Shown here piece after piece: positions 1 to 64,000 of a stretch of DNA of 64,000 nucleotides. The notes under the pieces are model-generated. The model was given only the letters and a program-made list of their open reading frames with translations. It was not told where the DNA came from and did no database searches. The number at the start of each line of letters is the position of its first letter. The first letter of the stretch is position 1. This stretch comes from Pegea sp. RAD2-039. Taxonomy: Eukaryota > Chordata > Thaliacea > Salpida > Salpidae. A program made the translations under genes and the position numbers. The stretch spans positions 124,001 through 188,000 of the forward strand of contig JAQGEQ010000290.1 of NCBI GenBank assembly GCA_034620365.1. Reading direction: 5' to 3'.

Positions 1-1721
1 CAAGCAGTTAACTGCCAAAAAAAAACTATTTCTTAAATGTGGCAAAAAGTGGGTTTTGATTGATATATTTGGAGCGCAAGGTATGAACAGTTTGCAGACA
101 TTACAAACTTTCAGGTTACATTTATCAATTAAAAATGTTTTAATAAAGTCTCCCTGAAAAGCAATTACCCATATCCACCAAGCTGAACTATTTTTGCCAC
201 ATCGATTTAATTGATGAAAAACTTTAAATTTGTAAACAAATTTAATATAGATGAGTTGGAAATGGGGTAATGTGCCCCTTGTGATTGATTAAGAAGTTCT
301 ATGAACGAATCTGTTTGAAACTGAGCCAGTTGAAGAAAAGTGCAAAAACGAAATTGCTCACATAGAGATCAGCATCTTTTCATGTGATGATGACATTTAA
401 ACGTGTTAAAAAAGAGTAAGATGAACAAATTGAAAATATTATATTTAAAAAAAAATTAATTTCATGACGTGGTTAGAAAATATTTCTGGCTATCAAGTAT
501 TAAACCTTAAAAAAGAGTTTTTACTTTACTTAAACTACGAGCAAAACTTTTTTCGATGATTAAACAAGATTATTTGAATTCTAAAATTAAAAATGAAACA
601 TCTTTGTGATTCGTGTCATAAGCTACAGAGGCTAGACTGAATATATTCATTGATGAAAACGGAATCTTTGAATCAATCAAATCAGTTTATGATGGAAATA
701 ACTCGAATTTATGATGAGGGCTCTATTCTATTAGGAGACCAAAAATCTAAAATATTTTCTATTTATCTTTGAATTGTAATTTATGAAAGATTTTGTTAAT
801 GATTTAAAGTTTAATTTGTTTAGTTTTCAACTAAAATCAGACTTAGAAGTATAAAAAGGTGTTTTGCGGATTTTTACAAACAATCAAAACTTTTAAGTCA
901 ATCCTTGAGAAATTTCTATTTCTTACAATTATTCTAAATGTTTATCACAAGTAGTCAACATAAAAAATCTAAAATCAACAAATTTTTCTTTAACTGATTC
1001 TCATAGAAAACTTGAAACTCTGGAAGATGTATATAAAGATGAAGATCTATCTGAAGATTACAAGTCGAAATTTGTTACATGTAAGAATATTATCTTCCTA
1101 CCGATTCAAAGATAACTTCTTGGTTATTTCTTCTATAAACCTCTTTAATCATAATTTAAGTATTTTAAGTAGTCGATGATATATAAGGTTTTAGGTGAAA
1201 TAGGAAAGTATAAACATTGATGTTTTTACAGTAAAATGCTTTGAGATTTTACCCACCTTATGTTGAAGGCGAAAGTCTATTTATGGCTGAGGAAGCACGT
1301 TGTAATGAAGGGGATAGGGTTACGCTAAATTGAGGCAAAAGAGTATATAGTAAAGAATAATCAGACTCAATCTTTCTGTCTTAATTGCTCTTTTAAATCA
1401 TCTTTGCAAAGAATTGGTTTTTATATTTTTCATTTTAGGAAAAGTTTTTTTTTAGTAATGAATTTGGTTTTAATGATTTTCGGTTAAAGTAAAGATCAAA
1501 TCAAAGTTGATAGTTTTTTGTGAAATTGAAACTGAGAAAGAATTTTATAGAAAAGTTATTTAGAAAAATGAAAGATTTCTTTCAAAAACAATAATTTGTG
1601 TTAAATTAAGTAAAATAGTTTATAATTTGGGATTCTGTGAATAGAATTAAAACTTTGAATAGTTTTATAGTGTGTTACAGTAAACATCTTCCTTAAATGG
1701 AGAACTTTGAAACTTGAAAAG

Positions 1722-2221
1722 GGAACAGTCCATATTGTCTGTGGCAACGATTCAAAGCCTAACGCTTTCACCATAGCAACATGTCACGCTGGTTCAATTT
1801 GGCCAATAGCGTTAAAATGTTTAAAATAAAGGTCGTCTTATATCAACCATGAAATCAATTCTTTAACTTTTCGTTTATTTAAATCTGAACTATAAAATGT
1901 CAATGAGTTTTGTTTACAGAATATCAAATTGAATGTGATGTAAGTTCACTGCCTAAAATCGAAGGTTCTGAAACATTTACAATATAAAGGTGATAGTCAC
2001 GTGAGCATGTGTGTAATATTGGTGTACTTGCCAATGAAGCCTTGTGTATTTGATCATGTACTGAAGTGTAGAAAAATTGATTAGTAACACTGTTGGCAGG
2101 TGTTTATATGACAAAATTATAATTTTTTTATAATTTTCAGATGACAAATGTAGTGATGAAAGAAGAGAATGTTCTTGAACAACACAAATGTCCGTCAACT
2201 TGTGGTATTTGTACCACGTAG
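1722..2221 (+). pseudogene. Possible relic of a small secreted-protein gene (CCP-like and ShK-like fragments)
   Basis: Three short coding-like pieces lie here. At 1722-1828 a frame reads with the spacing of the second half of a sushi/CCP module (C, then TC..G..WP...C) and ends in a stop. A 20-nt segment at 1920-1939 sits between good splice sites (TTTACAG and GTAAGT). A last piece at 2141-2221 follows TTTTCAG and ends CPSTCGIC-TT-stop, matching the C-x3-C-x2-C ending of ShK domains. The 1920 and 2141 pieces join in frame, but the CCP-like piece does not join them without crossing its stop. This could be a decayed or very divergent gene, or chance. No function is assigned. Confidence 0.25.
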
Positions 2222-5200
2222 TTTTAAAAACCTTTGGTAAGACTTAATTGTGGTTAAAAATTTTAATCTATTTTGGTTGATATAAAATATTAACATTTTT
2301 GAAAGATTTGGAAATTACAGAAAAGTTCAAACATTTATACTTTTTTTATTTCAATTAAACTTGCAATATTTAATGTCAAGAAAACCTCTAGGCTATATAA
2401 TATCAAACTTTTCTAATCTTCAAGTGGTTCAAAGGTCTTGTGCAATGATTTAAGAAGAACTCGTCAAATAAATATTTTTTAAACTCTTAAACAACGACAG
2501 GCAGTTAATTGAAGCGTAAATTTTGTAATTTTGACAAATTACAAAAGTTTTACAAGAAAACGTACCTAAAGTTAAACAAAATACAAAATATTTTTGTTAT
2601 ATTTAAAAAAGATTTTGTAGTTAATAATATTTTTACTTCAATTTACACAGACATAAGCTTTGCATCTCGATATTTGAGACATTTGAAAATTGCTGGTTGC
2701 TAAATTAAGTTTGATGATACAACATTTTTCAAATTTACTTTCTTTCAGCCTCAAACAAATATTAAAGTTTTTTATATTTTAATTTAAATGGAAATTTTGT
2801 TTAAATAAATATATAAACAGTTTACAAAATGGTTTTAAGATTAGGAATTAATTTCGACTGTAAAGCATAAACTTTAAAACTGTAGATTTTATCATTAAAC
2901 AACATTTTTTCTAAAAATTCAAGACAGCAACATCAATTTTAATTATAAAATAATTTAAAAATAGAAAAAAAAGTGTTTTTAAAAAGAAAATTGAATAAAA
3001 AATCGTTCTAAATTGCGTAATTTCTAAAAAAATAATTTATATAGAAACTTTCACAGCAAAGAATCATTAATTTATGCTTTTTGGTTTTTAAGCCAGATTG
3101 ATAGAAACCATTTTAGTGCATTATAAATTCCAATCTAAACTCTTGTGACAATAATCAAAAATTAAGTTGTTTAAGGAAAGTAAATAAACTAATTTTAACT
3201 TTTTATTGCCAATATTAATAAAGTTTTATCGATTGTAGCAAAAGCAATATTTTGTGAGACTCATTTCTTAATATCAACATTTTCTTAGTAAAAGTCAGCA
3301 TTTAGTTATGCTTGTAAAGCATTTGATAGGTAGAGAAATATGATGAAATTTTCAAATTATACTTGTAAAATAAAGTTTATTCTCATTTTTTCACCAATTT
3401 CAACTTTTAACTGATTTCTTTTCTTGTATTTAGAAACTGAATCGCCAAGCCTCAAAGTAATGACAGCAATCAACAAATAAATTTAACTTTTATTATATAT
3501 TTAGAAAACCAAATTACAAAATAAAAACTTTCTATTATTGTTAAAACTCCATGACAAAATTAGCAGTGAAAAATGATGTCTAAAGACTGTTATGAGAACT
3601 TACTTAATTTGATTAGCAGAACATTTATGCTTTTTGAGATTTTAAATGTAGTTTTCAACGTATATGGAAGTTTACAAATGACTTTGTGCTTTCTCGGTAT
3701 TATTACATCAACAAAAATACTTGAATGTAAACTTGTTGTAGGGTTCGGGACATTTATAACAACAAGCTACTTATAAATGAATTAGCTTGATGGTATTTGC
3801 GGTTGCAAATTCATAAATGTCATTGTAAAGTTTGATTCTGAAAGTTGTCATATTTTTTTAGTTTTACAAATAATTTAGCCAATCAGAGAAATTTAGATGA
3901 AAATTTCTGGTTTTAGAAAAACAATCTTTTTTTTGACCTACTTTTTTATTTTGGTTTTTCTAAAAAAAACTTAAATTTTTCTGGCTTATTATATTAAGTT
4001 TCTTCAAAATCGAACACAGATTTTAATTTCAAAGATTTTATCAAAATATCTTAGATATTTGAGATGAGAAAGTATTGTAAAAAATATAAAAAAAACTTTC
4101 TAAGTATAATTATTTCTTAAAATTGAGACTTTTTATAACTTTTATGGTATACTACAAGAGACATTTCAACACTTTGTAAAAAGTTACGTAATTTCAGATC
4201 ATTCAAAAATTTCAATTTCTAAAATACTTTAATTTTTGATAATAATATTTTATCTTTTTATCTTTTTTAATGTCTCTTTTACCTTTACTACATATATCGG
4301 TTCTTAATATATAAATTTTTATTGAAATAAATCAGCAAAATGATATTCTTTTAAAGGTAGAATTTTTATTAAATTTCTTTTAAATTTATCGTAACTTTTG
4401 AAAGAAGAACAATTAAAAAAGAATATTGTTGTCACGAGATAAAACTTTAAATTTATTTCGACAAAACAATTTACACAAACTACACAAATAACAAAAACAT
4501 ATTTTAAAGTTTTTCAAATTGTATCAAAAGCTGATAAAAATGTCAATTTCGAAATTGTTATCTTTTATTTTAATTTAAAACAAGAAAACAATAAAAAATT
4601 AAACTTTATTTCATAAATGTGTAGTAAATGTTAAAATCCGAATATAATTGATGAAAATTATTTGAAGCTTGCAAAGTAAATCTTATTTATCTGCGGCACA
4701 TTAATCTTTCAAAAGTAAATCGAGCAAGTCAAGTGACATACGAGTGTTTGTACTAAACTATCATGCATAATACAACTTCCCATAAATCAACAACTTTGTA
4801 AGTCATTTTATATTAATCAACAGTTTAAATTACCAAGTAGGTGAAAGTTATTTTGAAAATTTGTTGCTTGGTACTATTGAGAAAAAAAGCAAGAAAATGT
4901 TTTGAAAAAAGCTTGTCAACTCAGTTTTACCTTCTTTCTTTCAAAATCATCAAACTTGTGATATATAAGAAAGTATAACAAAATGTTTTCCTCTTAAAGG
5001 ATAACAAGTTCTATGTTTCAAGAAGTAGTTTCTTCTAGCTTTGAAATCTTTGTGTAAATAAAATTTTTTTGGGAATTTAATTTAAAAATGTTGTTTACGA
5101 ATTTAAAAAGATTTAATCTGATAACTTGAAGAAATATTTTAATGCAGTGAAAAGAATTTCAATTCAAAACAGAATTGATTTGAAAGTTTTAGTGACTTCT

Positions 5201-6663
5201 ACTCTAAAAATTTATTTAAAAAAGTCCTAATTAAAATCTTTAAACATTTACTTTTGCTCAGAGTGTTATGAGAAGTTGTAACAAAGTTTCAATAAAAGTC
5301 TTCAACGAAATCAAGTGATGCTGTTCTGAAATCAATTAAACGCGTTCAGTTTTCGCCAACTTTTAATTTGATGTGGCAATGTTTAAATGAATTTGCTATC
5401 TTTTCCTTTATCCGAAACTAAACATTTATCTAGCATTCTATTTCACTTACACAAGTGACTAGAAAGTCTTTGTTTAAAAAATCTTTGATCTTCTTTACTA
5501 AGTAAATACAGCAAGGAAGGTTTATTTTACATCTGATAATCTTTTTTCTACTAATATCTTCTTAAAGTTTTTAGAATACTCAGTAGAGTCTTTTAGTTAA
5601 GTTTGATTTTATATTTTCTGGCAGTCAGCTAACTTAAAGATCGTTTTTTGTGTACTTTTAGTTTGTTATTATAATTTGAAGATTACTAATAATATTGTAA
5701 ATGTTTATTGTTGATAATATCTTCAAATACATATTTTGTAAATGAATTTTTACATGGCTAAAAATTTGACTAAAAACATTTTTATAACTTTTTTATTATC
5801 ATTAAACCATTTTATCATTAAACCATTTTGTTTCATTAAAATATTAATTTTATTTCCTATTAACTTTACGATGCTTCATCAAAGTTTAGTTGAATTTTTA
5901 GAATTCTATTTTATTAATGAGACTTTACAAAATATTAACTTAAGCCTTCAACTCATTCAGAAAAACTATCAATATATTGCTTCTGATTAAAATTTGTTTT
6001 ATTATCCAACAATGAAGAAATGTAATCTTTTCTAAAGAACTTTAATTAAAAAGTTGATTACGAGTTTTTGGTGAGATAGAGTACCTCAAAAGATTTTGCT
6101 GAAATATTGTTTTTGTAAAATTTTCTCAATGATCTTTTGATTTATTATAATTGAAAGAAAAGACTGTTCTTCGTTTAGAATATGCCCTTAAAGCATTTGA
6201 TGATTTGTAACAGAAATCAGTTTATGTTCATAATATCAAAATCTTACATTAAAGAAATCAAATCGAAACTTTACTTACAGTGTTGAATGTTTTACGCTTT
6301 TTTGTTTATTTATTTATCTATTGCAGCAAGAAGTATTTATGTTTGTTTATCCTATTTGAGGTTCTCGGAATAATTACAGGCTTAACTGAATAACTATAAT
6401 GAACTATTTAATAGTTGTGAAAATATACAAAATAAACTTAGCATACTATTTACTTATCTTTTTAAGAAAACTTAATTTTAAAAATACTACCAGTTTTGTT
6501 CTTTAATAAATTGAACTTGAAAGTTTATTATCTAAAAGCTTCAAGATTATTTTAATGAGATTTAAAATTCAATTTGATAATCTTCAAACTAATCAACTAA
6601 CTTCTGTTTATAATGTTTTCTAAGTAGAATATCATTCTAAGCTCTTTAATCCTTTTTCAGAGT
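2222..6663. other. Intergenic, AT-rich, no gene seen
   Basis: No convincing exon, RNA gene or transposon was recognised. The short open frames are lysine/asparagine/phenylalanine-rich products of base composition. The stretch 5100-5690 is the first block of an inverted duplication and is listed separately. Confidence 0.6.
5100..5690 (+). repeat. Inverted duplication, block A1 (pairs with 34352-34938)
   Basis: About 590 bp upstream of the SLCO gene that reappear reverse-complemented at about 34352-34938 with only a few visible mismatches. Shared landmarks include the words around 5340 (AAACGCGTTCAGTTTTCGCC) and 5621 (GGCAGTCAGCTAACTTAAAG). Alignment ends abruptly at both sides. It is one of three collinear blocks. 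Confidence 0.9.
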
Positions 6664-9600
6664 ATGGATCTCAATAAATCTTTTAAGGATGATCTGTCGA
6701 CTTTCAGGAGTAACTTAGTGACTGATGATAAAACAAATGTTGTTCTGTTGTCGATCGATGAATCAAAAGTTGAAGAAGAACAAATTCAAAAAGTTTTTCA
6801 GAAACGTCGCGCACAACAACAATCAAACTGTCCTCTTATCTTGATGTTCACTCTCTGCTCTGGCTTAGCCCTATGCGCTCAATCAAGTTTGGCTATGTAC
6901 AACAAAAGTGTTGTAACATCGGTAGAAAAACAGTTTCATATAAGTAGCTGGGTAGCTGGACTTATTGCTGGCTCGTTCAATTTTGGAAATATTTTGTTTA
7001 CTGCTCCAGTAAGTTTTTGTAAAGTTTGAGTAGAAATAAGCTCGGAGAATAAACTTTCCGATATTGAATTAAATAATTTGAAAATTTATGTTTGATTTTG
7101 ATTATTTTTAATTTTAACTTTAACTTTTTAATTTTAATTAAACGGTGGTTTGCAGTATAAAAATATTCAACTAAAAAAATTGGTTTAAACTTTAATTTAA
7201 ATTTTTTTTTAAATAATGAAATGATTTACTTGTTGTTTAGTTTCTGCACGTTTTCTACAAATATTTTTGTTAAATAATTCTTAATTAAGTTAATATAATC
7301 TAAGGTAGCTGCGGTAAACCACCTAAACCATCGCCCAAGAATTATAAGCATTGGATTAATTGTGGTTTCAATTGGAGGTCTCATCAATTTTCTGCCTCAT
7401 TTATTTCTTCCAATTCATCTAGTTCACCAGTAATTTTCAATTAAACTTCGATTAATTTTATATTTTCAAATATTTTTAAAAGTAACTTTCATCACCTTTA
7501 CTATCTTATTTACTTTCTAGTAACTTATTTATAAATTATCAACTGGCGCCTATATTTGTTATTCTGATGAAAGAATAAGAAAATATTTCTTATTTAACTT
7601 GCAAATTCTCATAGACAACTTACATGAAACAGTTTTCTTTTAAAAATCTTTTATAATGAATTAATGTCAATCAATCACTACGTTTTGAAAATTCGACTTT
7701 TTGTACTTTTAAACATGACTGAAGCTGACTTATTCTTTATCTAAAGCCTTCAATAATACTAGTGAAGATATATATGATTAGCTATTTCTAATTTTATCAA
7801 AAGTCTTTCAATATTTTAGATTTTAGTATAAATAAATAACTTTCACTACTGAATCGAACAAATATTTTTTTGCAAATTTTTTTGTACTATTTATTTCTAA
7901 TGTAGAATTACTTTGAAGGTTTATTATTTCGGCTAAACGCTTGAATAAAGTGGTTCAACGAGTTTATAATATTTAATGTAATTATATAAAACAGATCTTC
8001 TCCTCAAAATCATAACTTTTCAAATACAACTGAAGCATACAAAGATGCCTCTTCTAGCACAAAGTTGTTTTATCTTCTGTTATTAGGTGAAATTATTCAG
8101 GTACATTAATCTTTTAAAGAATTTCTACATTTTTTTTATAACCAGACGTAAGTCATCTCAACAAACACTAAAACATTTTTGAATTTAAAATAAATATTAA
8201 TATAAAAATATTAGCAATTTAAACTTTGTAAAAAACGAAATATATGTGGCTTTAGAAAAATAATACCACAACCAAATTATCATAATATCATAAACTGAAA
8301 AATTTATTAAAAATTGTTTTTAATTAACTTGCGATAAATTTCAAAGTCAAATAAAAGTACCTCAAAGTAAATCTTTTCTTTAAAACTTTTCTTTCGTTTC
8401 TAGCTTCCTCTGAAAATTTATTTTTTTATATATTATTTTATAGTTTGACTTTTCTTCATTTAAAACCATTTTAAGATTATAATGACGATCTGGAAAGGAT
8501 ATTTGGTTAATTAGTTACATGATTATGCAACTTTTGTCATACTAACTTTGAATTTGTATCTTTAGGGGGCAGGCTCATCATTTATTCTTCCTTTAACTTC
8601 GTCTTTCATTGATGATCATGCAACAAAAACAACAGCTCCTATTTATATCGGTGAGTTTTTCTTTGTAAATATTTAAATTAATTTAATTTGAAAAACTTTA
8701 ACTGATTTCTAAACAGACAAATTTGTGATTTTGAAGTTAACAGCATAAATTAATTTCAAGGAATTTCACTTGTGGTACAAAACCTAGGCCCTGGAATCGG
8801 CTTTTTAGTTGGGTCTTGGTCCTCAACTTTCTACGTTGATTTTGATTCTGTTTCAGCAGGTTCTTTTCTAGATGAAAATCCTAAAAAATAAAATTTTGTT
8901 TTCTCAGATCAAATCTCAGTTACTCTAAAAGATCACAGTGATTGGATTGGAGCATGGTGGCTAGGATTCCTCATCCTTTCTGCTTTTGTCTTCCTCACTT
9001 CTTTACCTCTTCTCTGTTTCAAGCGCAGCTTTCAAACATCTTCAAGAACATCTACAAAATCCTCAATAACAGCTGTAGAAAGTCTTGAAGATCAGGAGTT
9101 GTGTCATCAGATACAAAATGAAACTCTTCATAAGAAACGGATCAGCATATCTGGTTTGTCGTCACTTTAATTTGAAATGTTTTATCCTCATGTATTTCTT
9201 CAGCTTTATATTACACTCTTAAACGATTGTTAAGTAACTACGTCTATATTTCAATCATAATTTCTTACACTGGTATTATGTTCACTACTTCTGCAATGAC
9301 CTCATTCATGCCAAAACATATGGAGGTAGTTTTCAACGAGACTGCCCAATCATCTAATCTACTTTTCGGTCAGTTGCTTTATCTCTAATTTAGGTCATTT
9401 ACAAAGACTTTTTTAGGAGTTTCAATGATCTGTGTTGTTTGTTGTGGCTTGCTGCTTGGAGCTTATACGATGAAAGTATTTCGTTCATCAATTCAATCAA
9501 CTTTGATTTATTCAACATTCGCTCTTTTTGTCTCACTTATACCTTTATCAGCTTCAGTTATTCCAAACTGTCAATCGGTGACTACTTCAGTACTTGTAAC

Positions 9601-10629
9601 ATAGAAGAAAATAACCAAATAATTTCCTACAGAATAAAACTGATTTCAATCAGAGTCTAGAAAATGTTAAAAATGAAAACAATTGTTCGTCTCAACTCAC
9701 TTATTTTCTCATCGCTATCTGCCTTGGAGCTTTCATTTCTTCAGGAGTTGTAACAGTCTTATACACATCTATTCTTAGGTATGTCTTCTTACCTCAAACA
9801 TCAAAATTATTTTGTAAATTTTAGGCTAGTTCATCCTAGTGATAAAGTAGCTGCTATTGGGTTCTTATTCTTAATTGCTCGTGGTTTTGGTAAGTTCTGA
9901 CAGTTTGAAGCTATTTTTGATTTGATGATGGCAACAGCAACATTTTTCAAATTATATAAATTCGATTTTATAATAGGGATGATACCAGCTCCGATAATAT
10001 CTGGTTTAGTGATTGATCAAGCTTGTAAAACATGGAACTATAATGATGAAAAAAGCAACTGTTTGGAATATGAAGCTTCAACTTTACGGTATTTCAAATT
10101 CTTCATAAAGTTAAAACTGGAAATTATTTCTCTCAAAATATCTTATTAAACAATTTTCTTGGTAGCAATTTGCTTCTCTGTACCAAACCTGACGTGGTCT
10201 CAGCCTAAATGAGTCATAGTTCAAAAGATACGACTGATAACATCATTATAAGCAAAATTTTTTAGAAAAATTCCGAATTTTTCAGAAAATAAATTACCAA
10301 TTTTTAAAACAATTTAGGTTTCAATCAAAAATTAGAAAAAAAACTTTTATATGATATAATTTAAATTATTCTAATTTTTAGAGACATTTGTTTAAAAAGC
10401 TTTTTGGCAACATCAAAACTGATATCTTGAAAATTTCTTTTCAAAATTTAAACGATTAAATTTCAAATATGAACAATTTTAAAACAAATTGTTGTTTGAA
10501 TTGTTTTTCAGATTTTCATATATTTCAATTCTGTGGTGCGGAGTCTTCATTGCATTTGTCTTCAGCATGCTTGGATTCTGTTTATTCTATCGTAAAAACA
10601 AAAATAATAATTTCAAACCAACGACTTAA
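6664..10629 (+). CDS. Organic anion transporting polypeptide (OATP/SLCO family)
   Basis: Twelve-exon model: 6664-7008, 7305-7429, 7995-8100, 8566-8650, 8761-8859, 8908-9153, 9204-9368, 9417-9577, 9633-9779, 9825-9889, 9977-10088, 10512-10629; about 590 aa. OATPs are 12-TM plasma-membrane carriers of amphipathic organic anions. Family marks seen: the first TM block ending SSWVAGLIAGSFNFGN, the HRPR loop after TM2, the IDD-H loop, the family signature WIGAWWLGFL in exon 6, PKHMEVVF in exon 7, and GMIPAPIISGLVID before the last TM. The start is the first ATG of exon 1, just after a possible TTTTTCAG acceptor. It is shorter than typical OATPs (640-720 aa), and the large extracellular loop has few of the usual cysteines, so no Kazal-like domain is evident. 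Phase fails once: exon 9 needs one base fewer near 9720 to connect NNCSSQLTYFLIAI to CLGAFISSG. Substrates cannot be predicted. Confidence 0.88.
7497..7870 (+). repeat. Inverted duplication, block A2 (pairs with 33354-33730)
   Basis: About 375 bp inside SLCO intron 2 (7430-7994) that reappear reverse-complemented at 33354-33730, including the word CAACTGGCGCCTATATTTG near 7540. Few mismatches are visible. Confidence 0.9.
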
Positions 10630-10924
10630 TAGTGCCATCATTTACATAACATCGTTCTCGTTCGAATACTTTTTGATTGACAGCTATATTTGTAGTTCTT
10701 ACAAATTACGGAAGTTTTTACCAATATAACTTACATGAATTTCAATGATTATCATCAATCATCAACTCGAATATTAAAAAACATTTTAAACATTTTATTA
10801 TATTTATAAGGCCTCGTTGTTGTAAGTTTACTGAAATTGAACAAGTCTCGTTTTTATTTTTAAAATATTAAAAATTATTTGAACTGTATTTTTACTCGTA
10901 ATAAATAATTAATAAAGAAGTTAC

Positions 10925-11712
10925 TTTGTTTTTATTTAGAAACTTTTGCTTTCAAAAATATTTAACATTTGTTAACTGATGTGTAATAGAATATAAATTT
11001 GAATAACTTTGGATTGAATTAGAAATATTTGAATTTGTTTTCTTTGTGTAACCAACACTCTAAAGAACAACTTTTTGAAAACAATCAGTTTAAATTTGTT
11101 GTTTTGTAAACTGTGAAATACAATAAAATCGAATATTTATAAAATAAATTACAAACAATTTAAAATGATTAAACTTTTTATACTTTGATTGAATAAGCAA
11201 TTTGTTTGAATAAAATTTTATGGTGGTTACATTTAAAGGAAAGTTTTCTTATTTACAGTTACAACATGTATTTCATCTTTGAAAAGAAAGAGTGATTACA
11301 AAAAAATAATGAATAAAGTCTTTATGCCAATGATTTATTTCAATTCATACATCCAAACTGCTTATTAGGAATTCTTGAAGCTAAATAATTCTTTCCTAAG
11401 ATATTTGTAGATACAAATTTGTTTGTTATCATAATCAAAATAATTGTCTAACTTGTTTTCAAATGTGTTCGACTGTTTTCAACTTGTTCAATTTCTCTAC
11501 AGTCAAGCAATTATAAGATTTGTAGAAAAGTTGTCGATAATTCAATGATTTAATTTAGCCACCCTTTTCTGACTAAGAGTTTCCATCAATTTAGTTGAAG
11601 AGGGGTAAACGCTACTTATAAGATAAATGTGGTTTGCTTTGTACACCTGTGTCTAGTAGATAAAGAAATTATTTTATCTGATCTTAGGTTGGAAGATTTT
11701 TAACTAAACGTT
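10925..11712 (+). repeat. Inverted duplication, block A3 (pairs with 32412-33203)
   Basis: About 790 bp just downstream of the SLCO stop codon that reappear reverse-complemented at 32412-33203. Near-identity is visible over long stretches, for example the segment with CTAAAGAACAACTTTTTGAAA near 11060 and GAAGAGGGGTAAACGCTACT near 11597. Confidence 0.92.
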
Positions 11713-13396
11713 GTTAGAAAATCAAAAAAATATATTTAATAGTCGATAATTTATTTATTAACTTGTTTTCAATTGAAAGAAGAATTGTAAAATATTTTTA
11801 TTTTTTCGCACATAAAAACTTCTAACAAATTCAATAAAGTTGAAAAAACACAAAAGTTTCAAAAAGTAGCGAGTAGTTTTTAAATAAAAAGATTATTTGA
11901 GATTCGATCGATTTTATAGATAAGTTTTTATGAAAAAACCTGAAAAGAACCAAACGAGATGAATGAAGAATATTTTTATAAGAATCAATAATTGAAGTTA
12001 TCAAAAAGAAATCTTGAGTTTATAAAATTATGTTTAAAAAATATTATTCATTCAGCAGATTAGTAAAAGTCGAAATAAAAGTTCATCGAAAGTTTAAAAC
12101 GAGAATATTTATAAATGAAGTCTTTATTTAAATTGATGATATCAAGGAAAAAGATTTTATTTGATATAAAGGTTTTGAAGATTAAAATAAAATATAAAAT
12201 ATAAACTTGAAAATGATTGATGAAAAGCATGAAATTAACAGAAAAATTTTCAATTGACAAAAGAAGCATTTAAAGAAAAATGTATTTGAACAATTTATTT
12301 AGTATTACCTAAAACCAGGGTTCATGTAAATATTCGTAAATTTTAATCTTTATTTTGATATTTTTAGAAAGACAGTTTTAGAAACATTAACAGTTTAATT
12401 CAAAAAGTAAATTGTGAAAAAAAAATAAAAAATTCCGGTAACATTTTTGTATCTGAAAATAGTATTTACAAAATTATGAAAATAAGAAAGGTTACGGATT
12501 GACAAAAATAGTTTTCAAAAATTTTAAAGAAAGTTTTGAAATTATTTGAAAAAAAAAGTTTGTAAAAGTGCTTATCAATATTATAATTATATAAGATATA
12601 AAAGTCTAATAAACAATTTAATTATAAAATTAGATTTAATTTTTATCTAGGTGAAATGCTAAATTAAAAATCAGTTTAAAATATCACTTAGCGAAAAACT
12701 GTAAAAAAAATATTAAACTATTCAATAAAATTTTCTAAATAAAATCGACATGAATTTCAAAGACCTTTTCTTATTTATTATTAAAATCTTTAAAATTATT
12801 TCATATTTCTGCTTTCGATAAAAGTTTGAAAATACCAACCGAACATTTCAAGTGAGAAAAATCAATTTGTTGTTGGCGTTCAGAAGTCGTTCATATCTTA
12901 GAGAGTAAAACAGAAACAACATTTTAATTGGGATGAGGATCAATCAGATCTTGTAGGAGTTTTTCCAAATGTTTTAAATTGATTTCTTATGTTATGAATA
13001 GAACTTTTATTAATTAATTCAAAAAAATTAAAACTTATTTCAAAATTTATACTTTAATGATGAGTTAGCATTTTGTTAAAGTTAATGATCAATCTGATGC
13101 TTGTAACAAAGATTTTATTTTCTAATAATATTTTCCCGAGAATTTTCTTAAGGACTTTTCTTTCACTGTTTTCTACTTTTCAGTGATTTCTTTTATTTTA
13201 AATGTAGCTTAAAAAACTAACTATTAAATTTATCAAATTATATATTTATGTTTGATTTTGATCTGACTGTTATATAATAACTTCTTTCAACTTTGACAAA
13301 CCAATTAAGAAAAACAAACAATATTTTTACGGAGCAAACAAAAAGTTTATTTTCATTTACTACACGTGACTACATAGAGAAAACTTTTCGTAATTT
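11713..13396. other. Intergenic, AT-rich, no gene seen
   Basis: Low-complexity AT-rich DNA between the convergent SLCO and amidase genes. No exon or RNA gene recognised. Confidence 0.6.
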
Positions 13397-15645
13397 TTAT
13401 TTAGCATCGTATCTGATCATGGTTTGATAAAAGCAGCCACCTGTAGCACTCATCATAGTTGTAAAAATAGTTTCATTGCTCATCAATGGTTGTCTTGAAA
13501 GTACCTGGATACAGTAGAAAGAACTCTGATTAATCAACTTGAATTTCATTAATGATTATGTTACTAAACGACTTATTCGATATTTGGGTCTTTTAAGGAT
13601 ACTTTAGTTAGAAAGAGGATAGAGTAAAACTTGGAATTTCATATTTTTTAGTGTTTGATGTAAGTTTATTTGAGTAACTTCACCTGAAACAGGTTGTTTT
13701 GATCGATGTTTTGTTGGCCAACTTCCTTCATGTATAAAATTCCATCAGTTCGTTTATGATGAGTATCTTGAACAACTTCTGATGGTTCATTATTTGTTTG
13801 TATCACAAACCATCTACAAAATAAATATTTGAGATTTGAACTGAGAAAACTGTCCAATAAAACTCACGGATGATTAGATTGGTTTCTCATTGGAATTATG
13901 TCAACAACTACTTTAGGATCGCGAACAATAATCACTCCTTGTCCACTTTTAACACCACCAAGAATATAATACATTGGCGCCACTAAAGGTTTAGTTTGAA
14001 GCATACTTAGAGCTTCTTCATATGTTGTGGCTTCTTCTAAAAGCTTTTTGTAAAAATGAAGATCATATCGAGCTTGTGATTAAGAGTTGAACAACTTTTA
14101 CCTTTCGTAATGCAATAGCGTTTAGTTCGGATTCACGAAGAGTTTTTTCGGAATTTTTAGGTTCATAATCTGTGTCTCTTTGGTTTGCAGTGATTGTAAA
14201 AGCGTTTGGTCTTTCACCAGTGATTAGTCCAACGTAACCAATAATTGTTGTTCCTTTGTATAAAGTCTAAAATGTTACAATAGAAGTTACATTAGTTCGA
14301 TTTAGAACTTTTCTAGGTTTTGCAGTTTTTGTTCAAATAAAGAAAAAAGTTCCCAGACTTCTTCGTTTCTTTGAAAGTCGACATCAATAACAAGATTACG
14401 AAGGAATTGCGCTCCGTAGTAATCATAATTTCTTCCATGAAATAAGTCTTCACCCAAAGTTTCTACTAATATACTTGTAGCTGCCCGATTTTTCGTATGA
14501 AACCTAAAAAATTTATTTTATTCAAAAATTAGTTTCTAGATAAGATCGTTATTTTTCAAATTACGATAAAGCAACAAAACTGCTCAAAATTTTCACTGAT
14601 TCGATGAAAATGTTTTCTCTTAGATTTTATCTATTAAAATTTGTATAAAATATTTGATTCAGATTTAAAGTTTACTTTGTCAGAATCTAAAAGTTTTTCA
14701 ATCATATTTTTTGTAATAAAAAAAGTATCTTAAAATGTTTAGAAATATTTTTGAGATTTTCTTTCTAATTTCTTTTTACTAAGAGTTTGACAAATATTTT
14801 GACAACAAAAAATGCGTTTTATCAAAAAAAGCTCAACAAAGCTGGCAATAAAAATCAATTATTTTTTAGTATTAATAAAATTAATTTATGTTTATAAATA
14901 ATCAGTTACCTCGTCTTAGAAGTGTTGTAGGCTGTTAAATCATACACTATATTTATCAGTAACACATCGCTAAAATCAATCTGTAATCCCTTGCTTAAAC
15001 CTCTCATCTCATCAGCAACTTCATCACCAAATAGAAGATTAGCATAAATTTTTAATACATCGATAAATTTTGTCACTTCTGTAGGATCAGCTAGAACTTT
15101 ACTGCAAAGCAAAGTCTTAAAAATGTATCAATAATTACAAAAGCAACAAACATAAGTGTTTCATTCAACCATCTAGACAATTTTGGTCCATCATAGTTAG
15201 CAGCGATTTGTTGCCATCTGTAGATACAAGTTGAAGAAATTGATTAAAGTTTCAACATTTTTATCAAATCAGTTGAAATTGTTACTTCTTACCTTTCAAT
15301 GGGTGCTCTATCAAGATTGACAACATATTTAGGAGCAGCCACAGGGATAGGAGATTTAGATTCGTTAAAAGCTTCCGCAATATTATCTTGCCATCTAAAA
15401 AGTTTATTAAACTAAATGAAAAATGATTTGAAACGGAAATATTCAAAATTTTGGGTTATTTCAGCAAACTGATTCTGTAAACTTTTTGTGAACCTTTTAT
15501 AAGATGAATCGGCTAGCTCTTCAGCAAACTTAGCGTTAGTATCTAGTTTGTGATTTTTCACAGTATAATGTACTCCATAAGAGAATACCCCAACTATGAA
15601 AAGTATCATTGCCAAAAGACCGGCCTTTTTCTCTGCTTCAGCCAT
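13397..15645 (-). CDS. N-acylethanolamine acid amidase / acid ceramidase-like protein, nucleophile Cys apparently replaced
   Basis: Nine-exon model in transcription order: 15645-15470, 15394-15293, 15217-15152, 15101-14910, 14503-14359, 14266-14102, 14043-13868, 13813-13684, 13504-13397; 419 aa, all phases consistent. The N-terminus has one hydrophobic segment (about residues 9-30), probably a signal anchor. The order then follows human NAAA: PKYVVNLDRAP-ERW near the amino end, ADEMRGLSKGL, HGRNYDY, GTTIIGYVGL-TGERP, YYILGG, and a QTNNEP segment. NAAA and acid ceramidase are lysosomal N-terminal-nucleophile hydrolases that self-cleave before a Cys in a CTSI motif. Here the aligned motif reads RAATSILVE, with Ala (GCT) where Cys is expected, while the catalytic Arg and Asp (R and D of HGRN-D) and the later Asn are kept. 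I infer an inactive or altered family member. The first donor (15470) is the least certain splice site. Confidence 0.8.
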
Positions 15646-18600
15646 TATATCTTCTCAAAACCTACTCATAAATGTCAATAGAATATAAAACAGAAATAGT
15701 TATATGTAGGTAAATGATTAAAAACCTAAAGTATTAGTTTGTAGGTATATCATCCAAACTAAAAGTAGAAATATGAACAGTTTTACTTGCTTAGTTAGTG
15801 TTCTGTAGTTCAGAAGGTTTATTCAGTAGTTTGAAAATCATTTTTTCAGCCTTCTTTTTATATGTTGTTAGAGAGTAAGCAATCTTATAATTTCCTAATT
15901 TATTTTAGCTAATAGATATTACAAAGTGAAAATAATAATGAAGAAAAAAGACTTACAAATAAAAAAGTTTGAAATTTATTTATATTTTTTATATTAAGAA
16001 AATGTTTTGATTTGACAATTCATTTACAGAAATGGTGTATTTTACGAAACAGACATTAATAATTCGATTTTTATAGATTTTCTAAAAAAATTATTCAAAG
16101 TAACAACACCAAAATTAAAAGCTTCATAAAACTAAACTTTGTTTAATCGGTTTCAGTTGTATATGAAAAAAAATATTAGATCACTTTTAAAATGATCAAT
16201 TTGAAATAGTATTGTTGAATCTATAAAATAAATTAAAATTTACATTCTTTTGTTTAAATTAAAGCTTTTCAAAAACTTTAAACACAATGTTATGTGAAGG
16301 GGTTACTCTTTTAATTAAAAAGTTGTTATTTTTTATACAAAAGAAGACAATAAAATATATTGAAAATTTATTACTTTGAAATAAATTCCAAATTCTTTAA
16401 ATATTTCCAATCATTCAGTATTTTAAAAATCTTAAAACGAATTTTGGTAATTGGAAGGATATCGCAGCAAATCGCTCCGAATGGAGTTTTCCGCAAACGA
16501 TTGAAGGATTGATTAGAAATACCAACTTTAAAGAAAATAAAGAAACCCTAAAAGTTTTACTTTTCCATTCCATTGTGTCTTGCTTGATAAGCTCCTCTGC
16601 ATGTTATTTCTCTAGTGAAAAAATCTTTCGATATAACATTCAAAAATAAGATTTTTCTAATTAATTTTTCAATTTAGATTTTTAACATTTTCTTGACTAT
16701 TCTTTACAGCCGCAAGCTATCCATAAACAATCTGTTGATGATTTTACCACTTTTGATATAAAATATTGAAATTGAAAATATTAAGTGATGTGATCTTTTG
16801 TTTAAACTCACTTTGAAATCGTCATCAGGACGTGTAAGAATATACGTGAAGTAAATAATCTTAAAAAGAAGATAATGAATTGATCATTTTATTTAAATGC
16901 ATTAAAATCTTTATATTGTTAGAAATGTACGAAATATAAACAATATGTTTAAGATACAAAGTTTTAAATATTTGTTGATGTAAGTGATTACTTATTAGTA
17001 GATTTCCTACATTATGGAAAATACTAATTACTTTATTAAATATTTCATTCTGTTGTAGCAAAGGAAAAAAGCAGGGATCTTAACAAATAACGGTTCAGTT
17101 TTGTTTTAAATTTGTGAAAATACTGAATATAGGTTAATATTGTAAAAGAACTCTAAATAATATTAGTACAAGATTCTTTTAAATTCACTTCATTTGATTC
17201 AAAGATTCTTTGTAGTGGTATTTTTGGAAGCAAAATCTGGACGTAAACTAATTTCATAAATGCAAACGCCTTCATAAATCAATTATGGAAAGATAAATTA
17301 TTTATTTTAGAACTTTGTATTTCAAATGAAGCAATTTTTTAAAGTATTTCATATTTCTATAAAACAAAAGACATTATCTAACAAATAGTTTGTAATTTCT
17401 GATAAAGTGGACCGCAAACTTTTACTAATTTACTTTAACTTGAAAAGATAGCATAGCCTGTGCAAGAACGTGATATCAATTTTGATCTATAGTAAAATCT
17501 TTCTGAATAACAAAAACAGCTCAGTCGAAAAATATTACAGTTACTTCATCTTCTAAGGTTGCTTCTAGGGTTACTATATTTTCTAACACTTTAGTTATCG
17601 ATTTATTCATGTTTAAGTGAGTTTTATTGTTTTGAAAACAAAAGGAATGAATTTTTTGAGAAAATACAAACTATAGCTTATAATCAACTAGCTATTTATT
17701 TAATTAAAGACACCCACGAATTTACAAGCCTAAGGGCTTGAAAATATCTAAGTTGGAAAAGTTTAACAATATTTCTTACATACATTTTGTTTGAAAATTA
17801 CATATGCTGATTATTCACAGCAAAATGTTTAATAGTTTCAATTGATGATTCTGTGAAAAGAAATACCGATAAATAATAGCTTCAATCTCTATGTACACGC
17901 AAGACACATCTATCGACCGATACTTGAATAAATCATGATAATGTGAATCTAAAAAAAAAATCCAGAATATTTGTGTCATAAAATATCTGTTAATTATTTT
18001 CAATAATCAGATAATTGATAAATATATAAATAATAAAGCATTAAATGAAATTTATAATATGCGTTTCAAACAGCCTGTTAATTATAGCTGATCTTTTCAT
18101 TGTAAACGCTATAAATATTTTATTAAAAAAAAGAGGAAGTATTTTTATAAATTGATCTCTTGTGACGTAAACCTTATTTTACTAGAATTTAAAGAAAAAG
18201 TGTTATTTGGACAATTTAACATTTTTTAGGAGTTGACGTATCAAAGGTAGTTGTTTACATTTGCCATAAGCGAACAATTGTATTTTAATTTGTGAAAAAA
18301 TGGAATTCTATTATCTAAATAACATCAAAATTTGTTTGATTCTAAGTTATAATTTATCTGTTTGTGAAAAGTTGTTCTTATTTTGGGTAAACTGCATTTG
18401 GTGGTTGTTATTTGACAAGTCATTTTTTAGATGTCATTTATGTTGCTTTCTGATAAAGTTTTGTTTTGATTTTTATGTAAAAATTTATTTTATAAAATAA
18501 TTTGTAACTAATCTAAAATCTTAAAACACTAAATCAAACTGTGGCTAACAGGCTTATAAGTATTTTTTTCAAAAAATATTTTTTTATGCTTTAAATATAA

Positions 18601-18794
18601 GTTTTATGGAAAGCAGTTTTAATTTTATATTGAATAAACAAATTTATGGTATAATAGACTTAAAACAAGTTTTTTTGTAAAAGATTACATTTATATTTGT
18701 TAAATAAATTTTTAGGAAAGTTTTTATATTATTTCAACCTACTAATTTCATTTACTACAGGCTTTTTGCTATTTTTATTTTTGTTATTTTTGCG
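15646..18794. other. Intergenic, AT-rich, no gene seen
   Basis: Divergent interval between the amidase (-) and UBE2K (+), presumably holding both promoters. A CATTTACTACAG acceptor-like site lies about 33 bp before the UBE2K ATG, so a 5' UTR intron is possible. No other gene recognised. Confidence 0.5.
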
Positions 18795-20435
18795 ATGAGT
18801 TATTCCAGTATTGCTTGTACAAGGGTCCAAAGGGAATTAAAAGATATTGAATCTGAGGTGAATTCCATAAATTATTAAATTTGTAAACAAAAATATTTGT
18901 ATTTATAGTAAACATTATTTGTTATTTAGTATTTTTGGAAAATAAGACTTAATATTTCTAATTTTAAATTTAATATTATTTTTTTAGAAACATTCTTCTA
19001 ATAACTTTAAAGTAGAGTTAGTCAATAATCAATTGAATCAACTTACTGGTGAGATAGCTGGCCCACCTGGAACTCCATATGAAGGTTTGGTAAAATAATT
19101 TCAATTTTTAATTATCAGAAGTATAATTGGATCAAAAGATTTTTAAAAATATTAAAAGTTTCTTTTTGGTTTAGTATTATATGAAATAAATATATATAAT
19201 TTTAATTATTTAATTTGTATAGTTTTATGTGTATGTTCTTTAAGTTGGTTACAAATAATATTTATCAAAATTAATTTTGTAGATTCAATTATTTTTTGGT
19301 CTATAGATTTTGAATTATAAAATTTGATTGTAATGATTATATAAAAGCTTTTTATATGTTTAAGATGTCTACTTAAATCACTTTTTAAAGTTCTTCAAGC
19401 TGTTGGCTTCTGTAAATTCATTTCTTTTCTACAACTTCTAACAAGAAGTTGCCAGTTTTTCAGAATTATTCAAATTAAAGAAATAAAGTGACCAGTAAAA
19501 TTATCTTCTTTGATTTTGTGTCATTTTTTGATTACCTATAAGGTCCATAACATGTCCAAGGGTACTTTAAATACTTTGTTGATGTAAAGATTACAAACTA
19601 TAAAATATTTTATTCGAGTCTTACGTAACAGCATCCACCCTACTTTAGGTATCTGCCTGGAAAAATGTTTGTATCAAATGTTAATTTGAAAATATAGTTC
19701 CAAAAGTTAAAGATTTTGAGATGGCTGTTCACTTTCATTAAGATAAAAGAAAGGTTTTCATTGAACTGAAATATATTTGTAGTTATACTTTTTCATCAAC
19801 TTTGATTTGATGTTAACTGTTAAAGGTGGAACATACAAACTGAACATTGAAATCCCGGATACATATCCATTCAATCCACCAAAAGTAAAGTTCTGTACTA
19901 AGATTTGGCATCCGAATATAAGCTCAGTTACTGGAGCTATATGTCTTGACATTCTAAAAGATAATTGGTAAGTATAAGTAGATACAAAGCTGTTAAGATC
20001 CTCTGAAACTCTTACAGGGCCGCAGCTCTTACCTTGAGAACTGTTCTTCTGTCTCTTCAAGCTCTCTTGTCATCTCCTGAACCTGATGACCCTCAAGACG
20101 CAGTTGTTGCTGGCCAATTTAAAAGAAATCAGCAAATATTTACAAGAACTGCTCGATTTTGGGCTATTAAATACGCACGTGGTATTTACTAATTAAATCT
20201 GCTGTCAGATTTCATTTTAAATTAGAAATGTTTCAGCTAATAAAGATTCTTGTGACTTAACCTGTGAAAATATGATTTATAAAATTATTGACATGGGGTT
20301 TTCTGAGGTACGGAATCTATTTGTTGATAAAACTTTTTATAATTAAAGATATATTTTCAGAGTGATGCTATTCAAGCTTTATCTAAGCAATCTTGGAGTT
20401 TAGAGAGAGCTATACAGGACTTGACTACTCGATAA
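18795..20435 (+). CDS. UBE2K: Ubiquitin-conjugating enzyme E2 K type (UBC fold plus C-terminal UBA)
   Basis: Six exons: 18795-18857, 18988-19084, 19826-19967, 20018-20181, 20237-20307, 20361-20435; 203 aa, close to human UBE2K (200 aa), with consistent phases. E2 enzymes carry ubiquitin as a thioester and pass it to substrates with an E3; UBE2K builds Lys48-linked chains. Visible landmarks: [32 protein letters not shown], the active-site Cys in TGAICLDIL, and [16 protein letters not shown]. The last two exons encode a UBA domain ([12 protein letters not shown], then ALSKQSW), the hallmark that separates UBE2K from other E2s. Intron 2 is the largest (741 nt); introns 3, 4 and 5 are about 50 nt. 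The start is the first ATG giving a normal-length N-terminus. Confidence 0.93.
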
Positions 20436-22984
20436 TTATCATCTTAAACTTTTTGTAATTACTTCAAATACTCTATTCGTAAACAGGCCTTATATGACGC
20501 TCATAAAAACTTCTTGGCAATATTTAATTATATGGTTTTGGCAAATGTATATTTTTTCATAATTAATGTACTGGCTAGCTATCATGCTGTTGATAGTTTG
20601 GTTTAAAATCTACTAACACTTCTATTTCCCACTTAAATTTATTAAGATTTCTGTTTGAATAAAATACAAAAAGTTGCAAAATAAAACATGGACAATTTTT
20701 GTACTTTTGATTGTGAGCTTTTAGAAACTGATTTGCTATTTTGATTTTAGCTTCAATGAACAATAAATGCTTTTTAATTACTTCAATCAAAACTTTTGTA
20801 AATTTGTTTATTAAAGTAAAAATTTGATTATAGTTTTACAAAAAATTGAATTAAACAATAAATTTTACAAAGATTGATTATTATTTCAAAAAGGGTTTTA
20901 GATAAGTACGAATAGTTAGAAATATATAAAGTTCTTACAAATAAATGTCTGATATTTTATCAAAATGTGTAGCAGCCTTAAAGACTTTCCACAAATATTT
21001 AATTTTGTTCTTAAACCATAAATATAAGTTTTGGGTGTAAGACAAGTCCTGTTTCGGTTTTGTTGCAAGTAAAGTTTCTGAATAAACCTAATCGATCTTT
21101 CAATAAATATTTACTTTAGTTAACTCTATCTTTCTATTAATAGTTTAAAATCTATGAAATTTATTTGAAAGTTTAGATTTGCGAACATTTCAGTTAAACT
21201 TTAAATTATAAAAGCAATTACTTTATGCTAGTTGCACATGTATTCTATTACATGCTGTAAAATCATTTGCATGTAATCAAATAGCATAATAGAATGAGGA
21301 TTTAAACAGTTCGTTAAAATTTCGTAAAGTTACAAAATTTCGTAAAAGTTTCCTCCTAAAAATGTTTTCTTACTTAATAAACTGATTTTTATTTGAACTT
21401 GCATTTTGTACAATTATATAGAAACTTGAATAATAGAGTTAAATTGAAAGATAAAACACTTGTCAAAGATATTTTAGTTTTAGTAAATTAAAATTAATTC
21501 GTAACTTAAATGCCATACGAGAAATGACAATTTTTTGTTAAGTGTTGTTCTAAAAGAAAATGTAAAAATTTTACTAAAGTTGTTAAAATACATGGAAACA
21601 TAATTTTAAATAAGATGTATATTTTGTGAACGTAATTTTTTTCTTTTTAAAAAAGCAAAATTTGAAGATAAAACTAATTTTATTAAAAGACTCAAAGCTC
21701 AACATGATGAAAGAATAATAACAACAACAATAATAAACAACCTTATTTACCAAAAATTTACTTGCTTTGAAAGCAGCTAGTTTTAACACTATTATTTCAC
21801 TTTATTTTCTAAATCCTAAATTTTCTATGTAAACAATACAAAGTTTTTGTTTCAAATCTTTTACATAAGTTTCAAAACTTAAAATTTTTATCATTAAAAC
21901 TAAATAAGTTTTTATTACTTAACATTTTATATTTTTTTGAAATTTAACATCCTGTACTAAAAAAAAATAAGTAAAAGCTACGAAAGACACATTTTTGAAA
22001 TCATACATCAACAAGAAAAGTTAAGTTAGAAGTGAATTATTATCATTATTAATAACATAGAACGCAATTAGCTTAATACAATGTTTAACTAGAAAAAATA
22101 CAATTTGACGATTAATTAAAAGATTGAATTTTAGTAACATGCTGAAATAAATGTCAGTTTAAACAAAACAATATTTAAAAGAAAATAAACAAAAATATAC
22201 ATTACGAAATTTAAAAACAAGAGTCAGAGTACATTTAATTTGTTGCTTAAACATTTGAATATTTATATTTAAAAGTTGCAAAAAACACATTACTTGACCA
22301 AAACAACTCGTGGTGGACAGACAGACTTAGCAAGTCGAGTGTTCATTTGAAATAGAATATACAATTTGCTACTTCTTAAGATCATTTAAAAATATTTTTT
22401 AATTTTTTGACTCATTAATTCATTTTTAGTTATTTGAATTTATTTACTTAACTTGTACTTTAATCAACTTAAAACAAGTTTATTATAATTTATAAATCTA
22501 AGAAGAGTTCAGAACATATTGATTTCTATTAGCTATAAACTTAAAAATTTCAACTTCTAACTGTTTGAAAGTTTTAATTAATCTAATTCTTCAAACTGAT
22601 TCGTAAGTGAAGCTTTATCTTTTTTTAGACTGTCTTGAAAATAAAAATAACTAAAAATAAATTTAAAAAATATAAATGGAAGCGAGTAAATGTTTACTCT
22701 GGATGAGTTGAAGGAAATAATCAGAGATTATTAATTAGTTAACTCGTATTAAGAAAAAATGTTAGTCAGTTGGTATAAAAGATATGACGAAGAACAGAAG
22801 TTGAAGAATGGAATAAATGAAATTGAAAGTGTTCCGAAACTTAAGAAGTATATCAATGGTATAAACAGCATTCATCAGATGATTGCTAATAATGGCAAGC
22901 ACTCTGTTTTGTTTCATGTTGACTCCTTGGTAAATCAAGGGTTGGATAAATTAAAGTTTCTTAAAAGATAAAAACTTGACTACA
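20436..22984. other. Intergenic, AT-rich, no clear gene
   Basis: Mostly low-complexity DNA. An open frame at 22759-22971 (70 aa, starting MLVSWYKRYDEEQK) has better codon balance than its surroundings but matches no family I recognise. It sits immediately before a SINE-like element and may be transposon debris. Around 21250-21290 there is a small nested inverted repeat (TATTCTATTACATG and its imperfect complement). Confidence 0.45.
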
Positions 22985-23340
22985 AAAGTTCATCTGTGTG
23001 GTACAACCACACCTAACTACTAAGCGGGAGGTTTCGGTTTCGAGCCCAAGTGGACACATATTTGCGATGAGAAAAAGTCCATATAAAACCCGGGTAGAAG
23101 GGTCCGTGAGTCTGGTTAATGACAACACTTCTAGGAGACGCAAAACTCCAAATTCAAAGTCGGAGTTGGAGCTCCGTAGGCAGTTTGTCACTTTACTCAT
23201 TGGCAGCTCCTGTGACGTCAGCAGGGAACAAATGCAGCAATCCGTCTATTCTTCTAGATAACCTTATTGGCGTTGAGAAAGGAATCCTGCTGCATGGGCA
23301 ACAACTGGGTTTTCATAATTTCTGTCCTGGTATATAAGCT
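22985..23340 (+). mobile_element. SINE-like element with degenerate tRNA-derived head
   Basis: A sharply bounded island of higher GC in AT-rich DNA. Its first about 65 bp resemble the tRNA-like head of the SINE at 31237-31440 read in the opposite orientation: ACCACACCTAACTACTAAG followed by GGTTTCGAGCCCAAGTGG, a B-box-like word with one extra T. The body downstream differs and lacks the LINE tail seen in the other copy, so this may be another SINE family or a fusion. Several overlapping open frames inside it are not genes. Confidence 0.55.
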
Positions 23341-23635
23341 TAGTTGTTCTCGTTAAAACAACATTTTGATTTTATTTCACAAACAATTTTTAACTTGTTT
23401 GTATATTTATTGTAAATGACAAAAAAAATGGCCACCTATGTTTAAGATATTGAATAAATTTATTTTTTGATTCTGTTTTCACTCCTTTTATTTTGGGCAT
23501 TTCTTGGGATTATTTCAAGATTAAGTTTCTATTTCTTTTATGTAATAAAGTGCTTGAAAAGTTTTTTGAATAAAACAATTCTTTAAAGATTCTTTTTTAT
23601 AAATCTGAAACTTAGGAATTATTTATTTATTTTTA

Positions 23636-24690
23636 TTTATTACAATAAATGTGAAGGAGGGTGCCTAAAGAGAGCACCTCTCGCTAACACACATTCTCAC
23701 AACTTAGATCTATTTGACGTGTAAACGAAAAAGTATATGACAATGAAGAATTGCACAGAATCATAGTATTGTAAAAGAGAAAAATTCACAGTTTAGAAAT
23801 GGCAATGTTGGCGATATTATAACAATTCAGCTTTTTCTTGAACAGCATAAGTGATTTTGACATGACAATCTCTGATGGCAGATTGTTCCATGTACTGATT
23901 GTGCGGTATGAGAAAAAACTTAATCTGGTTAACGTAGCTGGTGAAGTGGGCTTATTAAGATGTAATTTATGTCTTCTAAGTTGATATAACTTGAGGGAGG
24001 GACTAATGGAGAAAAAGTCATCAAACTGAAGATCAATTAGGTTGTGAATAATTTTAAAAATCAGAATAAGGTCGTATTTAATTCTTCGGATTTCCAAAGT
24101 ATCTAGATTGAAGAAGCTGAGACGATGCTTATAACTCTCGTATTTGATATTAAGTTTCCTGCAAACCAATCTCTTAAATTTTGCCTGAACAGATTCGATT
24201 TTTCTGATATCACCAACTTGATATGGCATCCATGCACTCACATTGTATTCAAGAGTAGGGCGTATGTACAGTTTGAAAAGGTTCACGTAAAACCATGGAT
24301 TTTTAGAATTAAAAGTCTTTATGATGAGGTGGACAAGCCTGATAGATTTTCCAAAGATTCTGGAAACATAACTGTGCCATTTGAAGTCAGATGTCAGAGT
24401 AATGCCGAGGTCTATGACTGAGGATACTCGTTCAAGAATAGATCCATTGATGTAGTATTGGTTGCTGAAGTTGGCAGCTGGCTTACGGGAGAATGTTATA
24501 ACTTCAGACTTTGTTGGCTGGATTTTAAGTTGCCAATTCGCAGACCAGTTTTCTACAATATTAAGTGCAGTTTGGAGTTTTGAGTGAGAACCAGATAATA
24601 GCTTGATGTCGTCTGCATACACAAACACACTGACATTGTCTACTGTTATTAGTCTTCTGATGAGGTCTTCAATGAAATTGTTTATGAATA
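23636..24690 (-). mobile_element. 5'-truncated non-LTR retrotransposon (reverse transcriptase C-terminus plus 3' UTR)
   Basis: An open frame of about 300 codons runs from about 24690 to a stop at 23786. It begins just before the RT catalytic box FVYADDIKLL and continues with the fingers/thumb pattern typical of jockey/CR1/L2-like elements (SNQYYINGS, then LGITLTSDFKWHSYV, then LEYNVSAWMPY). The 3' UTR (23785-23640) ends in a conserved tail that can form a GGTGC/GCACC hairpin, followed by ATAAATAAATAA repeats. 5' truncation and an A/T-rich microsatellite tail are typical of target-primed reverse transcription. The long intact frame suggests a fairly young insertion. The endonuclease domain and RT amino end are missing. 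Confidence 0.88.
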
Positions 24691-27138
24691 ATATTTATTA
24701 TGAAATAATAAATTAAAGAAAGTGTTCAGTATATTAAGTTTCATATAAAGTTCTTAATTATTTTTAAACTGTATAAGCAAATTAGTTTTATTACAGTATG
24801 CTATTAAGAAATACTGTTTGAAGAGAATTTACAAGAATTGAAAATTGTTTTTTAAAAACAAAAATATTTATCAAAAACCAAAGATGTTTTTTTGAAACAA
24901 TTGTGTAAAAAACAAAAGTTTGTATTTAGTCTACCCAGTTTAACAATAATAAATTATAAATTTTCTTGAAAAAAAAAGTTCTTATGTTTGTAAAGAAACC
25001 TTCGGTAGGCGACTGCAAGCTTCAAAAAGTAGTGCTGGACAACTTTCCGTGTTTTAACATTTTTTTTTGAGCTTTATTGAGTATCAGAGTTCTTAAAATC
25101 ATAATGGCACACCTCTACAACTGATAACTTTTAAACTTTTATGCTTTAAGCCAAGCTTATATAGAGTTAAGCTAGTTTGAAATATGTTTGGTTCTGTCAT
25201 AAAAATTAGTATAAATTTATTACTATTACTTTCTTTCTAAATTTACAATATATTGAAAAACTACGGATTATAAGTCTAATCATTCTACAGTTATTATAGA
25301 GTTTGCTCAAGTAGAAAAAGTTGTTCTTTTTGCTTATTTCAATAATAATAATTGTACTTTGTTTATTAAGCCGATTTATAAAACCTTAAATATATAAACT
25401 TATAAATCGATAATTTCAACAATCCTTAGCTAAAAAGTTTTATTTTTTTGTATATAAAGTTTGTACGAAATTGACAAAAAAAAATCTATTTTTTTGATAC
25501 TAAAGTAAATTTTATTTTATAAACATTAAATAATATCCTTAGAATTATTTTGTCTTTTTAGCATTTAGAGATTACTTATTTAAATACACTGTTTTCTTAA
25601 AAGGGGGTTATGGCTTTCTAATTTTTGGGTTCGCCCTTTGGTTCTAAATTCAGAAAGTATTTGAATATTAAAAACGTTGCAAAATTCGGGTATGCTAAAA
25701 TTAAAAAATATAAATTTTAGATTAAGAATTAGTATTTTAACTGAATTATAACCCAACATTATGGTTTTTATTAAAAACATTTACTAAATATCATTTGTTA
25801 ACGTATTGTTTATTTGTTTGAAATATCAAAATTTAATATTTATACAAAAAATTTCACATTTTTGTTGAGCGATTTAAATATACATTTTAATGTGGAAATA
25901 AATCTGACAATTTAAAAAAGTTATTAAAGTTAAATTATGTGAGAACTTTAAATTTGAATATTGTTTTTTTTATAATTTTAACCTTTTTTCTATTTTTTAA
26001 ATAAAGTATATAAAAATAAATATTTGAAAGTAATTATAATTTTTACTATATATTGACTTTTTGAAGTTATATTTTCTTAGACTAGTTCATGACTTAAATC
26101 TAGTAAACTTTTGATGGTTTCTTGAGCTAAATACTTAGATTTAATTTTGTTAAAATTATACTGAAACTTTTAGTAGCTATTTTAATTCTCAAATTGTATG
26201 CTTGTTTATTTGGTTATATTTTTTGTTTTTATTTATTTAAATCTTTAGAAATAACGTTTTTTTCTAATTTTAAAATCTTATAATATAAATATTTGAAATA
26301 TTTATCCAAATAAAACTTATTTTTTATCATATAAGGAAAATCTTAGCAGATAAATTGTATATTAAAAATATATAATATTTAATTAAATATAAATTATTTT
26401 TTTGCAAAAAACTAGTCAATAGAGTATAAAGTTAATATTTCTAATATATTTTTTAATTAATAAAGGTATATTTTTCTTAAAAAAGTTTTGTTAAAGGAAC
26501 TTATTTTTTTAATATCACAATTTAAAAATATTTGGGTTAAATTTGTAGATTACATCAGATTACAAATTCATTAATTTTAAGATAAAAAATTGACTCCAGC
26601 ATTACAAAATTAAATTTTCTTTTTTAGTATCAAAAAAATGATTTATAAAATTTTATTTATTAACAATTATATGTATATTTAAATCTGCTTATTTATGAAT
26701 GATTTCATAAATTATATACATATATATACTTTCTTATAGCTCATATACTTTCTCAACAATAGGACATGTTTTTTCAACTAATATTTTTGTTTGAACTATT
26801 TACCCTTATTATAATAATTAAATAAATTTTGTAAGTTTATTTTTACGCTTGGTTTATGCTTTAAAGCTTATATTGTTTTATTTCAAATATTTTGCTTAAT
26901 AATCAAGTTTTTATGTTATTTTTTGAATAATAGCTTATAATTTTTGTTTAAATATAATAAAGTTCTAACTTTTTAGATAAAAATAAGCTAATTATGATAT
27001 TAAATATAGGTCTGTTTATAATTATTTATATTATTTATCCTTGACTTATATTTAAAATTTATTTTTTTCTTAATGCTAGGCGTCAGTTTATTTCAATTGT
27101 TGACTTGATAAGTTTGATTTTTCATTGATATTTCTATA
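24691..27138. other. Intergenic, extremely AT-rich, no gene seen
   Basis: Long AT runs, among the poorest GC content of the window. Upstream flank of the aPKC gene; no exon or RNA recognised. Confidence 0.6.
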
Positions 27139-29859
<2,721 letters not shown>

Positions 29860-31236
29860 ATATTTTCATAATTTATTTCATCTTAAACCTCTTTTGCAGC
29901 TTTTTGCTTTTTTTTTTCATTATCTGTTTACAAACCAACTTTTTTAAATATTTGAACAAAATTGTTACATCCTCAATTCTATCTGCTCTTCTCAAAACCA
30001 AAACATCCAATTGTTCTTTAAAATTTTTTACATTTTTTAGACATTGAAAGACCAACTAACAAATATCTCTTAATTGAGTTGTTCAACATAATTGTGTTCA
30101 TCTTTAATTGTGATGCAAATTCACCTTTTTTAATAATATTTTTTTTTTTGAGGAGTTTCTTAAATATTCCGTTTAAGATATTGAAGCGATTTCATGAAAA
30201 ATTGATAAATAATGTATATAATTATTTAGTTTTCTTATTTTTACCTGCTACACACTAAAGTTTAACCCAACTCGCATTTGATGAAGACATTATGTGCCTT
30301 GCATCTTTAGTTTAGTTATTATTTGAACATTGCAAAGTCTTGATGCAATGTGTTTCTGCTTTTTTACGTTTTTCAAGATATTTTAACTAATACTAAAAGT
30401 TGCTGAAATCAGTTTTATTTTTCAATATTTTCAGTGAGATGAAGTAGAAAGTTAATTTGAAAAATTCTGATCAATTATTCATTCGACTTTTTTGAAGCAT
30501 CCAAAATATACTTAAATTTTAAATAAATTATTTCCCAATTGTATAAAATCTATTTAAACATTGATCAAAAAGTGATAAGATTGAAAACAGTTTTTAGAAA
30601 ATTGTTTATTTTGCAAAATTAAGACAAAAAAATTAAATTTAAAGATTTTTGCAAATAGTGATTTTAATGAAGTTATCGAAATTATTTGATAATTTTATAA
30701 ATAAAAATGTTTTATTCATAAACTTAATAAATCAGTTGATAAAAGCTTTTCAGTAATTTTTGTTTCACGAACAGCTTTACATGAAAGTTTAAAGTGAAAA
30801 ATCAAATTGAAAACTATATTAAAAATATATTCGTAAAAACTGAGCGTTTAATAAATATCTTTTAAGTATTAAAGTTGTGTTTACAAAGTTTAAAATAATT
30901 AATAACATTATTATACTTTCAAGTTTTGTAAGTTATTTATTGACTAAATCAATTTATATGAAAATGATAGTTGATTGGAAAAATCTGGTTAAAGTAAAAT
31001 TGTAAAAATAAAAAAATCTTCAAAAAGTTTAGTGGTGATAATAATAGAATCAAATAATAAATTTAAAGAATTAACGAAATATTTAAAGCCCAAAAAAAGT
31101 GATTTAAGTTTGTCGATTCTGTTTACATAATTTCTAACCAAGACAGATAAATTTTTATGTTTATATTGTACTTTTTTAAACATTTCAAAAACTTTTTTAA
31201 TTTTCTACTGTAGTTTTAAAATAGTGTTAATAAACA
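29860..31236. other. Intergenic, AT-rich, no gene seen
   Basis: 3' flank of aPKC. Lysine-rich minus-strand open frames at 29873-30055 and 30989-31183 look like composition artefacts. Confidence 0.55.
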
Positions 31237-31440
31237 AATCTATTTATTTATTTATTTATATATATAAATGCGAAGGAGGGTGCCTAAAGAGAGCACATCT
31301 CACTAACACACATTCTCACGAGTTTTTTTATGGTTTTTCTCAGGAGTTTTATAAATATGTCCCCACTTGGGGTCGAACCCGGTACTTCCTAGTTATAAGG
31401 TAGGTGTAGTAACCGCTTCGCCACTAAGCAGGACTTATAC
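31237..31440 (-). mobile_element. tRNA-derived SINE with LINE-shared 3' tail
   Basis: Read on the minus strand, the element starts with a tRNA-like head (31440-31365) containing an A-box (TGGCGAAGCGGTTAC) and a B-box (GGGTTCGACCCC), so it carries an internal pol III promoter. A short body follows, then about 60 bp nearly identical to the 3' end of the LINE at 23636-24690 (GTGAGAATGTGTGTTAG then GTGCTCTCTTTAGGCACCC). It ends in ATAAATAAATA repeats. This head-body-LINE-tail structure is that of a SINE mobilised by a partner LINE's reverse transcriptase. Confidence 0.85.
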
Positions 31441-31504
31441 TAGGATTTATATTATAAAATCTCCTAAACAGTTTTAAGTCAAAAGTACAATACTTTTCTT
31501 TATC

Positions 31505-31790
31505 TTATTTATTACAATAAATGTGAAGGAGGGTGTCTGAAGAGAGCACATCTCGCTAACACACATTCTCACAAATAACATCTGTTAAGTTAGAAATATA
31601 GAAAGCAAAAGATGTAACACATGGCATTTCACAAGTCCTCTTAACATATAATAGTGAATAATTATATCAAATGTTAATAATATTAAAAGAGAGAAACAAG
31701 TTTAGAAATGACAATACTATAACGGTTCAACTTCTGCTTAAACAACGCGAGTGATTCTGACATGAAAATGTCTGATAGCAGTTTAGAAAT
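31505..31790 (-). mobile_element. Truncated second copy of the LINE 3' end
   Basis: About 285 bp aligning with the 3' UTR and last codons of the LINE at 23636-24690 in the same orientation: the conserved tail, then an AT-rich spacer, then the degraded end of the RT frame matching the segment near 23790-23880. It carries indels and stops, so it is an old, dead, 5'-truncated copy, about 70 bp from the SINE. Confidence 0.8.
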
Positions 31791-32411
31791 TTTAAAATCT
31801 TTGCTTCTAATGTAATTAAATCTCGAACAAAAAATAAGAAACTAAAAGATTTATTAAAATAATCCGAGTTGTTATTTAGATGTGTAAGTGAAATATTGAA
31901 TAGTTTCTAAAGTTATTGTTTTTTTAATAATATTGTGCTAATGAAAAGCTTTTTTAAAGCAATGTTACAGAAAGTTGTAAGAAAAATGTTCAAACATACA
32001 TATATATCAGAAGCTGATGCAGACTTTCTTGTAAGTTTGCATAAACCTATGCTTATGTATAAAAACACAGTGTAGAGATAGAAGTGGGTTTAGACAGCTC
32101 CGGAACTTGAATTTAGTTATAAGCTAGGTCAAAAAGTATATAATAGTGAATAACAACAAAAGTTTGCGACCAAAAGCTCTGATAATATTCTTTGGTTGAA
32201 TAAATTCAAGATAAAGTAAGATAACTTGAAATTTGAGAAATTACTTCGCACAATACTCCGAAATTCATAAATTTCCCAATTGTGAACCCTCTGGAAAGTC
32301 TGGAAAGTTGCTAGTGAGTTTATGCAGTAGTTGTGAATTATCTGTTCACCAAAGTTAACATAAAACATTTATTTCTAGTTCCATTTATTATCAATTTTTT
32401 ATTTATTTAGA

Positions 32412-33203
32412 ACGTTTAGTTAAAAATCTTCCAACTTAAAGATCAAATAAAATAATTTCTTTATCTACTAGACACAGGTGTACAAAGCAAACCACATTTA
32501 TCTTATAAGTAGCGTTTACCCCTCTTCAACTAAATTGATGGAAACTCTTAGTCAGAAAAGGGTGGCTAAATTAAATCATTGAATTATCGACAACTTTTCT
32601 ACAAATCTTATAATTGCTTGACTGTAGAGAAATTGAACAAGTTGAAAACAGTCGAACACATTTGAAAACAAGTTAGACAATTATTTTGATTATGATAACA
32701 AACAAATTTGTATCTACAAATATCTTAGGAAAGAATTATTTAGCTTCAAGAATTCCTAATAAGCAGTTTGGATGTATGAATTGAAATAAATCATTGGCAT
32801 AAAGACTTTATTCATTATTTTTTTGTAATCACTCTTTCTTTTCAAAGATGAAATACATGTTGTAACTGTAAATAAGAAAACTTTTCTTTAAATGTAACCA
32901 CCATAAAATTTTATTCAAACAAATTACTTATTCAATCAAAGTATATAAATTTCAATCATTTTAAATTGTTTGTAATTTATTTTATAAATATTCGATTTTA
33001 TTGTATTTCACAGTTTACAAAACAACAAATTTAAACTGATCGTTTTCAAAAAGTTGTTCTTTAGAGTGTTGGTTACACAAAGAAAACAAATTCAAATATT
33101 TCTAATTCAATCCAAAGTTATTCAAATTTATATTCTATTACACATCAGTTAACAAATGTTAAATATTTTTGAAAGCAAAAGTTTCTAAATAAAAACAAAA
33201 TAC
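32412..33203 (-). repeat. Inverted duplication, block B3
   Basis: Reverse complement of 10925-11712 (3' flank of SLCO), about 790 bp, few mismatches. Confidence 0.92.
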
Positions 33204-33353
33204 TTTTTATAACTAATAATTTACTAGTCGTGTATGTTATATGACGAGATGAAAGAATCGTTAACAACAATTATCTACTAATCCACTATACACTCGTGGG
33301 TTCCCCTTCTTTTAAAAGATTTTTAATTAGCTACAATAAAAACTGCATTGCTT
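33204..33353. other. Junction between duplication blocks B3 and B2
   Basis: About 150 bp that replace the roughly 3.05 kb lying between the corresponding blocks at the SLCO locus (7871-10924), i.e. exons 3-12 are absent here. No similarity to an SLCO exon was seen. Confidence 0.6.
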
Positions 33354-33730
33354 TAAAAAATATTTGTTCGATTCAGTAGTGAAAGTTACTTATTTATACT
33401 AAAATCTAAAATATTGAAAGACTTTTGATAAAATTAGAAATAGCTAATCATATATATCTTCACTAGTATTATTGAAGGCTTTAGATAAAGAATAAGTCAG
33501 CTTCAGTCATGTTTAAAAGTACAAAAAGTCGAATTTTCAAAACGTAGTGATTGATTGACATTAATTCATTATAAAAGATTTTTAAAAGAAAACTGTTTCA
33601 TGTAAGTTGTCTATGAGAATTTGCAAGTTAAATAAGAAATATTTTCTTATTCTTTCATCAGAATAACAAATATAGGCGCCAGTTGATAATTTATAAATAA
33701 GTTATTAGAAAGTAAATAAGATAGTAAACA
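33354..33730 (-). repeat. Inverted duplication, block B2
   Basis: Reverse complement of 7497-7870 (SLCO intron 2), about 375 bp, including the GGCGCC-containing word near 33675. Confidence 0.9.
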
Positions 33731-34351
33731 AGTTTGGTTGCAATGTGTTCAAGATTAAACTATTAAACAAATAATTAATTGTTCAAAATATTATAAACTT
33801 AAAACTATAATTTCTGAATATTTTGAGAATGTATAAATAAACAAAACTATTTCACAAATGAAAATTTGAAACAAGATATTTCTTTTCAACTTAAAGATCA
33901 AAATAGTCGCTTAGTTTTACAAATTATTTTTTTTAACATATTAATGAATAAGTTAATTATATTGCAATAATTAGAAAACTTTTTTGTAAGTTTATTGGAA
34001 ATTTTTAAAATTATTTTTTAATGATAAAGTAAACCTTCTATAGGTATAATATTTTTTCTATAAGCTTGATTAAAGTTTATTAAATTCTAATATACTCTAT
34101 ACTTTTATATTTCATATAAATATTTATGTACAATAAACGATATAAGTTAAAACTAAATTTCAGATTAAACTAAAGATAAAAAAATATTTTGGAATAATTT
34201 CCTGGTTGGTATAAAATGATATAATTTAGTTAGCAACTTTTTAATCCAGAACAAAATTTTTTTTTCAGAATCAAAAGTTAACTGGCTCATATCAGAAAAA
34301 ATCTATTATTAAAAAATTGTAAAGACTTCTTAAGCAAAGACTAGTCACTAA
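33731..34351. other. Junction between duplication blocks B2 and B1
   Basis: About 620 bp of AT-rich DNA in place of the roughly 1.8 kb (5691-7496) that holds SLCO exons 1 and 2 in the other arm. No SLCO coding sequence seen. Confidence 0.55.
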
Positions 34352-34938
34352 TCTTCAAATTATAATTACAAACTAAAAGTACACAAAAAACGATCTTTAA
34401 GTTAGCTGACTGCCAGAAAATATAAAATCAAACTTAACTAAAAGACTCTACTGAGTATTCTAAAAACTTTAAGAAGATATTAGTAGAAAAAAGATTATCA
34501 GATGTAAAATAAACCTTCCTTGCTGTATTTACTTAGTAAAGAAGATCAAAGATTTTTTAAACAAAGACTTTCTAGTCACTTGTGTAAGTGAAATAGAATG
34601 CTAGATAAATGTTTAGTTTCGGATAAAGGAAAAGATAGCAAATTCATTTAAACATTGCCACATCAAATTAAAAGTTGGCGAAAACTGAACGCGTTTAATT
34701 GATTTCAGAACAGCATCACTTGATTTCGTTGAAGACTTTTATTGAAACTTTGTTACAACTTCTCATAACACTCTGAGCAAAAGTAAATGTTTAAAGATTT
34801 TAATTAGGACTTTTTTAAATAAATTTTTAGAGTAGAAGTCACTAAAACTTTCAAATCAATTCTGTTTTGAATTGAAATTCTTTTCACTGCATTAAAATAT
34901 TTCTTCAAGTTATCAGATTAAATCTTTTTAAATTTCAA
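34352..34938 (-). repeat. Inverted duplication, block B1
   Basis: Reverse complement of 5100-5690 (5' flank of SLCO), about 590 bp, few mismatches. Confidence 0.9.
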
Positions 34939-35480
34939 ATTTAATGGGATATTTTACATCTGATTTCAATTTAAACAATTTCTTGCTCATCACTAAATCT
35001 TCTTCTATTTTGATTCGACAAAATTCTTCATATTTTCTAATAGTGAATTTTGTTTGTAAGCTTTAAATAATAATTTTTTATTTTTAGGAAAAAGTTTTGA
35101 AAACAAAGTTTTAGAAAAAAATATTTTAAACTAATAAGAAATACTTTATTTCAAAAATAAGATAGACATAAATTTTATTTTGGTTATTACGATTAAAGGA
35201 ACTTAAAGTCGAAATAACAACGAGTGATTATCTTCAAAAGCTAAAACAGAAATGTAAAGAATGAATCTTTCAACTTGAAAGAAGATTTTGATTTGGTTTT
35301 TGTGAAATCACGTTTTGACTTTTGTCAAAAATTTGAATTTCTAAGACTTTTTTAATTTGTGTCTTACTTCAAAAATTTGTAATTTATTTTTACAGCTAAA
35401 TATTGATTAAATTTAATCTCGATTCAAAATTTACAAAAAAATTAGATAAATGCAAAAAAACGAATCAGCTAATAAATATT

Positions 35481-38400
35481 TTAAGAGATTTCACCAACGG
35501 GAGCGTTCTCAAGCCATAATTGATGTAGATAATTGTACATCTGGTCACTCACAGAAACCTGAAGACAGAAATGATGAAATGAGAAGTTGTATCACGTGAC
35601 AAACCTTATAAGGAGTTGGATTTAATTCACGTTTGACATCTTCACGAATTTCATTCAAACTTTTTGTTGCAAATTTCCTGAAAAATTTGTTAAAATGAAA
35701 ATAAGAAAGATGAAAATGTAATTACTTGATATCATCAAGTCTAGGAAAAGATTCTAGTTCACATTTTCCATCCCAAACTAGATTATGAAGTTTTTGAACT
35801 TTATGAGGAACAACAAAAGCCCGTTTCGACTGAACCATCGGATGTCTCACCATGATCTTCACTCCAATCTAATCAAGACTTCAATTTCAAATAATAATTG
35901 ATCTAAGAATCTTACTTGAGGAGGTTTTTCTGATGTTAATTGGATTAAATCTACAACAGCCATTCCTTCACTGTTGTACAGTCTGTAAGTCTCTTTCTTT
36001 CCGGGAAATCCAATCTTTGCAACTTCTTCGCTTATTTTAATTCGAGGTTTTTCGTTTAATTCAACCAACTGTAAAATTGTACAACATTTTGAAGGCTTTA
36101 CAGAAGACACGCCACAAAAGCAAGGTGCTATTAGCAGGTGCAATTATCTGGATTAAAAGCTTCGATAGAAGAAAAATTTTTGGGGTTTCGAGTTTTAGAC
36201 TCGGTGGCTGAGGGCTTGTTTGATTAACTTGTTTTCGATTCTAACAAAATCAAATTTCCTATTTGGTTACTACTGATGCAAATATTGAAACCAATTATTA
36301 TTTATTTTACAAATTTATAATACCAGCTACGAAAGAGAAGAGATCATGATCTTATCATTCAATTAATTTTTTATTGAAAGTTTAGAAAGGTTGGAAGTAA
36401 TCAACGTTTTGAGTGATACCAGATTAGAATTTTTAACTTTCTACAATTTAATGAAATTTAAATATTATATAATTAAAAGAATTTCATCAAAATGTCAAAT
36501 GTACAAACCTTGAACACACAACCCAAAGCTGGCTGCTTCTGGCATGTTACCAGATGAGTTCCGATTCCAAAACTATTAATTTGATGACTCTGAAAAAAAC
36601 TGAAATATTTATCAAATTAAAAGAGAAATTTCAATTCATTTTTTTTTCTGATTGGAATAAAATAAAACTGAAAAACTTTTCAAGAGTTTCTATTTGACTA
36701 AAAATTTTCAAAATCTTTTTTCTGTTAATCTTCTTAACAATTACTGAATTTCTTTAAAAGCTTCAAACATGCAAAATTAAATCAAGCATTCAGCATTCAG
36801 CAAGAGATTATTTGAGTCAAACCAGTTTAATTTTATCAAACGATTAACTGAAGGGTGATTTAAGCTACGAAATTAGAAAATAAACCTTTGAACAGATTCC
36901 CAAATTCTGAAAGTAGAAACAATAAATGAAAGTGGGAAGTTTTTGTTGTTGGAATGCATCAGTTAATTGCTTGTGATGTTAATGGTTAATTACAAGTTTC
37001 GTTTCATGCTTTTAATGTTTTTTAATTATCATATTAAATATATTTACTATATAGTAAATTAGAAACTATTTAAATTACATTTTAATGTTTTTATTCTTTT
37101 AAATATGAATACTGGGCAGGTAACATCTATACATGATTAAGACTTCAACTAAAAACTGAAACAAATTTAAAATATTTAGTTTGTAAACACTTGAGTTCAC
37201 CTGTTTCTTTAGTGAGTGGAGAGTTTCTTCGTTTATATCATTACTAGCGACTATCACGAGGTCTTTAATCCACATTTTCTCAAATCTGTAAGCCAGCAAT
37301 TAGGTTGAGATGAGAAGTGGAACTTTCATCTCACTTTAAAGCAATTGTTTTAAATATTTGACGACATTCTCGTGATTGGTATGCAAGATCACCACTATCT
37401 AACCGAATGCCAACAGCTTGGTAACCAAACTCACTCAGAGCAAAAGTGACAGCCAAGAAGTTTAACAAACCGCTTCTGAATAATTTCAATCAGTAAAAAT
37501 GAAAGTTTAAGGTTCGGAGAGACTTTAAAACTGAGTAAGTATCAATAAGGCAAAGAAAAATGTTTGGAAACGCTTTTGCATATGCTAAGAAGGCCGCACG
37601 TTCTCCTTTGTGAGTCGTGTCGCGGCTAACTTGAAGTGAATCACAAATTTTGGTCAACCATTGGTCTGTGAGTTCCATTAAACCACCTTTGGGCTTAAAA
37701 GATTCATTTAAAGGTAAAAAATCCTGAAAAATAAAATTGTAATTTATTTTTTAATGAATTTTCTAAATACATTATCAGTGAGTTCATCTAAAGATTGGAA
37801 ACTGTTGACAAATGAGTGAGCATGGGTCCCTTTGATAGGGATTCCGTATTTCTTGCCAGCTAACACATTAGAGGTTCCATCAAAACCTTTAAGAATTGGC
37901 ACACAATTATTCAAATTTCTAGAGAAGCTGTCTTTTACATGAAAGTTTTTTAATTATTTAAAATTTTTAAGATGTTTAGTGAATTGGTTGAACTAACCTC
38001 CAAGATAACAATACTTCGACGCGGACAGTCCACCGTCGGGGCCTTGGGCACGTCTCAAACCAAATTCCAATAATTGAGCATTTGGACCAGCAGCAAGTCG
38101 AAATCGAGCGGCATTTGTAGCTACTAAACTGAAGAAAAATTTAGAAAAAAATACAAATTTAATGACACTAACCTGGCATAGTTGATTAAATTCAACAAAG
38201 TTGTCTCAAGAAGTTGAACTATTGGAAGAGGACCTTCAATTCTAAGAAGAGGAACTCTAGGAAAGACAACAGACCCTTCAGATACAGCTAATACTTTGAT
38301 CTAGAATCAAAAATTTTCATTTGTTGTCCAAATTTAATCTTTTAAATACTTCTGATGCATCAATTGATTCGATATAACTCCAAAAATCTTTATCAACATT

Positions 38401-38866
38401 TTTCATCACTTTTTGTAAATATTTAATATCTAAAAATAACATCAGTATAAATCAGTTTGAAGTTTTTAAATTGAATTCTAACCAGATTTTGAATATTTGA
38501 AGTTTATAAGAAATTTGATACAATCTTCTAAGCCAGCAAAGATTGTAAATTCGCCCTGAAACGGATTTTTCCGGAAATAAAGATCAAAAACAGATAAATC
38601 ATTTGACTTTCCATTTTTCCAATATGCATATGCCATGGTGACTTGGTATAAATCTGAAAAGAACTCTTTCAATCTTTTACTAAATAATCAACAAGTACTT
38701 CAAATCAGATTCATTTTGTTTAAGAAATGAAAAAAATACATCAAAAAATAAGTTTCTTAAACTATTAATTAATGATATTTGATGATTTCTTCGAAAAAAT
38801 ATTTGAGAAAAACAAACCAGTCAAGAGAGGTTGAACAACATTGTTGCTAGTTACATAAGATTCCAT
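35481..38866 (-). CDS. NAPRT: Nicotinate phosphoribosyltransferase
   Basis: Fourteen exons in transcription order: 38866-38818, 38653-38483, 38429-38350, 38300-38173, 38128-37998, 37886-37771, 37724-37524, 37475-37335, 37285-37201, 36589-36509, 36068-35916, 35868-35726, 35677-35605, 35558-35481; about 542 aa (human NAPRT 538). The enzyme makes nicotinate mononucleotide from nicotinate and PRPP, the first step of the Preiss-Handler NAD pathway, in the cytosol. Landmarks: [105 protein letters not shown] and [17 protein letters not shown], all in family order. Phase fails once: exon 7 has one base too many at a T-run (37680-37683), between FKPKGG and MELTDQW. With one T fewer the frame runs through, so sequence error is the likeliest cause. 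Confidence 0.92.
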
Positions 38867-40340
38867 TTTCTTTAAATGAATTTAAATAAAAATTATCTAA
38901 AAACAACGTTTTATAGAGTTATTAACAAAATAAGTCATACATATATTTGATCCTAAAATTAAATTGATAATGATAAAAATAAAAGCACCTGAAACCCTAA
39001 ATTATTCACTTTTGCTTATTCATTAAAACATAAATAATAATTTATATGATATATGCTTAGTTTATTAAAATGTTATATAAAACTTAAAATAGTTTAAAAT
39101 AACGTTAGATTTTCTTTATTATTTTTAAAGAATTATATTTTAGGTAAATATTAATAATCTACTAATTATCTTTAAAATGTAAAATAATCTAAAACTTAAT
39201 TATTTCAAATACCTTTACTAATTGAATAGTTTTACTATTAACATTTAAAAAAGTTATAAACAATTATTTGTTAATGCGCCAAACTTTAGAATTATTAAGA
39301 TACAAATAACAACAAAATTAAATTATAAGAATCAATAGCAAAAAATAATAAATTTCATGAAAAAAACTTTACATTTTAAGGTCATTTACAAACTTGCATC
39401 AAATTTTCCTATTCTACTAAAGGGATTTTTTTTCAAATTTTGTGTAAGTTTGTTTTTAAGGCTTATAAGTACCAAAAAGGCGTCCACAACAAATATAACT
39501 GAATAAGCCTAAATTAACAACTAGACGAAAAAAATCATTAAGAATGCATTTTGTAAAACTAATAATTTAAATTTAAAATATGTTTTTTTTTGCTTATGTT
39601 TCATGATTGTGTTGCAGTTTATTTGTCATTCTTATGACTAACTTTGTTAAGCAATAAAATGATGTATCTGACATTTCATTATTTTAAGTTACTTAAAACT
39701 CATGTTATCGTTGGATCTATATAACATAGAATGATATATGAAACCTATTTGTATAATTTTTTCTTAATAATTAAATTACATTTATAAGATATGAACAATT
39801 TCTTTGGAGAATTTATAATTATTTTCATCTATTCAATTTAGAAAATTTCTTTTACATAATAAAGTCGTTTATTTATAAAACTGGTAAAAACAACAAAAGT
39901 TCACTTTACTAAAACAAACATAGTTTCACGGCTAATACCTAATTTTTGTTAAAATCTTTATTTTTACTTAAATTAATAAATCTTTTATTTGCTTTGAAAC
40001 TATCTAAAATGCAGATTATAAAAATTCAGTTTTTATTCTACTGTCTAGTAGTTTTACTGTTTAGTAACTTCACTGTTTAGTAACTCTGCTACTATTTGGA
40101 ATTTTGTTTTCTTAAATCTACTTTAATTTATATAAAAGAAGCTGTTTGAAGAAATTAAGAAAAAATAGTCATTTTGTTGTTGTTTATGTCAGTCTCCATC
40201 TTTTTATAGCCAGAATAAACAAGTTTCGTGTACTTCATAGACTGAAGCAGTAGATGGAAGGAATTTGACCTTGCGTTACTTTTATATAATAAATAATTAA
40301 CTTAGATAAATTAGAAAATAGTTTATTACTAACAGTGGGA
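38867..40340. other. Intergenic, AT-rich, no gene seen
   Basis: Divergent interval between NAPRT (-) and the GDPD gene (+). Very AT-rich; no exon recognised. Confidence 0.55.
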
Positions 40341-40530
40341 GACTCTGGCTCGTTCAGCACTTCAAGTATCTGAGCAGCAAGATATCATTTGATGCTAACA
40401 TTGACAGGGAAGTAGGCAACATATTAGCAATACCAAATAGAGCCTTTCTGTCACTCTTTTACTGTTCATCTTACTCGTTTTTTGTTCATCTCTGCATTAT
40501 CTTTACAATTTTGAATCACCTCCAATAATA
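40341..40530 (+). mobile_element. Fragment of a non-LTR retrotransposon reverse transcriptase
   Basis: A plus-strand frame reads QHFKYLSSKISFDANIDREV followed by a segment ending NRAFLSLFYC. This matches the common 'F-YLGS-iS-D--id-Ei--Ri--A--AF--L' block C-terminal to the RT active site in many LINEs. The frame is open for only about 50 codons and the rest of the element is missing, so it is a relic. It differs from the LINE at 23636-24690. Confidence 0.55.
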
Positions 40531-40926
40531 TTGGTTAAAAAACTTTTACTGGTTAACTGTTTAAAATTTAGCTTATTTTTTTTTATACAAGCAGATACAA
40601 GCTGTTGACATTTACATTTTAAAGGCAAGTTTTTTCTTTATATTTTAAAGAAAAATATATTATTAAATTTTGAATTTTAGAATATTATCTATTTATTGAA
40701 AACTAATTTTATTTAAAATGTACTTTTCTCTTTTTTAATTGATGACCCAGTTTTAAATACGCCAAAATGTTGTCATCAAATAAGTTATACTTAAATAACA
40801 ACAACAATATCTCATTAATTAATAAACATTTTCTAATAATTGTTCAATTTTAAACATTTAATGACAAAATGCTTCTTTCAGCTTTACTAAAAACTTATAA
40901 TTTAGTTGTTAAGATTTTATTTAATT

Positions 40927-43082
40927 ATGAAAGATAACCTTGCCTATGAAGTTATTGATAAGCAGAAACGCTTAAACACCAAATATGATTTAATAAGTGA
41001 GTTTTTTTGAGTTTAATAATATTTTTACCGTTTTACTTCATATTTATAAAGTATATATTATTATATTTTCGTTAAAATAATTATGATTTTAAATTTTATT
41101 TCATTAATTTAACATATTAAATAATTTTTAATAACTTTGTTAATAGCTCTCTAATCTATTTTAACTTATTTTTTTAGCTAACTTGTGTATTTCTCAAGTA
41201 TACAAACATTAATTTTAAACTTCACATTTTTCATGAAATTATTTTTTATTGAATTTTTACTTTTTATAGAAACTGTTTTAAAGGCAGTTTTTCTTATCTT
41301 TCTTCTTCTTAATATTGGTTACTTTTTGTTGCTGGCTCCTTTTCTTTGGACACAGTATTATGAAGCTACTCCAGAGGATACTGATCCTTTGGTGATAGCT
41401 CACAGAGGAAGCTCCGGTAAGAATATTTTTATTCAACTATTTTGTTTTATAAATTAGTTTTCATAAAATGTAGCTTATGTTAAGTTTGCTTTTTATTATT
41501 TTTTATTTTATATCTAAATATTCTTGATAAAATTAAATGTTTGTTTATTAACTCTACAATTTAACTATTGTTGTTGTCAAAATTATAGTGAAATAATCAG
41601 TTATCTATCAATTTGCAAATAGAATTTAATTTTGTTAAAAATTGTTTACAAAATCTTTTGTAACTTCTTGAATTACTAATTTCTGATAAAATGTCTGTGA
41701 GTAGGTGGTTTGTTTATTTAATCAGTAAGCAGCTTTAAAATAAGCTAAAAATTATTCTTTTTATATAAATTACAAATTCAAAACAAATTTTGATTTTATT
41801 TAATGATTGATATTATTTTTTATGAGACAAACGTTGAAACATTTAATTGTAGGAATGAGACCTGAACATACAATAGAAGCTTATCAACTTGCTGTCCAGC
41901 AAAATGCTGATATGATTGAATGCGATGTTGCTGTTACAAAAGTATTTTCTAAAATATTTAAATTTTTCATTTCATTTAAACTTTGCAGGATTTGAAACTA
42001 GTCTGTTCTCATGACCCTGGTCTTAATCTTACAACTGATGTTCACCAGCACCCACAATTTCAAGATCGTGTTCGGACCTATTTAGTAGATGGGATACAAA
42101 TCACTGATTACTTTATCATTGACTTTACATTGGCAGATTTGATGACTTTAAGAAAGGTTTGAACCAACTTTGATAACCAGAAATTTAGAAATATTTTTAG
42201 TGTCATTATCCAACATAAAATTCATAATAACGAATTAAAATTATTTTTGATTTGTTTTTTTAATGAAATTTTAATTTTTATATATAAATTTAGTTTAGAG
42301 AGTTTTTTTTTGTGTGGGAAAATTTTAATTGTTATTTGGAACACAATTTTAGGCAAATTTTGAATTTTAAAACCAACTGAATATTTGTAGAATGAAGGGA
42401 AACCCTATCGTGATCAAGAATACAACGGTCTGTACAAGATTGCATCATTTGATGACTATATTTTTGTCGCTAAACATTCTCAAAATCGTAAAAAAGTTGG
42501 CATCTACCCTGAAACTAAAAATCCTGATTTTTACAACATGAAAATAAAACAACTTGGAAGTAACTTAACTATGGAGGATTTATTACTAGATTCATTAGAG
42601 CGACATGGATACACTAAAAAGACCTCCTATTGTTTTCTTCAATCTTTCAGTTTGAAAAGTTTGAAATATTTATCTGAAAAAACTGAACTGCGTTTAGTTT
42701 GGCTACGAGATACAAAAATGACACAAAATCAGATTTGGACTGCAAAAGATCTCTGTTATGCTGTTGGTGTAGATAAGAATTTGATTATTCAAGTTGATCC
42801 AATCCGTAATCGAGTGAACGGGTTGACATCTTTAGTATCTAATCTTCATTCGGTTGGTTTAAAGGTAAATCACTGAATTCTACTTCAGTTTAATTGATAA
42901 TTTGATGTTCTCAGGTTCATGTTTTCACTTTTCGAAATGAACCAAGGTTTCTGGCTTGGGATTATGGTTCTGATCCTTATATGGAATATGAAGAATTTTT
43001 TAATGTAGATGGAATTTTTACAGATTTTCCCTTAACAATGGTTAACTATTTACTTGCAAGCAAATGTCGGGAAAAACAGTGA
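40927..43082 (+). CDS. Glycerophosphodiester phosphodiesterase, GlpQ/plant-like type, with N-terminal membrane segment
   Basis: Six exons: 40927-40996, 41270-41416, 41853-41941, 41989-42156, 42391-42864, 42915-43082; 371 aa, all phases consistent. The family hydrolyses glycerophosphodiesters to glycerol-3-phosphate and an alcohol, using a Mg/Ca-dependent TIM barrel. A hydrophobic stretch at about residues 26-50 (LKAVFLIFLLLNIGYFLLLA) is a signal anchor. Catalytic landmarks: AHRGSSG, RPEHTIEAYQLAV, DMIECDVAVTKD, CSHDPGLNLTTDV, YNGLYKIASFDDY and GIYPETKNPDFY, then VFTFRNE and GIFTDFP near the end. The TLADL--LRK plus PYRDQEYNG-Y insert resembles plant and bacterial GDPDs more than vertebrate GDPD1/GDE proteins, which suggests an old lineage or a transferred gene. 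The gene lies 570 bp upstream of U1. Confidence 0.88.
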
Positions 43083-43596
43083 ACATCTTTCTCCTAAATC
43101 TCGTTGATTCACAACAAAATTTCAGTGTTTATAAGTTTTGCCAAATTTTTGGAATTTTAAAAGAAAGAAAATAGCTTCAAAGTTTCTGATTTTCAAATTA
43201 ATCTTTTATTTGATTTTGAATTTTTCAAAAAAGTTTCTCTTATTTTTATTCTCGTATCAAATTTTGTTGTTTGTTATAAAAGCTTGACGATATAAGTCTT
43301 TAAAAATTCGACTTTGTGTACTTAACTGAAGAGTTTTAACCAGTTTAGACAAAACTTTGCTTTTTATTCGACTATTGTCGAATTATTTTCACACTGCTAC
43401 ACGCGCGTAGGTAATATTTGATTTTATCGTAAAAAGTGGTTTTAAATCCAAGTTTTTCGGCCAATTTAAGAAATTTGAAAAAAAATTGTAAAAATTTTCT
43501 AAATCTATAAAAGTTGACAACGATTTTGTTTTTATTTTATTAAGTTTTTGTTTTTACGTTAAATTAAAACAAAATTTATTTTTTCCAACTCGTGAA
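43083..43596. other. Intergenic spacer between GDPD gene and U1
   Basis: 3' flank of the GDPD gene and upstream region of U1. A CpG-containing word (ACACGCGCGTAGG) occurs near 43400. Nothing else recognised. Confidence 0.5.
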
Positions 43597-43612
43597 ACCC
43601 ACAAACACTAAA
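43597..43612 (+). promoter_or_regulatory. Proposed proximal sequence element (PSE) of U1
   Basis: ACCCACAAACACTAAA begins 58 bp before the U1 +1. The same word with one change (ACCCACAAACAGTAAA) begins 59 bp before U4. Animal snRNA PSEs bind SNAPc and sit at about -60 to -40, so position and conservation both fit. Confidence 0.75.
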
Positions 43613-43654
43613 AATTTTAATGCTTTTATAAAGAGAATGTTTTTCGTTAGAAGC

Positions 43655-43818
43655 ATACTTACCTGACGGTAGTCGAACAGTGATCAGGCAGACTGTTGGC
43701 TCAGGGCGAGGCCTATCCATTGCACTGCGGATATGGTTGACCCCTGCGATTGTTCCAAATGTGAACAACTCGGCCGTAGAATTTCTTACATGGGGCTATG
43801 CGTTCGCGCAGGCCCCTC
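43655..43818 (+). ncRNA. U1: U1 spliceosomal snRNA
   Basis: 164 nt, the same length as human U1. The 5' end ATACTTACCTG is the 5' splice-site recognition sequence. Stem-loop II has the U1A-binding loop ATTGCAC (CCATTGCACTGCGG), and the body reads CAGGGCGAGGC and TGACCCCTGCGATT as in other U1 RNAs. Stem-loop IV is a GGGGC/GCCCC hairpin with GCGTTCGCGC at its end. Two deviations: the stem-loop I loop reads GATCAGGCAG instead of GATCANGAAG (U1-70K site), and the Sm-site region reads AATTTCTTA rather than the usual AATTTNTGG. U1 starts spliceosome assembly by pairing with 5' splice sites. The shared upstream element argues for a working gene, though the deviations leave room for a variant copy. 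Confidence 0.93.
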
Positions 43819-44855
43819 TCTTCCAAACAAGCGATTAGAAGATAATTGAGTAGCGTTATGCGCGAAGTCTCAATTTATTGGGACAATGTGAAAGCCGCGG
43901 TAAATACGAATTTAAATTCTTATGAATCGACTAACCTATGAAATGCCTTAAACACTTTTTTACAAAACTTAAACAACTTTACTGAAAGTTGTACTGCAGA
44001 GTTTTAGTTAGAACTAAACAAGAAAATTTATAGCAGTTTACAGCTTTTAGATACTTAAAAGAATTCTAATAAATATTAACCAAATTAATTTTTGTTATAG
44101 CTTATCTGAAATAAAAAAAAGTTAATGTCATCCTGTATATTCTAAGTGTCATATATGAAATAATATGTGAAAAAGAACTGAATTTATAAAAATTTGTCAA
44201 ATCACGATTTGTAGTTGCGTGTTCTAGTGAGATTGAAATAAACTGTCAGCTATTTAAAACCAACAATTATTTGCTTTTGTGACTAAAACTACTAAGCGTG
44301 AATTAATAGAATTATTTTTATGGCTATTATTTGATTTATGTGGTTAACTTATGGTTAAAAATCAATGAAACTATTCTAAGCATAGGTAACCCAAGTTATA
44401 AAATTTAAACTGAACATAAACAAGTTACTTCTTATATAAATGTTTTCAACAAAACCGGTTTTCAACAATAGTCTATAAAAGTAATCTTGAAGAACCTAAA
44501 ACTAAATTTCATTCACTAATTGATCTATTGAGTTCATTCTAAAGTTTTCAATTTTACAATTTGAAGCAAATTTGCTTTATTAAAGATATTAAAAGTTAAC
44601 TTTAATTATTATTTTAACAAATATATTAGTTTGATGTTAACTTGATAAATTATTCAGTGATTACTTTCCTAGCAAGAATTGAAATGATATAAACCTGAAA
44701 ATACCTTTTTATATAAATATTAGTAACTAGTTTTTACATTATGACATATTTGTTTAATATATTAGTTGAATCGACAATACCTTTTACGTTTTATAAAAGG
44801 ACTGCAAATAGCAAATTATATTTACTTTAAATTAAAATTTTTAATTTGCAGCCGT
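43819..44855. other. Spacer between U1 and tRNA genes
   Basis: About 1 kb of AT-rich DNA. The first 80 bp after U1 contain a GC-richer word (near 43860-43900, ending GAAAGCCGCGG) whose role is unknown. No second PSE-like word was seen. Confidence 0.45.
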
Positions 44856-44929
44856 GGCCGGTTAGCTCAGTTGGTTAGAGCGTCGTGCTAATAACGCGAA
44901 TGTCGCGGGTTCGATCCCCGTACTGGCCA
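44856..44929 (+). tRNA. tRNA-Ile (anticodon AAU)
   Basis: 74 nt full cloverleaf. The acceptor stem GGCCGGT pairs with ACTGGCC, with discriminator A. The D arm is TTAGCTCAGTTGGTTAGAGC. The anticodon AAT is at 44890-44892 after the invariant T. The anticodon stem TCGTG/CGCGA shows a compensatory C-G swap relative to the common animal TGGTG/CGCCA, which supports function. B-box GGTTCGATCCC. No intron. No T-run follows before the next tRNA. Confidence 0.97.
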
Positions 44930-44937
44930 TGTTCTTG

Positions 44938-45009
44938 TCCTCGTTAGTATAGTGGTGAGTATCCCCGCCTGTCACGCGGGAGATCGGGGTTCGATTCCCC
45001 GACGGGGAG
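44938..45009 (+). tRNA. tRNA-Asp (anticodon GUC)
   Basis: 72 nt, almost identical to human tRNA-Asp. The acceptor stem TCCTCGT pairs with ACGGGGA, with discriminator G. The anticodon loop CTGTCAC carries GTC, and the T arm is CGGGGTTCGATTCCCCG. It begins only 8 bp after tRNA-Ile ends. Confidence 0.97.
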
Positions 45010-45013
45010 CTTA

Positions 45014-45019
45014 TTTTTT
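45014..45019 (+). terminator. RNA polymerase III T-run terminator
   Basis: TTTTTT starting 5 nt after tRNA-Asp. It is the first run of four or more T after the tRNA-Ile start, so it may end a transcript of both tRNAs. Confidence 0.75.
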
Positions 45020-45234
45020 CTTATAATTTTATTATTCTTTTTAACTTGTTTTAGTAAAAATTAGTTTAGAACTTTTTATTAAATTTTGATAATTTCATAT
45101 ATACAGTTGTTGAACATTTTTAAAATTCAAATGAAATTTCTAACTCACAAAACTTTTTTCGACAATTTTAAATGTTTTTTTCTCTAAATTATTTACAGAA
45201 AACATTACTTCAAACAAGATTAAAAATACGCGGT

Positions 45235-45250
45235 ACCCACAAACAGTAAA
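45235..45250 (+). promoter_or_regulatory. Proposed proximal sequence element (PSE) of U4
   Basis: ACCCACAAACAGTAAA begins 59 bp before U4 +1 and differs at one of 16 positions from the word before U1. A TATATATA run lies at about 45263-45270, roughly -30. Confidence 0.75.
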
Positions 45251-45293
45251 CTTAACAACGCGTATATATATGAGACGTCTTCACATAATATTT

Positions 45294-45439
45294 AGCTTTG
45301 CGCAGTGGCGATAACGTAACCAATGAGGTTTAACCGAGGTGCGTTTATTGCTAGTTGAAAACTATACCCAATACCCCGCCCTATCGACGTGAAAAACCGT
45401 CGATTGAGGCAATTTTTGGCGGGTGCCAACTTGGCGCCC
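45294..45439 (+). ncRNA. U4: U4 spliceosomal snRNA
   Basis: About 146 nt (human 145). It starts AGCTTTGCGCAGTGGC, which forms stem II with U6. The 5' stem-loop holds the k-turn bound by SNU13/15.5K (CCAATGAGG and CCGAGG). The central region ATTGCTAGTTGAAAAC is the stem I partner of U6. A Sm site AATTTTTGG follows, then a 3' hairpin GGGTGCC/GGCGCCC. All conserved blocks are in order with no disruptive change, so the gene looks functional. U4 holds U6 inactive in the U4/U6.U5 tri-snRNP. Confidence 0.96.
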
Positions 45440-46174
45440 TTACAAATGTTAAATGATGCTCTATACAATCTGGGGCTGATGGGCTCTCCATAACTTTTTT
45501 AAGTTGAGAAAAAAGTTCAACCATTATTTGTTATAGTAATTTGTTTTACAAAAATAATTTTGGGCAAAGCTTATTTGTTGTCGAACCCTTGATAAATATA
45601 AAAGACAACCTTGCATAAGTCTCAACTTCTAACTGTGAATTTGACGAAATATATTTACTAAAGAAAGTATTTACCAAATTTAAAACTTTATTTCAATAAA
45701 ATACAAAACGAATCTTTCACAATAAAATAGATATTTTTTAGACAAATAGTTTTATTAAAAAATAACTTTGAAGAAAGTTAAACAACTTTTCAGTTTGGTT
45801 TATTTAAAAAGGTGGGTAAAATAACGCTTTTACTCATAGGCCGCCTTGAGCTTAATTTGTCTGTATACGGTTTTGGAAACTACAAAAAATAATTGAAAAC
45901 CTGAACAGTAATAACTCTCCAATAAATATAAGCTTTCAATAAAACAGATTTTGTTTAAAAAATGTTACATAATTTTTATTGTAAAAAACAAAAATAAAAA
46001 AAACAGTAACAATTAACCAACAGTATTTATCTGAGAGTGACATGAAATGAAACAAACTTAACTTGTAATAATTTGCTGTCCAGTTTTATTATGATAGACA
46101 AATGCTTTCCAAAGTCATTTTTAAGTAAATTTTTTATATAAGAAACAATTGTTATTTAAAAATTCCTTAAAATG
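45440..46174. other. Spacer between U4 and SETDB-like gene
   Basis: No additional RNA gene or exon recognised. It includes the 3' flank of the SETDB-like gene on the minus strand. Confidence 0.5.
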
Positions 46175-47743
46175 TTACAAAATCCGTTTTCTGCATTCTT
46201 TATGGCCACATGTACACAAAATAACTCTGTTAGGAATCGTACCAGCTTGGTATCCGTAATCAAAGGTCAGTTCTTCGCCTCGTTTTACATTTCTGTTTGT
46301 AAAAAACGCTAATTGGGGAAATCTGACGTCATGAGAGTTTGTAAAAACTGTTTGAACCACCATATTAGGTCTACAACTATGATTAAAGAATCGGCTGATA
46401 TTCCCAGTATTTTGGGAATCAATTATATGAACTTCATTACCAATCCATTTACGATGAGACTTTTTCGATTCTGATAACTTCACTTTCTTTTTTTCTTCTT
46501 TCTTTTTATACAATTCAAAAGTAATTATTTCGTTTTTATCTAGTTCTAAATCAGAATCGAAATCTGAAAGTGGTTCAGAATCTGTTGATACTAAACTATC
46601 TTGATCTGAAACCAACTTTGACTTAGAAGTTTCGACATTTTCAATAAAATCCAACTCGAAAAAGTAAGTATCACCATATTTGCCTGACTCCACACCTCTG
46701 TCTGCTTCAGTCTCAGTTTTGATTTCACCAACATAAGTGATGATAAAACTTCCATTAGGAATGTTGTCCAAGCTACGCACTCCCCAACCTTTACTGGCAG
46801 TTTTAAACATTTGTAAACGAGCAAAAGACCCGTTTTGAACAACTCTATTCAAACAACTCGAATTACAACTGCATCTGTCGTTACACTCATAGATGCCAGT
46901 TGTGACTACTTTTTTTAAACGCTTAAAAGTATAACCAACGTTTCGATTGACGCGTTTGTTGTAAGATGTTGAATTGATGGTGAGTTGTTGGCATGCACAT
47001 GTTGCTCGATTAGTGCAACCATCTGTACAATCACAACATATCAGAAAGTCTTTATCATCTATAATGTTGACTTCTTTTGAAGGGATTCTTTTGGTGATGT
47101 AGGGTATGACTTTGGGAGCTGTATTATCAATTGTGTTGATACAAGGCACAGGAATCAATTCTTTGTTTTTAGAATAATCAAAATTAAAAAACTTGGCATT
47201 ATTGTTGATATAATGAAGTTTTGAATAAATGCGAAATTTGATATCAAAGCAGAAAAGGTCTATTTGAAGATTAGTAACTTTATTTGAAACTAAATACCGA
47301 AGTATCTGATGAATGCTTTTAAAAACTTCACCATTTGGTGAGATGTAGTTAACCATTTGTTGGAAATGTCTCCTTTTCCAGCCAAGTAACAAAGGTTTCA
47401 TAAGAGGTGGGACTTCTACAGATTCCTTGAGCCATTCCAAATGAGATAAACTTTTGAAAAAGTCGATATTTGAATGTTTTATTGATTCTACTGCTGAAGA
47501 GCCTTTAATGCCATTAACCTCAAAACTTTCTGTATCTACACAGATTTTATATTCCCCGTTATAAAATTCTTCTACTAAATAATTCTGTTTTGATGTTTTT
47601 AAACTCAATAAAGCATTAGAAACATTTACATCTTTTGGTAATTCTTCAAAAGGTGAAAATGGAGGATTTCTTTTTCTTCTCTTTGAGTTATTTTGGGAGA
47701 TAATTTCACAGTTTATTTGACATCTGTTGTTTTCCTTGGCCAT
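46175..47743 (-). CDS. SETDB-type histone H3K9 methyltransferase (MBD, pre-SET, bifurcated SET, post-SET)
   Basis: A single uninterrupted coding exon of 522 aa. Start chosen at 47743 (MAKENNRCQ) because a TTTTCATAG acceptor lies just upstream and the frame before it is hydrophobic AT-rich sequence; a first ATG at 47851 would add 36 unlikely residues. Order: MBD-like region (about residues 120-170, PLLLGWKRRHFQQMVNYISP), pre-SET zinc cluster (CCDCTDGCTNRATCACQQL and YECNDRCSCNSSCLNR), SET with GWGVRSL, an acidic/lysine-rich insertion of about 70 aa splitting the SET domain, then ISRFFNHSCRPNMVVQ, GEELTFDYGY and post-SET CTCGHKEC. SETDB enzymes place H3K9me3 in heterochromatin and at transposons. 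No Tudor domains, so it looks SETDB2-like. The lack of coding introns, when every other protein gene here has many, raises the possibility of a retrogene. Confidence 0.9.
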   Translation of the reverse strand: MAKENNRCQINCEIISQNNSKRRKRNPPFSPFEELPKDVNVSNALLSLKTSKQNYLVEEFYNGEYKICVDTESFEVNGIKGSSAVESIKHSNIDFFKSLSHLEWLKESVEVPPLMKPLLLGWKRRHFQQMVNYISPNGEVFKSIHQILRYLVSNKVTNLQIDLFCFDIKFRIYSKLHYINNNAKFFNFDYSKNKELIPVPCINTIDNTAPKVIPYITKRIPSKEVNIIDDKDFLICCDCTDGCTNRATCACQQLTINSTSYNKRVNRNVGYTFKRLKKVVTTGIYECNDRCSCNSSCLNRVVQNGSFARLQMFKTASKGWGVRSLDNIPNGSFIITYVGEIKTETEADRGVESGKYGDTYFFELDFIENVETSKSKLVSDQDSLVSTDSEPLSDFDSDLELDKNEIITFELYKKKEEKKKVKLSESKKSHRKWIGNEVHIIDSQNTGNISRFFNHSCRPNMVVQTVFTNSHDVRFPQLAFFTNRNVKRGEELTFDYGYQAGTIPNRVILCTCGHKECRKRIL

Positions 47744-50341
47744 ATCAAGAATTTCAAAAAAATCAATCCTATGAAAACTTATAAACATAACAATTGTAAA
47801 AGTTAAATTATTAGCTTTTTTAGTAAATACTATAAAACCATTTAAACACATAAAAAAATAGAATTTACTAAATCTAAAACTATTAACAAACCCTTAGCAC
47901 CTCAAACATTTTTCCTAAGGACAATTTTGAATTTCAAGTTCTATAAATAGATTTGATCAAATTTTAGATCAATATGAGATAAAAGTGAAACAAATTTAAT
48001 GTTTTAAAATAATTTTCATAGAGCTGTTACTTGACAAAAATTAATATCAAATAGATATGAAGAATTTTATATATTTGAATTTTCAAGTGTAGTTTATAAT
48101 TTCAAAAAAATTATCATAATAATTAAAATAGGTAATTTTCAAAGAATTAATTTATAAAAAGATATTTTAAAAGTTATATTCTATTATAAATATATAAATA
48201 TGAAAAACTAAATTCTTTTTATAATTAAAAACTATCACAAAAATATGAGAAAAACTTTTTCAAATGTTTAACAAAACTATATAATAATAATTTATAAAAA
48301 TAATCTAAATCATAATAAATATTATCATCTTTTATACTGACTCAGCAGATAAAATAGTATATTGTAAAAATAATAATAAACAGTTTACGATTTCCAAACA
48401 ATCAAATTATAAGGATGAAAAAAATTAAAAACTCTAGAGACTTAAAAATGTTACTAAAATTTGTATTTTAAAATGAGAATATATCAAAACAAATAAAAAT
48501 TTATTAAAAGTAACAAGTTAAAATATGATAAAAAATTGTTTGAAATATAAAGTGTCCGTTTAAGGTAATTACAGCAAAATGTTTCATATTTTCATAAGAA
48601 TAAGTGAAAACTGGTTGAAATGACCGTAATCGATTTTTGCGGAATTTACATGAACGTTTGCGTTTTACGGCATTGCTCAACTTGCAAACATAAAAATAAT
48701 TGATTCAATCTTATTTAATGATACTCAGAAAGAATTTATAAGAGAATTTTTAAATTAATCATCACAAATGTTTAATATAGTATATAGAAATTGGTATGAT
48801 AACTTGGCAAATATTTGATTATTGATATTTAGCTTGTTTCTTGAACTCTTTAAATATCTACTTTTTCAAATCAACCGGGTTTTGTGTTTTTAAAAATAGA
48901 TACATTATATTATTAAAGGGTATATAGATTTAATTAAAAATAACTTAATTATTATCATTTTTTTTAATTAGGCCATAGAAACATTATCGGTCAATGGTAT
49001 TAAAAAAATGTTGATTTTATTTAGACTATATAATAAAAAATATGAGTCACATACGTTTTATTAGTCAGTAATTTTTTCAAATCAACTTTTCTCTTTAAGA
49101 CTTTTTTGTCAAGTTTTATGAGAAAGAGCTTGCAATTACAAGTTTAATCAAATGATATGAGTTAAGATGGTCTAAAAATGTTTTTGTAATATCTACCGAT
49201 TTGCAATAAAAACGATAAAAGTTTTCAAGAGCTATTTTGTAACCATACAAAAACTAAATTTTTAAGTACCTAAAGACAGAAACATTTAGAAATATTCAAC
49301 AAAAATTATTTCAATTAAATCTTTACACTAAACTTAACTTGAACAAACCACATTAGAAGTATATTTAGGCTTTTTCTGTATATTTATTATTTTATCAGTT
49401 ATTTTTAGCAATAGCTGATTAAAAGACTTTATAAAAGGGTCTTATTTATAAGCTTTATTAATATTTTGTATTAAGTTTTGTTTGAAGTTAGTAAATCAAT
49501 TTATTTTTAAACAATTATTTATGATAAATTTTTAAGATAAAGTAAACACAAAACAATGAAAATAAACACAAAAAAAATTGGAAAGTTTTGTTTAATTAAT
49601 AAAGTTACACAATAGTATAACTAATAAAACAATTCTTTCTTTTTTTGTTTTTTTATACAGTGTTAGCATAATATTATTAGAACGATTAAAGATAACTCAA
49701 TTTAAAAATATTTTTTATAGTGTTTTTATGTAGTTTATGGTTTAGAGACTTAATGTTGTTTATTTTCACGTTAAATCTGATATTTTTAACAAATTTTTAA
49801 ATCTTTTGATTGCAGTTTATGTGGGTGTTAATAATAATGTATAATTTAAAAAATTACAGAAAGTTTTGTCATTAAAAGCTGATTATTAAATGTAATTAAT
49901 TTTTAATTATATTATTAAGATTTAATTTGAAGATTTTTTTTGAACTTGAGAAAAAATATTGTGAAATAATCCCAAAATTTTTATAGCATATAAATATATA
50001 TTTTTTCAATGTTATTATTTCTACTTTTGTTAGATCAATTTGTTATTGTTTGTTATTACAATATATTACAAACTAAAAATTGAATTTAAAATTTTAGATT
50101 TTGTTTGACAAATATTTCTGATTAAATTTTTAACTAAAGAAATTTTTAAAAGTATTTTCTAATGAATTGGTAAAGTTTTTTTCCTTCAAATTTTGAATGA
50201 AAAATTTATATATTATTACTATATTTAACTAGAATTATTTCTTTTTAGTTTGATTTTAAATAAAAAAATTGTAAGGGTGTTTTATAAATATATGAAGTAG
50301 TTATTTTAAATAAATTCAGACAGTGCATATGATAATTTGAG
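47744..50341. other. Intergenic, AT-rich, no gene seen
   Basis: Divergent interval between the SETDB-like gene (-) and the BEACH gene (+), presumably containing both promoters. No other feature recognised. Confidence 0.55.
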
Positions 50342-53300
50342 ATGCCTGTTGAATTTGATGTAATAAAGAATGATCTAAAATCATTTCATGTTGAAAGATT
50401 GTCACAAGCTAGCATGCAAGCAAAAACTTGGCAAGAAAAATTTCTGGTTTTGGAATCATTGATAAATAGTGGCAAAGTTTCAGATCCTGATATAGTTGAT
50501 ACTGTGTTTGATTTGGCAAGTTTATCATTTGTTTATTGTTTCGAAAGTAATAAGTTTGTTTGTCTATAAAATGAAAATTTCACTTTATTTCACAAGAGTG
50601 TAATATTTAATTTTTATTCTTTTATGTCTAAAATTTCTTTTGTATTTAGATAAAAAGGCTTTTCTGTTTGCCAGAGTAAAACTTTTTGATAATTTAACTT
50701 GTTGATAATTTAACTTGTTGATAATTTAACTTGTTGATAATTTAACTTTTTGATAATTTAACTTGTTGATAATTTAACTTTTTGATAATTTAACTTGTTG
50801 ATAATTTAACTTGTTGATAATTTAACTTGTTGATAATTTAACTTGTTGATAATTTAACTTGTTGATGATTTAAATTGTTGATAATTTAACTTGTTGATAA
50901 TTTAACTTGTTGATAATTTAACTTGTTGATAATTTAACTTGTTGATAATTTAACTTGTTGATAATTTAACTTGTTGATAATTTAACTTTTTGATAATTTA
51001 ACTTGTTGATGATTTAAATTGTTGATAATTTAACTTGTTGATAATTTAACTTGTTGATAATTTAACTTGTTGATAATTTAACTTGTTGATAAGTTAACTT
51101 GTTGATAATTTAACTTGTTGATAATTTAACTTGTTGATAATTTAACTTGTTGATAATTTAACTTGTTGATGATTTAAATTGTTGATTTATGAGGTCAGTT
51201 TGTTGATATTTTTGTGTGATTCCCATTATATTTAACAGATATTTGTCAGCTAGTTTAAATATGAACTTTGAATGTATTGAAATATGAGATTGACCTAAAT
51301 TAAAATTAATCATAATTTTTAAGATTTCATTTGATATAAATAAATGATAATTTTATATGAAATCACTTTTGAAATATTTTTATTCAACAAAAATGTTGTT
51401 TTATAGTTGGTTGGAGGTGATTTCGATTTGGAAACAAATTTTGTCATCACAGAGGATGAAAATATGGAAGAGCAACATAAGATTATGAAGATGTTAGATG
51501 TGATGCAGCTTTGTAGCATTCAATGTCAGGTTTGTGAAATTTACTTTCTGGCTTTTAAAAAGGGATATAAATTGAGATGTGATTGATTATTTAAAGTTAT
51601 TTTTAAAATCTCATTTCTAACTAACTGAATTTTAGATTTCAAATCATTTTAATTCAAAAAAACTTTTATTTCTTAAAAATATCTTTTTTAAAAATATTTT
51701 TTTTAAAGTTTTTTAATAATTTGATTAACATTTTACAACGGAAAGACTTATTTACAATTAAATTTAAATCGCTTTGTGAATTGAAAAAAAACATTTTCAA
51801 ATTCAACAAATTTATTGATTTTTTTTAAGGCTGAGATTTGGAGCAAATTTAAAGGGATTTGTAGGAAAAGTTTTCGTAATTTACAAGCTTGTGTCGATAT
51901 CCATTTAGTAGAAAAATTGTTGAAAATTCTTAATTCATCTGATGAAGTAATCTCTGGTGAGGTCTTAGTTTGATTTATTTAATCTAAGTAGTTTTGAAGT
52001 AAGTAGCTTTTTTTGGATGAAGCTTCAGTTTAGAGCCTCGGGCATTTCTGTGTTTAGTCATGTGTGGCGACGTCAACATTTGTTCAACAATTATTTGGAT
52101 CCATTGAAATTTCCTCACCATTTTTCCTTCATTTGATATTTTACGTAAATCATAGGAAGTTTTTTCAACAACATCAATTTTTTTTATTGCTTTCACTTCC
52201 TCAAATGATTCCTTTGGTTTTGAAGCAAATATTTGTTGAAAATTTTCATTTTAAGGTTTCTAATTTCCAACAAAAAAGTTTTTTTTTCAAATTATTTTGT
52301 ATTATTCAAATATTTCTTTCCAAATTCCTTTCTTCCGTTTCGCAGCTTTCTTCAAGTATAAATAATTGAAAATGTTTGAGCGGAATGTATGTGCGCGCGC
52401 ACTCTACTGCGCATGCGCAATTTCGTCATTTTTGTTTCACACCGAAAAATCAGCGCGCTCTTATATCACCGTGACAACCGATCTATTTACAGAATTGATC
52501 GTAGATATGTTGGCAATCCTCGTATCATATAATGTCACTGTTAAAGAATTGAAACAACTTTTGAGTATGTTGAAAGGCGAATCTGGCAAATGGGTAATCA
52601 GCTGATTAAAGTGGTCGTCACCATGACAACCAATTACATTACAGAATCAAAACTCAGTCAAGCTACTAACTGTCCTACAATCATCACCCGATAAACATGG
52701 ACCGGACTGTTTCTTCCACTTTTCAGGGCAACCAAATTCTGCTATTGCCCTACCACCAATCAAATCGTGGCCTTATGCAAATGGGTTCACTTTTACAACT
52801 TGGTTCCGAACAGATCCTTTAAACAACCTCCGAGTAGATGTAGACAAACCATATCTTTACTGGTTGGTCACGTGCTCACTTTTATTGAAATAAATAAGTT
52901 TTTTGTTGCAGTTTTCGTAACAGTAAAGGTCTCGGATATTCTGGTCATTTCGTAGGTGGTTGTTTTATTATTACCATCTTAAAAACTAAAGCAAAAGGAT
53001 TCCAACATTGTATGAAATTTGACTTTAAACCCAAACAAGTTAGACATTTTAATAATTGTTATCATAAAAATTAGGAGTTAAAAATTTGAGAAAAGTTAAA
53101 AATTTTAATTTTATGTCAGTGGTACATGGTGACAATCGTCCATATCTACAACCGATGGCGCGCGAGCGAATTGAAATGTTACGCGAATGGACAATTAGCT
53201 TCGGCATGTGAAATGAACTGGTGTGTCGGTGGCAATGACGTAAGTGACATCTCGCGGTGATGACGTCATCTTATCATGTCATACAGCAATTCGATAAATG

Positions 53301-56300
53301 CTTTTTGGGTTCTGCGGAAAGTGGCGACGACACGCGCGTGTTTTGTGGGCAAATGGCGGCCGCGTACGTGTTCAGTGAAGCGTTAACAGCCTCACAAATC
53401 TATGCTATCTATCAATTAGGAGCAGATTATAAAGTGAGAAATGATATTCATCGAAGCGTGAAGCTAACCACGTGACTTGAAATAGAACCAGTTTAAATTT
53501 GCTACTGAAAGTGACCACTTATTAGCAAATCATCATCGTAAGGTGTTATATGATGGTGGCAAGTTAGCTGAATCTTTATTATTTGCTTATAACGCTAAAT
53601 CAACTGATGGTCAGTTATCTTTGGAATGTTCGCCGCGAAGTTATGCACGAGATGTTGCTGGTGTAAGTAACAACGACACCCAACGGTGGTTTGTTCACAG
53701 TCCTCATGCGTTAATGTTACCGGTCAGTTACAAATTGTTTTCCAAACATTTGCTTAGTTACCAAGCTTCGTTGCTAGGGAGTTCAAGCGGTCGTTACCCA
53801 CTCAATTCATTCAGCTCTTCATTCAGTAGGAGGCGTCGAAGTTTTATTCCCACTTTTTGCACAATTAGATTACAAGCAACAAGATGGAAGCACCGACACC
53901 ACTGTTTGGTAACTAGCTCACCACTACTGCCACCTAGTGACCACTTCTTCCTTCATAGTTCATCACTTCTTCATTTCCTCTTCCAATTACTGAGAGGATC
54001 AGTAAAGACACAGCAACAGATGTTGCATGGAAAAGGATTTCTCGTCATCGGGGCTTTATTAGAAAAAGCCAACAAATCCCACATCACAAGTGAGCATCTG
54101 ATCATCACGTGATGATGACGTCATCACATTGCGTTTCAGATGACGCGCTTGACTCGTTGATTCGAATCGGTAAGCTTCTCGAGAATGCTCCAAATGGAAT
54201 TATTTTGATGAGACAATTTTGTGATCATATACTCTTCAACCCAGCTTTGTGGATTCATACATCACCAAAGGTGCCCCTGAAAGTTACCAAAACGCCCCTA
54301 ATTGCCCCGTCATCTGTTTCTAGGTACAAAATTCGCTCTATACATTCCTTGCCACTGAGTTAGTGCAATCAACCGCGATACAATCGAGCGTTCGTCGTGT
54401 CAGCACTGTTCTACTCTTCATACATGCTCTCAAACACTATTATTGGGTTGTAAATCCCTTACCCCGATCTGGTATCACTCCAAAGGGGTTAGGTGAGTAT
54501 AAGATCACGTAAAAGTGATCTTGAAGTGATCCTTTGATCTTGCAGATGGTAAAAGACCTTCTCCTGACGAAATTTTATCGCTTCGCGCTTTTATTTTATT
54601 ATTTATTAAACAAATTATCACAAAATCATCTCAAGTATCAGAAGATGAAATTCAATCAATTTGTGGTTACCTCCTGACTATACATGAGGTCTGTGGTCAC
54701 TACTTGTTGTCCTATCACCACTAATTCGTTGATTATTAGGACGACAATTTGTTAGATGTGGTTCAACTACTTGTAGCAATGATTAGTGAACATGGTTCTA
54801 CGGTTGCACCTGTTTTTGATAGTAGAAATGGGTTAGCAGTTGTCTACAAGTTACTAGCTTCTAAATCACTTTTAGTTCGAGTTCAATCTCTCAAACTACT
54901 CGCCTACTTCCTCAAGAACTCTACATCCAAGTAAGACTTACTGATCTCCATCTTCTAATCTTCATCTTCTGATCTTCATCTTCTAATCTTCGTCTTCTAA
55001 TCTTCATCTTCTAATCTTCATCTTCTAATCTTCATCTTCTAATCTTCATCTTCTGATCTTTATCATCTGATCTTCATCTTCTAATCTTCATCTTGTAATC
55101 TTCATCTTCTAATCTTCATCTTCTAATCGTCATCTTGTAATCTTCATCTTGTAATCTTCATCTTCTAATCTTCATCTTCTGATCTTCATATTCTAATCTT
55201 CATCTTCTAATCTTCATCTTCTAATTTTCATCGTCTAATCTTTATCATCTGATCTTCATCTTCTAATCTTCATCTTGTAATCTTCATTTTCTAATCTCCA
55301 TTTTCTAATCTTCATCTTCTAATCTTCATCTTGTAATCTTCATTTTCTAATCTTCATCTTCTAATCTTCATCTTCTGATCTTCATCTTCTAATCTTCATC
55401 TTCTAATCTTCATCTTCTAATCTTCATCTTCTAATCTTCATCTTCTAACTTTCATCTTCTAAACATTATCTTCTAATCTTCATCTTGTGATCTTTATCTT
55501 CTAATATTCATCTTCTAATCTTCATCTTCTAATCTTCATCTTCTGATCTTCATCTTCTAATCTTCATCTTCTAATCTTCATCTTCTGATCTTCATCTTCT
55601 AATCTTCATCTTCTAATCTTCATCTTCTGATCTTCATCTTCTAATCTTCATCTTCTAATCTTCATCTTCTAATCTTCATCTTGTAATCTTCATTTTCTAA
55701 TCTTCATCTTCTAATCTTCATCTTCTAATCTTCATCTTCTAATCTTCATCTTCTAATCTTCATCTTGTAATCTTCATTTTCTAATCTTCATCTTCTAATC
55801 TTCATCTTCTGATCTTCATCTTCTAATCTTCATCTTGTAATCTTCATTTTCTAATCTTCATCTTCTAATCTTCATCTTCTAATCTTCATCTTCTAATCTC
55901 CATTTTCTAATCTTCATCTTCTAATCTTCATTTTCTAATCTTCATCTTCTAATCTTCATCTTCTGATCTTCATCTTCTAATCTTCATCTTGTAATCTTCA
56001 TCTTCTAATCTTCATCTTCTAATCTTCATCTTCTAATCTTCATCTTCTAATCTTCATCTTCTAATCTTCATCTTCTAATCTTCATGTTCTAATCTTCATC
56101 TTCTAATCTTCATCTTCTAATCTTCATCTTCTAATCTTCATCTTCTAGTCTTCATCTTTTGATCCTCATCTTCTGATCTTTTAATCCCACAGACGCAAAT
56201 CCGAGCTATTGGAATCTCAGTCTTTATTTGCGTTGATTGGCGAGAGACTTCTTTTACACGACGATATCTTGAACATCACAACCTACAATGCTCTCTACGA

Positions 56301-59300
56301 AGTTATGATTGAGAAACCTTGTACTCAAGTCCTTCATAAACCACATCAAGATCAAATAAACGCTGTCATACACAATCCAGGTTGCCATGACAACCGACAA
56401 CTTCTGGTCACTAACAACATCTCTCACAGCTATCATGAAAGTTATCGGTTGTATTTTACGAGTTTGCGTCAACGAGAACAATGTTGATGACGACACTGAT
56501 GACGTCATGACCATCAAACTACTATTTCTAAATGATTTGTTGAAATTATTTGAAAGTTCTTCTGAAAACCGACGGATTTTATTACAACAATCAGTTTGGC
56601 AAGATTGGTTAGTTGATATCGGGTACCTCCGACCTTCAACCCCTGTACAGGAACAATGTCAAGATATCATCTACAAACTCTTCCAAAAACTTCTTCATCA
56701 TGCGATTCGTGTTGAGTGGGGTGGATGGAGGGTTTGGGTAGACACGCTAGCAATCATTCACTCCAAGGTATTCCTCATCATCATCATCTTCATTTTCTTA
56801 ATCTTCTTTTTGATCTTTTGCAGATCTCATATTTGGATTATGAGCTTCATGTTAAAAAATTGGAAGATACTTATAAAAATCGTTCGCGTGATGATTTGCA
56901 TGATGACGTCACTGAATCAGAGAAGGCTGATGACGTCACTGAATCAGAGAAAGTTGATGACGTCACTGAATCAGAGAAAGTTGATGACGTCACTGATTCA
57001 GAGAAAGTTGATGACGTCACTGAATCAGAGAAAGTTGATGACGTCACTGAATCAGAGAAAGTTGATGGCGTCACTGAATCAGAAAAGGCTGATGACGTCA
57101 CTGATTCAGAGAAGGTTGATGACGTCACTGAATCAGAGAAAGTTAATGACGTCATTGATTCAGAGAAGGTTGATGACGTCACTGATTCAGAGAAAGTTGA
57201 TGACGTCACTGAATCAGAAAAGGCTGATGACGTCACTGAATCAGAGAAGGTTGATGACGTCACTGATTCAGAGAAGGTTGATGACGTCACTGATTCAGAG
57301 AAGGCTGATGACGTCACTGATTCAGAGAAGGTTAATGACGTCACTGATTCAGAGAAGGTTGATGACGTCACTGATTCAGAGAAAGTTGATGACGTCACTG
57401 AATCAGAGAAAGTTAATGACGTCACTAAATCAGAGAAAGTTGATGACGTCACTGAATCAGAGAAGGTTAATGACGTCACTGAATCAGAGAAAGTTGATGA
57501 CGTCACTGAATCAGAGAAGGTTAATGACGTCACTAAATCAGAGAAAGTTGATGACGTCACTGAATCAGAGAAGGTTGATGACGTCACTGATTCAGAGAAG
57601 GTTGATGACGTCACTGAATCAGAGAAAGTTGATGATGTCACTGAATCAGAGAAGGTTGATGACGTCACTGATTCAGAGAAGGCTGATGACGTCACTGATT
57701 CAGAGAAGGTTGATGACGTCACTAAATCAGAGAAAGTTGATGACGTCACTGAATCAGAGAAGGCTGATGACGTCACTGAATCAGAGAAAGTTAATGACGT
57801 CACTGATTCAGAGAATGTTAATGACGTCACTAAATCAGAGAAGGTTGATGACGTCACTGAATCAGAGAAGGTTGATGACGTCACTGACTCAGAGAAGGCT
57901 GATGACGTCACTAAATCAGAGAAAGTTGATGACGTCACTGAATCAGAGAAAGTTGATGACGTCACGAAAGCAAAATTACCTGAGCAGCAAGAAAAGGTAA
58001 ATTTGTCGAATTTCCGAGAAAGTCGAAAAATATTTTTTTTTTTTTAGGAAATTAATCAAAATGAGAAAAAGCAATTTAGTCCAGGTCCAAAAACTTCTCC
58101 ATTTCGTGTCCCTGAATTTCGTTGGAATCAAATTCATCTTCGGGTTTTAGATGATTTATTTTCTTGTATCGAACAAGATATCGAAAGTTGGAAATTGTAA
58201 GTCTATTAGACGTACATTTGATGACGTCATCATTGTTTACGTCATCAGGAGCAGTAATAGTGATAATTTGAATGACGTCATCAATGCAAATGATAATGTG
58301 GTTTATATTCACAATACAGTTCATTTAGTTTCACAAATGATGGATAATATTGTATTAGCTTGTGGTGGCATCTTACCTATTTTATCATCAGCTACTTCAC
58401 CAACAGTTCGTTTCCTTTTCATATTTCAAATCTTTTTTTGATATTTTTATGCTTTTAGTATGAATTGGATTCTATCGAAGCATCTCAAGGTTTAAGTTTA
58501 AATGAAGCTTGGTCTATTCTTAACCGATTAGTGGGTTTTGTGGAAGTTGTAACTTTTTCATCATCTATTAGTTTGAGTGAAATTGAAACTGAAAAAAATA
58601 TTTCAAATGGAGGAGTTTTAAGACAATGTTTACGGGCAGGTTAGTTGCTAAGTGGTTTTAGATGGTTGCTAAGTGGTTTTAGATGGTTGCTAAGTGGTTT
58701 TAAGTGATTGCTAAGTGGTTTTAGATGGTTGCTAAGTACTTTTAAATGGTTGCTAAGTAGTTTTAAATAATTGCTAAGTGGTTTTAAATAGTTGCTAAGT
58801 GGTTTTAAATGGTTGCTAAGTGATTTTAAATGATTGCTAAGTGGTTTTGAATGATTGCTAAGTGGTTTTAGATGGTTGCTAAGTGGTTTTAGATGGTTGC
58901 TAAGTGGTTTTAGATGGTTGCTAAGTGGTTTTTAATGGTTGCTAAGTGGTTTTGAATGATTGCTAAGTAGTTTTAGATGGTTGCTAAGTGGTTTTAAATG
59001 ATTGCTAAGTAGTTTTAGATGGTTGCTAAGTACTTTTAAATGGTTGCTAAGTAGTTTTAAATAATTGCTAAGTGATTTTAAATGGTTGCTAAGTGGTTTT
59101 GAATGATTGCTAAGTGGTTGCTAAATGATTTTAAATGGTTGCTAAGTGGTTTTGAATGATTGCTAAGTGGTTTTAGATGGTTGCTAAGTGGTTTTAGATG
59201 GTTGCTAAGTGGTTTTAGATGGTTGCTAAGTGGTTTTAGATGGTTGCTGAGTGGTTTTTAATGGTTGCTAAGTGGTTTTAAATGATTGCTAAGTAGTTTT

Positions 59301-62300
59301 AGATGGTTGCTAAGTACTTTTAAATGGTTGCTAAGTAGTTTTAAATAATTGCTAAGTGATTTTAAATGGTTGCTAAGTGGTTTTGAATGATTGCTAAGTG
59401 GTTGCTAAATGATTTTAAATAGTTGCTAAGTGGTTTTGAATGATTGCTAAGTGGTTTTAGATGGTTGCTAAGTGGTTTTAGATGGTTGCTAAGTGGTTTT
59501 AGATGGTTGCTAAGTGGTTTTTAATGGTTGCTAAGTGGTTTTAAATGATTGCTAAGTAGTTTTAGATGGTTGCTAAGTACTTTTAAATGGTTGCTAAGTA
59601 GTTTTAAATAATTGCTAAGTGGTTTTAAATGGTTGCTAAGTGATTTTAAATGGTTGCTAAGTGGTTTTGAATGATTGCTAAGTAGTTTTAGATGGTTGCT
59701 AAGTGGTTTTAGATGGTTGCTAAGTGGTTTTAGATGGTTGCTAAGTGGTTTTTAATGGTTGCTAAGTGGTTTTAAATGATTGCTAAGTAGTTTTGAATGG
59801 TTGCTAAGTGATTTTAAATGGTTGCTAAGTGGTTTTAAATGTTTGCTAGGTTATTTTAGATGGTTGCTAAGTACTTTTAGATAATTGCTAAGTAGTTTAA
59901 AATGATTGCTAAGTAGTTTTAAATGGTTGCTAAGTGGTTTTAAATAGTTGCTAAGTGGCTTTAAATGATTGCTAAGTAGTTTTTAATGGTTGCTAAGTGG
60001 TTTTTAATGGTTAGTAGGTGGTTTTAAATAATTGCTAAGTAGTTTTAAATGATTGCTAAGTGGTTTTAAATGATTGCTAAGTGGTTTCAAATGGTTGCTA
60101 AGTGGTTTTAAATGGTTGCTAAATGATTTTAATTAATTGCTAAGTGGTTTTAAATAGTTGCTAAGTGGTTTTAAATGGTTGCTAAGTGGTTTTAAATGGT
60201 TGCTAAGTAGTTTTGATTGGTTGCTAACTGGTTTTAAATGATTGCTAAGTACTTTTAAATAGTTGCTAAGTAGTTTTAAATGATTGCTAAGTAGTTTTAA
60301 ATGGTTGCTAAGTGGTTTTAAATAGTTGCTAAGTGGCTTTAAATGATTGCTAAGTAGTTTTTAATGGTTGCTAAGTGGTTTTTAATGGATGCTAAGTGAT
60401 TTTAAATGATTGCTAAGTGGTTTTAAATAATTGCTAAGTAGTTTTAAATGATTGCTAAGTGGTTTTAAATGATTGCTAAGTGGTTTTAAATGGTTGCTAA
60501 GTGGTTTTAAATGGTTGCTAAATGATTTTAAATAATTGCTAAGTGGTTTTAAATAGTTGCTAAGTGGTTTTAAATGGTTGCTAAGTGGTTTTAAATGGTT
60601 GCTAAGTAGTTTTAAATGATTGCTAAGTGGTTTTAAATGATTGCTAAGTGGTTTTAAATGATTGCTAAGTGGTTTTAAATGATTGCTAAGTGGTTTTAAA
60701 TGGTTGCTAAGTGGTTTTAAATGATTGCTAAATGATTTTAAATAATTGCTAAGTGGTTTTAAATAGTTGCTAAGTAGTTTTAAATGATTGCTAAGTGGTT
60801 TTAAATAATTGCTAAGTAGTTTTAAATGATTGCTAAGTAGTTTTGATTGGTTGCTAACTGGTTTTAAATGATTGCTAAGTAGTTTTAAATGGTTGCTAAG
60901 TGGTTTTAAATAGTTGCTAAGTGGCTTTAAATGATTGCTAAGTAGTTTTTAATGGTTGCTGAGTGGTTTTTAATGGATGCTAAGTGATTTTAAATGGTTG
61001 CTAAGTGGTTTTTAATGGTTAGTAGGTGGTTTTAAATAATTGCTAAGTAGTTTTAAATGATTGCTAAGTGGTTTTAAATGATTGCTAAGTGGTTTTAAAT
61101 GGTTGCTAAGTGGTTTTAAATGGTTGCTAAATGATTTTAAATAATTGCTAAGTGGTTTTAAATAGTTGCTAAGTGGTTTTAAATGGTTGCTAAGTGGTTT
61201 TAAATGGTTGCTAAGTAGTTTTAAATGATTGCTAAGTGGTTTTAAATGATTGCTAAGTGGTTTTAAATGATTGCTAAGTGGTTTTAAATGGTTGCTAAGT
61301 GGTTTTAAATGATTGCTAAATGATTTTAAATAATTGCTAAGTGGTTTTAAATAGTTGCTAAGTAGTTTTAAATGATTGCTAAGTGGTTTTAAATGATTGC
61401 TAAGTGGTTTTAAATGATTGCTAAGTGGTTTTAAATGGTTGCTAAGTGGTTTTAGATGGTTGCTAAGTGATTTTAAATGATTGCTAAGTGGTTTTTAATG
61501 GTTGCTAAGTGGTTTTAGATGGTTGCTAGGTGGTTTTTTACACTTTTCTTATCTTACAGCTTGCTTGTGTGCTGTTCGCAATTGTTTAGAAACACGATAT
61601 ACAACCCCTACTTCATCAAAACATCATCAACCAGTCGATACTTCAATTACATTCCTTCCCGATGCTGATGACGTCATCTCACCTATTGAACGCTCATTTG
61701 TTGCTCAGGTAACTAACCATTTATCCTCAACTAATATCAACATTGACGTCATCAGAGGGTAGATGATACTTTAATGACGTCAGCAAGTGAAGCAGCGCGC
61801 TTATTAGTGTCACAAATGTCACGTGATGCGACACCGATCCTAGATCGCGCTCTTCTTCTTCAACATCTCGATTTGGATCGTCTTCGGTCAATCATCTATT
61901 ACCGTGAAATGGTAAGTTTTATTTTTCGGGGTTCCCTATTTTTGTCAAACTGTCCCGACATCACTGATGACGTAATCGATTCGCGATATGTTAGAAATTA
62001 CGACGTTTGTCGATCGATTGTGAAGCAACTCGTCACGACGCCTCAACACCTTCTAATCGACTTCAACAAAAGGTTGTCATGGCAACTAATACGCGTTTCC
62101 CACTAACCCACTAACCCCAACCCCCTTGGTAATCAACAACATCAATTTGATGACGTCATCATCATAGGAAGACACCAAACAAGCTCAGTTCCTTGGAATC
62201 GCGGTCGTCTACTTTATTTCGGTGCTGATGGTTTCCAAATATCGAGATATTTTAGATCCTGTTGGTTACGAACGTTTACGAAATGAAAATGTTCCACACC

Positions 62301-63892
62301 GCTCAGGTATTTCCCCGTTTCATTGCTGTCTGGTTGCTAAGCGACAATTTGTAGTTGACAACAACACATCAGATCGAAGTAGTGATGACGTTGTTGGTGA
62401 TGATGACGTCACAATTGGTGAAGATCATTCAACTGGTTTGTAAATTGTTAAAAATAGAAATTTTTTGCTCTTTTTTCGTCTTTCTGACGTATTTGTGATC
62501 AATTATTCATAATGTAAACAAAATTTGATCGATAATCGCGTCTCTGACGTCATCTTATTAAATCTCATTCACAGATGAAGATGTAAAGTTGAAAGAAAGC
62601 ACCAACGTAAAAGTAAGTCCTCTTCATCCTGATCTTCAACCTGATCTTGATCTTCATCCTGATCTTCATCCTGATCTTGATCTTCATCTTGATCTTCATC
62701 CTGATCTTCATCTTCATCCTGATCTTGATCTTCATCTTGATCTTCATCCTGATCTTCATCCTGATCTTCATCTTCTGATCTTCATCCTGATCTTCATCTT
62801 CATCCTGATCTTCATCTTTTAGGACATTCTTCGTAATCTCACCAAAAAGAGTCCAACTTCTAAATCAATGACGTCACCGACTTTATCGAATCTGAAGAAC
62901 AATGAACAAGTGAGAAAGAAGTCCCAGAAACGCGGATGAATACTAAATCCCAATTTTTAGGTGAAATCGATTCAATCAGCGTTTCAATCTTTTGATCGAA
63001 GCGTAGTGGTCAAGTCCACGCCCCAAAAAGGTGCCCCTGTTTGTTTATACATCATATATTTACTCATATGACTAAATAGGTTCAACAAATGGTCAACAAA
63101 CCCGACTTCCACCTCACTTCAACACTGAACACATCTCACCAAGCAATTGTTAGTTTTATATCCGCTAAATGGAGTAAAGAGTCTCGATGTTTTTCAGATT
63201 CCGATGTTTCTTCACAATTAGAACGTTCCATGAGTAATTTATCATCAATCATCAAAGATATTTTTGTCGATTTTTCATCTTATCTCAGCAAAACTCTAAT
63301 TGGTAGTCACGGGCAGGAACTACTGGTTGAAGGTAAGTTCTACATCCGGGTATTTCCCAAATCTGAAACAATTTCGATAAAAGGATTGAATTGTATGAAG
63401 TCTCATACCTCGGTGGTGGAAATTGTGATGTTGTTATGTTCACAAGAATGGCAAAACTCAATTCAGAAAAATGCTGGACTTGCTTTTATCGAATTAATTA
63501 ACGAAGGAAGGTAAGCGGTCGTCAAGCACAGCACTTGACAACCGACATCTTTGTTCTTTCTACAGGATTTTGTGCCACGCCATGAAGGAGCACCTCGTTC
63601 GTGTTGCTAATGAAGCTGATTTCATTTTAAGTAAACAAAAAGCGGAAGAAGTAAAACAGCACGCGGCTTTTCAGGTTGAGCTTGTGACGTCATCACTACT
63701 GTTACGTCATCACTCAATTTTGCAGTCAGCAAATGCGATGTATACGTCACAACAACGCGATGAAGAGAAGCAATGTGATTCGTTGATTAGTGCAGCGAAA
63801 CATCGCGACCACGCTCAAGCAAAAGCTCTTAAAAACCGAATCACGAATATTTTAACAAATAAGCTCGGAGCATGGGGATCAGATTTTGACAG
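50342..63892 (+). CDS. Neurobeachin/LRBA-family BEACH protein, N-terminal part (runs off the window)
   Basis: Thirty-two exons, about 1941 codons: 50342-50515, 51407-51529, 51830-51956, 52493-52593, 52645-52862, 52912-53038, 53120-53237, 53287-53433, 53492-53722, 53778-53908, 53959-54089, 54140-54270, 54324-54492, 54546-54688, 54740-54930, 56193-56380, 56430-56767, 56824-57996, 58048-58196, 58249-58405, 58459-58639, 61560-61708, 61756-61911, 62168-62435, 62575-62612, 62823-62909, 62961-63030, 63080-63148, 63198-63332, 63384-63510, 63566-63674, 63726-63892. The family are large cytosolic scaffolds of vesicle traffic that bind PKA RII. Human-like blocks: concanavalin-like fold ([30 protein letters not shown]), [68 protein letters not shown] and BEACH domains lie beyond the window. 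Intron 1 uses a GC donor. Exon 7 appears 2 nt short near 53222. Exon 18 holds a coding tandem repeat. Confidence 0.93.
50681..51190 (+). repeat. 16-bp minisatellite in BEACH-gene intron 1
   Basis: About 31 head-to-tail copies of TTGATAATTTAACTTG with few variants (TTTTTGAT, GATGATTTAAATTG). It lies wholly within intron 50516-51406. Confidence 0.97.
52408..52419. promoter_or_regulatory. Perfect NRF-1-type palindrome
   Basis: TGCGCATGCGCA in BEACH-gene intron 3, inside a small CpG-rich patch (52390-52460, GTGCGCGCGCAC nearby) that stands out from AT-rich surroundings. It matches the NRF-1 consensus and could mark an internal promoter or enhancer; function is inferred only. Confidence 0.4.
54943..56180 (+). 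repeat. 14-bp pyrimidine-rich minisatellite in BEACH-gene intron 15
   Basis: Roughly 88 copies of AATCTTCATCTTCT with single-base variants (TGATC, TTGTAATC). It fills almost all of the intron 54931-56192. One strand is nearly all T/C with scattered A. Confidence 0.97.
56902..57966 (+). repeat. In-frame 30-bp coding minisatellite with a CRE palindrome per unit (BEACH-gene exon 18)
   Basis: About 36 copies of a 30-bp unit encoding the decapeptide [10 protein letters not shown] (variants TDSE/TKSE; V/A and D/N at the end). Most units contain TGACGTCA, the full CRE/ATF site; a few are broken (for example near 57065 and 57632). The frame is fixed by flanking family sequence: exon 18 opens with [13 protein letters not shown] and ends KLPEQQEK. 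The array occupies the acidic, poorly conserved linker of the family, so it is probably disordered. T-E-S-E fits a CK2 site in each unit. Other frames, including the reverse strand, are open only because 30 is a multiple of 3. Confidence 0.96.
58641..61535 (+). repeat. 21-bp minisatellite with higher-order structure in BEACH-gene intron 21
   Basis: About 138 copies of a 21-bp unit (TTGCTAAGTGGTTTTA plus RATGR). It fills the 2.9-kb intron 58640-61559. Distinctive variants recur as blocks: the word GATTGGTTGCTAACTGG appears near 60214 and again near 60844, about 630 bp (30 units) apart, with matching variant order after each. This indicates duplication of multi-unit blocks. Confidence 0.97.
62622..62820 (+). 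repeat. 12-bp minisatellite in BEACH-gene intron 25
   Basis: Copies of ATCTTCATCCTG alternating with ATCTTG variants, filling most of the intron 62613-62822. It resembles the 14-bp array of intron 15 in being pyrimidine-rich. Open frames here on both strands are repeat artefacts. Confidence 0.93.
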
Positions 63893-64000
63893 GTGGTCCT
63901 CGTTTGTGGTCGTCATTTGTGGTCCTCGTTTGTGGTCCTCGTTTGTGGTCGTCATTTGTGGTCCTCGTTTATGGTCGTCATTTGTGGTCCTCGTTTGTGG
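63893..64000 (+). repeat. 13-bp minisatellite in BEACH-gene intron 32 (continues past the window)
   Basis: Alternating GTGGTCCTCGTTT and GTGGTCGTCATTT units, starting directly at the splice donor of exon 32 (AG|GTGGTC) and still running at the last base. Confidence 0.93.

Follow-up and report, generated by a model that had tools for sequence, protein, structure and literature searches.

A coding tandem array inside a Neurobeachin/LRBA-type BEACH gene is built on a palindrome, TGACGTCA, which is the core of a full cAMP response element (CRE) and is iterated through the whole genome. Taken alone, the array is an ordinary coding minisatellite; what is unusual is the genome-wide iterated CRE palindrome behind it, with 27,792 copies in a genome of 105.7 Mb, where the octamer spelled backwards occurs 969 times. 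The explanation that we rank first, and to which we give about an even chance, is that the minisatellite formed around this genome-wide word and that the word would be kept by selection for CREB/ATF-type bZIP binding. The window, which is the whole stretch of DNA that was analysed (64,000 nucleotides), had been described before in a first-pass annotation that reported the array and missed that its word recurs through the whole genome.

The array lies in frame on the forward strand at 56901-57965, where Tandem Repeats Finder (TRF) gives a period of 27 bp and about 39.4 copies. According to the unit table, each unit is translated into a nonapeptide, (V/A)(D/N)DVT(E/D/K)SEK, in a frame that is continuous with the upstream exon. 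The pattern search, the unit comparison and a recount agree on 38 perfect TGACGTCA sites between 56904 and 57964, one per 27 bp within 1.06 kb; the palindrome is intact at 38 of the 40 register positions and changed at 57066 and 57633. The first-pass annotation was thus right in kind and wrong in detail. The coding tandem array in a BEACH-family gene is there, in frame with the flanking gene and free of stops, and so is the dense ladder of palindromes, since the window holds 56 copies against 0.55 expected, 18 of them outside the array. The period is 27 bp and not 30 bp, the copies number about 39.4 and not about 36, the repeated peptide is a nonapeptide and not a decapeptide, and there are 38 perfect palindromes where about 34 had been counted. 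As the DNA helix makes a turn in about 10.5 bp, the spacing of 27 bp corresponds to about 2.6 turns, which replaces the earlier “just under three”.

The array-bearing exon (56824-57996, forward strand), whose splice sites were placed by eye on genomic DNA rather than from RNA, has phase 0 on both sides, and no stop codon occurs from 56824 to the donor after 57996. The repeat unit is a multiple of 3 bp and lies inside an open exon of a homologous gene, as in coding minisatellites. Two further reading frames of the array are also open, so the frame assignment rests on the conserved flanks, the same ground on which the earlier description had placed it. In Pfam, the array exon gives just one sub-threshold match of low complexity. 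Beyond forming an acidic linker of variable length and, locally, a dense platform for a CRE-binding protein, the array probably has no special function.

Pfam, PDB and tblastn matches identify the host as a Neurobeachin/LRBA-type BEACH gene, part of which lies at 52300-64000 of the forward strand and which continues into the adjoining piece, L024 (C115:188001-196000). Three exons upstream of the array match DUF4704 (PF15787) and two exons in L024, past the window end, match Beach (PF02138), all over the Pfam cut-off; one of the two Beach exons matches Neurobeachin (E 1.5e-42) and LRBA (E 2.8e-41) in the PDB (1mi1/1t77). The BEACH-family assignment of the first-pass annotation is therefore confirmed. 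In a tblastn comparison, with an NBEA sequence as the query, the array sits between HSKVTYEAHKEYLAKMY and QFSPGPRTTMFRIPEFKW. Human NBEA has a long, poorly conserved linker at the corresponding place, and these alignments place the array in the linker between conserved parts of the predicted Neurobeachin/LRBA-type protein. In the one conserved exon that is alignable, an exonic site that reads DDVI aligns without gaps to NDVD of Neurobeachin, which fits an origin of the site by substitution; an origin by insertion, which was also considered, finds no support in this ungapped alignment. At least one conserved position of the BEACH protein reads DDVI because of the palindrome.

The same region holds other features. 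A Mab-21 domain (PF03281, E 4.7e-6) is encoded on the reverse strand at 2899-3171 of L024, opposite to the BEACH gene; nested MAB21-like genes within such genes are known in animals. This nesting and the homology to Neurobeachin/LRBA point to an animal as the source of the DNA. No match was found to a nematode SL1 sequence, with up to 2 mismatches allowed, or to a rotifer spliced leader, with up to 3. Long minisatellites, seemingly intronic in the BEACH gene, lie at 54944-56180, 58644-61537, 62621-62818 and 63893-64000 of the window and at 1-1024 and 5276-7094 of L024, with 14-, 21/42-, 12/30- and 13/26/39-bp units, and the palindrome is in none of the consensus units listed.

Thirteen of the 18 window sites outside the array fall in the BEACH gene, in exons and introns alike. 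The exonic ones are found at 56500-56507 in the exon preceding the array exon (reading DDVM), 58273-58280 (NDVIN), 61669-61676 (ADDVISPIE), 61775-61782 (LMTSAS), 62404-62411 (GDDDVTIGE) and, placed by eye, 62869-62876 (SMTSPT). The intronic ones, all assigned by eye after the pattern search, are at 53261-53268, 54116-54123, 58222-58229 (3’ of the array), 61744-61751 (directly 5’ of an acceptor) and 63685-63692 in short introns, and at 62151-62158 and 62545-62552 in other introns. Among 20 short introns picked by hand and read by eye in this gene, 12 carry one or two sites; the set is not a census, and some of its exon/intron borders are displaced by a few bases. The five remaining sites start at 23213, 28567, 28763, 29448 and 46324, outside the BEACH gene (23213-46331). 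The window also contains a reverse transcriptase fragment (RVT_1) at 23789-24694, LINE-like by eye, U1 and U4 snRNA genes with two tRNAs in between (43655-45437), and, on the reverse strand at 46178-47893, a protein with MBD, Pre-SET and SET domains.

The enrichment of the palindrome extends to the genome at large. A 150-kb sample from 15 places contains 34 copies of TGACGTCA against 0.84 expected from an order-2 Markov model, and when the window and the L024 pieces are added to this sample, TGACGTCA ranks first among the 256 octamer palindromes, with both-strand counts of 158 against 2.7. Among the 10-mers listed for the sample, ATGACGTCAT is the most enriched palindrome. The 79 non-array sites are extended symmetrically by TGA/TCA toward TGATGACGTCATCA, the half-flanks being T in 69%, C in 54% and A in 57%, and this 14-mer is present 1,972 times in the genome, its reverse 0 times. 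Clusters of three sites, 9-39 bp apart, number 2,115 against 0 for the reversed pattern. The palindromic octamer is therefore far over chance genome-wide, which is one mark of a word like the cyanobacterial HIP1; another, that the word is spread through coding and non-coding DNA and is not carried by one repeat, is also found here.

The preference is specific in its spacing. Relative to the means of 3 simulations, with the repeat-rich locus L019 left out, half-sites at spacing 0, which form TGACGTCA, are the only strongly enriched arrangement among spacings 0 to 4 (66 against 1.0 expected); spacings 1 to 4 gave 0, 1, 4 and 2 against 3, 1, 1.3 and 1.7, the first of them being TGAC-N-GTCA (0 against 3). 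In the same simulations, no enrichment was seen for AP-1 sites taken together (21 against 19), for C/EBP-type words or for TTACGTAA (3 against 4). Two mild excesses, of TGACGTAA (7 where 0.3 are expected, with 2 against 1.7 for its complement) and of lone half-sites (143 against 104-119), indicate that the preference extends slightly beyond the full palindrome. Genome-wide, a second palindrome is enriched, the E-box TCACGTGA, counted here as ACGT-type, with 4,614 copies against 237 for its reverse. Searches of the literature for this palindrome, its extension and HIP in eukaryotes found no report of such an iterated palindrome in an animal among the titles listed, although unlisted or differently worded papers may escape searches of this kind.

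The flanks of the sites are mostly unlike each other. When 100 bp on each side were compared at E 1e-4, 67 of the 79 non-array sites matched no other site at a distance of more than 220 bp; closer pairs, in which 50 of the 79 sites take part, lay outside this comparison. Ten of the 12 sites with a flank match are in L019 and two in the window (a 32-bp match); in L018, two sites fall in a 29-bp tandem repeat. A dispersed mobile element as the carrier of the sites is not supported, given these 67 unmatched sites. The L019 repeats are a local family on contig C50, where at least 49 copies of one segment, counted among the best candidates scored, extend over about 250 kb on the same strand (C50:75878-325607), all matches reported being on this single contig. 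Many sites with mostly unlike flanks cannot be copies of one carrier, and they point mainly to substitution followed by favouring of the word, or to a sharp bias.

The sites are clustered, the first 100 listed reaching C1:1,563,266, which amounts to about 64 per Mb where the genome averages 263, and L024 holding 27 in 8 kb. They are present in exons (in both stop-free frames), introns and other parts of the genome. Translated, the word can give D-V or x-T-S, the third frame being a stop. Four of the 34 random-sample sites are in ORFs of at least 100 aa, which make up 10.6% of the sample, so coding DNA is, by this crude measure, neither avoided nor preferred. Two loci illustrate how dense the word can become in other genes. 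At C1:2049500-2052300, 28 sites lie in 2.8 kb, many of them in open frames, and a 194-aa open frame that matches BTB (E 1.3e-14) reads DV or MTS at many sites. At C1:5276400-5280400 (L025), 76 sites in 4 kb belong to a giant coding array of a 63-bp unit with two sites, QLDEKNQEVTSLKDQMTLMTS, whose Pfam matches are generic coiled-coil families. The peptide of this second array is unrelated to that of the BEACH gene and is read in another frame; the element common to both is the DNA word. The suggestion in the first-pass annotation that the array could be a minisatellite expanded around a common genomic word has thus held up, with 27,792 genomic copies and unrelated TGACGTCA arrays elsewhere.

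Evidence that the word is maintained differs between the three sets of repeats examined, from good through weak to absent. In 35 ungapped units of L025, the CpGs of the palindromes are changed in 0 of 70 cases against 8 of 35 in the neighbouring TGACGTT control (p = 8e-5), and in the 17 distinct units that remain without the indel-shifted ones the counts are 0 of 34 against 7 of 17 (p = 2e-4), both p-values being optimistic because the copies are related by duplication. Over all columns of L025, 2 of 560 palindrome cells vary against 89 of 1,645 elsewhere; in the rotation test, this contrast is equalled by 6 of 63 rotations (by 9 of 63 when three indel-shifted units are dropped), which is not significant. 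The comparison of the palindrome with other positions within the window array, proposed in the first-pass annotation as a check, came out on both sides: variable cells number 2 of 312 in the palindrome and 54 of 741 outside it, but 3 of 27 mask rotations perform equally well, which is not significant, and three non-palindrome third positions are as fixed as the palindrome ones. In the C50 family, the palindrome is hardly more conserved than its surroundings. Across 23 distinct copies (20 of the 49 matches plus three L019 copies), diversity is 0.128 in the 16 palindrome columns of two of the four sites and 0.145 elsewhere, the other two sites being excluded because they are present in under half of the copies; the four sites are intact in 5, 11, 12 and 12 of the 23 copies. 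An early sign of conservation in L019 (mismatches at 8 of 152 palindrome-column positions and at 798 of 3,211 others) had come from overlapping pairs and was not seen again in the wider 23-copy set.

Comparisons that bear on decay are mixed. The window and L024 pieces, which hold 45 intact sites, contain 16 one-mismatch forms where 15.6 are expected; the random sample has more of these forms than expected (51 against 30.4), with TGATGTCA at 17 against 6.6. Genome-wide, TGACATCA/TGATGTCA number 11,070 against 2,673 for the reversed control, an excess that fits some decay.

The course of events that we favour would begin with a genome loaded with an iterated palindrome, with TGATGACGTCATCA as its extended form and the full CRE, TGACGTCA, as its core, so that a seed site was already present in the linker of the BEACH gene. 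Local tandem duplication of a 27-bp segment that carried this site would then have produced the coding minisatellite in a weakly conserved part of the protein. The sites themselves would have been gained by substitution, and the word would be kept since a bZIP dimer of the CREB/ATF class would bind it to the benefit of the organism, presumably by opening chromatin or aiding transcription across the gene body. The genome encodes candidate readers: among its 12 bZIP_1 matches over the cut-off are an exon at C14:685225-685353 that matches CREB1 (E 2.2e-18, for the exon alone and not for an assembled gene) and another exon that matches Jun-D. Since TGACGTCA has the exact spacing of a CRE and a CREB/ATF-type protein is encoded, a bZIP dimer is the most natural reader of the word. 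It is a point against selection for bZIP binding that about 28,000 sites, many of them intragenic, far exceed the needs of a usual regulatory role.

Two other accounts explain the word by different forces. The one ranked second, which we regard as fairly improbable, is that a mutational or repair bias without any benefit makes or protects TGACGTCA, either because a methylated or bound ACGT core is protected or through biased conversion, akin to the repair model put forward for HIP1 of cyanobacteria (PMC4390886). It would accommodate the lack of a tie between sites and coding DNA (the 4 of 34 in ORFs), the little extra conservation of the palindrome in the C50 family and the enrichment of another ACGT palindrome, TCACGTGA. 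However, protection of CpG alone would hardly raise one 8-mer 40-fold when its one-mismatch neighbours, taken together, stand at 1.0 to 1.7 times expectation, and other ACGT palindromes, such as TTACGTAA, are without enrichment. A little less probable again, and third in rank, is that the palindrome marks sites of meiotic recombination, like M26 of fission yeast, which is 5’-ATGACGT-3’, is bound by Atf1-Pcr1 and is active at some sites in coding and non-coding DNA, while roughly three in four M26 sites do not promote recombination, a point against the comparison (PMC6827382). Breaks and conversion at the sites would raise local GC and promote minisatellites, and would thereby explain the palindromes, the high GC and the arrays together in the BEACH gene. 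GC is 0.37 within 250 bp on each side of the 34 random-sample sites against a background of 0.277, and it falls with distance from a site, as fits conversion, from 0.389 (<100 bp) through 0.355, 0.297 (300-1000 bp) and 0.272 to 0.249 (2-4 kb), with 0.261 beyond; the hand-picked short introns of the BEACH gene have a GC of 0.39 against 0.25 in two long site-free stretches; and all TRF arrays of more than 100 bp in the window begin at or past 50,680, in or beside this gene. The GC gradient is, however, confounded with gene density, which explains it as well, and sites correlate with tandem repeats over 111 bins (rho 0.30) but not when the 75 bins of the random sample are taken by themselves (rho -0.09). 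Moreover, a break-promoting site should vanish by conversion and not build up.

The two remaining accounts are more local in scope. Hairpins between copies in short introns and in the array might aid splicing or alter the transcript, a role in RNA that we consider very unlikely: the first 400 nt of the array do fold better than shuffled sequence (z = -6.4, 0 of 100 shuffles as good) and 12 of the 20 hand-picked introns carry sites, but any palindrome array folds likewise, the sites are not confined to introns, and 9 of the 12 site-bearing introns hold a single site, so that there is no second copy to pair with in the same intron. Least probable of all, and by far, is that the array is a special decoy or enhancer that titrates or recruits bZIP factors at the BEACH gene, as the first-pass annotation had proposed. 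Its 38 perfect sites in 1.06 kb speak for such a role; they are also 38 of 27,792 genomic sites, or 0.14%, which makes titration by the array implausible, the gene at L025 has 76 sites in 4 kb, and the copying of one site explains the array. Recruitment on a local scale may still occur at the array.

Selection for bZIP binding remains the reading that we place first. In its widest form, to which we give slightly less than an even chance, selection would act across the DNA of an animal genome on a palindrome of the CREB/ATF type, with about 28,000 core copies, and with enough strength to write D-V and M-T-S motifs into unrelated proteins, fill short introns and seed coding minisatellites; the word would be a eukaryotic counterpart of HIP1 that would perhaps serve the opening of gene-body chromatin or meiotic recombination. 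If the word is selected, binding for regulation or recombination acts as a genome-wide force on animal coding sequence, tandem repeats around the palindrome form a natural series for binding-site dosage, and the old question of what maintains highly iterated palindromes gains a eukaryotic case; if its origin is mutational, the bias is unusually sharp and sequence-specific.

Compared with known systems, the array is like other coding minisatellites in its head-to-tail, in-frame units within a weakly conserved linker, and it differs from them in that a palindrome iterated through the genome underlies its unit, just as in the unrelated array on C1. The host shares DUF4704 and BEACH domains and, by alignment to the NBEA query, the conserved linker flanks with Neurobeachin/LRBA, whereas its linker holds the array. 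The palindrome has the exact core and spacing of the full CRE, the element of CREB/ATF bZIP dimers, together with the preferred context ATGACGTCAT; known CREs are used mainly in promoters, whereas here exons, short introns and coding repeats carry the predicted site. With the M26 hotspot of Atf1-Pcr1, some sites of which work inside coding DNA (PMC6827382), it has the same half-palindrome in common, a likeness seen at the level of sequence, although here it is the full palindrome that is strongly enriched. The closest parallel in kind is with HIP1 and the other iterated palindromes of cyanobacteria (GCGATCGC), which are likewise short, very frequent and, in some genomes, found with a preferred extension (PMC4390886), while in the present case the word is another one, the genome is intron-bearing and animal-like, and the sites form clusters on the scale of genes.
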